From Phlebopus portentosus (taxonomy: Eukaryota > Basidiomycota > Agaricomycetes > Boletales > Boletinellaceae), in NCBI GenBank assembly GCA_037892935.1, contig JAYXKI010000004.1, positions 1,612,001-1,676,000 of the forward strand: a stretch of 64,000 bases of DNA, in the 5' to 3' direction. The notes under the pieces were generated by a model. That model saw nothing but the letters and a program-made list of their open reading frames with translations, was not told where the DNA came from and searched no databases. Below are positions 1 to 64,000 of the stretch, one piece after another. The position numbers and the translations under genes were made by a program. Positions within the stretch are counted from its first letter, which is position 1. Each line of letters opens with the position of its first letter.

Positions 1-2193
1 TGGCTGGAGGTTCCTGGAGGGATATTGACAGGTCCTCGATGCCGCCGGGGACACGAACGTGAGTACTGGGGTGAATTTCGGATTCGCGGAGGTCTTTAGG
101 AACGTGGATGAAACGAGGGGGAATTATAGGCGATATAGGGTGTGCGGCGGCGGTGCTTGCGCTTTCGCCGGGCGGTGGGTTACGTGTAAAAGGAGTGATA
201 GATGCTCTTCTGGGATGCCGGGTGGGTGGGTCGTCTGCGGCGATGGAGGCGCGTCGACGGTTCGGCGCGGACGGAGATCTGGGTGCGGTGGGACGGGGTT
301 CTTCTGTTCGGCCTCTTGTAAAGAGTGTGGAATAATGGTATGGTTGGCCGGCGGTTGTGGCTGAGGCTGTTTGACTGTTTTCCGCCCTTCTTTGCAGCCT
401 TAGTGAGTATCGCGTGCCCTTGGAAGGGCCTGAGATCGGTTGGAACGACACCTTTTTACCTCCCTCGCCGTGGGCTCCAAAATGTAGACTATCAGACTCT
501 CCTAGACAGGGACAAAGGTGGCGGCAGTGGCGTTCGACCACAGGGAGGCGATGTCAAAGGTGTCGAGAGGAAAAAGGGGAGGTCCTACCAGATCTACAGA
601 CTACCTACAGGCTTTCAGAAGCGACACTCAGCTCAGATGTACAAGGATCTGGCCGTTAGGGCAGATCCGCCGCGCCTTCGAATAACTCGCCGCGGCGATC
701 CGGGCCTCGGCGACTGTATAGGAATCGCCGAGTCCGACTGAACCGGCGAAGGGGTCGCAGCGGCGGACTGGGTGCGGGGCCGGCGGAGGTTCGCACCAGT
801 GCAATTCCGCCTGGTAGTTGGGGAGATGACATCGGAACGACACAGAGAGGGCGCGGGAGAGAGAGAGTCGACACCACTTAAAAAGGGGAGTAGTGTCGGC
901 GGTGGAACGACGCGGAGGCGGCGGAGGCGGCGAGAAGTGGGAGACTGGACTCAGTCGAAAAGGGGCGCCGGCGCCGACGGAAGGGGTGAACACAAGAAGA
1001 GTGACAGCTGCGTCGAGGCGTCGACGAAGTATAACAGATGCCTAGAAGAGTGACGGCTGCGTCGAGGCGTTGAGGAAGAATCACAAATGTTCAGGGCCCG
1101 AGCGGCGGCGGAGGCTAGAGAGAGAGGGACGGCGATGCAGATATGAGTGGGACGTCCCCGGAGCGATTACTAAACGAGTGACAGCTGCGCAGAGGGGAGA
1201 CGACCAGGGCGGCGAATGAGCTCGGCGGCTTCTATCCTGTGAGATCCGGGGCCGCGCCGTCAGGACGGGATCGGCGAGGGCACGTGACCGGGAGTTCGCC
1301 CGATCCGGCTGTCTGGTTCTCTGTATATACTGGTTTCTTGAAGGAGGCTTCTTTACTTGTGGTTGGTCTCTGGTAGCTGCGTTCTAGAGTGTATATCTGC
1401 TGCTTTTTAGGATAGATACATGCTCTCTATATATACTATGAGTCCTTGATAAGAAATATCACTTAAAGCGGCGGGCGGCGAGGCGTGACAGGCGCGCCGC
1501 GACGGCGGGGGCCGCCGCCGAGATGCGCCGCCAAGCCACCAAGACCTAGGGGCGCCCCAATCGGAACGGCGGAGTGCTGGTACGTCGTGTCGAATGTCGG
1601 GGCCGTTCGGATCGGTCAGGGCGCGCTCTATATAGATCTGAAACGCCAAGGGGTCGAATAAAACTAAAAAGGGGAATATACGGACGGCCGCCGGGCGCGC
1701 TACCGCGCTCGGCGTACAATGTGGGATGATAAGAATATGAAACAATCAACGAAATGGACCTGAGATTGGCTATCGTTCACCCAGCCGGCGCGGCGGCGGG
1801 CATACACCTCCGCGATGGCGCGATATACATCCGCCGCAGCGTGTCCGGCCGCCGTGCGAGCACTTCCGAAGCCCGGAGTCACCGGATTCGGCGGAACCGT
1901 TCTTGAGAGAGGCTGGAGAAGGGGAACTAGGATTTGGTCGAAGGGAGGACAAGATGATCATAAGATAGGAGTGGAGGCATCGCCGCCGGTTCGTATGGTC
2001 GGCGGCGGCGGCGGCGTGGATGCTGTTCCTAGGCCGCCGAAGGTCCGGCGGCCGCTGAGCAGGCTGTATTATGGGTAACGGCGGCGAAGGCTGGTTTGCT
2101 GACAATAGTACGCGGGGTGTCCTGGGTATGGCATAGGGGAGTACCGCCCTTACAGGCCTGTGCCGCTGGACCGGTACAGGTTAGTGCGGCGCA
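1..2193. other. GC-rich region without a credible gene
   Basis: This stretch is visibly richer in G and C than the rest of the window, with many CGGCGG-type runs. The open frames on both strands are Arg/Gly/Pro-rich and overlap one another, as expected for GC-rich non-coding DNA. I recognise no domain. TATA-like strings occur near 1323 and 1430, but no gene can be attached to them. It directly abuts the truncated 3' end of a gypsy pol relic, so it may be old transposon-derived or heterochromatic DNA; that is inference. Confidence 0.5.
995..1090. repeat. Imperfect 49-bp tandem duplication
   Basis: Two adjacent copies begin with agaagagtgac at 995 and 1044. Both run through ggctgcgtcgaggcgt-like sequence and end in acaratg-like sequence. 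A shorter match (gagtgacagctgcg) recurs near 1174. It lies in the GC-rich region and is probably a decaying minisatellite. Confidence 0.6.
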
Positions 2194-4905
2194 CTACAGC
2201 GCCTCCAGTACCTCGTTAGGGTGCAAAACCTTTGCCCTTGTTGTTCTGAGAGCCTTTGTCTGCTGACAACGATCGCATCCTTGCACATAATTCCTGACAT
2301 TGATGTACATGTTAGGCCACCAGAAACTTCTGTTCACTAGCGCAATGGTCTTGTTCGCTCCTGGGTGGCCTGCCAACGTCGAGTCGTGACACTCCCTCAT
2401 CACTTCCTCCCTCATGCTCATTGGTATGAAAACGTTTTGAAACTTCTTTGTCTTTGTCGTCGAGAGCTTAACTGTCACCTCCTTTTTCCACAACCCATCT
2501 ACGAACACTAAGTTCGTCGGTCTCTCTTCCTTATTCACCTCCACCTGTGCCTTTCGAATCTTTTCAATCAGCACGTCCCTTGACATCTCCACTGTTCCTC
2601 TGACCAGCCATTCATCTCTAATGAATGTGACATCCTCATTATCCCGTTCGCCCTTGTTGTAGTCCGCTCGTCGTGACAATATGTCTGCCTTGCCTAGCAT
2701 CTTCCCTGGCTTGTGCACTAGCGTGAAGTCAAACTCGGCTAAATCAAGCTGCCAACAAGCTTGTCGACGATTCAACTTCTGAGGAGATCGGAAGTATGTC
2801 AGGTTTGCGTGATCGGTCCACACTTCGAAGGGTTTCTTGGCTCCTTGAAGGTACTGCCGCCATTCCTTGAGGGCTTGTACGATTGCGAGCATCTCCTTGT
2901 CATAGATCTCGTAATTGCGTTCGGCCTCTAGGAAAGTCGATGATCGATAGGCTATTACCTTCCACCTGTCATCTTGCTTTTAAAAAAGCACTCCTCCAGA
3001 CGCAAAATCTGACGCATCTGCCTCAACCCGGAAAGGACCTTCCTCGTTCGGTATGGCTAGAACTGGAGGACTACTCAACCGACTCTTCAACTCTTCAAAC
3101 GCTTGTTGTTCTTCCTCTCCCCACTTCCATTCCACCTTGCCTGTCAGTGTGGTCAATGGTTTAACGACAGAGCTATAGTCCTTTACGAAGCATCATAACC
3201 AATTCCCTAGTCTCAGGAATTGTTGCAGTTCGTGAACATTTTGCGGGATTGGCCACTCCTGAACCGCTGTTGTCTTCTTCGGGTCCATTCGAACCTCGCC
3301 ATTACCAATGATGTGTCCGAGATACTTAACTGTATCAACCTCGAACTCACATTTCTGCGGCTTCAGGAAAAATCTGTTTTGACACAGGACCTCAAAGACT
3401 TGTTTAGTGCATTTGCAATGTTCCTCCAAATCATTCGAGAAGATGAGGATGTCATCGAGGTAAATGATAATGATACCCTCATGAATCATTTCTTGAAAGA
3501 TATCGTTCATGAAACCTTGGAATGTCGCTGGCGCATTGCATAATCCGAAAAACATGACCGTCGGTTCGAATAAGCCTAAGTTTGTCCTGAACGCTGCCTT
3601 CCATTCATCGCCTTCGCGGATCCAAATATTATAGTATCCCCAGCGAATGTCGAGCTTCGTGATGTACTTCGCATCCTTGACCTTATCGATGAGCTCGTTT
3701 ATCAGCGGCAACAGGTACTTATTCTTGACCGTTCCTTCATTGAGCTTTCGATAGTCTTGGATTGCTCGTAAGCTCCCATCTTCCTTCTTGATAAAGAAGA
3801 ATGGAGACGCCATTGGGGATTTTGACTGTCGGATACATCCAGATGCTAGGTTCTCTTCGATGAACTCCTTCATTGCTTCTTGTTCTTTCAGTGACAATGG
3901 ATAAACCTTGCAATTGCTGGGCTTAAAATCTGGCTTCAAGTTGATAGCATGGTCCCACGTTTGATGGTTTGGTAGGCGTTCAAATGATTCTTCACTAAAG
4001 ACATCCACGTATTCTTCCAGATAAGGTGGCCACTTCGCCGCCTCCTTCATCCGCACATTCCTCACAAACTCTTTGTCTATCTCCTCACTTGATAGTGATG
4101 ACTCACATTCATCAGGGCAACGTGTGAACTTGACTGTTCCCGACCTCCAATCGATCTCAGGATTGTGCTTCGTCAACCAGTCATGTCCGAGGAAGATGTT
4201 GCTTGACGCTAAGGATGTCACTGCCAGTTGAATCTCCTCCTCGTGTTTCCCAAAGAACATTCGTACAACTACGTATTCCTTGATCAATCCACCCTCGTTG
4301 CTTGTTCCATCAGCATTGAAGACTGGTCTAGGCTGAATGTACCTTTGAGTGGGGAAACCATACCATTTGACAAAGCCTTCATCGATACATGAGCCTGTGC
4401 ATCCCGAGTCGATTAGCACATGAGCATCAATGAAGTTTTCCTCTTCGAGTAGAGGGTTCGACAAGTCTACTTCATCATCGCCTGCTACTCTTGGATGTAC
4501 AATGCTAACGAAGGCGTCCAACTCTTTTCCTCCGACCCTCCGGATGAATTGATCTGCGTCCACTATGCCCTCGCGCCATACCTCAGCCGCGCGTCTGCCA
4601 ACCACATCCCACACTGCTTCAGTATCATTTGCCTGAGCAACAACGTTCTCGTGGTAAGGTGCTTCCGCCTCAACCTCATTTTTTATAGTGGTTTGACTCC
4701 GCTCTTCCACACTAAGCTCGTTTGAATCGCCTGCTTGCACATTCACTTTTCTGACTAACAAATCTGTGTAGACGTCAAAGTCATCATCGTCCGCTTCAGG
4801 TTCATCAGGTATCACATTGGTAAGGAGTTCTCGAAGGGTGAAACCGTTGCTGATATTCGCATCTTGGTATTGTACAACAGGATGATTATATTTTAACGAG
4901 TCCAA
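2194..4905 (-). pseudogene. gypsy pol: protease, reverse transcriptase, RNase H, truncated integrase
   Basis: The open segment at 3193-4905 has an aspartic protease site ([16 protein letters not shown] rather than the commoner DTG), followed by the reverse transcriptase with the catalytic YLDDILIF motif. RNase H starts around 3050 (VEADASDFASGG) and is broken by a TAA in a run of A/T near 2985. The last open segment, 2194-2892, holds the end of RNase H and the H-H-C-C zinc domain of integrase (HDSTLAGHPGANKT, then CDRCQQ). A stop at 2194-2196 ends it before any DDE core. Downstream sequence shows no homology I can see, so the 3' end is deleted or decayed. Confidence 0.85.
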
Positions 4906-4946
4906 CGAAAAGAGTCCTTTAGGAAACCGATCAGTCGTCCCGACAT

Positions 4947-5945
4947 CTACGCCTGGTCCTCTGGAAAACCCTCACCGTCTACGAGTTCTTCCAGCTCAGT
5001 CAGCACTGCTTGCATGTCGACGTCGCTGAAGGAAGATTCCTTTGCTTGGCTGAGCTCTTCGAGTAGTGCTTCCCTGTCTTCTGGCACAAATGCCGCAATG
5101 ATCGCACATATCGCTTCGCAACCTCGTGGGCATTCCCGGATGTAGTGGCCCACTTGACCACACTTGTAGCAAGCGCGCATGCGACACGCCTGGTTCATCA
5201 TCACATCCATTGGTTGACCTAGGCCTCCGTATGTTACTCCAGTCGCATCATGATGATCTTGGGCAGGAGGGATGAAAGGATGGGTCGCTTGTTGAGGTGG
5301 CGCCGGACGTCTTAGAGGCAGCGGTGCTGGTTTCATCACCGTCGAGCTGATCGTCTTCTTCCTACACTCAGCCATCAGATCTCTAATCTGGTGCTCGACC
5401 CTGTCGACCTTGACTGCAGCCCTTTTGAATTCCTCATATGTTGTCAGCTCGTTGGGTAGGCGCATGATACCTTCAACCACCTTTGGGTTCAGAGCTCTCT
5501 TGAGGCGACTCATCAACCATTCATCATGAGCTTCCGTGGCCAGTCCAGCATCTACTCGACAAATGTCGAACTTGTTGAAGAATTCATCCGCATTGAGATC
5601 GCCCTGATACATCGCATCAAGTCATTCAAATGCCTTCTGAGAACGAGCCGGGTCATCGAATGAGGTGTCGAGCTTCTTTAGAAAAGCGTCCCAAGTGTCC
5701 TTGAACGCTATCCTACCATGTTCGTCGATTGTGCTGCTCGTGTAGCTTTCTGCCCAGCTTGCTGCAGCACCACTCTTCATATATGACAGAGCGAACATGA
5801 TCTTCGCTTTGCTCGTCCTAAACTCTGACTCCGATGCATAAACGTACAAGCGAAGCTCTCGTTTAAAGTCAACATAACCGTGTTTGCTATCAAAGTCTTG
5901 GGGTTTGGCGACATGAACCTTGTTCGACTTCGATCCTTGGCCCGT
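4947..5945 (-). pseudogene. gypsy gag, C-terminal part (broken)
   Basis: Capsid-like sequence is followed by a CCHC zinc knuckle, CYKCGQVGHYIRECP, near 5125-5170. The upstream capsid part includes FKRELRLYVYASESEF and a SWAESYT motif common in basidiomycete gypsy gag proteins. An in-frame TGA near 5620 separates two open segments in the same frame. The N-terminal remainder lies beyond the inserted element, at 9993-10540. This was a nucleocapsid/capsid polyprotein; it cannot be translated intact now. Confidence 0.8.
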
Positions 5946-6938
5946 TGTAGAGATACCTGTGGATTTGAGCTCGGATCTACTCTATTTGGACGATCTGACA
6001 TGCCGATCATCAGAACGATCGACCTTGACCATATGTGGAAGGATCTGCAGTGTGGATCAGTAGGTTGTGCATTTACGGTTCAGCAGCCTTCTGTTCCCCT
6101 CCATCCAGCCTCACTCTCTATTGTCTACCCCTTTCAGGCGACAGGCTGTGATGCAGATGACTTGGTTGGATGTCCATATTTACATTTTATTTGGTTTCTT
6201 TCCTTATTTATCTTCCTGAATCATGTTTCGAGCCTTTGTTGTATGGGTGGCTCACTACTGTATATAAGTGTCCTGTGCCGCTCTAATGAAAAGGGGGAGC
6301 CCCAGAACGCCCCAGTTTCGACTCATATCATCTCCAGTCAAGTTCCCTAGTCTCCCAGCTTCGTCTTAGTCCGTTCCCTCGAGTTCCAGTCCAGTTCCGA
6401 CAGTTGCACCAGTTGTGCATATACTCCAGCCCAACAGATCGTCGATTTTGCTATATCTCCATCAGTTCTCCACCGATCACCTCGGTCCAGCATTCGTTCG
6501 ATTCGTCTCATTGTTCTTCATCTTCGAGTATTTTCACCCACGAGTTCCGCAGAGTTCCGCTTCATTTAGCCAAGTTCCGATTTTACGATAGTTTTCCGAT
6601 ATCTTGTTCAGTCTGTATCTCCCTCATTTCTTATCCGTTCATTGTGATTCTTGATCTGTCAGGATCGTGTCGACGAGTACTTTTGATCTCTTATTTTACA
6701 TCATCGTCTTAGCTAGCTAGTTTTCGACCTCAGAGTAGGTGGCTCAGTTTACACTTCTGACACGGCACCCTTTTGTATTTTGTTTCCCCCTTCTCTAAGC
6801 CATTCCCCTCGACTCCAGCATACACTCCTCACATTTTAGACACTCCCTCTTACATTGTACACATCTGGTTGACCCCCAGAGGTCGAACTCAGACCTTCAG
6901 ACTGTCAGTTGGCCTTCAGAGCCAGCAAACACGTTTCA
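5946..6938 (+). repeat. 5' LTR of the nested element
   Basis: 993 bp, TG...CA. It contains a TATA-like ctgtatataag near 6257, suitable as a pol II promoter. The 3' LTR at 9000-9992 is the same length and almost identical. Open frames inside the two LTRs are duplicated products of this repeat, not genes. Confidence 0.9.
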
Positions 6939-6940
6939 AA

Positions 6941-6959
6941 TTGGAGCCCACGGCGAGGG
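6941..6959 (+). other. Putative primer-binding site of the nested element
   Basis: The sequence TTGGAGCCCACGGCGAGGG starts 2 bases downstream of the 5' LTR end. The TGG fits pairing with a tRNA 3' CCA. I could not assign the tRNA. A perfect reverse complement occurs at 462-480 in this window. Confidence 0.5.
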
Positions 6960-7026
6960 GGTCTCTATCTTTGTTTTTGGAGTGTTTCCCTTCTTTATTC
7001 TTCGTTTCTAGCCTTTCTCTTTCATT

Positions 7027-8694
7027 ATGCCCAGGTCCAGCCTTCGTGGTTCCTCTTCTGCCGCTTGCATGCCACTTTCTTATGCAGAAGGTGCCCCAGT
7101 ATTTGATGGTTCGTCTCCAAGGCTTATTGGTCGATTCCTAGAGGATGTCGAGCTCCTCTGCATCGATGCTCAGCTCACAGACTCTGATAGAGTGCACTGG
7201 ACAATTTATTATGCCTCCTTGGATGTTGCAGATCAGTGGTCTATGCTCCCAGAGGCACTTGTATCAAGTCCTACTTGGTCCAGGTTTGTCACAGAGGTCC
7301 TAGAGCTTTATCCCGAGTACACAGATGCCAGACGAAGGTTCCAACCTGCAGATCTCGAAGATTTGGTCCAGAAGTCGGCAGCAGGTCCTATGAAGTCAGT
7401 ACAGCAGTTGTACAGCTACTACAGGTCGTTCCTTCGAGTTTCCAAGCATCTGGAAGCCCACCAGCGAATCACCTCGTTACAGTCGAACAGGCTCTTCACT
7501 CTAGGCCTCCCAGAGACGCTTCGATCCCTCGTTTTCAGCCGCTTTACCATAAAGTACCCAGACAAGTACCCAGATGACGATTTTAGCATACAAGAGGTGC
7601 TATCAGCTGCAGAATTCGTTCTCCATAGAATTTCGGCGAGCCAGCCACACAGGTTCGATGAGTTGGCTCCAGTACGATCCGAACGACCCCAGAATGGCAT
7701 CGATCCGCCCAGTACTTCGATTTCCACAGCAGTTACAAGTCATTTGGTACCTCAGTTGACATCCAGCGATGTTCCTCTTCATTCCCCCGTGTTCCCCTCG
7801 AGTTACGATGCCCCCCAGACATTGAAATCGACGTTGCGATGTGTTACGAACGTTCCGACCAAGTTTCGCGCGTTCCGGTCACGTGCTAAGCGAGATCGAG
7901 GGGTTGCGACTTTGCCACTTGAAGCTGCACACAGAGCCTTAGACGCTACTGTTTTCAGCTGTTTCTTTTGCAGTAGCCCTCGTCACCTCATCAGGGACTG
8001 TCCAGTAGTCGCCCAGTACGTCCAGGATGGTCGATGCAAGTGGAATTCAGCATACAAGATAGTTTTACCCAGTGGATTGCATGTTCCAGCAAGTTTTGGC
8101 AGTAATAACTTGCAGGAGAGGTTTGATTCGTTCTATGAAGCTTATCCTGAGCTTCTAGAGTCGTCTCCCAGTCCCCCTTCACCCCCCAGAGCCGCATCAC
8201 CAGCCCCAGTGTCCATGGTTTCGAAGTCAGCACAGCAGCCAGCTTCTTTCAGGCACAGCTCTTCATATGCTCCCAGTGCAGTAATGCAACTTCTCCCCCC
8301 AGGCCAGTCTTCTCCCAAGCGCTTCTTGAAGCCATCCATTGCTTCTCAGTCGATCGTAGATCATACCTACTCGAGTTCCAGCCAGCCAGCTAGCGGTTTA
8401 GCCCCTAGGACGAATTTATCTTGCAAGAATCTCTCTAAGCATTGTATTGGTGGTAGTCCCAGTACATTACCTTCGATTAATTCGGTTGGAGCGGTTCTTC
8501 CAGTTTACTCTTGTTGTTTCGACTCTATGGCATCCCCCCCATCGCATTCCATGTATTCCAGGCCAGATTCACCATTGGAGTTCAGTTCTTCGACACCAGG
8601 CAGCTCTGACAGTTCAGTATCGAGCTTAGGTTCATTCCGATGGAGTTCCGCATCCTCCGATCGCGTTCCGACGCCCCTAGGCGAGTTGCGATAG
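7027..8694 (+). CDS. Gag-like protein with CCHC zinc knuckle
   Basis: 555 aa, the only substantial ORF between the two LTRs. The N-terminal third resembles a retroelement capsid (DRVHWTIYYASLDVADQW, then YRSFLRVSKHL). A zinc knuckle CFFCSSPRHLIRDCP (C-x2-C-x4-H-x4-C) is at about residues 312-326. The C-terminal 200 residues are Ser/Pro-rich and probably disordered. I chose the ATG at 7027, which follows the 5' LTR and primer region. The protein probably binds and packages element RNA. No catalytic domain follows, so mobility would depend on another element's polymerase and integrase. Confidence 0.8.
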   Translation: MPRSSLRGSSSAACMPLSYAEGAPVFDGSSPRLIGRFLEDVELLCIDAQLTDSDRVHWTIYYASLDVADQWSMLPEALVSSPTWSRFVTEVLELYPEYTDARRRFQPADLEDLVQKSAAGPMKSVQQLYSYYRSFLRVSKHLEAHQRITSLQSNRLFTLGLPETLRSLVFSRFTIKYPDKYPDDDFSIQEVLSAAEFVLHRISASQPHRFDELAPVRSERPQNGIDPPSTSISTAVTSHLVPQLTSSDVPLHSPVFPSSYDAPQTLKSTLRCVTNVPTKFRAFRSRAKRDRGVATLPLEAAHRALDATVFSCFFCSSPRHLIRDCPVVAQYVQDGRCKWNSAYKIVLPSGLHVPASFGSNNLQERFDSFYEAYPELLESSPSPPSPPRAASPAPVSMVSKSAQQPASFRHSSSYAPSAVMQLLPPGQSSPKRFLKPSIASQSIVDHTYSSSSQPASGLAPRTNLSCKNLSKHCIGGSPSTLPSINSVGAVLPVYSCCFDSMASPPSHSMYSRPDSPLEFSSSTPGSSDSSVSSLGSFRWSSASSDRVPTPLGELR

Positions 8695-8986
8695 TGTTCC
8701 GATGCGCAACAATGCGTAACGATCGTAACGAGTGCTCAACCATGCAGATTGGTTCAGTTTTGGTGTTTCTATGCAGGAATGTTTGTTTTCTCAAGATTTT
8801 CGACTCTCTTTCATACAACTCCTCGTTTAATTCGGTTTCTTTCGATCTCGGCTCGGTCCATGCACCATTCGACTCGCTCTATGTGCTTTCTCGAGGTTCC
8901 ATATCTCCAAACTCACATCATCTGACGCTTCTACATGACAAATCGAAGTTTTGGGAGTTTGATGACTGCGGACAGTCATGATTTGA

Positions 8987-8999
8987 AGACCCCAGGAGG
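8987..8999 (+). other. Putative polypurine tract
   Basis: The short purine-rich stretch gaccccaggaggt ends immediately before the TG of the 3' LTR, where plus-strand priming is expected. It is short and interrupted by Cs, so support is moderate. Confidence 0.4.
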
Positions 9000-9992
9000 T
9001 GTAGAGATACCTGCGGATTTGAGCTCGGATCTACTCTATTTGGACGATCTGACATGCCGATCATCAGAACGATCGACCTTGACCATATGTGGAAGGATCT
9101 GCAGTGTGGATCAGTAGGTTGTGCATTTACGGTTCAGCAGCCTTCTGTTCCCCTCCATCCAGCCTCACTCTCTATTGTCTACCCCTTTCAGGCGACAGGC
9201 TGTGATGCAGATGACTTGGTTGGATGTCCATATTTACATTTTATTTGGTTTCTTTCCTTATTTATCTTCCTGAATCATGTTTCGAGCCTTTGTTGTATGG
9301 GTGGCTCACTACTGTATATAAGTGTCCTGTGCCGCTCTAATGAAAAGGGGGAGCCCCAGAACGCCCCAGTTTCGACTCATATCATCTCCAGTCAAGTTCC
9401 CTAGTCTCCCAGCTTCGTCTTAGTCCGTTCCCTCGAGTTCCAGTCCAGTTCCGACAGTTGCACCAGTTGTGCATATACTCCAGCCCAACAGATCGTCGAT
9501 TTTGCTATATCTCCATCAGTTCTCCACCGATCACCTCGGTCCAGCATTCGTTCGATTCGTCTCATTGTTCTTCATCTTCGAGTATTTTCACCCACGAGTT
9601 CCGCAGAGTTCCGCTTCATTTAGCCAAGTTCCGATTTTACGATAGTTTTCCGATATCTTGTTCAGTCTGTATCTCCCTCATTTCTTATCCGTTCATTGTG
9701 ATTCTTGATCTGTCAGGATCGTGTCGACGAGTACTTTTGATCTCTTATTTTACATCATCGTCTTAGCTAGCTAGTTTTCGACCTCAGAGTAGGTGGCTCA
9801 GTTTACACTTCTGACACGGCACCCTTTTGTATTTTGTTTCCCCCTTCTCTAAGCCATTCCCCTCGACTCCAGCATACACTCCTCACATTTTAGACACTCC
9901 CTCTTACATTGTACACATCTGGTTGACCCCCAGAGGTCGAACTCAGACCTTCAGACTGTCAGTTGGCCTTCAGAGCCAGCAGACACGTTTCA
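9000..9992 (+). repeat. 3' LTR of the nested element
   Basis: 993 bp, same ends and length as the 5' LTR. The visible differences include the ninth base of the GAGATACCTG(T/C)GG stretch at the start and AGCA(A/G)ACAC near the end. It is preceded by the purine-rich ccccaggagg at 8990-8999. Confidence 0.9.
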
Positions 9993-10540
9993 CCGTGCCT
10001 TTCCCTGCCACCTGGAGTGCTAGCGCAATCACCATAGCAAGGTCCGTTATTGATTCTTTCGAAGCAACATTTCTTGTTCCTCTCCTTCGCTCTCTTTGTC
10101 TTCATCAGTTGGTATGAGTGGAGCGGGTTCCCATGGTTCGGTGAATGATAGAGAGGGTGCAATGCAAGGAGCTATCATCTGAGCAGTCGACGTTGACGGG
10201 CCTGGTAATGAGATCGTTGGTTGAGCAGGGGTGAGGGGTGCGGGTTCGTCTATGTCGCCCTCTCACTTCGCTCGCCAATAAAGCGACTTTCCATCTCTGT
10301 CAGAGTACCACTTCTTCGCATTCTCGTCCCACCAAGCAGTAAAGATTTGATCGCCCGACTTGACAATGTGATGTCCTTGTGACGCGCTCCACCTACAGTT
10401 TGTCAGAAGAGCTGCCCGCTGGTCATCAGTTAGATCCACCTTGATAGGCCAGAGGTGGAATGGGGATCGGGATGGTGTTCGGACGGGACCAACTTCGGAT
10501 AATCGGCTTGTCTTTGAAATTGATAACTAGCTGGAAGGCC
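9993..10540 (-). pseudogene. gypsy gag, N-terminal part, beyond the nested insertion
   Basis: On the minus strand this reads through PIKVDLTDDQRAALLTNC and IFTAWWDENAKKWYSDRDGK, then meets a TGA (after LYWRAK). It continues as an acidic, Pro-rich linker to VAGKGTG at the insertion point, with one frame change near 10055. The join to the frame at 5945 shows that this segment and the gag part at 4947-5945 were once contiguous. Confidence 0.7.
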
Positions 10541-10928
10541 CTGAGGTAGATGATGAACGAGATGCTTGATGATGATTGTACTCTGTGAGTCACCCAAGAG
10601 AATGTTTAATGTGAGTTCCACAGAAGGGTGATTCGGAGCGCCACAATTGGAGGATTGATTGATTGTTTCGGAAACTATCGGGTCACGTCAAAGTCAATCG
10701 GACCTTGACGGGCAAGATAGGGGTTGCTCGGATAAATCCGGGATAGGTGCAGTCATTGACCGTCGATGTGTCTCCTGCATGGAGTAGCGATGAACGAGTG
10801 GTTAAACCATGGGTCCGAGAGTAGGTCTTTCTATTATGTTAGGCAGCGAGACTAACGGGCATCGATCTCGAGGCGGCCAACACAACAACAAACAACTGGC
10901 TAACGTGAGTTGCCGGGCTATACGCATG

Positions 10929-11012
10929 CTATGTCGCAGTGAAGGTAAGTAGAATTCAGTAAACTAATAATACAAGAGTAGATACCTATGTCACAGTGAA
11001 GGTAAGTAGAAT
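10929..11012. repeat. 57-bp spaced direct repeat (27-bp core, two copies)
   Basis: CTATGTC(G/A)CAGTGAAGGTAAG begins at 10929 and 10986. Both copies contain a perfect GTAAGT donor-like string on the plus strand. They are probably relics of retroelement leader sequence. Confidence 0.55.
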
Positions 11013-11549
11013 AGAAAGACAAGGAACGAAAGAGTCAGACTATCTACTTATATAGACTTCGAGCGTGGGAAAGGTCTACTCTAATGGGAAGTCACATGAC
11101 AAGGAATGAGATGATTAGTGAGCGTGATAGAACATTGTGGAATGTTCCAGCAAATGGATGAATAAGTGCATAAGAAAAATAAAAGAAAAGGAAAAAGAAT
11201 ATTAAAATGAATGATGACATAAGAAAAGAAAAGGAAAATGTTCGAGTCCTTACAGCATATGGGACTCAAAAGGGGGAAAAGCCGGAGTGCGTCGTGTCAG
11301 GTCGAAACTTGGGAGGCATTGGGGGCCAATTGCAGATCCTTCAATTTACCTCTCATGCCTGGGTTTAGTAAGATGAGCTAGCTAAGTCAGCCTTTGTAAG
11401 TTTTCGACTGGGTGGCTCGAGCGTCCGAAAGTTCTTCCTACGCAGTGGTCAAGTGCAAGAGGCTACAGTAGTCCGTTCCACTTCGAATCGAATCAATCCG
11501 CACTGAGTTCCGCTGTTACGATGCGGATTACCACGGAACATGTGTCACG

Positions 11550-11630
11550 TGTGCGATCTCGGACCTAGCGTGTCGATGCTTCTTACAACGTGCATGATCT
11601 CGGACCTAGCGTGTCGGTACTTATTACACT
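11550..11630. repeat. 41-bp tandem duplication
   Basis: Both copies contain GATCTCGGACCTAGCGTGTC, beginning at 11555 and 11596. No function is visible. Confidence 0.6.
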
Positions 11631-11816
11631 GCATAGTGTCACAAGAATGTTCAAGAAAGTGAAGGCAGTGACAAAGGAGGTCAGACAAGTTCTGTCTTGA
11701 AGGATTTCTCTGAGCTTAGTGAACATTGTTGGAGGATGAGCACTGACACGGACATGGTTATCAAGAGTTTGTATTTCTCTCAATCTGTATTTGATACCAA
11801 TATATTCATTACATAA

Positions 11817-12309
11817 TTACGCGCTACTCGGGAATTTCCGCAACATATTCAATCTCAACATCTGCAGAGTAGCAACCCCGACGCACGTCCGGGCAGGCAT
11901 CTTGTCCTTCTCAAAGAACTGCCATCTCCTGGTTCAGAAATGACTTTGCATTATCAATGAACTGGTATTACCTGGATGTAGATCTCGTTCATTGGCCCGA
12001 AGTCGCGGTCCATGTACCGTAGATAGACGTTTGCTTTAACGATGTGCTCCAGTCCACTGCCTGCCGCCTTCAGCACTTTCCGCATGTTCTCAAGTGCGGC
12101 ACGCTGCCAGGAAATGATCCGTCAGAGAATGATCCCCGAAGAGATGACGAACCCACAGTTTGCGCCTGAACGCCGCCCGGCACAATCGTCTTCAGGTCAT
12201 GCATGACTCCTATGTTTCCAGACACGTAAACGTATCCTCGAGAAATCGTTGCTTGCGAGAACACAGGCATCGGAGGAACGGCATCTGGAGTTGATACAAC
12301 TGTCGGCAT
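11817..12309 (-). CDS. RidA/YjgF/Mmf1-family protein, C-terminus frameshifted
   Basis: Three exons join across GT...AG introns (about 12099-12157 and 11909-11967). RidA proteins hydrolyse reactive enamine/imine intermediates released by PLP enzymes; in fungi some are mitochondrial. Visible family sequence: PMPVFSQATISRGYVYVSGN, then AALENMRKVLKAAGSGLEHI, then VYLRYMDRDFGPMNE, then MPARTCVGVATL. The family normally closes with a VEIE motif. Here DVEIEYVAEIPE stop lies in a different frame; in the open frame the tail is unrelated and ends at 11817. A net one-base loss near 11865 explains this. The ATG at 12309 gives the usual short length. An in-frame upstream ATG at 12405 would add a basic N-terminal extension and is possible. 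The gene is divergent from the one at 12443. It is probably a recent pseudogene or has a tail-altered product. Confidence 0.7.
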
Positions 12310-12442
12310 GGCTCTGTCTTTACGGAGGGTTGAAAAGTTGCAGCGTCTCCTTTTTGAAGGACCTGATGTGATGAGGTAAGCCTGCGTTCTATCATTTGCA
12401 TTCAAACGGGACTTTTTTCTCCTGTCCCTACATCAGACAACT

Positions 12443-13407
12443 ATGCAGAGATCCTCAACGACAACAGAAGTCGAACGCTACGCTCTACTCCCAACTCGCG
12501 AGCTTTCCGACGATCCCAAGGAGTGTGACGGCGTGGGTCTCATTAATACCGAACCACCCAGTCCTCGCTGGGTTCGACTGTGCGCCTTTGCATCTATCAC
12601 TCTTGCGGTACTTTCCTGCTTCATCCCCGGTTCCCCGCCGACCTCCCTTTCAAATACTGCCTTCCCATCTCGGTCTGCGCGTCTCGTGCATGCTGCGACT
12701 TTGCCTCGTCCTCCTATGTACATAGGCCTTTCTCGATTGAATCGCACCACCGCTCTTGCTGCGCTTCCGGACGAGCTTGTGTACTTCCCACATGTGTTTA
12801 CTCCTGTATCTCTATCAGAACCAGACAAAGTTTGGCCGACGGACGGTCGTGAACGTCGGACCTTTAATGGGATCGTCTCTCCCGGAGAACCACGCGTCGT
12901 AATTGACCACTCGAGTGGGACCAGTATGATCATGCAGCTGCGTGTCCAGGACTATGGGATGGAGCGCTGTACTATCTCCGCGGTTTTGCCGTGGCCTTCG
13001 GACCCTCAACTAAAGGAGCAAAACAGAACCTTGATATTAAGCTCAGCTCGAACGAAACTCGATATTTGGCGACTTGAAACTCGGGGGAACGTAGAGCTCG
13101 ATCTAACCTCGCTGAACTGGCACACGCGGCCAGCCCGGTCTTCTCTTATCGCAACGATCGATGCAAGAGCTGGAAGAGAAACCCGTACTCCGGAATTTGA
13201 CTGTGGTGCATCAGGGTCACTGCAAACCTACGAAATTTCCTGCGCAGAACCGATTGAGGAGGATCAGGCGTGCAGAATTGAATTCTGGCAGGAACAGCCA
13301 GAATCGGTGCCAAGAATGGGTAAGAAGTCGTCCTTACGCGTGACTATGTTTATGTATGATTGACATATGCTGTAGCGTTTGTCGTTATTCAGATGCCGTC
13401 ACTTTAG
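12443..13407 (+). CDS. Single-pass membrane protein of unknown function
   Basis: The ATG at 12443 opens a protein with an acidic N-terminus (VERYALLPTRELSDD), a hydrophobic segment at about residues 46-62 (LCAFASITLAVLSCFIPG) and a long non-repetitive C-terminal domain rich in beta-forming residues. This looks like a type II membrane protein with its domain outside the cytosol. The uninterrupted frame ends at 13363. A better ending uses a GTAAG intron (13320-13375), giving a short hydrophobic tail AFVVIQMPSL and a stop at 13405-13407. I do not recognise a named domain; similar architecture is common among agaricomycete hypothetical proteins. It shares a promoter region with the RidA-like gene and converges on the UstYa-like gene at 13448. 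Confidence 0.6.
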
Positions 13408-13447
13408 CACATCAGGTTTTTCTCCTTTTCGTCTTGTAAAATACATT

Positions 13448-14275
13448 TTAATATTTCAGTCCGTGATTATGCCCATGATCATGACTATGCTCATGCCCTA
13501 TCTTCTCCTTATCCCACGGCGAACTGATGTTCCATCCACGTTTCCAATCAATATAGTTTGACCCAGCAAAGTCAAACAACGCGTGAGCATCGCCGCACTG
13601 GTGCTCAATTGCCTTTCCTGTCTTCGTTTCCATACGCTGAACGAAGTCTGATGTGAAGGCCCCGAGCCCGTCTGGACGCTCGACAAGTTCACTGCTCAGT
13701 TCGTTTCGAAGATTTGAATCGAGCGGCTCGAGTGTGCGGTCCGCATGGCATAGTATCGACTGGCGCAAGTAATTCATGCAATGATGCTGATGGGGCCAAC
13801 TGACCCACTGACCTGCGCCGTATGGGTCATCGAGATAAATGCGCATCTTCTCAATACAATGCAGCTGATGGAACATCGCAATGCATAGCAAACGTGCTTG
13901 ATCGCCCACGCGTACGAAGCCGTAGCCAGGAGGGTAAATAGACTCCCACGTTTCAGCAGCAGATAGTCCAGAGATAGGAAAGGTTGTGGGTTCTAGGTCG
14001 AATACTCGTTTGGTTGGAAAGGTTGGCGAAGGAAGAGGAACATGCTCCGGATAATCGTCGCCAATGTAGGCTGCACGGGGTCAGTGAAAGTCACGTTGGC
14101 TCCAAATATCGAAGTATATTAGCTCACTGTAAAGATGCCCGGTAGGCTTTGATGTACTTGTGACGAAAACGTTCCAAAAGCGTAGAGAAAAGAGTAAAGC
14201 GTTGACTAATGTGCAGAGCACGACGAGTGCATCGCAGAGTATAGCGCGAGTCGTTCGCATTGGTGGGCCGTCCAC
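13448..14275 (-). CDS. UstYa-like (DUF3328) oxidase, with His-rich tail
   Basis: Two exons are joined by an intron at about 14078-14133 (GTGAGC...GTGCAG). Exon 1 has one transmembrane segment (LCDALVVLCTLVNALLFSLR). Exon 2 has the UstYa hallmarks: YIGDDYPEHVP, then the first metal-ligand motif FHQLHC, then the second as HQHHCMNYLRQSILC. Family members oxidise and cyclise ribosomally made peptides in the secretory pathway, as in ustiloxin-type pathways. The C-terminus is unusual: GHEHSHDHGHNHGLKY has six His residues and could bind metal. The gene is divergent from the Kex2-repeat precursor at 15386, with about 1.1 kb between the starts, and an MFS transporter follows. The family assignment is firm; the role in peptide processing is inferred from the neighbour. 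Confidence 0.85.
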
Positions 14276-15385
14276 TAAGTTGCTTTACGATAGGTAGTCT
14301 TAACGAAGTATTACTCCGCCGGAATATGATGATGGTATGCCGCAAAGATGTCCGGCATTATCGGTCTCCATCGAAGTTGATGAAAGGGTGCGACTCCCTG
14401 ATAGAAGCAAGCCGCTGCTCCGCGCTCTCTTACAACCGGAACCGGTACGATTCTCATGGTCGTTCGCATAATGCCTATCGTTTCGTTTATCTGAGATCCA
14501 CGAAGGCAATGTTTTGAATTTGCCTGCGAAAATCAACACAGCCTTTCTTCAGGGTCGAGGGCAGTAGAGTACATGTGCCCAACATTCGCTGGCTGCGACG
14601 ATTCACTTATTCCCGAATGGACTTGCTTATCATCCGAAGCAAGGACAATCCAGGTCCATCAGCGCGTTTGCATATTTTACTGTATGGTTTGCATCTTTCG
14701 CCATCCTATCGGAAAGTGCGTCTCTTCTCAACATCAGCTACAGTGGTGATTTTACCACTCCACTTCAAAATATGCAGGACCAGATTTCTCTTTATTCGTA
14801 AGTAAGTGCGACATCACCGAGACGGCTCAGGTTGCCATCAAACTTCTTCCTCTTACCGAAGAGCTTCTGTTCCATTCCCGGTCGCTTTCAGTGCACCACT
14901 TTATACCTGGTAAGCGCTTGCCTTGTATAGCTATGAGAAGTATTTTTAACGGTGCTTTTACGCAAGAGTAGAAGCTAACGAGAGAATTATGCTCAGATGC
15001 ACCGCGAAACTACGACTAATGTTCCGAATGTCACGGACATTATGGCCTTTTCTATCGGACTTCTCATATTTCACGAACCTATGGAAAGATTCTATAGAAA
15101 CACTGCAATCTCGCTGGTAGCATCTATTCGAGGATACAAGCTCCGGCTGATTGTTATGTTTTCTACAGTGATAGTCATGAAGCTGTGCGAGGACCTCAAT
15201 TCGGAGGACCGATGATTTAGATAGAAAGGATACACCAGAAAATAGCGTGCACGGTTTATTATACTTTGATCCAGAGAGAGGGTGATGTTCCACATGTCTG
15301 ATCTACATGATTGCTTAGTTCACGGAAAGGATAAAAGGTCACAGAAATCGGCTTTGCATCCCATCTCAGTCGTATTCCTAGAGCA
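14276..15385. promoter_or_regulatory. Bidirectional intergenic region between UstYa-like gene and precursor
   Basis: No coding sequence was found. It must contain promoters of both divergent genes. A weak TATA-like GATAAAAG lies at 15330, 56 bp before the precursor ATG. I could not identify an operator. Confidence 0.35.
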
Positions 15386-15950
15386 ATGTATCTCCTCAAA
15401 TTTTTCGCTTTCGCCGTTACTCTCATCCCTCTCATTGCTGCAACCCCGTTGCCTGAGGCTGCAGTTGGTTCGTCTTCAGGCCATCTATTAATATTCTCTG
15501 AGTCTCTGATGCCTTGCTTTTAGCACCTCTTGAGAAGAGCTTCAAGCGTGGCGCCGAGCTCGAGAAGAATTTCAGGCGCGAAGTCGAACTGGAGAAAAAC
15601 TTCAAGCGCGACATTGAACTTGAAAAGAACTTCAAACGCGATATTGAACTTGAGAAGAACTTCAAGCGCGATGTTGAACTCGAAAAGAACTTCAAGCGTG
15701 GTATGACGAGGTTCTTTAAAGCCATATTGTGGCTAATCCGTCCGCTTTCTCTATAGAGCCACTTGAAGGATTGTACAAGCGTGTTGACCAGCTAGAGAGA
15801 AGCTTCAAACGTTTTGAGGAACTTGAAAGGTCTTTCAAGAGAGATGGTAAGGCGCATATTCTGAAGTGTTCTTCCTGTTCCTTACATTAAAATTAAGTTG
15901 AGCTTGAGAGGAGCTTCCGCCGTGCTGAAGAGCTCGAGAGCAGCTTCTGA
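15386..15950 (+). CDS. Kex2-processed repeat precursor peptide, ELEKNF type (putative RiPP precursor)
   Basis: Four exons: 15386-15467, 15524-15700, 15757-15846 and 15898-15950. Frame continuity across the GT...AG introns supports this. The protein opens with a clear signal peptide (MYLLKFFAFAVTLIPLIAA). About ten 8-10-residue units follow, each ending in KR or RR: xxELEKNF-KR in exon 2, then EPLEGLY-KR, VDQLERSF-KR, FEELERSF-KR and DVELERSF-RR, with AEELESSF at the C-terminus. Dibasic sites fit Kex2 cleavage in the Golgi, releasing many near-identical acidic octa- to decapeptides ending in Phe (one in Tyr). Introns 2 and 3 fall just after a KR unit, so exons carry whole repeats. The UstYa-like gene next door makes a dikaritin-like product likely. 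An alternative is a repellent-type cell-wall peptide. Confidence 0.85.
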
Positions 15951-16528
15951 TTTATTCAATGCTATCATAAAGACCCGTCCGTCCGAATGTGAGTCTGCCA
16001 GTATCTTCGAGAGTTCAGAAAGTGACATAACCGGATGTTTCAAGAAAGGTTATTGTGGCGATGCCTGTCTGTTCTTTATCTGTGGAGTGATTTTTGGCTC
16101 TTTTCCGGAGGCACGAATAGAAAACGCAAATTTCATGTCAAATGTTATGTATGTATGTACTGTACAGTAAATCTTACTCCTGTGTGAACCTGGTGCAATT
16201 CTTGCGGCCGCTTCATATTTAGGGCCGGTTATCGTCGCGTAGATCGGCCAGTATCTGCTCGACTTTGAACGGCTTGTTGTGCTTCAAGCTTCACCAGAAC
16301 ATCACCTTTTCAAGATAGAGGAGAAAAGCGACGGACACGCAGATTGGGAGAAGGAAAGACATGATGAAGATGAATGACCTCAGTAAAGCCTGAAGAATCC
16401 ATGGACTAGATAAGATCACCACGAAGATCGGAGGAACACATGTTCGCGAGAATATAAAGCTCTCCGGAGCTCACTGCGGGCCAACGTTCTCCATCCCCGC
16501 TTCGGTTGAAACTTAGCGGGCCGTCGGT
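15951..16528. other. Intergenic, no gene seen
   Basis: 3' flank of the precursor and promoter of the MFS gene. An ATG-led open frame covers the end of the precursor exon in another register and continues to about 16170; it lacks recognisable features and I do not call it. Confidence 0.4.
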
Positions 16529-18739
16529 ATGCCAGACTCAGTTGACGTTCTGGAGCGTGCGTCTCGGAACTCGACGAAAGACGGATCGCCGTCTCCTACT
16601 GTGGCCATCCAGGATGTCGAGGGTAGACTCAATCCATCGAAGATTGATATCCCGGACGGCGGTTTCGAGGCATGGTCAACATTGGCTGGCGCGTGAGTTT
16701 CAACGTCCGAGTATTCATGTCTTACCAAACTAACTATACTTATTCTCGTTCCGTATAGTTTTATTGTCGTTTTCTGCACATCTGGGTACGTGCTTCACCT
16801 TAAAGTTCATCTAATAGTAGTTGAGCATCGCTGCCTCCGATAGATATGTTAATAGTTTTGGCGTGTACGAAGGTCAGTGAGTGCTGCCGATACGGAAAAG
16901 CAGAACCTGAAGAAGGAAAAGATTTTTACGTCCGACAGTATTTGACTTCGTTCACATCGTCTCAAATAAGGTAATTCTACGAGTAAATCAAGTGTTACAT
17001 AGCTAACCTCCCATATCTATTGAAGCTGGATAGGCAGTGCGCAGACATTCTGCCTGTTCAGCGTTGGTATTATTTCAGGGTACGCAATGGACATCGGTTA
17101 CTTGTGAGTGGTCCGGGTTTGCCTCATATCGTTCAACCATTCATCGCAATTTTTCTGTGTCAATAGTCGACACGTCATGTTTGCCGGCTCCGTCTTGTTT
17201 GTGTTCTGTCTTTTTATGATTTCAATATCGCATACGGAACGATGGTATCAGGTGAGAAAGCATGTCTCCACTTTTCGACTAATTATGAAATAACGGTGTT
17301 CTTTTTGTCGCCGTAAATTAGCTATTTCTCGCTCAAGGAATCGGTCTGGGCTTTGCAATTGGTTCGACATATGTTCCGGCACTAGGCGTCGTAGCACATC
17401 ATTTTGCGCGTCGTCGAAGCTTGGTTATGGGTATTGTTGCCTCCGCATCTTCTGTCGGAGGAATTGTGCATCCGATATTGCTAAATCAGTTGATCCACGG
17501 TTCTGCCGGATTCGCCTGGGGAGTACGCGCGAGCGCTTTCATGAACGGTGCTCTTCTGGCTATAGCAAACTTAATGATGACGACACGGTTGCCCAATAAA
17601 TCCAAGCAAAGTTTCGCAGAGCTCGTGTTGTACTGGAGAGGTTTCTTTAGAGATCCGTCATACAATGTTGCATGCATCGGTACTTTCCTGCTCATCGCGG
17701 GTGTTTTCTATCCGACATTTTATTTGCAACTCATGGCTGTGGAACGTGGTGTATCGACTACTCTTGCTTTTTACACCGTGAGTTCCCGTTCGTCGCCGTT
17801 TGAGAAAGGGAAGATTCATAAATGACTTTTAACCACCGCTTCTCGTTAAACAGATCGCGATCTTAAATGGTGCTAGCGCATTTGGACGTGTGATGCCCGT
17901 AGTGGTGGTTGATCGCGTTGGAGTTTTTGCTCTCATAGTGCCTTGCACAATGGCATGTGGAATCCTGATATTCTGCCTCGCTCCCGCGGTAACAGGAGCA
18001 GCCGGAGCAGTCATCATGGCTATCTTGTGCGGATTCTTCTCTGGTGCCTGTGAGCGTTCACTAGCATTTCTTTTACTATGCTACTGATCTCAATTTCTAT
18101 CAGGCATTTCTCTTCTCGGCCCTATGCTAGCCAATCTATCGCGGAACGTCTCTGAAGTCGGGTGAGGTCCAATCTCGCTTCTTCGTGATGTCCAGTTCAT
18201 CAAGAACCTTATGTCTGTCTTACTTTTTTCCCATCGCAGAGCACGCATAGGCGTATGCTTTGGCATTGGTGGTACGTACTCTTCCCGCACCAGAGATTGG
18301 GCATGCGCTGACCATATCGTCAAAAACTTGTCTCGATCAATCATGATGTCTCCCAGGTATTGGAAGTTTGATAGGTACATACCATCTCCGGCTGCACGCG
18401 AACGGATGGAAGCTGATCGAAATCACCTCTGACAGGGCCTCCCATTACAGGAGCGTTGCTTGGAGTATCAAATGACTGGATACGACCGGCTGCATTTTGT
18501 GGTGTAAGTCTTCTATTTGTGCTTATCCCCGAACACCGACGACCATAGCCTGGAGAAGCTTTGGCTAGATTCTCGCGCTCATTATCTTGATCTGTCTACT
18601 AAACTTAAAATTCCTTTCATCTCTACAGTCGAGCATGTGCGCGAGCGCGCTCATACTTGCAGGAGCTGGGTGGTTAAATATGCGGCGTAAATCGGTCGAT
18701 CCCATGGCAAGGCCTGAAGTTGTAGTCGACGAAAAATAG
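16529..18739 (+). CDS. MFS transporter, monocarboxylate (MCT/Mch)-like
   Basis: The ATG at 16529 starts a polar N-terminus, then the MCT hallmark IPDGGFEAWSTLAGA entering the first membrane helix (FIVVFCTSG, then YVNSFGVYE). Further exons give SAQTFCLFSVGIISG, GIGLGFAIGSTYVPALGVVA, HHFARRRSLVMGIVASASS, then a second half with GVFYPTFYLQ and ASAFGRVMPVVVVDR. The last exon ends VVVDEK with TAG at 18737-18739. At least nine short introns are present. Fungal MCT-like proteins sit in the plasma membrane or vacuole and carry monocarboxylates, polyamines or secondary metabolites. Its position next to the UstYa/precursor pair makes peptide or precursor export possible, but the family is abundant and the link is only positional. 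Confidence 0.8.
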
Positions 18740-19379
18740 TTATTCTGTAGTCTGAAGTAGGAGGATACAAGAGAATGCCACGTTTCATAGGAATCTTATC
18801 GGACAACATACAGCATCCTCCTGCCAAACAAGGTAAGCGAGGACAAGGAACGAAAAGCAGAAAACTGAGTCGATATTTGTCGAGCTGCAAATCTGATGAT
18901 GATCGAATACGTCTTGTAAACATATTCCTCAGTGATGGGCTTGCCGATGAGCGCGCAGATTGGATTTTGGTGGGCAACCGGCCCTGATCCGCCACCAGGG
19001 CCGCCATGGTCGCGACCTGTCGTAAGGCTCAGTCCTTTTTTTCAATAGTCCAGCAGCACTATGTAGTACCCATCAGTCTCCAACATTTATACATCTGACA
19101 CGATTCACTTTGAATGCATTGAGAATTTGAAATAGCAGCTTCCGTTCCTGCTGATGTCCAGATCAAGTGAATTGTTGCTATCACTGAGAGAGCCCGGCAT
19201 TCCCAAAGGGTCGTGATGGGAAAAAGCGACTGGCATAACGTGATTCCCCTTCTCAAAGAACATATCACGGACCATGAGCATGTAAAATTAGGCCGACGTC
19301 CGATCTAGCCATCAAAGGCACCCTTTTTTCTCCTCCTTCAGCTCTCCTTTCGCGTCCTCGTCGACTGCCTGCGCTCGAC
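18740..19379. other. Intergenic, no gene seen
   Basis: Only short open frames in conflicting registers. It contains the 3' end of the MFS gene and the promoter of the 7TM gene. Confidence 0.4.
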
Positions 19380-20970
19380 ATGGCTATCAGCCTTGCAAGG
19401 GTTTCTGTCGTCTCGATTTTTGTTGAATGTATTCTATATGGGTTTTTCACCTTCATGTTCGCTGTTTCCGTTTATGTCTTGCTTAAACGGCGCAGTAAGA
19501 CGGAAGTCGTCAACCGTCCACTTCTCGTCGTGTCTGTTACAATGTTCATATTAGCGACCATCGTAAGTTATTTGTCTCTGTCTGCAGATGGCGATTCTAA
19601 TCGGTACCCAATAGCATGTTGGTTCAGACTTACAACGTGTGCTTGATGCATTTCTGGACTCATCTGACGCGACGAAGTATCTTTCGATGGTCAACACTGC
19701 GTTGTATTCAGTGAAGAGCACTGCATATGCCACACAAACTCTCGTTGGTGATGGATTCATGGTAACTTAATTTCTTTCTCCTACCTTTTTTCGGGGCGTT
19801 AAGCGCTAGCATTCTCCCAGTTGTACCGGTTGTTCCTCATCTGGGGTGGCAATAGGCGTGTTTGCTTCCCAATTCTGATCTGCTTCATCGCCAGTATAGG
19901 TATGTCCTTGAATCTTTCTTGGTGGTACACATGCTCATAGGTTGAGCGCAGGAGTGGCCATAGGAGCACTGCAGGGATTTGCGCGGGCATCTCCAAGTGC
20001 TCCAGTGTTCATTACAGAGCTACATGACTGGATTGTATCGTTCTTTTCTCTTACACTCTTCACAAACTTCAGCTGCACTCGTGCGTACTTTCAAGAGGCT
20101 TCGCTATTTCTTTGGTGTATGCTGAAACGTCTGTTGCAGTATTGATTGCAGCACGGATTCTTTGGGTGCACAGACGTTCCTCAGGAGCGCTAGTCGGAGG
20201 AACTTCCGTCTTTCCCGCCGCAATGATTATCATCGAGTCAGGCATGATCTATTCAGCATGCCTAATCATTCTCCTCTCTCTCTACCTTTCCGGTAGCTTC
20301 GCGCAGTACATTGTTCTGGACGGAGTCACGCAAGTTATTGGCATTGTCTTTTCACTCATCATCGTGCGTGTCGGCCTAGGTCTGTCAACGGATGCAGCAA
20401 CCTACACAAGCCAAGGCTTCATGAGCACATTTGCCGCTCAACCGAACACAGATGGACGGGGTAATGTACGCTTTAATGTCAGAGCTACTGGTGGACCTCA
20501 CAGTGGATTATCGCATAATAAATCTCGAGGACACAAACCCGATATCCCAGTAACGAGCACGTTTGGAAGCATGTTCACATCACATACGGACACGCAAGCC
20601 GGCACGTTCACGTTCTCCAGCAATGATCAAACGGAGAGTACCTTCTCTACAAGCAGCATGCCCACTCGTTCTGGAAGTCAGAAAGAAAGAAAGGTGGGAG
20701 CAAATAGGCCATCGTCGCTCGGATATCTACCAGAAGATGATGTACCGAAGCAAAATGACGATGATGACACGGAAAGGAGTTTCCATCCGTTCGACGAAAG
20801 CCTCAAGTCGAGCTATTTGGAAGAGGATATTGAATACGCCGAGAACCACGAATTAAGAGATCGAGTAAGCTATTCCACGCTTAAATTGTCCTTATTGAAG
20901 AGATGCATTCGCTGACTATTTCTTAATCAAGATTCGTGTCACACGGACTGTCGAGTCTCATTCAGTCTAG
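19380..20970 (+). CDS. 7TM integral membrane protein of the large agaricomycete family (GPCR-like topology)
   Basis: The ATG at 19380 precedes hydrophobic helices separated by several introns: SIFVECILYGFFTFMFAVSV, TMFILATI, LYRLFLIWGGNRRVCFPIL, AAMIIIESGMIYSACLIILL and IVFSLIIVRVGLGL. The Ser/Thr-rich, charged cytoplasmic tail follows. The LYRLFLIWG and IVRVGLGLS motifs are typical of a multigene family of unannotated 7TM proteins in mushroom-forming fungi. A GTAAGC donor at about 20866 lets the frame continue into a final exon ending IRVTRTVESHSV with TAG at 20968-20970; without splicing it ends at 20915. Function is unknown; a receptor role is only suggested by topology. Confidence 0.7.
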
Positions 20971-22989
20971 CAGTCTAGTTTCAAGTGGCCAGGAGAGCAC
21001 TTTGGTTTCTTAGCGTTTGCGATCAACTCGCTGTGTATTCTTATACGAAGACATCCTGTTCAAACAGATGTTTAGGTACTTTTATCGAGTCATGTCGGGT
21101 TCGGGCTGCGAGCCGTAGTCTGGATAAGCTATTGTGCCCAACTCAGTGCATCCCGCTCTGCGCTGGCAGTTTGTAATCGGCAATTTCCATCTCGAAGAGA
21201 GCGGGTTCAAGAGATACCATGTAGCTGCTCGGGATGAAAGGAAACGGCTCCATGAAATCCGACTCTCTTCCAAGAAGTCCTTGGCGGTTTGCGAATATAC
21301 AGACGAGTTCTTTATAGAAACTGGGCCTTGAACGACATGGTATACGCCAAGGTGCGTGTAGTCAGCCCTAAAGGATGAAGTGAAAGGCGGCCATCATGCG
21401 GATCAATCTACTTATGTAAGTGAGTCCCATTGCCCAACGCGCCGATGTTGTACGCGACTTCCACCAACGTCGGGGGAAAGGAACGTCAGTGTAGATGAAT
21501 CTCGATTATCTGGGTATCCTCTAGGAAAATGATCTTTATCGATGCCTTCGCGTTCGTTGGCAAACATTCTGACTACCGGATTGTCGATTCTTGCATCGAA
21601 TGGACTCGTTTAGATTAATATTTTCTTTATTAAGTTTATTCAGGCTGCACCATGACTGCCAGCTCGTTTTGTGCTACCCTCATACTCTTCAACTCCCTTG
21701 TCAGAGGAGTGTTGACTGTTTTTGTCAACACGATTAGGGCTTACTAGAGCATGCCGTTATCGGTAGGGAATATGAGCGCCTAACTCCAACTTTGCGCAAG
21801 CCGTACTCGTGTATTACCTTTAAAGGATTCCTTCGCGGGGGCCGAAGGAAGTAGTAGTTCTTGCATTCATTGGACGGATAGACTCCTGAAGGCTGTTCTG
21901 CAACCCTATCGGAGCATGACGCTAAGTTTGCACTTATACGTTTAGGAAAGCTATGGGTGGGTCGAGTAGAGCATGAGGCTATGCCGAGGTTCTATCTACA
22001 GCCACCTGTTTACGGGGCGATAAGTAGAGTTCTAGCGTAAACGTCTCCGTCGCACCAAATGGCGATACTAGTGCCATCTTTAGCTTGTTCTCGAGCAACG
22101 TGTTGACCCCAATGTGTATTTGGATCAGGAATCATCGTGTTCCTTTCATAGCATCCAGAATATGAATCTGCTGCTGGAATCAGATAAATGTGATATTGAG
22201 GTGTCCATCAATTTGTTTTAGTTCATTTGTTGCATCGCCTAAAGAACCAGAACTCTCCGTTCTGTCGAGTTGAGTCCGAATAGGTCATTGTCCAGAAGGA
22301 TCCAAGCCTCGATTTTGGCGCTTCTATGAGCGCTAATCGTGGAATCACCTGAATCTAACTCCTCGTGCATAAGGACTCCGGAGAAGAGATACACGCCCTC
22401 AAACAGTGCTATGAATGGCTGGAACCATATCATGCTCGTGACGGTCTTGGATCCTTGAGTCATGAGTCCTCAAGGCAGTACATCTGGAAGCCCACGAAGG
22501 ATTGTAGACCTATCCGCTGCTTGTACCTGTCACCTACCCGTGCGGATATGAGCCAGAAGAGGACTTGTCCTACGGAGCATCGCCTGAGTCTCTCGTATCG
22601 GACAGGGGCTAACTTGAAGGTGTATTGTGAGTCATTGTCCGAAAACATTGCACACGACCACGAAAGTCTCTTGAAAGGTGAGAAACTCTAATCGATTAGC
22701 TTCACCGTCAAGGCAGACTTCGATACGCGACTCGGAAGTCATGTGTGTGACGTATTGGCTGTTACTGTTACTGAGTAACATGAGTCACGTGCGGTAAATA
22801 TATAGTTCCGTCGGGGACTGGACTTGCTTCTAAACCCTACGGCCATGGCCTGATTGCGTTCAAATATGTATTCTACCCTACCCCGCCATCTCTGCGCGTA
22901 TAAAGGGTGCCATGTTTGGCCAGATCCTCCTTCATACTCCGGGCTGAACTACCTTCGTACTCATTATATCACACTGTTCAATTTACAAT
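20971..22989. other. 2-kb intergenic region, no gene seen
   Basis: Open frames are short and unsupported. I saw no repeat or RNA gene. The right end carries the Dicer promoter. Confidence 0.4.
22899..22905 (+). promoter_or_regulatory. TATA box candidate for the Dicer gene
   Basis: TATAAAG lies 91 bp upstream of the Dicer ATG at 22990, a usual distance when the leader is short. Confidence 0.45.
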
Positions 22990-25900
22990 ATGGCAGCAAA
23001 TGAGCAAGAAAATATTCCTCCGACGCGTTCTTATCAGCAGGAGATGCTCGACGCCAGTTTGAAGCGTAATGTCGTTATCGCTCTGGATACCGGTACGAAC
23101 ACGTCCTTCATGATTATTACTCGTGCAAGTAATCGTGCGGTTGCACAGGATCGGGAAAGACACACATCGCGGTCTTGCGTATGAAGATCGAGTGTGAAAG
23201 AGAACCAATCAAGGTTTGCATTTGCTAACGTTGTATAGCAGATAATTGTTTACCGACCATTATTCAGAGATCCTGGTTCATCGCGCCAACCGTTGGGCTC
23301 TGTGAGCAGCAGCGAGAAGTCATAAGCTCATGTCTCCCTGTTCCTGTCGGTCTCATTTCCGGGGCTCTGCAACCCGATCAGTGGACGGACGAAAAACTTT
23401 GGAGTCAAGTACTATCGACGCATCGGATAATTGTTTCTACTCCCCAGGTTCTACTGGATGCGTTGCGTCACGGCTATGTGAACATGGGGCGCGATATCGG
23501 TCTTCTGGTTTTTGACGAGGCGCATCATGCCGCCGACAAACACCCCTATAATATGATCATGCGCGAGTTCTATGATTTTTGCTCGCGGAGGACGGCTTTT
23601 AATCCTCCGTCTGATAATGTGCGGCCCTACGTGCTTGGGCTCACAGCAAGTCCCACCTTTGGCGGAAACATCAACAAGGCCTTTCAGTGCGTCAAGTATA
23701 TTTTTCTTGATAATCATGAGCTGACAATATTGCACAGAAAAATTGAGCGGAACTTGGACAGTGTTATTCTCGCACCACGCGAAAACCGCGATGAGCTTGC
23801 GAGATTCGTCTGCAGACCAGAGTTCAAGAAGATCGTTTATAAGCCCCTTTCGTACAAATGCGATTGGCAGAAGTCGGCGAACGTGATGGCCCTTTCTGTC
23901 GTTGTCCATTCGCTTGATATTCAGACAGACCCGACCGTGATTTCTCTTTATCATCAGTTGGCGAGCACAACAGATCCGATAAAACTTAAGCGCGTGGATC
24001 AACGCTTATCTCAGGCAATTGAGAAAGGCGACACGTTCGTGCACAAGGGCATGCATGACTTCCTACGCACGGCCAAAGAGCTCTGCATCGATATTGGTCC
24101 GTGGGCTGCCGATTGGTACGTGTACAGTGTCATCAACAAGGCCTTGAGGGCGGATGCGGACGCGGTACATTCATTATTTCCTGATCGCCATCATAATGAA
24201 AAGGCATACCTGATCAAGGTCCTGCAACGCGTGCAGGTTAGGAACGTAGAATATGACGCGAAGACGATTGTTCGCGGTTGTTCTCCAAAGTTAAATGACT
24301 TCATCGCGTTCGTCTTGCATGAACGACGCGAATGTGAAGCTCGAGGGGAAATTTTCAGTGGCATCGTCTTCATTACTAGACGAGACGGTGCTCTCGCACT
24401 TTCCGAGATCCTTAAGCATCATCCGTGCACCTCCGCATTTTTCTCCGTCGGCACTCTTCTAGGCGGCTCGGAAAGTAACAAGCGCAATGCATTCCTTGAC
24501 ATCACTCGCTCGCTGTTACCTGAGAAACAGGCCTCGGTTCTCTCCGGGTTTCGCATAGGCGAGAAAAATCTTGTCGTTTCGACCGCTGTGGCAGAAGAGG
24601 GTATTGACATACAAGCATGCTGCAGCGTCTTTCGTTGGGACCTACCGCAAAACATGGTCAGTTGGGCACAAAGCCGTGGGCGGGCACGTCGGAAGCAGAG
24701 TAGTTTCATTCTCATGTTCGAGGATGGAGGATGCCACGAGCAGGAAATAAAAAAGTGGGAGGCACTGGAGCATCAAATGATTCAAAAATACAACGAGGTT
24801 AGACAGCGCCGAAATGTGAAGACGCGAAAGGAGAACGAGAACGATGACGACGAAAACCTCGAGTTTAAAATAGAATCGACAGGGTGAGCTCAACTTGAAC
24901 CATCGTTGTCGATAGATACTGACTTGATTGAAAGGGCGAAAGTAACATCACATTCAGCAATCTCGCATGTTGCCCACTTCTGCAACACGCTCCGCAGTGT
25001 TGCTCGGGAGGACATTCAGCCCATGTACGACATTACGCCTCCCGATTACCCCCAAGGCTACCACGCTCTATCACAACTCGAGAGGTCCCTGGAACCACTT
25101 GGTTCGAATCCAGGTCCATACGGTGCTACGCTTACTCTTCCGAGGCTAATTCCACCAAATCAGCGCATATATACCACCGAAGAAAAACATCAGACGAAAA
25201 AGGCGGCGCGAAGGCACGTTGCATTTAAGGCGTATATGGGACTTCACAAAGCCGGCCTACTGAATGACAAACTTCTTCCTTTAAACTCTTCCATTGCGCC
25301 TTTGCAGGAGGCAGAAGTGCAGACTCTGTTGAGGAATGCTAGAAAGAGGGAAGGAGAATCAAGCGTAGAGCGACAGCTGGATCCTTGGACTACTAGATTA
25401 CTGGGCGAAGCTGGGGATTCCGGCAAGTCCGAGTGGTGGCTGAACGAGTTGGTCGTAGAAGAACTGGGCAATTTCCGAATGTTTACGCGCCAGGACATCC
25501 CGGAATTGGATTTCTCTTCGGATCTACTTCATGATCCAGAGCATGGTCCTCGAACGTTTGCGATACGACCCCTTGGACCCGCGTCCCTAAGTGTCTACGA
25601 GATCGCTGCGGCGAAACAGTACACAAGGATACTCTTCTCGATATTTTATGGCAGCCGACTCAACTGGGATGACCTGGAATTCGCCTATCTTTTCCTTCCC
25701 TCGCCGGATGCGGTAGATCCAGAAGACCCTTGGGAGAAACGCCGAATCTGGGCAGAAGAAGTACGGTCACAAGATGACAAACTTACTGCAAGGGACCATG
25801 TCACAATCCAGGCGGACCTCCTCTCCGCGCGGTATAACAACCCTCCTGACGTTTTTCTGGTTTTCAGTAACCACTCTTTCTACAAGTTCAGACGATGGAG

Positions 25901-27722
25901 GATAGAGCCTCTCAATTCGGAGGAGCAAAAGGCCGTTTGCGATACTTCACGCTCGAAGCAGATCGATATTCCTTACCCACTTATCGAGGCCCGGCCTTTC
26001 CAGGCACGAATGAACTTCCTCCTCCCTCTTCAGCTGGAAGAGACTTCGAGCAAGAGTGTTTTTCTACTTCCACAGCACACGGCGGTAGTCCTCGACAATA
26101 GGAAGAATATAATGTTGGCACTGTTCCTGCCGTCCATCCTTCGCGCGACTTTCGTGAAGTTGATTGCGCACCACTTCCAGAACTCACCAGATGACCTATC
26201 CCCGGTTCTTAAGCAAATTCCACTCGAGCTGATTCAGACAGCACTGCAAACACCCGCTGCAAACGCGCGTCGGAATTATGAGCGGCTCGAGTGTCTCGGA
26301 GACTCGGTACTAAAGTTAACTACGTGCGTGCAGTTGCTTGCCGAATATCCGACTTGGCCGGAGGGTTTCTTGGCGAAACGGAAAGACGTGACGGTATCGA
26401 ATGTGCATCTCGCTATGGCCGCGGTGGGAAAGCGACTCTATAGATGGATTGTTCGCGGTGCGTTTTTCACAAGGAAATGGGCTCCTGACTACGCGAGGAT
26501 CTTGGAACAAGGGGCCCTGGATTCCGTGGATGATATTACAGAGGAGCTTGACGAAGAGATAGATAAACAGTGCGATATCTTCTCAAGAACTGGTGGAGCA
26601 TCACAATGGCACAACGATGGGCCAGACAACATACTTGTTCAATTTTCTGTCAAGACACTTGCCGATGTTGTAGAGTCCCTCATCGGTGCCGCGTTTCTGA
26701 GCGGCGGATATGACAGGAGCGTAGCATGTCTGCAAGCATTCTCTGTAGACGTCGGAACCGTTTGGAAGCCAATCACGGAGAGTATTGGCGGGATTCTCGT
26801 AGCCGTGTCGACACTGGGCGACCCTATTCCGCACCTGTCGCATGCCGAAGCCATTTTGGGGTATACCTTCTCGCGGAAGATGCTACTCGTAGAAGCGCTT
26901 ATGCATGCGAACTCGCAGAGCGACATACAGAGCGTGTCGTACGAACGCATGATGTTCCTCGGAGATGCGCTGCTGGATGCTGTCATAATCGAGGAGCTGT
27001 ACCGCGCAGAAGAACATGGAAAGGTCTTCAGTCCTGGCGAGATGCATGTCCGCAAGGCAGCTCTGGTAAACCTTCATTTTCTCGGATTTATATGTCTTCG
27101 CGCGGAGGCGGAATTCGATTCGTCGATCCCGAAATGGGATTCCGCAGCGAAACAGGCGGTCCCTATTACGGAGAAACACACTGTACGCCTTGCACGTTGT
27201 CTCATGCACTCGAGTGGTGCAATTCTGGACGAGTTACGCGATACGTTCGCAAGATTTGAACGTGACCGTCCAAGGATAGAGGAAGAGTTGGAGCGAGGCG
27301 ACGTGTTCCCTTGGGTTGCATTGGCGCGGCTGCAGGTGCCCAAATTCCTCAGTGACATTGTGCAAAGCACCCTCGGGGCCATTTACCTCGATAGCAAGGG
27401 CGACATGGATGTTGTAAAGGGTGTACTGGAGAGGCTCGGTGTTATGAAGGTCTTGAACCGATTATTGCGTTCAGATATCGATCTGTCGCATCCGGTATCC
27501 CGGCTTTCGGAGTGGGCTGCAAAGAACCAGAAGGCAGATGTAGTTGAGTACAGAACGGTGCAAAGGTACGGAAACATAACGTGCACCCTCGTAGTGGATG
27601 GGGCGGAAATCACTAGCGTTACGGAGCGTTATAATGGCAAGGCAAGCGAGGATGACGTTCGTTTTCGGGTAGCAGATGCAGGCATGCCACTTCTGGTTGA
27701 GAAGTACCGGGGCAAGCAGTAA
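22990..27722 (+). CDS. Dicer-like ribonuclease III (RNA interference)
   Basis: Four exons: 22990-23092, 23149-23213, 23268-24883 and 24935-27722, totalling 1,523 aa. Dicers cut double-stranded RNA into small interfering RNAs for quelling and virus or transposon defence. In order: the helicase with Walker A DTGSGKT (residues 33-39) and DEAH (about 139-142), the helicase C-terminal part with STAVAEEGIDIQ and QSRGRARR (about 490-530), a dimerisation region (about 605-700), a central region where PAZ would sit, RNase IIIa with YERLECLGDSVL (about 1042) and LADVVESLIGAAF (about 1171), and RNase IIIb with YERMMFLGDALLD (about 1263) and LSDIVQSTLGAIYLD (about 1402). RNase IIIa keeps the four acidic catalytic positions. 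In RNase IIIb two are changed: E to M in the first motif and E to Q in the second. So the second active site may be dead or altered. A standard Dicer ATP-dependent helicase appears intact. Confidence 0.92.
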
Positions 27723-28193
27723 AAACCGCATTTGTAGCAAATCATCGAATAGATTTATTCCGTGCTACCGAGAAGTCGCTACAGTAGCGAAATATCTTCA
27801 CGTAAATATCACATTCGCCAGGATACCTGTAAGCAGCATGTTACGATGCCTGATATTTGAAGCCTTATCCCGTGTCCGTCGGCATCTGGTGCATGTATAC
27901 CTGAAGTTTATGGGCGACGCTGTTCATTTGAGCTCTCAAAGAATTAATATGATCAAATAGAATGGTATATGTTCTACGTAAACACACTTGAACGCTGCAA
28001 CGAAATGAACAGCAAAGACAGTCGAAATGTCCATATTTCGAAAGGAATGAAGTTTTCAGAGAAGCCCGATAACATCTAGCTTTTCCGAACCGAACGAATG
28101 CGAATCCGGCTGAAAACTGAAAGTTGAGAAACCTTGTAACACATAAAAAAGACTGATGCACTTTACAGGCCAGATCCAATAAACGAGATGCTC
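27723..28193. other. Intergenic, no gene seen
   Basis: Space between the converging Dicer and small membrane protein genes. No coding signal. Confidence 0.4.
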
Positions 28194-28723
28194 TCAGTCC
28201 CTGCTCTTCGTTTTCCGCCGCTTGCTTGCCCTGCGTTTTCTTGTCTTCGATTTCGGCGTCGCTGAAGGAGTAGAACGGGCCGTTGGTTCAGCCCCGCGGA
28301 TACGCATTCTGCCATCCTTGAGAGTCTCGGTGACAATGGGACTCGCGGCGGGTCTAAACTTATAACTTTCCGAATATCTGTTTGCAAGGCCATTAGAGTC
28401 GATCAAACAAACACTCAGACAAGAAATGAGACAGACCTTCTCGCGTGGACAACCTTGGGGCGCTGTCTGCCTGATCCCCGCAAGATTGTCAATGCCAGCC
28501 AGATTGCTGCGAGTATGAGCAGTATCTTTCGAAACCGGCTCCAGATATTAGGTGTAGCTATGACTTCTGGTTCCACCTGACCGTCATCGTACTCAACATT
28601 CTCGAGTTCCGTTCTGACTTGCTCATTTAATTGGTCCCTGAGGCTCGAGGAATCTTCGTCTTTCCCGTCTACTGGATTGAAGGCAGTGTTGATTGAATGC
28701 TCGCTGAGCTGTGTGTCCTGCAT
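28194..28723 (-). CDS. Small membrane protein with basic C-terminus, unknown function
   Basis: Two exons join across an intron at about 28374-28436 (GTCTGT...AAACAG). The ATG at 28723 begins MQDTQLSEHSINTAFNP, then an acidic stretch (ELENVEYDDGQVEPE), a hydrophobic helix (KILLILAAIWLALTIL) and, after the intron, YSESYKFRPAASPIV and a very basic end (KSKTRKRRASKRRKTKSRD). Roughly 150 aa with one membrane span near the middle. The Lys/Arg tail could be a retention or nucleic-acid-binding signal. I recognise no domain. A longer start at 28828 is possible but is preceded by weaker coding sequence. Confidence 0.6.
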
Positions 28724-30049
28724 GAAGAAGAGAAAGGGCTGCGTCGATAGTCGAGTAAGTACTGTAAGCAATAATGATGAGTTGTCAGCGGACCGACCCA
28801 TGTGACCGAAGTTTCTAGAAATGGACATGTCACGTGTACACCGCTCGGTTCAGCTTCCAAGTCCAAGATAACTTCAAGTTTAAGATTGATTGTTGTTCAT
28901 AACTCAAATATCATCAACAACCAAGACATACAGTATTTTCTGTCGTCTGGACTATGTATGTCCCGGCATGTCAAACGAAATCGAGGCTGTTCGGTTTGAA
29001 CACGTATGAATGACTCAGATGCTCTACAGCACTGGTTTATGTCGCTTTGTCGGACGGGAACAATGTCTCGGGTGAAACCTCAACTTTTGTTACGGAGACC
29101 TCTGCCAGAACGTAAGTGCCAAGATCAGAATCATTTAAACTGCTTATCCACATACCTCCCCAAGACAGGTACATGGCACAGCCCAGACTTTGACTCGCCT
29201 CTCGGCGCAAGTCAGAAGAAATGCCAAGGCGGACCTTGAAGTGGCCCAAGAGGCTATACACTTGGGCCTCCACCTCGGGATTTCTTCATTTGTTCAGCGT
29301 ATCACAAATTTCGCGGACGAGGGTTATGATATGAGAACGAGGGTCCTGTGATTGTGTATGGGTAAGTGAAAACGAACCTGGAGCGTTCTAATCAGATAAT
29401 TACGAGTCGCAGGAAATCATGCTTGGCTCAAGTGAACACCAAGTCGAAATCTGTGCCGACGTCGAGTAGGATGGCTTGTGTGGAATGTAAGTAGGTACTG
29501 CATGTTTCGCTCTTCAATCGTCACCTTTGCTGACATATCGAAGACCTTGCCCCGACGCACCTCGTTATAGTTCCGTTGTAATCCTTTTGTTAACAGACCC
29601 TGTTCTAAGACCTTCGTTCTCTACTGATAACAAGACTGGAAGAAGGGCTCGAGTGGAGCGGGCGACAATACTACCGATGCACCAAGGCCTTCTGAGGACG
29701 TATTGGCGGTTCTTTCAGTATGTTGCGTGATGGTGCCGTCGCTCGGCACGTACGACCAAGCATCCCCCTAGAGTTTTCGAATTTCCCGTGTCCTCCGTAG
29801 CCCCATCGGCCAAGGGGATATTTCTTGGCGTTCAGTGACTCCGAGATGCCGGAAGTAATGGTTTGCGACATCTTATAAATGGGCTTTCATCCGCCTGACG
29901 CCCCCAGGTCTTGACTCACAAGACATTCCGAAGCCTTAAGATTTTTCTTACATCATCCCGACACTGAAGAAACTAAGGTGTGTATGTATGTGTTTGTGCT
30001 CTGCCTAGAGAATGGCTCGTACTCATCACCACTCGGACGTTCGTAGATT
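28724..30049. other. Intergenic, no gene seen
   Basis: Short, mutually overlapping frames only. It includes upstream DNA of the Ca2+-ATPase gene. Confidence 0.4.
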
Positions 30050-33000
30050 ATGCCGGCATCAGATAACACGAATGGAGACGGAAGAAACGAATCACCAGAC
30101 AGTAGCCCGATTTCTACGATCAGACCGGGTGATGAGATTACTCCCAGTGTCAGTCCGAACGATTCATGGACGCCCAACTCAGATGAGATCAAGGCTGTTC
30201 CGGAGATTGAAGAGATTTCGAATGTGCAAGACGAGAAGCGGCAGGTGATGATTAGAGATAACGGACACGACATTCCGAATACGAGCTCGTGCCAGAATGA
30301 GTTCACTCCGTTCAAGCTGGCTCGCATGGCCGAGTCGAAGAGCCTGGACATGCTCGAGGCTTACGGTGGCACCGAAACCATACTCAGAGGTCTCGGTACC
30401 GACGCAAAGCGCGGTTTGTCCTTATCCGCCTCTGAGATCGAAGAGCGTCAGCGAGTCTATGGTCGTAACGTCCTTCCCACACGAAAGAGCAAGACTCTCT
30501 TGCAACTCATGTGGATGGTTCTACAGCAGAAAGTACTTGTGCTACTCTCGTGCGCGGCTATTGTTGCACTCGCACTAGGACTATTTCAAGACTTTGGAAT
30601 TGAGCGAGAAAAATATTCCTGCGGAGATGGCTCGGAGACGTGTACGAAGCCCCCTGTTGACTGGGTCAAAGGCGTCGCAATCATGATTGCTGTTGCCATC
30701 GTCGTGGTTTTCAGCTCCCTGAACGATTGGCAGAAAGAGAGACAGTTTAAGGAGCTGAACGAGAAGAAAGACGACAGAACCGTGAAGGTTATCAGGGACG
30801 GAAATGAAACTGTCGTTAACATCAAGGTAAGCTACTCTACATTGCTCTTGGATCGTGACTCAAGTCGTCTGTAGGACCTGATCGTTGGTGACGTAGCTAT
30901 CCTTGATCCCGGAGAAGTCGCGCCGTGCGACGGCATCTTCCTCAGCGGTTACAATGTAAGATGCGACGAGTCGAGTATAACTGGCGAAAGCGATGCGATC
31001 AAGAAGGTTGCATATGCCGAGTATCGTCTGGCAAGGGCTAGTGGAACCCTTCACTCGCATACCGATTGTTTCGTCATTAGTGGAAGCAAAATTCTTGAAG
31101 GTGTCGGCAACTACGTCATCATCGCTGTCGGTGAATTGAGTTGCAATGGACGCATCATGATGGGTACATGTATTCCTTTAGCTTCATGGAAAAGTGTACT
31201 TACGTCCCATATTACTACAGCTATGAGATCCGACACGGAGGATACGCCTATGCAGAAGAAACTGTCGAAACTCGCCGATTTAATTGCGAAGATGGCAACA
31301 ACGGTGTCTCTTCTAATGTTCACCGTTTTGCTTATCCGTTTCTTCGTGCAGCTTGGCAACAACAATCCACAGCGGACTTCTAGCGAGAAGGGAGTCGCTT
31401 TCGTCGACATTCTGGTCATTTCAGTTTCCGTCTTCGTCGTCGCAATTCCCGAAGGTTTACCGCTTGCGGTGACTCTTGCACTGGCGCTAGCGACGAGGCG
31501 AATGACTGCGGAGAAGCTGCTTGTTCGTGTTCTCGCCGGCTGCGAGACTATGGCCAATGCGACTGTGATATGCACGGACAAGACCGGGACTCTCACTCAG
31601 AATGAGATGACAGTTGTTGCGGGAGCTGTAGGTGTTCGGGCGAAGTTCGTTAGACGCCTTGCAGAGAACCCTGCTCGCTCAAACGCTGGCGAAGAGCCTG
31701 GTTTCAAGGAGAGCACAGAGCAGAAGGAACGACGACTCAAGCACGTAGATGACTTCTCGCTTGACGAAAGCGAACTAGAGAAAGTATTGAGCCCCGCTCT
31801 GAAGAGATGTTTCAACGAGGCAATTTGCGTCAATTCAACAGCTTTTGAGGATATGGATCACGTAACGGGGGAACGTGTTTTCGTCGGAAGTAAGACGGAG
31901 ACTGCACTCTTGCGATTCGCGAAGGAACTTGGCTGGCCGGATTATCAGGCCACAAGAGCGAATGCGAAGGTCGTTCAGATGATACCTTTTAGCTCAGAAA
32001 GGAAGGCGATGGGCGTCGTGGTGGAAACTCATGATGGCCAATGGAGACTGTATCTCAAAGGTGCCAGCGAAATCCTGACAAAGAAGTGTACGCGCCACGT
32101 AGTTGTCGCGCGTCCAGACGAATTTGCCAAGGATTATGAAGATGAGGTCGAGACGGCGGCAATCGACAATATCGAGAGGGACAATATTTCTAGGAACATC
32201 ACTTTCTACGCGAGTCAAGCGCTTCGGACCATTGCGGTATGCTACCGGGACTTAGAGTCTTGGCCTCCGAAAGGTTTGGATGTTGAAGAAGCTGATGAGG
32301 TGAGCAGTTGTTTTGTGTATCGTTTTGTTTCTTTTTTTCTCACCATGCCGCTTGACTTTCTAGGTTTCCTACGATGATCTGGCTACCGATTTGACTTTAA
32401 TTGGCATAACCGCTATCGAAGATCCACTGCGGGAGGGTGTGACGGAGGCTGTAGCTCAGTGCCGAAGGGCGGGCGTTCAAGTCAAAATGTGTACTGGTGA
32501 CAATGTCCTGACGGCGCGGTCCATCGCTCAGCAATGCGGCATTTATACTCCAGGTGGTGTAGTCATGGAAGGGCCAGTCTTCCGCGAGCTGGATGATCGC
32601 GAGATGCTCGAAGTCGTTCCGAAGCTCCAGGTCCTTGCCCGATCGTCCCCGGAAGACAAGAAGATTCTCGTTGAGAAGTTAAAGGAACTTGGAGAAGTCG
32701 TCGGTGTGACTGGTGACGGAACGAATGACGGGCCTGCTCTCAAGACGGCACATGTTGGTTTCTCGATGGGTCTCACGGGCACAGAAGTAGCGAAGGAGGC
32801 ATCAGAGATTATCCTCATGGATGACAATTTCGCGAACATCGTGAAGGCCATCATGTGGGGTCGCTGCGTAAACGACGCATTGCGAAAGTTTTTGCAGTTC
32901 CAGATAAGCGCGAATATTACGGCCGTGCTTATTACATTCATTAGCGCCGTCGCGAGTACCCAAGATAATAGCGCTTTATCCTCCGTGCAATTGCTCTGGG

Positions 33001-33940
33001 TCAACATCATTATGAACACCTTTGCCGCTCTCGCTCTTGCCACCGACCCTGCCACACCAGCGTTACTCGATCGTGCACCTGACAAGATGTCCGCATCGTT
33101 ATTTACAGTCGATATGTATAAGCAAATACTTGGACAGGCTCTCTACCAGACGACTATTATTCTCATCTTCCATTTCGCAGGCGAAAACATTCTCAACCTT
33201 ACAGGAGACGATAGCAATGAGGCCGTGCAGTTCAACAATGAGCTCAAGCTTTCAACCCTCGTCTTCAACGCGTTTGTCTTCGCCCAAATTTTCAATTCTA
33301 TCAACTGTCGTCGCATTGGCAACCACAAGAACATCTTTCATGGCATGTATCGGAACCCATACTTCATTGGCATACTTCTGATTGGTACGTAGCACTTTCA
33401 TCTGACGCATATCATTCTGACATGTGTCTTCGTACAGAAACCGGCTGCCAAATAGTCATTGTATTCTTCGGCGGACAAGCCTTTTCTGTGACCGAGATCA
33501 GCGGAAAATTCTGGGGGATTTCTCTGGCATTGGGTGTCGTGTCAATTCCGCTAGGCTTTCTTATTCGGTGCATATCTAATCCCCCAGTTGAACGGTTCTT
33601 CTGCAAGATTGGCCTCATGCGCGATCGGTCCATCTTGCCAACGGAACGCCCGAGCAGTGGCACTGGTGCCGATGAGAGTGAAGACAGCCGTATCATGAAG
33701 GCTCTCGACAAGCTCCGGTTCTGGTCCCCGAGGAACTCCGTTGCGTTTAGCCGTTCGACGACTCTGATTGGGACGGGTGTGGCTAACAGCTCGGTCACAC
33801 CTAAGCTAATCACCAATCGAGAAGTCGGTGTGTTGCCAGCGAGTCCAAGTCAAGACGGTAGACGAGCTGAAGCGAGGGAGATCGACGAGAAGACAAACAT
33901 GGGCTGCGCCCCGGCGGACAACGCTAATGCAAACGGCTGA
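30050..33940 (+). CDS. P-type Ca2+-transporting ATPase, PMCA/PMC1-like
   Basis: Exons run 30050-30826 (GTAAGC donor after VVNIK), 30874 onward with introns near 31165-31220, 32300-32364 and 33384-33437, ending with TGA at 33938-33940. Type IIB pumps move Ca2+ out of the cytosol into the vacuole or across the plasma membrane. Visible motifs: actuator loop DESSITGESDAIKK, PEGLPLAVT in helix M4, phosphorylation site CTDKTGTLT, nucleotide-binding FSSERKAMGVVV and KGASE, and the hinge TGDGTNDGPALK. All catalytic residues are present. There are N-terminal and C-terminal disordered regions; as in fungal PMC1 proteins the autoinhibitory part may be N-terminal. No oddity is seen. The ATG at 30050 gives an in-frame acidic N-terminus; no better start is nearby. 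Confidence 0.93.
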
Positions 33941-34649
33941 TCTTCCGACATTACAAGCCGATTATTCGCATGTCGCCTTTTAGGTCCATTGTGCAGAGAA
34001 ATAATGTAACCTATCGGTTACTGCAAATTGCAGGGTGGATGTCCTTTGCGCATCTGCTATCTATTTCGGCCCAACTCCGTAATGCGTTCAGGGGTTTTCA
34101 CTTACGGTTATACGGATTGCTATGTCTGCAGTTCCGCCTGTGTTATTGACTAATCCGGTTTATTTCCACGAGTGTGCATTCCCTTATGACCTTAATGGCT
34201 GGTCGCTTTTTTTGCCTAGCCTTTTCTCTTTTCGTTTCGCATTAGCTTCTATTTCCTGGTTTTTTATGCCTGCGACGTCTATGACGAATTTCGATGGATG
34301 TCTCGAACGGACTTTATTTCTTTCTGCGACGTATTTATGCGTAGATGCACTTGGTCTATACTGTACCAGATTGTTAGAGAGTTACATGCCTTGTACCACT
34401 GTTTTCCTAGTACCCTCTCTTATGTGTTTCCGGAATGGCATTGCTGTGTTCAGCACATAAAAGTTAGATTTATGGACAACCGTGATCTAACGTGAGCCTG
34501 TGAAGCTTGAGCGGTTGAGTGGCTCCTACTCAGCGCTACTCGCACTACAGAGCCGAGTTGGTCATTCATGATCTTATCGCACAAAATGTTCATACTACCA
34601 CGATAAAGTACAAAACTAGTACTGCTTTCCACATGTATGGTTTGAAGAA
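33941..34649. other. Intergenic, no gene seen
   Basis: Between the converging ATPase and old yellow enzyme genes. T-rich 3' flank; short frames only. Confidence 0.4.
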
Positions 34650-36246
34650 TTATGCTGAAAATGGATAATCGGTATATCCCTTCGCACCCGCCGCCGCACC
34701 GTACAAGGTGTGGAAGTCAGTATTGTAGTTCAAATCCTTCCCGGCCTGCAGGCGAAGCACAACATCCGGATTCGCGATCCAAATCCACCCAAAGACTGCT
34801 GCATCAATCCGTTTATCAGCAATGAGCTGGTCAGCTTCCTGAGGTGACACGTCCGCATTCAACAGAACTTTAGTCCGTTTCAACAGAGGACCATATGTCG
34901 CAAGAACGTCATGTTGAGTAGCTCGCTTCTTTCCTGAACTACATGTTAGTCATTGAAGATGAAGGACGCGTGTTCTCGCATACCATCGAACTCGGTGTCA
35001 AGCTTTGCGGCATATCGTACAAGGCAGACGTAAGCAAGACCCATCGCATCGGCTTCCTTGATAAAGTACGAATACGTCTCGAGCGTATCCTCGAGCGTCA
35101 TTCTGAACGGGGTTAGCCAGAGCAGTCTAAAGTATCGCCGAGAACATACCCAGCATCGTTGTAGCCACCAGCAGGGTTCAACTTGACTCCGACTTTATCA
35201 GCGCCCCAGATATCTATCAGAACCTTTAAAATTTCTAAGCCGAATCGTGCTCTATTTTCCGTTGAACCTCCCCACTGGTCATTGCGGAAATTTATGGTAT
35301 TGTCAAGAAATTGCTGGATGAGATAACCATTCGCGCCGTGGACTGGAGATCTTCAGATGAGGATTAGATCAGAAGCTCTGGTGAAGTTGCGTACGCTCGA
35401 CACCGTCAAAACCGGCCTCTTTCGCATTTACCGCGGCGTTCCTGAATTGCTCGATCAAAATCGTCGGATCAGGTACCTCAGTAGGCTAATAACCAACCAA
35501 GTCAGACGTTTGATATACAAAGACCACATCCGGACCGGAATGGATTACTTACAGTTACGTATTCTGGAGTCCCGGGCAAGTACCGGAACTTGCCACCGCG
35601 AGCAGCAACGGCGGATGGAGCATAAACAGGCTATGATGCGTGAGGCAAAAAGCACGACAGGTAATAGAGATTGTGCCAATATGCTCACCAAGCCGCTAGC
35701 TTTCTGCTCCGGAGCATCGGGATGCGAGACGCGTCCAAGGTGCCATAGCTGTAGTCGAGATCGTGCCTTAGAACTCATCCGAATCGGATTCAGAAGGAGG
35801 GAAATACCTGGCAAAAGATCTTGCCGTTCTCCTCATGGACAGCATCAGTTATTTTTCTCCACGCAATAACATGCTCTTTCGACCAGATTCCTGGCGCATT
35901 CGGCCATTCAGTGCTAGTGTGTAAGTCAGTTATTTCGGCCCTTGTACATATGTCTGCATACGAAATAGTTTCAGGACCTACCCTTGTTGCGAAACTAAAG
36001 TGGCCTCGGATACAATGAGACCAGCACCTCCTTTAGCACGCTGCTTGTAATATTCAAGGTTGAGCTTATGGTGACGGTAAAAAGAATGGGGATCAGCGAT
36101 AGGAAACTTGAGGAGTAGATTCGCACCTCGTTCGGCACATTTGTGGGCGCACTACGGTCGCGAGTCAAAGCACTCATGACCACCCGATTCCGAAGTGGAA
36201 CAGAACCCAGGGTGGCGGGAGACAAAAGGTGAGAGAAGTGAGACAT
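34650..36246 (-). CDS. Old yellow enzyme family NADH:flavin oxidoreductase
   Basis: Several exons are read on the minus strand from the ATG at 36246. Start: LRNRVVMSALTRDRSAPTN; then KGGAGLIVSEA, the FMN/substrate motif LWHLGRVSH, PTEIADPTILIEQFRNAA, the substrate-binding HGANGYLIQQFLDNT (His and Asn in the HxxN arrangement), and RNDQWGGSTENRARFGLE. The last exon is LLNADVSPQEADQLIADKR to YTDYPFSA with stop at 34650. The TIM-barrel flavoenzyme reduces activated alkenes with NAD(P)H in the cytosol. Length and motifs are normal for the family. Physiological substrate unknown; such enzymes occur in detoxification and in secondary metabolism. Confidence 0.88.
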
Positions 36247-37090
36247 TTCCAGTGGAGACCTTCAATTTTGGACGATAAACCGAGTCAAGTGCAAGTGCAA
36301 CGAATGCGAATGCTGCCTAGGGTGGCTACATCTTCACCCATTTATACGCTAAAGATAAGCGGATGGAAATTTTGATACCGTTCCGGAAGAGTGGTCCCCT
36401 TTGCTTTGTAAGGCCGCGTCGGATTTGTAAAACATGCAATGAGGCATTGGCCGATCTGTATAGATGATCTTTGCGTCACGCGATCTCCGTCAGGCAGCTT
36501 CGCTTCTTCCGCCTTGGGAGTGGTTGTACAAGTTCAGTATCCCGAGTCGGACTTCTTACTGTAAGCTCCTCGTAAACAGACGTCCGAGATGGAACACTGT
36601 GAGGTTTTACGATTCCGGTAAGGAATCGGAGAATCTTTGCACTCCAGAAACTGCAGCCATAATTGTAGACAATATTAATAAAGCCATTCAAAAAGGAGCT
36701 CGTGCAGCACCTACATTCACCACTTTTTAATTATACTTCACGTCTCCTCCCTCCTTTTCTCAGTTGTTGTCCATCATGATCTGCGTCGAGATGCGAGCAA
36801 ACTAATCAAGCCTTCAAGTCAAGGAAGAAGCATGCAAGGAATTTTAACACAGCGGATTTCGGCAGGTGACAATAACGGTCGAAATCGATTTTTGTCCGCT
36901 ATGTAACCTTAATTTCAGAGGTCATGTGATAGTGAGACTTGCCTTCCGAGCCGGAGTATGTTGATCTATCGTCGCCAATCAGTGAATAAGTTTCCCACGT
37001 ATTCATATTGGCCAGAACTACAGACAATGCAATGCAGTACATTCTTTTCGAACAATTTTGCTGGTTCTATGAATATATGTAAGTTACCTA
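36247..37090. other. Intergenic, no gene seen
   Basis: Upstream of the old yellow enzyme gene and downstream of the metallophosphoesterase gene. Frames here are short and unsupported. Confidence 0.4.
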
Positions 37091-39763
37091 CTACTGAATA
37101 AAAAGTGCTGGCCGTCCAATATCCCTCAATCTTCCATCCCTAATAGGTGATATTCTTGACGCTTCGTCTGTAGCACTTCTGTCATTTTGGCTCGCGTCTT
37201 CCACCACTAAAGAAGGCTTTTGACATTTCCGTAACTCGCATCCAATATGCCCGGAGCTACAGAGAATGTCGGACATCCGAGGATGTCTAGGAGTACGTAC
37301 CATCACGTTCGCCTGGGCAAGAAGTATATTCCAGTATAACAACGCCTGTTTAAGTGCTTCTCCATACAGCTTTCGAGCATGTCCCATAGCAACCCGGAGC
37401 CTTAGACTGTGATCGTCAAGACTGCTTTTTGTTGACCTCGATGTCGTAAATTTCTTGGATCCGTGTTCTATAAGACGCCTGTCAAGTATTCTAACATCAC
37501 ATCACATAATACTTCTGCACACCTGAAAAGAATGTCTGGACAATCGTGCTCATCATCTGCCCTTGCTCCTTGTCAATTATAGCCTTCTGGTTCTTCAGGC
37601 AGGAGTATCCGTCATAACCTTCGGCCATGTATTCTCGCGTCACGACAATATAACTCTTGTCACCACCTTCACGTGGGATCTCTTCATCCATCGAGTTTGG
37701 TCTGTTCAGTCGGGGGCTTGATGATAGAGCGACACGAACAACACGTTGACCAGGAGGCTTCCGCGAGTCCCATTCCACGCGAAAGCCCGAGATCACGGGA
37801 AAGCGGCTGGTCTTTTCGCGTCAGTGTTTATTTAGCGTAACAAGTTGCATGACTATCAGACGTACCCTTCGTGCGCTGGCCAGCGGGAGAGGCCCGCCTC
37901 GAATGCTTCCCATATCGTCAGACCATCAAGCTCGATCGCAACAATACTATCATCGAACGGAAGAATTTCCATGATATCGCCGACTGTGATGTTGCCTGAA
38001 TAATTTGAAATTGCTCTATCACGTGCGACACTTCTGGGAACTGATGAAATGCTAACCAGGACCATAGACTGTATCTCCTCGGAGAGCACCTGCGCATAGA
38101 AGTACACCATGAACACCTTGGATACCCATTTCTCGGAGAATATCTCGGTACGCATGGTGAATCACATCCGCGAACCAGTTCCCGGATGGAGACTAGTTCT
38201 TAATCAGTGGGCTTCGTCTGATGAGGAGCTGCGCCCATACGTACCTCTCCAGTTCGTATGGCTTCTGAGCGGAGGTCAAGATGCTTATCAAAGTTGAGTA
38301 TCGGCATTTTCAAAGTGTCGGAAACCGTGTCCAGGCATCGTAACAGAATATCTCTCATCCGTTGCGAGGACTCTGACCCCGGTCGCGTTTCGTGGCGCCG
38401 TCCTGTACCACTCCTCTTCTCAGCATTTGCCATCAACTGTTCATATGATGACTTACCTCTGACGCCTTTGATGATCTTCCGCCGTATACTATCTGTGGAT
38501 GCATCCTCCAGTTCGAGCACAAGTTCTGTCAGCTCGCGAAAATCGGTGCCGCTTTTCACGACAAAGACGTCTCCTTCGTCAAGCTTTGATCCAAGAGTTT
38601 CTTCTTCTGCACAAAAGTTCTCCCAGGATATTATACCGCGCGACACATAATAAAAATGATCATGGCCACCTAAGATCAGATCTGTGCCGTGAGTTGAGGC
38701 AAAGTTCTTTGGCTGACGCCCTGGTAAGAGGGCGTTGATTTTCTTTGCCAGAAAGATGTCCTGGTGTATATTCAGGTAAATGCTGGTTTACGTAAGAAAT
38801 AAATACGACCAACGAACATTAGGCAATCTATACAACAGTCAGCAGTGCTCACGAGATGGATTGGTAAATAAATTATTCACCGGGAATGTGTAAGTGCAAT
38901 GATCAGGTCGCATCGGTGTTCTCCATTCGGATCCCTGAGACGCTTTGATAGGTTGAGAGCAACTTCGGCCATATCTTTGTACCTGAAGTTTGATGGCCAG
39001 GATGGCACGGTAGCAATCCATTCCCTGATAGGCCGTAAGCGCTTTTGCTTTTGGGACATCGACATTCAACGTCTACCTTTCTACGAGCCCGATCAATCCA
39101 ATGCGAACACCACATCGTTCAATAACATGATATTCATGCAAACACTCAGGGGCCTCGGAAGTTGCTTCGTCTACTATGTTGCTTAAAAGCCAAGGCTTAC
39201 AAATGTAGCCTCAGTACTGAGCTCGGGCAGAAGCGCAGATAACTGATTTGCTCACAAAGTTTGTTTCCCCAACGAGCTTTGTCAGTTGGGGGTAGCCTGT
39301 TGAAAACTTGATAGTTATTTGATTGTTCAATGAATGCAGTCGAAACATACGAACCGAAGTCGAATTCATGATTTCCTCCATGTTATTGTCATGTGAGTGT
39401 TTGGTCGAAGTATTTAAATGTACCGACATACCGGTGACTGCGACATCGGGAGCAAGTTCGTTAATAACTGGGACCTGTAAAGAATCTGTATCACTTTATT
39501 CTGTTTCGTTCATTGATCTTATTGTGAATCCTAACCATATGACTCCCGCGAGTGACCGAGCTTTCAACTGATGGAGCAAACAGGTCGCCAGAGAACAGCA
39601 CAAGCCCATCGCGAGTCCCGTCAGCCCGCAGAGGCCACGTATTACGAAGGCTGTCAAGCATACTCGCAAACTGAGTTACATCGACTATGCCCTTTCCTGG
39701 GATCTTTTGTGGTCCAACACGGTAGACGTCGTTGAAGTGTAAAATTGGAAGCTCTGAGGTCAT
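37091..39763 (-). CDS. Metallophosphoesterase / 5'-nucleotidase-like protein
   Basis: Read on the minus strand with about eight exons. Exon 1 (ATG 39763) has the first metal motif ILHFNDVYRV and FSGDLFAPSVESSVTRGSHM. Next exons give GNHEFDFG (39350-39373), CGVRIGLIGLV-like sequence, CDLIIALTHSR and the last metal motif LGGHDHFYYV. The C-terminal 5'-nucleotidase-type domain has SNYSGNITVGDIMEILPFDD, LDGLTIWEAFEAGLSRWPAH and GQRVVRVALSSSP. The last exon ends ISPIRDGRLRDIGRP with stop at 37091. These enzymes dephosphorylate nucleotides or cyclic nucleotides using two metal ions. No signal peptide is visible, so it is probably intracellular, as for related fungal proteins. Some exon borders remain uncertain. 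Confidence 0.83.
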
Positions 39764-41201
39764 TCTGTTGTTTCAGATACAGTAAGAGGTGGAAGTCAGA
39801 AAATGATGAATTAAACGAGAGAGACAGATTGATTCTTTGATTGTTCAATACATACAGAACTTCACGCCTTTTATACCAGTCTCCTTTACTGTTGTGAGAT
39901 ATTTGTATGTCTCTCGCTGCAAGCGCATCAATTCCGAATTGGACGGAAACAGCTAATTTCGAAACACCATGAGAATGCGGAAGCGCGGTGGAAATGAGTA
40001 TGGCAGAACTCTCCTGGAGGTCGGTATAGAATGAGCGTTTCCGAGTGCGTAGCATTTGCCTTGAAACTTAGATGAAGCTTTCCGGTGAATTTCTCAATGA
40101 GTTGCCTATCCTGACGCCATACCGCGAATTCGAAGATTCTTTGAGATGTGGGTCCTCACCCCGTCCCGATGTTCTTCAGTGAAACAAAGAAAGTCTCTTC
40201 TAATATATCATCAAACTCATTAGCCGACATATTTCTTTCCTTGTTGATAAGATGTACAGTACCGAATAAGAATATCGTCATCGGTGCAATGGCAGGCAAG
40301 AAATCCATAGGATAAGAGCCCCGAACAGACATCCAAACGAGATGCCTTAAGGTGTGATTATATGCCAAGACCTGTGGTTCCGCGATAATTTAAGCTTTAG
40401 TCGGAATCCACGAGAGTACAGAGAAAGACATGATTATGTACTGATATGGATACGTCTTCGTGAAAGCACAGCAACATCTGACAGCCATAAGCCTTTCGCT
40501 CATGAGAAGTGTTTCGGTGCGTGGACGCTTGACTCACGGGAGGAGAACACTTTGAGAACCATAAAGCACGCAACCTGCCAACTAAAACCTGCTAACAAGC
40601 TTCTGCGCCAATAGAGTTAATTACTGTGCTTACAAGTGGGACTCGCGTGCCGTATAGAGGTAATGGAAGAGCCCACGTTTGTGAAGTCCGAACGGATTAA
40701 GCTTCTCCGAAGGATTCGTTCCGAGGGCGACGGCCGATAGAAACGGCATAAAGAAGCAAAAGGTCTTGGACGTTCCTCGATACCGCCGGATCAGCGAACG
40801 AGGAAGCCACCTGATGTCGGGGCCAATCCGGCCACCGTACCTTGCAATTTGAGGAAAAAATAGAATAGACAAACCGAAATAGGCCAGTAATTATTAGCAA
40901 TTACGTGGTTCGTTCTAGAAGTTATATCCATAATGATCTTGATTATTTCTTTTGATTTGAATCGAAATCGCTTTGGTTCTCTCTACGAAGAGACAGTAGA
41001 ATCAATACTTGCCTTAGGACAACATTAAACTCTGCTTCAGAAACTCTACAAGTTATGCGTGGACTTTACGTTCATCCGTCGTTCCCATCCTTGTGACTGT
41101 TCACACACCCTGTCCACGTCCTACATTTTATAGCCCGGAAATAGTGACTATAAGTCTGCAGAAGGATGCACTAGTTAGACCTCCAACGCATTATTGCACG
41201 G
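39764..41201. other. Intergenic region with a possible degenerate gene on the minus strand
   Basis: Three minus-strand segments look more protein-like than background: 40630-40900 (RWLPRSLIRRYRGTSKT, TNPSEKLNPFGLHKRG), 40156-40368 (AYNHTLRHLVWMSVRGSYP, NKERNMSANEFDDILEETFF) and 39870-40055 (SFYTDLQESSAILISTALPH, AVSVQFGIDALAARD). They are in different frames, and I could not join them with good splice sites throughout. Best described as a possible pseudogene or an unresolved multi-exon gene of unknown family. The rest holds the P450 promoter. Confidence 0.3.
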
Positions 41202-43094
41202 ATGTCTAACAGCTTACTTACCTTTCAACTTTTGCTTCAACCTCCTCAACTTGTCTTTTGTCTGTTCCTCTTGCTCCTTGTCAGATTCACTCTTTTCTTC
41301 GTTTCGTACCTCGAAGCGCGTCGTCAGTTTCCGGGACCCCCTGTCTCCAGCATGTGGTTCGGAAATCTATCAGAGACGATGTCTGACGACATCCATGATA
41401 AATGGCGCGCCTGGCATAGGAAGTATGGTCCGATTTACCAGACGGTTAGCCTTTTTTTCCTCGACACATCAAGGGATGCTAATGCGCACTTTCGTCTGTG
41501 CAGTGGAACAGCATATTCTCTCGCGTCATTTATGTAGGGGATCCACGCGTTGTGTCGAAGATTGCCAATAGTAATTGGCCAAAGATACCTACACAATACT
41601 CAGGCTTCAAGCCCTTGAGCGGGTCGGCTCTATTCGCTCAAATGGACCAAGAAAGGTGGAAGCAACAACGTAAAGGCCTTGCTCCTGCGTTTCAACCGCA
41701 AACTGTCAACGAGCAGTATCCGACGCTGCAGAAATACCTCATGGTGAGTTCTGTTCACTCTCAGTGGCAACATTTTATACCAACGCGCCTCACGCAGAAA
41801 TTCATCGAAGAGATCGACGGAGCTGCGAAGCACGGGTCTTTAATAGACTTTTCTACGTTGGATGTCCTCCTTACACTTGATTTTGTCGGAGAAGTAGCCT
41901 TTGGGACCGAGCTGAACGCAATACGCGACGGCGAGAACTGTCGTATCCTGCAGATATTTCATGATGTTTTGCCGGAGCTCATGAAGTGTGGCCTCTTCCC
42001 ATTCATGAAAAGCACAAGACTGATGCACCGTGGAATCAAAGATCTGCGCGAACTGGCCTATATCGCGGTTCAAAGCGCCAGGGCAAGTGACGACGAGACA
42101 AAACTCGAGTCCGGCACTGGTAGTAAGCGGATATTTGAAATTCTTGCTTTGTAAGGGGATTCCAATGTGCTCACTTTTATTCTCCGACTAATGTCATCAT
42201 CAGGCAACGCGGGGCCAATGGCGGTTACTTGTTTTCTGCGAAAGAGCTGGTGGATAATTATGGTGCGATTTCTGCCTTCCCCACTGATAGTAAGCTGAGT
42301 TCTGTAAAGTTACTTTCCTCGTAGCAGGTGGCGATCCTACCGCACATGCGATTACTTTTGCAATATACGAAATAGTAAGCAGAGTAACATCCGGATAGTA
42401 ACCTATCATACACTTACAAGACGAATCAAACTTAGCTGAAAAAGCCGGATGTCCTGACGAAGCTTCAAGCTGAGCTCGATACACTATTGCCTCATGACTG
42501 CGAGGTTCCCACGATCGAGCAAGTATCGAGATTGCGTTACCTCAACTTTATTATCAAGGAGACGCTTCGCTACAATGGTCCAGGATTCGGCACCTTCAGG
42601 TATACTTCAACGGATGTCGAGATTAATGGGTATAAGCTGCCTGCAAATACGACTCTTGCATTGTGGAATCCTCAGGGTACGGATTTCTCCGGCGTCTCTC
42701 GTACGTTCTTATGTCTGAGCATTTCATAGTGCATCGCGATCCTAATTTATGGGGACCGGACGCAGATGAATTCAGTCCAGATCGCTGGTACACGAAGGAC
42801 GGCCAGACTGCTGTGGAGGGTCCTCGATTTATCCCTACTCCTGGTTCCTACTTCCCGTTCTCCTACGGGCCTAGGAAATGCCTCGGTCAGTATACTCGGT
42901 CGACCATGTCACGAACGTGTGTTCACTTTCATTTAGGGGAGGGATTGGCGATGCTCGAAATGTCGCTGACTTTAGCAACGCTGTTCAAGCGTTACGATCT
43001 TACGTTGCAAGAGAGATTCAACATGGAGTTCCTTCCTTCCTTTACGCTGTGCTCAAAAAACGGCCTTCCAGTGAAAGCGCGTCTTAGGGTTTAG
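41202..43094 (+). CDS. Cytochrome P450 monooxygenase
   Basis: About eight exons. The ATG at 41202 begins an N-terminal membrane anchor (LVFCLFLLLLVRFTLFFVSY) and the proline-rich hinge FPGPP. Then WRAWHRKYGPIYQT, RWKQQRKGLAPAFQ (C-helix), the oxygen-binding I-helix AGGDPTAHAITF, the ExxR motif IKETLRYNGPGFGTFR, HRDPNLWGPDADEFSPDRWY, and the haem-binding loop FPFSYGPRKCLG with the Cys ligand. An intron (42888-42939) splits the haem loop from GLAMLEMSLTLATLFKRYDL; stop at 43092-43094. It would be an ER-bound monooxygenase using NADPH-P450 reductase. All signature motifs are intact. The substrate is unknown. It is 5 kb from the peptide region and no evidence ties it to that pathway. Confidence 0.9.
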
Positions 43095-43907
43095 GGCATT
43101 TTTAGGAGTCCACCGAAGGACAAGTCCGCGATCGAAGTGAGATAAACAGGTGACAGAGTCTTCGATCGCTCTCGTATGAGCGTGAACAACTTGGCCCTCG
43201 GATCGAACAATAAGTCGAGCTTGCAAACAAACACAGTGACATGTCAGAATCACATGTAGTAAGATAACTTCAATAAAATGGCAAACTTTGCTGGCATTGC
43301 TTCTTCTGACAAGGATATTCTGTTCGATATGATGCGAGAAAGCATCCCTGCTGATGAGAGAGTCTAGTGCTGGTTCGCCAATTCTTCTCATTGTCTTCTG
43401 CTTAGATAAGGTGTCGACTGTGTGTGGTTCGAAGCAAAGCGATCTTATAGGATCAAGAGATTTACGTTCGCTGTAATGATTGAGGAATCCACTCGTCGCC
43501 GTCGCGTGCTTTGTCGTGGCGATGAAATCAGACTAAGAAGAGATCATATTCGTGGAAACGACATGCCAAATATGATCACACCAGATCTGGTGTAGTCCAT
43601 AACGATACTACTTGCTTCCTAGCTTTCGGATCGGAAGCCGTCGAAGAAAAGACGGGGCTCGGTGGCTCCGGCGGACGGTCGACTACCTGTATTTGATTCC
43701 GTTGAACTCACGCGATAGTCGAGTCCACGGCTTCGACGACGCCGAACGATCGGAGCGGTGTGACAGACACGATGCGGCGCCAGCATTGCACACGTCGATC
43801 GCATCCTGCGCCTGTCATCGTCAAACGCCCGAATACTACTTAAGTGCACGTGTTGCATCCTTCAAACAGCCCCCTCTTAAGTCGGCCACAGCGGGCACGG
43901 GTCGTCC
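43095..43907. other. Intergenic, no gene seen
   Basis: 3' flank of the P450 and upstream DNA of the next gene. No coding sequence is supported. Confidence 0.4.
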
Positions 43908-46841
43908 ATGGCGAGCATCATTTATGTAGATGCCGTTCACAAGGGTATCTGGCTCATGAGCACAAGCACGTCCGGAAGCCCGCAACGTACGTTTGCTCCC
44001 TTAAGACACACTTCTGACTCTTATGTATCAACTTGAATAGACGTCGCTCGGAACCTTGCGTTCGTTGCGGCTGGAATTTATCTTTGGGAGGGCGTACAGT
44101 GTGTTCTGTACGACTTCCGGCTCCTTTGCGCGTTTGTCAATCGATGCTGTCTTGGGTTTCGCAGAGTTGTCTGCTCTGTAGACGACGGGCACGGACCAGC
44201 ATCTTCGGGGGAGGATTCTGACTCGAAGCCATCTTCCTACTTCGCATCACAGGGATCCAGCCGGAGCCGGTTTCGTCCCTCGAGTTCATGGGCGCCCGAC
44301 TCGGCATTTCCCGTCTTCAATGCTATTGCTCAGCTTGCGTATATTCTGTTGCGAATATCCACGTTTCTGGCGCTCCTCTCGATACTCGTTATCCTGAACT
44401 CGCTCGATAACACGACGTTGGACGAAATTTCGGCTTTCCCCGTCAGTAATTGTACCTCAGAAGAAGAGACTGAGAACAGCAATTCATGGTGCCGCATAAG
44501 ACATGCGCTGATGCTGGGTACCTCGGTATGTCATACTTGGATATACACTCTTCAGCCGGTCTCATCGATGTTACAGGTCGCGCCACTACTATCATCCGGC
44601 TTCTCAAATTTACTCGTGATGCTACGAGTGTAAGTTGTACCTCCACTGAACGTCGGACTTCGTCTCACTGCAGACTATTCACACTAACATTTTAGGGCAT
44701 CTATGTGGTAAATTATTTTATTGATGCAATTGATAAACTTCTGTGCTCATTTGGAATTTCGCAAGGACACAATGCGGTTGCAATAGATTATCACTGACTA
44801 CGGGTTCAGAAGAAGGTATACCCCAGCATTCTTCTGGACAGCGCGACCTTCATCGGCATCTGTCCATTCCCCAATCGCACCAATCCTATCGAAACTGTCG
44901 CGTCATAGCGTTTATGATTCCAGTTTCATTATTGCACCTTGCGCAGTATGTTTTGATCGCGTTTGTTGGCCTTGCGGAATCCAGGACCGTATCAGGAGTC
45001 TCTGGAGGTACAAACCGTCGAAGGCTTGTCATAGGAACTTTCGCTTACTGTGAGCCTGAATATTCCCAAGCCCTGGAATACACTCTGACATACTTCTCTT
45101 CGGGAGCTAGCCGTGTTTCTTGACGCGCTGGCATTATCATTGACTTTCATCGGCATCATTCGACGGCAAAATTTAGGATGCGATCGAGCATGCATGTACA
45201 AGGCGAGAAGCAACCTTTACCAAGAACGTTCTTCTTCTCCTGTCTTTGCGCATCCATGTGGGCATCCTCTGCGAAGCGATTGCGCGACCGAAGGCGGGGT
45301 GTCTTCATACGGTACTCTTTCTGATATGTCCTTCGCTCAGAAGAGCAACATTTGCACATCCGACAGCGAGGAAACAGATTCGGAAATATCTGCCGAAGGA
45401 AAAGATTACAGAATTAAAGACACTCGTAGGTCGAGATCACCGAAATCGTCTGTGGATTGTAAGAGTCTAGATTGCAGCGCGAGGGATAACTCTAGAAATG
45501 GCATGGACCGTATATCTCCCCTTCCTAGAGAGTACAAGCACGAGAACAAGACAGAATACGCTGACTGGGTAGAAAGAACAAGCGAGGCGATGGTGCTCAG
45601 AAGAATAAGGGGAACCGGTGTTGAAAGCCGGATAGCTTGCAGCAACGAGAGTCGCGTCGGGAAGCAGAAAGGCTGGATGCCTGGCATCGGGACTGTCATA
45701 TTCACTGAAGGACGGCATCAGGGGCTCTTGTGGATGTCAGCCTCTGTGTTCATGAAAATCGGAGTTCTCGTAAGTCTTCTAGATGCAATTTTTTTTTCTT
45801 CACCAGCTCCAAATGGCCTGCGATGCGTTCTCCTTCCTGGCCCGCTAGAATGTGTTCTTTCGTCTTTTCTCACAACTATGGAGATAGCAAAGCTAATTCC
45901 GAAATAGATGTGCGTCGTTTTAGACCGCTCGTGTAGGTTATTTCGTCACCTCATTCGATGGAGGCGGCATTGACCTCTTCACACATGTGAAAGTAGACGA
46001 CGGGCTGGCATCTACTCTTGACTTCGTAAGTGGTCAACCAGAATATCCATAAAGAAGGTCTCCTAATCTGTATATTCCCCGCCCCAATTTCAGCAGAGCA
46101 TGCGCTTCTATTCGCTTGCTTGTGAGTAGTTTCTACTTCGGAGTTTTGGTAGCTGACGTACTACACATTCCTTTGCTTTTGGCAAATGCTTTGTCTGCTG
46201 CTTAGTAACGATTATGTAAGTTACCTTTCTTCATAATCTTCAATCTTGGGAAGGCTCATTTACCTTTACCATTGTGCTTGGGATGGATAGGTCCATTGCT
46301 TCTGGGCGGTTGTTTCTGCTCATGACACGAGCTTCCCCTATCGGAGACGGCTACATGGAGGCGTAAGCTATATTTACCATCCCCCGCTTCTTCTCATGAA
46401 GATCCTCATTCGTTTGACAGCAGGGATCCTCCGCCACTGTGGTCGCCTTCTGCATCCCTTCTTGATGTCGGCATCATGACGCCGCCCGTCGTTGAAGATC
46501 GACCACGAAGACCCTCGTTATCGTATCAAGCAAGGCCGATCACCCTTGTCCGCCTTGATGTCTTGCCTGCTTATGTCGAGCGTAGGTTGTACACCCGACG
46601 CGTACGACATGAGAGGGAAGCTGCAGCGGGTGGCGCAGTGAGGACGATTGGTGGGTCCGTCATCCTTCCTCCTCCTACATTGGTCTCCGTAGGATCGAAA
46701 GTAACGCGGGAGAAGCGCAAGAAAGCCGAAGGTGGGACTTCGGTCCAGATACCTGATGAATGTGCTGGGATGAGTGGGACGAGACCGACTTCCGAACCAG
46801 AACGAAAAGGATATTCTTCTACATGTAATTCGACAAATTGA
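43908..46841 (+). CDS. Multi-exon membrane protein, unknown family; exon structure unresolved
   Basis: A plausible first exon starts at 43908 (ASIIYVDAVHKGIWLMSTST), with a GTACG intron to about 44038 and then VARNLAFVAAGIYLWEG. Hydrophobic segments follow at about 44370-44400 (TFLALLSILVILNSLD) and 44913-44975 (FMIPVSLLHLAQYVLIAFVG). Ser-rich charged sequence follows at 45200-45650 (SEETDSEISAEGKDY). The last open segment, to 46841, is basic and Pro-rich (PSLSYQARPITLVRLDVLPA). Together this resembles a multi-span membrane protein with a long disordered cytoplasmic tail, as seen in several agaricomycete 7TM families. I could not join every exon in frame, so it could be two genes or partly degenerate. 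Confidence 0.4.
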
Positions 46842-48518
46842 TGACAAAGACAGGACTTACTACTTATATGTATGACGTAATGTTTCTTTATTTGGTGTAT
46901 GATAAGATAAGCTTAGGCTGTTGATATACCTTTTTGTAGCACTTGGTCTCCATCCTTTTGGTTTTTTAGTACCGGTCGACAAAAGTTGCGGACCTCTCTA
47001 CTCATTAGAGAACTCGCTATGATTGTTTTGACTTTCAGGAGTACTGAGGCTGGGATTCGCGACTGATAATCGCTAGTTCTATCCTTTCATTATATAGAGA
47101 TGGAAGTCACTTGGTCCGTTCACTTCATTTCAGGAGGGATATAGGCTCTGAATCTGGCGTTTATTGTACATATTCTAGAGTACGCATGGCGTGTAGGAAC
47201 TGAGACACTGCGTCAAGTTTCTTTTACATCATAAATTGATCCTCACACGACAACGGTCGGGGCGCATTTGTTCCAGGAACCGTTGTCTCTTGAATCGACA
47301 TGATTGCGAGGCTTTCAGGTGAGTCGATATACTCATGCAAACAGTCCTGTGGACCTGGTAAATATGAAAATTTCCGGAAGCTCTTGCTGCCAAAGGATTC
47401 ATGTGCTCACGGCGTCTTAATTCCATATCCGCATTTTCAACGTCCTAATCGAATAGAACACCGACTTGAAACATATCCCAAAAGTACAGCTTAGCATTCC
47501 AATCGTCTCCGGTACCTCAGTCAAGGATGAATTCAATGTTAGTCGATGATAAGGGCACTAAGCACACATTTCCTAACACCGGTGCTCATTGCCAGGATGT
47601 TCCATATTTCACGTTCATCGCATTGAATGGAACGGGATGCACGAGCGGTACGCAAAGCTATGGCCACTGTTCTTTGTCCTGTTGGCCGAAACCGCTTACA
47701 AAGCTATACTTAGAAAGGTCATGGATAATGGATATTGCCCTCAAAGCTGGCACTCACTTCATTGCTGTTCGCGGCGAGGTTATCAAGATTCCATGCCTTA
47801 CGGTCCTGCAGAAATTGCTTCTGCTACCAGGGTCACAGATGACCAGAAAGCAGATTTTGTGAACGCGCGAGGCCGATAACAGTGCTAGTCGGAGTATTGA
47901 CTTCTCATTTCGCTATGAATGGCATGTTTCCCATTTAGGACGACAATGGTAAATTGTTTAGAGTCTGCCCCCAGATATCATATTATAAGCTTTCTCCCCT
48001 TATACAACCACATATTTCCTTTCCTTTCTTTCTTTTTTGAAATTTTAGTGATTTTTTGGATCCCTGACATATGCAATGGGATGATCAAAAGAGACGCTCG
48101 GGGCTTCTTGGGTGCAGCATTGTAGTGAACGCATAATTCAGGATACATTTCCGTTAAGACGTAAAGGCCTCAAGACTGTTCTGAGAAAGCGCAAGCCTGA
48201 GTGTCAGAAACCAGATGAGAGCACACGATCGCTCTCGCAAAGAGCCATAGAAGCTGCGATAGTATAAGTGACACGAGATCAAATCGAAGGTAATCAATGA
48301 CATAGTAGGATCTTAAACCTAATCAACGTGTTAACGACTGTTAGCGCTGGCTAGTAATGCCAGGGACGGTACCATCGGGTAGCAATGTCACGGAAGGCGT
48401 TTAGCGTAGCCCGAATATCAACTCTGTTGGTCAAGGATCTACACAGTATACAATCAAAATACAATTTCATTCGTGCTGGTCGTCATCTTGTATGTTCCTT
48501 TCATTCGAACAGAAGAGC
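46842..48518. other. Intergenic; one unassigned ORF
   Basis: Mostly A/T-rich non-coding sequence. A plus-strand frame at 47589-47879 (YAKLWPLFFVLLAETAYKAI, then ASATRVTDDQKADFVNARGR) has protein-like composition but no start context, domain or neighbour support. It may be a gene fragment. Confidence 0.3.
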
Positions 48519-49343
48519 TCAGAAGCGGCCGGCGTTTGTAAGACGGTCTACAGAGCCGGCATTCGTCAGGCTGTCAACAGAGCCGGCGTTTGTCAATGCA
48601 TCCACACTGGCATTCGTCAACTCATCCACAGAGCCACTCCGACGAGCTTTCGCGTTCGTCAGCTGGTCGACCGAGCCCGCATTGGTGAGTGCATCAACGG
48701 AGCCCGCATTCGTAAGAGCGTCGACGGACCCGGCATTCGTCAGAGCGTCCACAGAGTCACTCCTCTGTTTAGTGATGAGAGTCAATCAACTATATGCTTC
48801 CAAAACTTGCAGCATATGGATGTACCTTTGCATTCGTCAGCTGATCAACAGAACCAGCATTTGTGAGCGCATCCACAGATCCTGCGTTCGTGAGCGCATC
48901 CACTCCAGAGTTGGTCAGCTCGTCAACCGAGCCGGATCTCTGAGAAGTTTGAGGGTTCCATGAGATTTATATTCATATATAGGACCGGTGATTGGCACCA
49001 AACCTTTGCATTCGTAAGCTGGTCGACCGAGCCCGCGTTCGTTAGGGAGTCAACGGAGCCAGCGTTCGTGAGCTCGTCAACTGAACCGCTACGACGGTGC
49101 CTGGCATTCGTGAGCGCGTCAACGCTGCCGGTATTCGTCAAAGCGTCAACGGAGGCGGCGTTTGTCAACGCATCGACGCTACCTGCGTTAGTGAGCTGGT
49201 CGACGCCCTATAGTCGAGACAAACGACAAGCAACGTGAGAACACAGGCCGCGGCGTTTGTTGAAAGCAACACACCTGGGCCGGAGCAGCCAAAGAAGTCG
49301 TAGCGAGCACGAGAGCAGAGGCGACAAAAGCGAACAGCTTCAT
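48519..49343 (-). CDS. Kex2-repeat precursor A, SVDxLTN type (putative RiPP precursor)
   Basis: Four exons on the minus strand: 49275-49343, 49004-49207, 48826-48939 and 48519-48764. Exon 1 is a signal peptide (MKLFAFVASALVLATTSLAA). The rest is about 18 units of the 7-8-residue repeat GSVDALTNA and variants (DELTN, DSLTN, DQLTN, DRLTN), grouped between dibasic sites: HRR, NAK|RSGS, NAK|RSDS and KARRSGS. It ends in NAGRF. Introns 2 and 3 split the KR site exactly between Lys and Arg. Kex2 cleavage would give peptides of about 25-35 residues with three or four repeats each. The repeats contain no aromatic residue. The gene is divergent from UstYa A at 50839. Frame and splice sites are intact throughout, unlike its inverted copy at 58071. 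Confidence 0.85.
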
Positions 49344-50838
49344 AATGAAAGTAAGGAGGAAATGACAATGCAGGATGAAGGCTCTGTTGGCTTTCTGTGG
49401 TCTCGACACGACTTGGCAAGTTGATTTATAGCCCTACAGTGCCGTCGCCTTTCTCCCGCCCAAGCCCATCTACTCCAACTAAGACTGTCTTTCATCAGCA
49501 ACCTTGCTTTTCCTCCGCCGATGGTTCTGTACGAATGAAACCCGCTCAAAAAAAAGTTAATGTCGAGAAGTACAGAAAGACACCAAAAGGGGCGCGCTGC
49601 AACGAATAACTCCCGTCAAGAGCATCCGGTCCATCCTATCGTGAACTAGCACGGACATGCAAATCCATGAATAGTAACAATGCAATCGATTTTACGAGGA
49701 ATGTATGTCTGTAAGTCAATGTACCCTAAAACATTGGAAGAACTTCGACAGCTGGTTGGTATGCTTGAAAATTTGGTGAATGGTCAGGGTCGTGAAAAGA
49801 CTGACACTATTGATCATCGAAGCAGGCTACGATAGGCAATTTACCAACACGAGATCTACAGACCATCAGTCTGAGAACCCGAAGCACCAGTGGTAACGTG
49901 AATCCAGAAGCATACCGGCATCTTTATCAACCGCGATGTGTCCGTGGTGAGCGGTCCGCCACACTGATAATCTGGCTTCCTCGGTCGCATGAAAGCCAGA
50001 TACGGAAAGAGAAACCAGTTCAAGCGACTTGTTGAAGACGTGCCGATGAATTAATAGCCCATACCGCATGTCTTGAACAAATAGACTGCATGGTCTGAGG
50101 ACGATGAATCAATCCGCTTTATCGACTTCTCTTCGGTAGTTGGCTAAACCCGTGCAATCACGAGGACCTTGAAGCACCTCGACCGCCTATATTATTTTGC
50201 TCCTTCTTGACAAATCCGATGATTTATTCTTCTTAGGTCAGAACCGAGGCCTCCCTTGTCAGTTACAAGATTGTCAAGCGAGAGGATACGACCAGAACGA
50301 AACTACAAGCAGATAGCAATGATTAAACATCGCCAATTACGCAGAATCCATCGGTCACGGAACGGCCATTCGCCAAATTTTTCAGCTGAGTTGGTTCAAG
50401 TTGCTATGAAAGGAGGGTCGATTTTGGTCGAAAGTACGTCAGTGGCACCTACGGACAAAACCATATGCATGTGAGAGACTTACACATATTTCTTGGAGGT
50501 ATTTGTTTAAACCCACCGACCTCGCGCATCCGTTGGCTCCGGACAATCCACTCCAATGCTCGACTTCCTAAATTATTGTAGATGACTTTGCTATGTCCGC
50601 AACAAGGTTGAGGAGCAAACGGTCTGTCGTCTCAACCCTGCAGGGTCCCGAAGAAGGACCCTCGATCTGATTCGACTGACTCTGTTCCTATCACGGAACA
50701 CAACATGTATTGCGAATCCGAAAGGCATCCATCTAAACGCCGAGGAGACCTGGAGAAAAGTAAATGGACACTTGGAATATCCAGTTGAAATCCTAAAACT
50801 TGGTCCCAGTTCTCGAACCCCAGGTCTCGCTCTCAGAA
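49344..50838. promoter_or_regulatory. Bidirectional intergenic region of pair A
   Basis: Shared upstream DNA of precursor A and UstYa A; no gene seen. The last 150 bp before UstYa A match the reverse complement of the region upstream of UstYa B, so the duplication included the UstYa promoter. Confidence 0.5.
49424..49430 (-). promoter_or_regulatory. TATA box candidate for precursor A
   Basis: TATAAAT on the minus strand lies about 81 bp upstream of the precursor A start codon at 49343. No TATAAA-like string is visible at the equivalent place before the decaying precursor B. Confidence 0.5.
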
Positions 50839-51834
50839 ATGGCCACAGCAAAACACGAAGATGTCGACTACCGTCCTCTAATGTCCAGCAGCGATGAAGG
50901 CCTCGACGAAGTTGAGGCCCTGCGGACTCGCTGGAGCCTCACATTGAATCCCTCGCCTTGGCGCAACAGAGCCATTGTTGCCATCTTTGCTATCCAAACA
51001 CTCCTCAACGTCCTTCTCATCGCATCCGGCCTGTACCTCTATTCACGCAGAGGCCCCTCGAATCCAATATTCCCCCAGCTGACATACTGTGAGCCGAAAA
51101 GTTGCAGAATGCGAATGAGGTAAAATGCTGAGCCTTTCACACAGCACCAGCTCAGAACGTCCTCTCCTTCAACGTCCACAAGTTCTATGAGGGTTTCGGC
51201 GAGAATATCACCATCTACCAGAAGGAGCCATCCGACGAGGTCGACAAGGCCTGGGAGGACCTCTATAGTTGTAAGCGAAATTCCGCCGCGCCGATTGCTT
51301 CATCCGACGGCTCATCATCTTGTATGAACAGTCGGTATTTCGGAGATTCCTAGGAGTACAGCAGAGAAGCTAGTAAACAAGACCTATCCGCTCGTCGGAT
51401 CCGGTGGCAACTATATCGTCGAGCTCGACGTCTTCCACCAGCTTCACTGTCTCGTACGTATTCTTCTGCAAGGCCGTTTTCATTCACCATGGCTGATCAA
51501 TGTCGCGCAGAACACATTGAGGATGGCACTCTCGCCAGAGTACTACAAGAAGAAGAACCTGACGGATCTCGAGAGGTCGTTCCTGGAGCCGCCCCACGCC
51601 CGCCACTGCCTCGATGCTATTCGGCAGTCGCTGACCTGCAACGCTGACATTGCCACATACGTCTGGTACTGGGATCCGCGAGACGAGATGGTGAAGCCGA
51701 CGGGCAACGTCGTCCACACGTGCAAGGACTACGACCGGATTGTACAGTGGGCGAAGGAGCACCATCTTCATTCGCATTTCGACAACAAGCTCTACGTTGA
51801 GGACGACTTGGAGGTCCCTATCCTCTATGCTTAG
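50839..51834 (+). CDS. UstYa-like (DUF3328) oxidase A
   Basis: Four exons, about 275 aa. The chosen ATG at 50839 begins MATAKHEDVDYRPLMSSS; an in-frame ATG at 50800 is possible. A transmembrane helix follows (VAIFAIQTLLNVLLIASGLY). The family block after the first intron is SPAQNVLSF, then YEGFGENITIY and AWEDLYS. The two conserved metal-ligand motifs are FHQLHCL and HARHCLDAIRQSLTC. The end is CKDYDRIVQWAKEHH and DDLEVPILYA. UstYa-family enzymes carry out oxidative cyclisation or related modification of Kex2-released peptides in ustiloxin-type pathways. The gene is divergent from precursor A and nearly identical to UstYa B at 55379. It looks fully functional. Confidence 0.88.
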
Positions 51835-52091
51835 TTGTGTAGGTCAATAGCACCGGCATTGTATTTGTTATGAGAAGCGCGTTTGCACCGTGTAACACTA
51901 GACAGACTGTATCATGAGAGAAGAAATAGTGAGGCAAAAATGCTTATGTAATAAATATACCCGCTCATTGATAATCTATTCTATCTGCCTGGTCACCTTC
52001 CAATTGTCCATGCACAACTATTCCGTACAAGGCTCTAAGATCATGGATATACATCTACCTGGCTACGCTCGTATTAATACCTCTTTGTCCT

Positions 52092-55000
52092 CTAGTCAAG
52101 CTTGTTTAGCAAGCTCTTCGACGCCTTGAGGCGCACGAGCTTGTCGGCGACGACATCTAATGGGATCATAGCGCCCTGATTCTTTGTACCAGCATCATCT
52201 CTGTTGCGCACATTGACGGCGCGTTCTTTCAGTTCGTTCTCTCCCACCACTTGACTAGACGTTAGTCCCCATTTTGGAACCAGCAATAGCACATGTAACT
52301 CACCGAGTATGAAATTGTATTGTGCGACTTCACCATTCCGGATTTTTTTGGGAAGTGTGTTATCCGAGTTGTCTACATCCGTAAAAAGTCCACGGTCCCA
52401 CAACTTTGTAGCGATTTCGGTGGCATAGTCTTTCTATTGACACCCAGATGCAAAAGAGCACATGCATGAGAAGTTAATATCTGGCCAAAGAATGGGAAGT
52501 TACTCACGAAAGGTGCAGCGACGGGGATAACAAGGACTTGGCGTGGAGAAATCCAGAATGGCCTGATGGAAGCCAATAAGTCGTCATGCTGTGTGCAATT
52601 CTCAAGGAGAAAACACACCATTTCCCAGCAAAGTGTTCCGTTACAATTGCAATGAAGCGTTCTAAGCTGCCAAGGATGGCGCGATGGATCATGACGGGAC
52701 GTGGTTTTTCCACGTTCTCATTGTCATCAGCCGATCGATATCTAAGGTTGAAACGTTCAGGAAGCTGAAAGTCAAGTTGAATCGTAGCGCATTGGAAGGA
52801 GCGATTCAGAGCATCACGGATGGTGACATCGATTTTCGGACCGTAGAAAGCGCCGTCACCTGGGTTGAGCTGCCACTTCCCGTGGTACTGCTTGTCGAGA
52901 GCTTCCCGTAATTGCTATGAAGAGAGTTAGATGAACAAAATTTACTCATGAAAGGCGGAATATAACGTACTGCCTCCGCCCTATCCCACGTCTCGATAGT
53001 ACCCAAGAACTTGTCGGGTCGAGTGGACAGTACCAAGCTGAACTCAAAACCGAAGAGGCCGTACGTATGTTGCATGAAATCGAAAAGAGCATTGAACTCT
53101 TGAGAAATCTACTCGGAAGATATTAGTAAGTGAAGGTTGACGTAGTCGCCTCACGCACCTGAGATTGCATGCAGAATACATGAGTATCATCTTGCATGAA
53201 GCGCCTCACCCTCGTCAGGCCCGAAAGTGCACCGCTAGCCTCGTTCCGATGGACAATACCAAATTCGGCCATTCTGATCGGCAGCTCCTTGTAACTTCGG
53301 TCGCGGGAATCGAAAATGATACAGTGACCGGGGCAATTCATGGGTTTAAGTGCCCATTTCTCCTTCTCAACGTCAAGCAAGAACATGTCGTCCTTGTAAT
53401 TTTGCCAATGTCCCGACGTCTCCCAGACTTTGATATTGTACATATTCGGGGAGATAACTTCCTGATACCCACGTTTATAATATTCTCCCTAGAAAGAAGT
53501 CAGAAAAGGTTTCAGTTACGATAGGGAACAAAAGAGACGAACTCTCATATGTTCTAAGAGGGTATTGTAGATCCGTGTACCATGCGGAAGCCAAAACGCA
53601 TTACCGGGCGCAAGGTCGTTGAAGAAGTATAGCTCTTGTTCCTGAAGAAAATCAGCCTTACCATCCAAATGAACGAGATACATGTACTTGACTAACCCTG
53701 CCAATCTTTCGGTGGTCTCTCTTTGCCGCTTCGGCCAAAAATGCCTTGTATTCCGACAATTGCTTTTTGTCTGGGAACGAGATACCATAGAGCCGCTGCA
53801 AGGAATCATTGTTTGCATCTCCCAGGAAGAAAGAAGAGGAGTTCTAAGGCACTGATCAATCGGTGTCTCTAGCAGCGCCTAAGTCCACACACCTTAGTAA
53901 GCATAAAGGCTTTAATTCTTCCGGTATGGGGAATATGAGGACCAATACAAAGGTCGATCATCGGTCCACATCGGTATACCGTCGTGGAAGTGCCGTCGGG
54001 AACCTTAGTCTCAATGAAATATTTTTTGTATTTATTATACTAGAGAATGGTCAGATTGGGGTGGCTTGAACGCACAACTTGGCTTGAACGCACCGCAAAC
54101 ATTTCAAGCAATTTCTCCTTTGATACCACCAGTCGCTCAAACTTTTGCCGGTCTTTTATGACGACGTCAGCTAACTTCTCCAATACCGGATAATCCGTGC
54201 TGACCACGGGCCTAGCATAGAAGGTCTGAATAACGCGCCCTTTCCGATCGAGAGGTAAGACTACCTAGCAGTATTGGCCATCTCATAGAAGAAGCCATCC
54301 TCAGTTGGAGGACCCATACAGAGATGACAACCATAATGTCGCTCGCAAGCTTCACCCAGAACATGCGCGGAAGAATGCCAAAAGACCTGCTTGCCTATAT
54401 GCGCCGTCAGACGAATGGACATGAAGGGTGTAAACAAATACGAGCCTTCCTGATGTTCGAAGTCTAGTAGCTCAAGCCTGCAAGACTTTTCTAGCGGTCT
54501 TTCCAAGTCCCATAGTACATCATCAACCTGAGAAACGCGTATATACCACTGAACATCCTAGAAGCACAGTGGCGTACCTTTGCAATGACCAGCCTTTCCG
54601 GCATGCTCTTTGATATCCCGCTCGCAATCTCCATGGGAGTGGTCTCCCAGCTCGTACCCTTTCGTTCGGACCCATCAGGTAAGGTAATGGTGATTTCTTC
54701 TCGAGGTTGCTCTACCAGATGGAAAAATGAGATAGCATTGTGAAATAAATTGTTGGACACGCACGCTTCACAAACTCAACGTATTCGGCCTTCAGTTGGT
54801 CGAAGAGTTTGATCCTGTGATCAATATACTCCGGAGGAGGTTGAAGCTGCGATGCTTATCAGCTGTTTCTAAATACCGCTGTAATAACAAAGAGCAAACT
54901 GCACCTCTAGAGAATGCTGGGAGTCTAGGTGTACCTTAGCCTTTTTGTCCTTAGTCTTTTTCGTGCCATTTGCCACGACATCCGCATGCTTGTTCTCCAA

Positions 55001-55198
55001 TGCAGGAAGATGTACTGGTCGCGCGGACGAGGAGATTGGATGCACATCCGCCATTGCTGTTGCGCTGGTGTGAGCAAGTCGGGTTAAGGGCGCGAAAGAA
55101 TGGAAGTTGAGCGACGTGGGACGCGATGAGCGCTGGCAGAAGATGAGAAGAGGCGTGAGTCGAGTCACAGACATGCCCTCGCGCGCGCGCGTGGACAA
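52092..55198 (-). CDS. Threonyl-tRNA synthetase, probably dual-targeted
   Basis: More than ten exons on the minus strand. The enzyme charges tRNA-Thr. Visible parts in order: an N-terminal extension, a TGS domain ([20 protein letters not shown]), the editing domain with [16 protein letters not shown], and the class II catalytic core: [40 protein letters not shown] and [16 protein letters not shown]. The anticodon-binding domain ends [18 protein letters not shown] (stop 52092-52094). Zinc and ATP motifs are intact. The ATG at 55198 opens a basic, Ser/Arg-rich leader typical of mitochondrial import. A second in-frame ATG ([10 protein letters not shown], near 55052) would give the cytosolic form. 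It sits between the two arms of an inverted duplication of UstYa/precursor genes but shows no damage. Confidence 0.93.
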
Positions 55199-55378
55199 CG
55201 GACGAGCAAGGAAACAGCCAGCTAAGCAGCTTATGTAAGCATAGAGTTACTTTTAAATCGATTTTATTTGCTATTATTTAGCCGCAAACGGGACGGGCTT
55301 TGGCATTGACTCTTCTTTGTATTATACAATCCAAGCTATGGAACTAACACGTTTCTTACAACGAATACTATGCCGGTG

Positions 55379-56375
55379 CTAAGCATAGATGATGGGGATC
55401 TCCAAGTCGTCCTCGACGTAGAGCTTGTTGTCGAAATGCGAATGAAGATGGTGCTCCTTCGCCCACTGTACAATCCGGTCGTAGTCCTTGCACGTGTGGA
55501 CGACGTTGCCCGTCGGCTTCACCATCTCGTCTCGCGGATCCCAGTACCAGACGTATGTGGCAATGTCAGCGTTGCAGGTCAGCGACTGTCGAATAGCATC
55601 GAGGCAGTGGCGGGCGTGGGGCGGCTCCAGGAACGACCTCTCGAGATCCGTCAGGTTTTTCTTCTTGTAGTACTCTGGCGAGAGCGCCATCCTCAACGTG
55701 TTCTGCGCGACATAGATCAGCCATGATGAATGAAAACGGCCTTGCAGAAGAATACGTACGAGACAGTGAAGCTGGTGGAAGACGTCGAGCTCGACGATAT
55801 AGTTGCCACCGGATCCGACGAGCGGATAGGTCTTGTTTGCTAGCTTCTCTGCTGTACTCCTAGGAATCTCCGAAATACCGACTGTTCATACAAGATGATG
55901 AGCCGTCGGATGAAGGAATTGGCGCGGCGGAATTTCACTTACAGCTGTAGAGGTCCTCCCAGGCCTTATCGACGTCGTCGGAAGGCTCCTTCTGGTAGAT
56001 GGTGATATTCTCGCCGAAACCCTCATAGAACTTGTGGACGTTGAAGGAGAGGACGTTCTGTGCTGGTGCTGTGTGAAAGGCTCAGCATTTTACCTCATTC
56101 GCATTTCTGCAACTTTTCGGCTCACAGTATGTCAGCTGGGGGAATATGGGATTCGAGGGACCTCTGCGTGAATAGAGGTACAGGCCGGATGCGATGAGGA
56201 GGACGTTGAGGAGTGTTTGGATAGCAAATACGGCAACAATGACTCTGTTGCGCCGAGGCGAGGGATTCAATGTGAGGCTCCAGCGAGTCCGCAGGGCCTC
56301 AACTTCGTCGAGGCCTTCATCGCTGCTGGACATTAGAGGACGGTAGTCGACATCTTCGTGTTTTGCTGTGGCCAT
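55379..56375 (-). CDS. UstYa-like (DUF3328) oxidase B
   Basis: Mirror copy of UstYa A with the same four-exon structure and start (MATAKHEDVDY; ATG at 56375). It carries the same transmembrane segment with small changes (VAVFAIQTLLNVLLIASGLY), the FHQLHC motif and HARHCLDAIRQSLTC. The C-terminus is DDLEIPIIYA instead of DDLEVPILYA. Reading frames are intact in all exons I checked. It is divergent from the frameshifted precursor B at 58071, so it may act on peptides from precursors A or C. Confidence 0.87.
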
Positions 56376-58070
56376 TTCTGAGAGCGAGACCTGGGGTTCG
56401 AGAACTGGGACCAAGATTTAGAATTTCAACTGGATATTCCAAGTATCCATTCCTTTTCTCCAGGTATCCTCGGCGTTTAGATGGATGCTTTCCTGATGTT
56501 GCGACACATGTTGTGTTCCGTGATAGGAACGATGCACCTACTTACTCCTCCCCTTGCGGCGAGCGCGCTAGAACAGTTTGCTTACCCTGCAGGGTTCAAA
56601 CGAAGAGGACAGTCGCCCCTTTCAGCATGTCAAGTCATTCTTCAACTCAGTGCCAACCTAATAATGCCGCTTCGTCTAGAGAAGCCAAACGCAACACTGC
56701 CTGGAGCCACTTGAGCTAGTGCTGTATTAGTGCTCGGTTAGTCTTACCAAATGCCCTCACCGATCGGACAGAATTCTCACAGGTACCATGTGATCTTTAT
56801 TTGTAGTCCGAGATTCTTTTGATCATTCATTTGTGTCTTGATCAGAGGACGATTATTGAGCAAACACGTTGCGAGCCTTGACATGTCATACCTCATTCGA
56901 CTGAAAATTTTACTGATGGGAATGACCGGTCCGGGCCATCGCATGGTTAGGAAAGCAAAGTTTGATCAATACAATTGTGGCTCGCTTGGCGACTCGTTCT
57001 AGGCCGTACTTTGTCAAGATAAATCACTCGCCATCTTACCTTTCTGACAGGCGAGCCCTGAGCTCACTGTCACGAGCGAGAGCACCGGGTGATACGAGAT
57101 GAAAGGCGAGAGATCGCAAATAACACAGAACTAGGTCTCTTGACCGATTTCCCGCCGGCTCGGATATACGGGTCAAAGTAGCTCCCGATCTCGTCGAAGA
57201 GATGCTCGGTAACAAAGAGGCACGCATCTCCGGTCGAGAGACGCAGAGTTTGGACTTCATTCGAGCACATGAAGCCCGTCTACTGCAAATCTTGGGACAC
57301 CAGGACTACATTCTATACCATGGATCTGCAGCTGGCCTTTCCATATCGAGAATCGATACGTCCGAATAATGGGCAGAATGCGGCGAGCGTGATCCCGGAT
57401 GCATTGTCATTGACAATTCTACCGATTTGCTTCAGGGCCTATATTATCACTGATAAAAACGGCGCATTTGCTTCCCAGATTGATCCTGTGCGGATCTCGT
57501 GCTAAAGGAATAACCAATTGCAGTCGGCTTCGCGGATCCATTCGTGGACAATATTATATTATCAGTCCGACGACTGGCTTCCTGCCAAGCACTTCGGCAT
57601 ATTTCAGCACGCCACCGGAATGCCGCCTTGCGTCGAATGACTGTGCTAATGTGTTTGTCTTCGTGTCTTGATTTCTTCATGGCCCTGACCTTTCGCCTTT
57701 GATGACGACAGTAGAAGTTCTTCTGCTAAAAATGGGGTGTATGCTGAGAGCCCAGATTTACCTATTATGGACTGACCGCTTATGTCCGAAAGAAGGTCTT
57801 CTTTCCGAAATCGTGATTGCTTTTGGCGCCTTTCAATCTTCTCGTCGTAATTGTAAACGAGTTGGGTTTTCTTCTCACAGACCAGTCTGCAGAGGAAGGG
57901 CGTGAGCGATGGAAAGAAACCGCGGCCGAAAGGCGGCCTTTGACAGAGGCAAACGGGAGATAGTAATCCGGGTTAGGAAGGGCAATATTATGCCTGATAC
58001 TGCCCTTTAGACCTTCAGAAATCCAGATAACTTTCTACCTACACTGTCATTTGCTAGCCTTACTCTGACC
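56376..58070. promoter_or_regulatory. Bidirectional intergenic region of pair B
   Basis: 1.7 kb between divergent UstYa B and precursor B. Homology to the pair A spacer is clear only near the UstYa side. No gene is supported; the short frames at 57036-57700 have no features. Confidence 0.4.
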
Positions 58071-58968
58071 ATGAAGTTCTTCAAGTTTGTTGCCTCCGCT
58101 CTCGTCCTGACCGCGACCTCCATGGCCGCTCCGGCTCGGGTGTGTTATCTTCACCCGTAGTTTCATCGTATCCCATGTTTATTCTCATCTCGGTTGCAGG
58201 ACGTTGACCAGCTCACCAATGCTCGCAGTCGATGCGTTGACCAACCCCGGCTCTGTTGACGCTCTGACAAATGCAGGTTCTGTGGAAGCGCTCACGAATG
58301 CCAGACTCCGTCGCAGCGGATCAGTTGACGAGCTCACGAATGCTGACTCCGTCGACACCCTGACAAAGGCTGGCTCTGTGGACGCATTTACGAATGCTGG
58401 AAGCGTTGACGCGCTCACTAATGCTAGGTTCCGTCGCAGCGCCGCCGTTGATGAGTTGACCAATAGAACCACGCTGGTTCTGTTGACCATCTCACTAACG
58501 CGGGCTCGGTCGACCAGCTTACGAATGCAAAAGTTTGGCCTCATTAACCAGTACCATATATGAATATGAATCTCATGGAACCCTCAAGCTTCTCAGAGGT
58601 CCGGCTCGGTTGACGAGCTGACCAACTCTGGAGTGGATGCTCTCACTAACGCAGGATCTGTGGATGCGCTCACAAATGCTGGTTCTGTTGATCAGCTGAC
58701 GAATGCAAAGGTACATCCATATGCTGCAGGTTTTGGAAAGCATAGTTGATTGACTCTCATCACTAAACAGAGGAGTGACTCTGTGGACGCTCTGACGAAT
58801 GTCGGATCCGTCGACGCTCTTACGAATGCGGGCTCCGTTGATGCACTCACCAATGCGGGCTCGGTCGACCAGCTGACGAACGCTAAAGCTCGTCGGAGTG
58901 GCTCTGTGGATGAGCCGACGAATGCGAGTTCTGTAGACCGCCTTACGAACGCCGGCCACCGCTTCTGA
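58071..58968 (+). pseudogene. Kex2-repeat precursor B, SVDxLTN type, frameshifted
   Basis: Exon 1 (58071-58139) is an intact signal peptide (MKFFKFVASALVLTATSMAA). Exon 2 begins at 58200 with DVDQLTNA, then a two-base loss near 58225 moves the repeats to another frame. In the starting frame a TGA follows soon after. A second shift near 58468 restores the original frame (AGSVDHLTNAGSVDQLTNAK). The last two exons are intact and, as in precursor A, follow introns placed between Lys and Arg; they end NAGHRF. The dibasic sites (RLRRSGS, RFRRSAA, KARRSGS) are preserved. Unless splicing avoids the shifts, this copy cannot make the full precursor. One alternative donor/acceptor pair could bypass the first shift but not the second. 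Confidence 0.8.
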
Positions 58969-59325
58969 CCCAAGGTCGGCGGAAGAGATATTACACGATG
59001 ACCACTACGAATACAATATTGTGTGTGTTGGAACTAGTCTGTAGATCTTTACGGAACAGAACTATGTTGAGACGATCCTGATAAAGGTGAATCTATTGTC
59101 ATTTTGATGTCAAAGCTTATCTCCGATTTGGATCTCAGCACCGAACTCGGATCAACTCACTTTTTTTGTTTCTTTTGAATCTGGTGGTACAGCACAAACG
59201 TCCTATATGCTACATGATATCATGTGCGCGTTTGTGAGATGAGACGTTCAGGCGCAATCAAAAGAACATTCAATTCATCACTGCAAGGTGGATATTATGT
59301 AATTGCCACTTTGACTGCGAGGCGA
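58969..59325. other. Intergenic, no gene seen
   Basis: Space between converging precursor B and UstYa C. 3' flanks only. Confidence 0.4.
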
Positions 59326-60432
59326 TCATGCATAGATAATAGGTACATCCAAATCATCCTCCACATATACTTTGTTATCAAAATGGGTCCGTATGCGGTG
59401 CCACTTAGCCCAGTCAACGATGCGCTCGAAATCTCTGCAAGTGTGTACTACGTTTCCGGTTGGTTTTACCATATTGTCTGCAGCATCCCATTGCCAAACG
59501 TAAGTAGCAATATCTGCATTGCACATAAGCGACTGCCGGATGACATCATGACAGTGACGAGCATGCGGGGGCTCAAGGAATGATAACTCTAGTTTCGTGA
59601 GGTTCTTTCTCCGATAATAATCAGGTGAGAGTGCCATGCGAAGCGTGTTCTTTGAAATAAGTCAAATCAGTCGCAGTTACTAGCGCGTATACAAAGGAGG
59701 TCTACCAGGCAATGCAGTTGATGGAAGACGTCCAGTTCGAGAATGTAGTTCCCGCCAGAACCGGCAAGCGGATATGTCTTGTTGGGTAACTTCTCCGCGA
59801 TACTTCTGGGTACTTCTGAGATTCCGACTACAATACAGATGTTGAGTTAAATATACGATGACTTACCGACTTGAAGCGAACTTACAGCTATAAAGGTCTT
59901 CCCAAGCTTGGTCTACTTCGCCAGAGGATTCCTCTGGTATATCGTAATGTTTTCACCGAATCCTTCGTAAACTTTCTGGACTCCGAACGAAACAAGATCC
60001 TGGACCGGCGCTACACGACAATGACGCGAGTGTTAAAAGCAAGGTTAATAACACAAGTAGTGAAAATTTACAGTACGTCAACTGAGGAAAGATGGGATTT
60101 GACGGGCCTCTGCGTGAATATAGGTATAGACCAGATACAGTGAGGAATATATTAAGCAGACTCTGCACAACGAACACGACGACGAGACCACGGTTGTGCC
60201 ATGGAAAGCGAGCCAAGGCTAGGCTCCAACGCAGCCGTGTGTTCTCGGCCTCTTCGGTTCCATCATCGATTCTTGAGATCAGAGGAAGTTTTCTTGTTTG
60301 TTCATAAGTGATTGTGATTATCCGTCTACAGTCTTCAGGACAAGTAGCCTGAGTAGGTGGACGACTTGGGTATCTGGAAGAGGTCCAGAAGCCCTTCAAC
60401 CTCGAGTTCCTTCCAGCTAATCTTCTGCGCAT
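59326..60432 (-). pseudogene. UstYa-like (DUF3328) oxidase C, with one-base frameshift
   Basis: More diverged paralog of UstYa A/B with the same exon plan. Preserved: a transmembrane segment (VVFVVQSLLNIFLTVSGLYL), SPVQDLVSF, YEGFGENITIY, FHQLHCL, HARHCHDVIRQSLMC and the end DDLDVPIIYA (TGA at 59326-59328). In exon 2, after ENITIY, one base is missing near 59935: the correct continuation EESSGEVDQAWEDLYS is in another frame, and the unshifted frame reaches TAG within eight codons. The first ATG in frame is at 60432 in non-homologous sequence; the position matching MATAK in A and B has no ATG. So this copy is probably dead, although a sequencing error could explain the one-base gap. It is divergent from the intact precursor C. 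Confidence 0.8.
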
Positions 60433-61405
60433 GTCACGGAGAATGGCAGGTCATCCGCACAAAACTCGACCTAATCACGTTCCAAACTTTCGTGCCGTGA
60501 TAGGAACGAGACTGTCAGCCTGTTCTCCGGAAGACAATATTTCCAGGCCTCTGTCACTAATATCGAAAGTTGCAATCGTGCCTGTACTTCACTGAAAGCG
60601 TCCCGTGTCCAAAGCAGATATCAGACATGATGCAGAGATCCGTACCTAACGGATGCGACATTGGAATGCCAAGCCTGCCCTAGCGGTCTGGATCGGAATT
60701 TTCCGAGTCGTTATTAGAACCTCACGCGCGGATGCGACGATCGATCTTTTTCGTTCGGTCCTGCATGTCCTTTGCTCTTCCTTTAACGATGAAGTTGATC
60801 TAGTCTTCCATTACTTTTTGCTCAATGGTGGTCATTTGAAAAGGAGGCACGTCCTGTTCCGGAGAGAGGATGTTCTCATTAAACAGCAACGTTCCTAGCT
60901 TAGCACCAGCGTGATACCATCCCGACATCTTGCAACATCAGTTCTATTTCTACACTTCTCGCGAACCGCAAAGCACGAAAAGATTGCCCTCAACTGCAAA
61001 TAGCTTGCCATTCTGCACCTCATTGAGAGGAAGATGGTCTCCTATACCTCCGAGGACATGATAGGATTTCTCCGACTTTATCCTACTATTGGTCGAGGTT
61101 CGTAAAATTTTCTCTTTCACTCAGGTCGAGATCATTGATCGCGCACCGACAGGCGCGGAAAGAGTTTGTAGCTTCTTCCTGTCCTTTGCTGGAAACCCAC
61201 ACTGGCACGTACCGCGTGATCAAGAGGGAAACAAGTCGACTCGAAGTCTAGTAAAGGCATCTATATGCAGAGAGGGCTCGACAGGATCGAATAGCTATAA
61301 AAACTGGCAGCAGAAAGACTATCTAACCTCCAGAAAGCCAACTGCGCCTCCTTCACAACGCACGCTGGATCTATCTTCCAACTTGTAACATAAAAACTCT
61401 TCACG
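60433..61405. promoter_or_regulatory. Bidirectional intergenic region of pair C
   Basis: Upstream DNA of UstYa C and precursor C; no gene supported. Confidence 0.4.
61296..61302 (+). promoter_or_regulatory. TATA box candidate for precursor C
   Basis: TATAAAA lies 110 bp before the precursor C ATG at 61406. Confidence 0.55.
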
Positions 61406-61477
61406 ATGAAGTTCAGCGCTATCTTTGTAGCTTCAGCCGTCTTGCTGGCCGCAACGTCCCTTGCAGCCCCATCCCAG
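61406..61477 (+). other. Conserved signal-peptide exon of the precursor family
   Basis: Precursors A, B and C share a first exon of 69-72 nt that encodes MK(L/F)-F/S-x-FVAS-A-(L)-VL and ends in AAP-(A/S)-(Q/R), followed by a phase-0 intron. The exon thus carries the secretion signal alone and the repeats start in exon 2. Confidence 0.8.
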
Positions 61478-61929
61478 GTATGTACTTAGCTCAGAGTGAA
61501 AGCATTGCGGGACAGACTTATTGATTCCTTTTTTGTGTGCAGAGCCTCGGCTCCGTCGACGAGCTTACGAATCACCGTCGCGGCAACTCCGTTGACCAGT
61601 TGACGAACGCTGGCTCAGTCGACGAGCTAACCAACCACAAACGTGGAGGCTCGGTCGACGAGCTCACTAACCATAAGCGCGGGGAATCCGTCGATGAACT
61701 CACGAATAACAAGCGTGGAGGCTCCGTCGACGAACTCACGAACCACAAGCGCGGTGGGTCCGTCGACGAGCTTACAAACCATAAGCGCGGAGGCTCCGTC
61801 GACGAGTTGACCAACCACAAGCGTGGCGGATCTGTAGACGAACTTACCAACCACAAACGCGGAAGCTCCGTCGACGAGTTGACGAACCACAAACGCGGAG
61901 GTTCCGTCGACGAACTCACCAACCACTGA
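61406..61929 (+). CDS. Kex2-repeat precursor C, GGSVDELTNH-KR type (putative RiPP precursor)
   Basis: Two exons (61406-61477 and 61543-61929). Exon 1 is the signal peptide (MKFSAIFVASAVLLAATSLA). Exon 2 is almost entirely a 12-residue unit, GGSVDELTNHKR, in about ten Kex2-delimited segments: a first ending HRR, one longer segment with an internal SVDQLTNAG unit, one GES...NNKR variant, one GSS variant and a final unit without KR. Complete cleavage and trimming would give mostly the decapeptide GGSVDELTNH. The repeat has no Tyr, Phe or Trp; His is the only ring side chain. The frame is intact and the repeats are homogeneous, which suggests recent amplification or gene conversion. Its UstYa neighbour is frameshifted, so modification would depend on A or B. 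An unmodified secreted peptide is also possible. Confidence 0.88.
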
Positions 61930-62202
61930 ATTGTCGGGATATAATTAGACGGCACGGTGCTTATCCTTGTATCTTGCAAAGCCATGTATATGATTAATAC
62001 CGAGAAAACGAAAATGTTCCCTTTTTCCCTGGGGGGCTGTCTGATAAAAGCGTAAGCGCCTTAAGACGCAGAATTGAAATTACATACACACACACACGAT
62101 TCGTCCCAGTACTTACAAATATCGATGACTCCCTATATGAAAACCCAACCTCGTACACCAACTATCTCTGCACAAACACGCAAAATCACCTAAGCCGATC
62201 AA

Positions 62203-64000
62203 TCAGCCGGTCTTCGCCTTCATATTCCTCCATAAAGTTAAGAATAAAATCGCTCCGACGCCCAATAGAGCCATCTGCACACCTATATACTTCTCCATGC
62301 CGACTTGTACACCGGCCCCTCCCCATACGGACCCGCTCACTCGGCCGGTGAAGTTACTGTACTGGATCAAAAGGCTTAGCCGGCCGTTCCACTTCTGGTG
62401 CAATTGCTTGCTGAGCAAGCTAATCGTCACCGTGCTGGCAACATTAAACCCGAGTGCAACGAGGAACCAGCAGACGAAGAACGACCCAAAGGAGGCCTTG
62501 TCGAAGTGGATGATCAGGAGTGTGAGAAGCAGACCGAGGAACCCTGTAGAGGCACCAAAGGCAAGGATGAAGCGGTCTGGAATCCGACGGACGAGGAAGA
62601 GGTTGAGGAAGAGGAAAGGGAAAATCGCGACACCTCCCAGGGCGATGAAGTTCCCTGCGGCGAATGGCGACCAGTTGAACTGGGCGGCGGTGAAGACGGC
62701 GATGTTCGCTTCCCATCCGCTGAGAGTGAAGAAGCAGGTCATGGCGAACCAGCACATGGTGATGATGACGCCCCATTGCGGCACGGAAATGTGCTCTGCC
62801 TCGTCTACGAATGAAGGGGAGGGTGCGCGGGAGACTGAAGCAGAGGTTGCAGTTGACGAAATTGCTTCTTGAATGATGGTGTCTTGGACCGGGGATGATT
62901 TCGACTCGAGCTCGATTGCACTTTCTTCTCGCTGTACTGGAGGTGTGTCTGGTACATCCGAGAAGAACAAGGACACCGCTACCCAGTAGATGGCCCAGAC
63001 GACGGCCATAACCCAACCTGGACTCGTGTCGCCATTGAAAACCCTGTTGTCAAAGCCAACCTTGTATAGCAGACCTGACGATATGACCTTTAGAATCTCC
63101 AGATGAATACAGGAAATTGAACGATCAGTACCTCCCATGAATGGTCCGACGCTACATCCAATCCCTTGTCCAATGACGAGCCATCCAGCTAAGGTCGTCC
63201 GTCTACGAATACCAACTATCCGCGCATCAGAGCAATAGCGTTTCTACACAAGAATATCAACACATCAAAAAGTAGCAACTATGGGGAGTGATCTCACTGA
63301 GTACATAAAGTTTGCCATTGCCAACCCGATGACGGATCTTCCGATAAGGATGAGCCAAAGAAAGTTAGCATACTGCAATAGCGATAGATCAGCTAGGGGT
63401 AAAAACTGATCTGTTTTCGAAATACATACGTATGCCAGACCGTACAGGATATGTCCGACAATAGCGACCGCGCATGAAAAATGAATCGGTCTACTGTACT
63501 TTCCTTGATGCCAACAAAGATTATATCAATCTCACGAGATAAACGCCCAACGGGCGCTTAAGAGTTACTGACCTTGATCATATTTCAGAAGAAAAGGCAA
63601 GGCGACGCCAGCGAAAACGACTGGTATTCCTAGAACGAGACCAGAGAACGTGGCAGTTCCCCCAAGGAATTCCGCGTATCTGCTAGCCGAAGACACGGGA
63701 AGAAACATTGTGATCTAGATTTGAAAACTATGTCAAAAAAAAAAGGGGTCAAGGACAACAACTATCTCCATATGAAACGCACCTGCGACATAACATTCAA
63801 CATAATGACGATAACCAAGGAAGACATCCTTGGCAGCCTAAACTCGGGATCCAGTTCGGCACCCCCGTCATCGCCGACGCTCGCCGGCACTTGATCAACT
63901 ACGCTACGACTCGTTGGTAGGGCCGACGCTCTTAACACGTTAGATCGCCGTTTCAAAACCTGGTTGAGCTTGGATAGTGTCGCAGCAGAATTTAGCAGCA
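62203..64000 (-). CDS. MFS transporter (5' end outside the window)
   Basis: Minus-strand gene. The frame is still open at the right edge (...SAATLSKLNQVLKRRSNV), so the start is beyond 64000. Exons read LPRMSSLVIVIMLNVMSQ, ITMFLPVSSASRYAEFLGG, YANFLWLILIGRSVIGLAMA and GWLVIGQGIGCSVGPFMGG. The large last exon starts GLLYKVGFDNRVFNGDTSPG and contains a charged central loop plus helices such as WGVIITMCWFAMTCFFTLSG, FLFLNLFLVRRIPDRFILAF and FGSFFVCWFLVALGFNVAST, ending MKAKTG (stop 62203). Twelve-span topology with a central loop fits the major facilitator superfamily; the subfamily is unclear. It sits next to precursor C and could export a product, but this is positional inference. Confidence 0.83.

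Follow-up and report, generated by a model that had tools for sequence, protein, structure and literature searches.

Head-to-head UstYa and SVDxLTN-repeat precursor genes in Phlebopus portentosus point towards modified secreted peptides in a basidiomycete

In a 64,000-nucleotide stretch of the genome of the basidiomycete Phlebopus portentosus (hereafter the window), we found three genes of the UstYa/DUF3328 family (PF11807), named U1, U2 and U3, each paired head-to-head with a gene whose secreted product is built from SVDxLTN repeats (P1, P2 and P3; Table 1). Our preferred reading, to which we assign a probability of roughly 0.58, is that each pair forms a minimal peptide-modification module, in which the UstYa protein would oxidise the repeats and Kex2 would release the peptides. 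The locus runs from the stop codon of P1 to that of P3 (48519-61929), and the ATG-to-ATG gap amounts to 1495 bp in pair 1 (P1/U1) and 1695 bp in pair 2 (P2/U2). An earlier note on this DNA had described three divergent pairs of UstYa and repeat-precursor genes. This layout is real and P1, P2 and P3 indeed each combine a signal-peptide-like start with SVDxLTN repeats, but two of the six genes (P2 and U3) are broken, so that pair 1 alone is intact on both sides. The frames of P1, P3, U1 and U2 are open throughout.

Table 1 Features of the window (positions count from its first nucleotide).
Feature	Position	Strand	Details
U4, UstYa of a different subfamily	13451..14260	-	2 exons, His-rich C-terminal tail; E 2.1e-13
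P4, Kex2-repeat precursor	15386..15950	+	4 exons; six splice variants are compatible, the borders of intron 2 being uncertain
P1, precursor	48519..49343	-	210 aa, 4 exons, intact; GT-AG spliced frame open throughout
P1 exons, spliced model	49275-49343, 49004-49207, 48826-48939, 48519-48764	-	
U1, UstYa (PF11807)	50839..51834	+	273 aa, 4 exons; E 2.4e-32 for the open stretch of exons 3-4
Threonyl-tRNA-synthetase-type gene	52095..55057, approximate	-	tRNA-synt_2b in 53126-53488; lies between U1 and U2
U2, UstYa	55379..56375	-	273 aa, 4 exons; E 1.5e-32 for the open stretch of exons 3-4
P2, precursor, copy of P1	58071..58968	+	Signal exon intact, exons 3 and 4 open; pseudogene-like
U3, UstYa	59326..60432, upper bound approximate	-	E 4.1e-20 for the last exon; pseudogene-like
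P3, precursor	61406..61929	+	152 aa, intact, 2 exons (61406-61477, 61543-61929)
MFS transporter gene	62206..63525, may extend further upstream	-	PF07690 E 8.5e-10 on 62206-63243; adjoins P3

The UstYa genes of the window all exceed the PF11807 cut-off of 25 bits (U1 113, U2 113.7, last exon of U3 73, U4 51.1). In U1, residues 45-63 make up a single strong membrane helix, and HxxHC occurs twice, as HQLHC at 161-165 and HARHC at 195-199. Across a 37-row alignment of relatives, variation at the six motif residues is confined to one, which is itself conserved in at least 90%. The predicted model of a relative from Sanghuangporus vaninii has a helix at 38-68, while two others, 156-170 and 191-208, cover the motif residues. 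No solved structural relative was found by sequence (phmmer with U1 as query gave a single chance-level row at E 0.45, a profile gave none) or by fold (best E 1.8). In CctR, the HxxHC motif has been shown to form a binuclear copper site that hydroxylates C(sp3)-H bonds, and activity is lost on mutation to Ala (PMC12435403). U2 is a recent inverted copy of U1 with 96.4% DNA identity, and dN/dS between the two is 0.13. U3 contains at least one break, a frame break in exon 2; moreover, its frame is gone at the start used by the intact S. vaninii orthologue, with an in-frame ATG existing upstream.

Among the precursors, whose signal peptides were judged by eye rather than by a predictor, P3 reads as a classic Kex2-repeat precursor (GGSVDELTNH-KR) with 11 SVDxLTN units, GGSVDELTNH accounting for six of its ten Kex2-type fragments. 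P1 comprises 19 VDxLTN units, with dibasic sites solely between groups of three or four of them, such that Kex2 would free multi-unit peptides of 28-40 residues. The calculated unmodified [M+H]+ of GGSVDELTNH is 1028.464, and those of the P1 fragments are 2722.265, 3463.631, 3733.800 and 3881.875. The description of these proteins as dibasic-punctuated consequently holds for nearly every unit of P3, but only for every third or fourth unit of P1 and, by eye, of P2. Signal peptide, tandem repeats and dibasic sites between repeats, the hallmarks of a Kex2-processed repeat protein (KEP), are all present in P3 and P4 and also in P1, there with sites between groups of units only. Fragments of P1 and P3 start with SG, SD, GN, GG, GE or GS after the dibasic site; the STE13-type XA/XP dipeptides of alpha-pheromone-like KEPs are absent from them. 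Past the signal peptide, neither P1 nor P3 contains a single Tyr, Trp or Cys. Inspection of all three frames of each exon revealed two frame breaks in exon 2 of P2. The breaks in P2 and U3 may be assembly errors, but the open frames of 552 and 944 aa in the window's Dicer-type gene speak against a high indel rate.

Strong purifying selection acts on the repeats, which are kept at the protein level. Synonymous and nonsynonymous divergence between units were pS 0.735 and pN 0.045 in P3, which was redone with eight fixed 36-base tiles since units chosen by their motif bias pN downward. Two runs of four adjacent units in P1 gave pS 0.775 and pN 0.067 (exon 4) and pS 0.708 and pN 0.199 (exon 2). 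Chance repetition was rejected because the units are preserved while synonymous sites are near saturation.

The closest relatives of the UstYa proteins come from S. vaninii and Fomitiporia mediterranea. U1 and U2 group with Fomitiporia, and U3, placed by its last exon only, with the Sanghuangporus sequence P0001 (support 96/87 and 99/92). Going by this tree, U1/U2 and U3 are old duplicates, their divergence predating that of the Fomitiporia and Sanghuangporus sequences. The tree took in eight of the 14 UstYa places of the genome, and the U1-U3 lineage includes none of the five other rows from this genome. That an SVDxLTN gene still stands beside both U1/U2 and U3 is the best evidence for a functional link.

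A whole-genome search (38.4 Mb) found SVDxLTN repeats at three loci only, each adjoining a UstYa gene; the starts of P1 and P2 lie less than 2 kb from it and P3 about 1 kb. Such adjacency is expected by chance at approximately 0.2% per independent locus. A repeat precursor neighbours four of the 14 UstYa places, whereas two detectors found none within at least 7 kb of the remaining ten. To register with these detectors, a precursor must show three or more similar copies, or else match itself clearly and carry two dibasic sites within a single open frame; a short or intron-broken KEP could escape them. Detector rows outside the window were rejected as precursors, being low-complexity or basic-rich frames. 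None of the scored collection proteins is an SVDxLTN precursor that carries a signal peptide, though S. vaninii and F. mediterranea are represented in the collection by UstYa relatives. The unit recurs in two metagenomic relatives of P1, P0055 (E 3.6e-5) and P0056 (E 1.2e-4); neither carries a signal peptide, nor does the sequence outside their repeats match this genome at E 1. We do not count them as support. P0057 (E 0.78) was rejected as unrelated.

The fourth UstYa gene with a precursor neighbour belongs to a pair outside the locus, U4/P4, at 13.4-16.0 kb of the window. P4 has regular cores of eight residues, such as DIELEKNF, between KR/RR sites (pattern xxELEKNF-KR), and its one Tyr lies outside this repeat. 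Retroelements and large segmental copies surround the locus. The gene between U1 and U2, which from reading its sequence we take to encode ThrRS, lies outside the pathway. The MFS protein encoded next to P3 may be an exporter candidate; positions 63265-63525 of its gene gave no family match. Apart from a retroelement protease, the main ORFs of the window revealed no methyltransferase or peptidase, a weak test. All five tyrosinase matches of the genome lie at 0.96 or 2.63 Mb of C4, none near the locus, and P-domain (kexin-type) matches occur at two loci.

How might such a module work? P1 and P3 would enter the ER via their signal peptides, where the UstYa partner, a single-pass membrane enzyme with HxxHC(x)nHxxHC and, as we infer, two copper ions, would face the lumen. 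It would oxidise side chains of the SVDxLTN units while these are still within the secretory pathway. Kex2 would afterwards cleave at KR/RR, with trimming of the ends by Kex1, to leave single units of about 10 residues from P3 (GGSVDELTNH) and the multi-unit peptides from P1. Without Tyr, Trp or Cys in the units, tyrosine ethers of the ustiloxin type are excluded; the targets would have to be aliphatic C-H or polar side chains, candidate reactions being hydroxylation, desaturation, halogenation or a non-phenolic cross-link. Most likely, U1 and/or U2 would now act on both P1 and P3, with P2 and U3 decaying. The narrower proposal that these modules are basidiomycete RiPP pathways, with a dicopper UstYa acting on phenol-free aliphatic or polar units and with two formats, decapeptides and multi-unit chains, is tentative and, in our estimate, less likely than not.

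The arrangement itself is not new, as KEP genes with UstYa neighbours in basidiomycetes have already been reported (Umemura 2020, PMC7329392). The genes counted there share arrangement and phylum with ours; the main text of that study does not contain the SVDxLTN unit, which may stand in its supplementary tables. No product with this unit was found in print: the string SVDELTN was absent from the papers searched, and LTN from three main texts on KEPs and UstYa-linked precursors. With the dikaritins (ustiloxin, phomopsin, asperipin-2a and victorin, with epichloecyclins close), as far as the published passages describe them, the locus shares a secreted Kex2-type repeat precursor beside a double-HxxHC UstYa gene. 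The term dikaritin-type used in the earlier note hence captures the gene pairing, which holds across the old duplication and is intact on both sides in pair 1, but not the chemistry: the cores of P1 and P3 lack the Tyr for ether cyclisation as in ustiloxin, phomopsin and asperipin, and of the tyrosinase, methyltransferase and peptidase included in the original five-gene definition (quoted in PMC12048977) none was found in the window, where the latter two were weakly tested on the main ORFs; an MFS gene is present. Unlike dikaritins, the locus stands in a basidiomycete, has one divergent UstYa per precursor and keeps several units per Kex2 fragment in P1; a single UstYa gene is reported for asperipin-2a. 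A further parallel is offered by CctR, ApnU and PhomYc-e, UstYa enzymes acting at aliphatic positions, which have the HxxHC(x)nHxxHC motif, the membrane helix and, presumably, Tyr-free chemistry in common with U1 and U2.

Against a modification module stand the two broken genes, the ten UstYa places without a detected precursor, the failure to find a signal-peptide-bearing SVDxLTN precursor among the scored collection proteins, and the Tyr-free repeats, Tyr being present in 65.6% of repeat sequences of DUF3328-linked KEPs (Umemura 2020, PMC7329392). Furthermore, the agaricomycete KEP peptides so far detected by mass spectrometry, those of Coprinopsis, Lentinula and Pleurotus, proved linear or minimally modified (Vogt et al. 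2022, PMC9769878). These linear peptides, the units free of Tyr, Trp and Cys and the ten UstYa places also favour a reading of the SVDxLTN proteins as ordinary KEPs, yielding linear unmodified peptides that serve as signals or act on other organisms, with the UstYa proteins serving another substrate or being neighbours by descent. It is further in line with the report that just 6.1% of basidiomycete KEPs (103 of 1680) have a DUF3328 gene within 15 genes (Umemura 2020). The peptides of Vogt et al. share the precursor architecture and probable Kex2/Kex1 processing with ours; DUF3328 has no occurrence in the main text of that study, however, while here a UstYa gene adjoins each precursor. Also against ordinary KEPs, all three SVDxLTN loci adjoin one UstYa lineage, apart from the other own-genome rows in the tree, and this pairing outlasted an old duplication. 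We regard ordinary KEPs as a serious but distinctly less probable reading, at odds of about one in four.

A relic locus chiefly in decay, its pairs duplicated and being lost without a current product, would fit the frame breaks and the nearby retroelements and segmental copies; we consider this improbable given four open genes, the low U1/U2 dN/dS and units kept despite synonymous divergence. Most improbable of all is that P1-type proteins form structural wall or surface fibres like Ustilago repellents, with P3 a separate derived form. The predicted P1 peptides of three to four units do match the 37-residue Rep1 peptides in size range, but P3 would free mostly 10-residue single units, the SVDxLTN unit is by eye polar and not amphipathic (a property that a reference title ascribes to repellents), and the UstYa linkage would have no role.

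The UstYa-made RiPPs named in the published passages come from ascomycetes. A UstYa-precursor pairing this old and conserved, its cores devoid of Tyr, Trp and Cys, would offer a direct test of whether basidiomycetes make UstYa RiPPs, and also of copper-enzyme action on plain aliphatic residues inside ribosomal peptides. As judged from their genes, the SVDxLTN pairs suggest modified secreted peptides of a class that has to date been demonstrated in other fungi alone.

A six-frame search of the whole genome (38.4 Mb, 23 contigs) with the secreted precursor P3 as query gave seven exon matches and found SVDxLTN repeats at three loci only, all of them in pairs 1-3, in which the precursors P1-P3 are each partnered by a UstYa (DUF3328) gene, U1-U3. 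The UstYa domain PF11807 was found at 14 places in the genome (17 candidates scored). Employing two repeat detectors on the window and on 14 stretches of 10 kb each, of which 12 surround other UstYa places and two adjoin the window, we found Kex2-processed repeat proteins (KEPs) adjoining U1, U2, U3 and a fourth gene, U4; at the other ten places neither detector picked up a KEP, the search reaching 7 kb or more in both directions. For a randomly placed gene, the chance of lying within 2 kb of any of these 14 UstYa places is about 0.2%. Since U1 and U2 are recent copies, the independent SVDxLTN cases number two. Two head-to-head pairs of UstYa genes lie on contig C6 (1636117/1637304 and 1682828/1683788; loci L005-L008), with no KEP alongside that the repeat detectors could find.

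Features of the window (C4:1612001-1676000) in left-to-right order
Feature	Position	Strand	Description
Retroelement pol region	2197-5621		RVT_1, RNaseH, integrase zinc-binding
Direct repeats	5946-6938, 9000-9992		993 bp, 99.8% identical
U4	13451-14260	-	UstYa
P4	15386-15950	+	KEP, partner of U4
Dicer-type gene	23229-27719		Helicase, Dicer dimerisation, RNase III; long open frames
P-type cation ATPase	30047-33389		Long open frames
Cytochrome P450 gene fragments	41483-42900		PF00067; several open stretches, ~6 kb left of P1 stop
P1		-	KEP, partner of U1
U1		+	UstYa
Threonyl-tRNA-synthetase-type gene		-	
U2		-	UstYa
P2		+	KEP, partner of U2
U3		-	UstYa
P3		+	KEP, partner of U3
MFS transporter gene		-	

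Pfam scans of the window covered its main open frames rather than every exon. Between the 993-bp repeats lie 2 kb that include a 560-aa ORF lacking a Pfam match; 5946-9992 looks like the insertion of an LTR element, beside which the pol region lies.

Each precursor shares an upstream region with its UstYa gene and is transcribed divergently from it, the ATG-to-ATG gap being 1495 bp in pair 1 and 1695 bp in pair 2. P1 encodes 210 aa in four exons and P3 152 aa in two; both have open frames and GT-AG introns, two exon joints of P1 each creating one KR site, and U1 and U2 are both open (273 aa each). In P2 the signal exon is preserved and exons 3 and 4 are open, but the frame changes twice within exon 2. 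U3 has a frame change inside exon 2 and is no longer in frame at the start codon of its intact Sanghuangporus vaninii relative P0001, with an in-frame ATG present upstream. As P2 and U3 are broken, pair 1 is whole, pair 2 retains only the enzyme and pair 3 only the precursor; sequencing error may be the source of these breaks.

The earlier note treated P1 and P3 as one format, but the predicted cuts give two. Predicted Kex2-type cuts divide P3 into ten fragments, six of which are GGSVDELTNH, whereas P1 would yield five fragments, each 28 to 40 residues long and made up of three or four units, the first depending on an assumed signal cleavage site. Between adjacent repeats, synonymous sites differ far more often than nonsynonymous ones in P3 (pS 0.735, pN 0.045; eight 12-codon tiles), P1 exon 4 (0.775 and 0.067; four units) and P1 exon 2 (0.708 and 0.199; four units): selection maintains the repeat peptide rather than the repeat DNA. 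For U1 versus U2, dN/dS is 0.13.

The nearest relatives of U2 are from S. vaninii (75% identity over 99%) and Fomitiporia mediterranea (80% over 62%, a partial sequence). Taken alone, these relatives point to a basidiomycete, with Hymenochaetaceae as the probable family. In a tree of 36 rows, including eight of the 14 own UstYa places, U1 and U2 group with Fomitiporia (support 96/87); U3, for which the last exon was used, joins S. vaninii (99/92), and one clade (100/99) holds them all. The six own places outside the tree comprise two with the match score of U4 (near-identical copies), two with a neighbour's frame only and two others. By this grouping, the split between the U1/U2 and U3 lineages predates that between the Fomitiporia and S. 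vaninii sequences, and despite this older split both lineages still adjoin SVDxLTN genes.

Searched against 5.8 billion proteins, P3 matched only the metagenomic protein P0056 (E 0.11; 7996 candidates sharing most words scored); small intron-bearing genes may be unannotated in the collection and thus missed. P0056 and a second metagenomic protein, P0055, are 50% identical and carry SVDxLTN-type repeats without a signal peptide, an architecture different from that of P1-P3. P0056 and P1 exon 3 have the irregular run GSVDELTNSGVDALTNAGSVD in common.

U4 and P4 are also divergent, with 1.1 kb between them. P4 is a tidier KEP than P1: its cores are regular eight-residue units with C-terminal Phe between KR or RR (GAELEKNF, DIELEKNF, VDQLERSF and others; xxELEKNF-KR type). 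U4 has a His-rich C-terminal tail (HEHSHDHGHNHG) and falls in a UstYa subfamily other than that of U1-U3 in the 36-row tree. In victorin, the C-terminal Phe side chain is reported to be joined to an internal Leu (PMC9233826), and by analogy a similar closure is conceivable for P4. The U4-bearing block (window 10986-14802) recurs on contig C4 at 1525572-1529388 and 1564457-1568273 (99.7% identity) and at 1485927-1489100 (96.6-98.4%), its copies spanning ~140 kb, and the flanking stretch is also present as inverted copies. The block also holds a gene that weakly matches But2 (23.7 bits, slightly below cut-off) and ends short of P4, which is not copied; this counts against a fixed link between U4 and P4.

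How might an enzyme of this type act on a core free of Tyr, Trp and Cys? Such a composition, as read from the sequence, rules out tyrosine-ether products. For the UstYa protein CctR, an oxygen-dependent homodimer bound to the membrane that attacks C(sp3)-H bonds, HxxHC(x)nHxxHC has been described as a binuclear copper site (PMC12435403), and phomopsin UstYa relatives are credited with forming dehydro-Ile, dehydro-Asp and dehydro-Pro (PMC10880069), so that the core is no obstacle to UstYa action. In the structure predicted for the S. vaninii relative (pLDDT 84.5, pTM 0.70), residues 38-68 form one helix, while the motif residues fall in two others, 156-170 and 191-208; among solved structures, none resembling UstYa was found by a sequence search with U1, a profile search or fold comparison with this model. 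We propose that U1 and/or U2 would oxidise the SVDxLTN units in P1 and P3, followed by Kex2/Kex1 release of the peptides. P3 would rely on U1/U2 because its own partner U3 is broken.

The string SVDELTN was not found in the main texts of the literature searched. Dikaritins have been placed in ascomycetes (PMC9233826; PMC12048977), and a DUF3328 neighbour was reported for 103 of 1680 basidiomycete KEPs and 1647 of 5372 in ascomycetes (PMC7329392). Pleurotus has 16 UstYa-like genes, for which a role in dikaritin production was called probable (PMC8893723), and KEP peptides of four agaricomycetes were described as linear or minimally modified (PMC9769878). The UstYa-KEP arrangement is thus already known in basidiomycetes; what is unusual is the Tyr-free unit of pairs 1-3.
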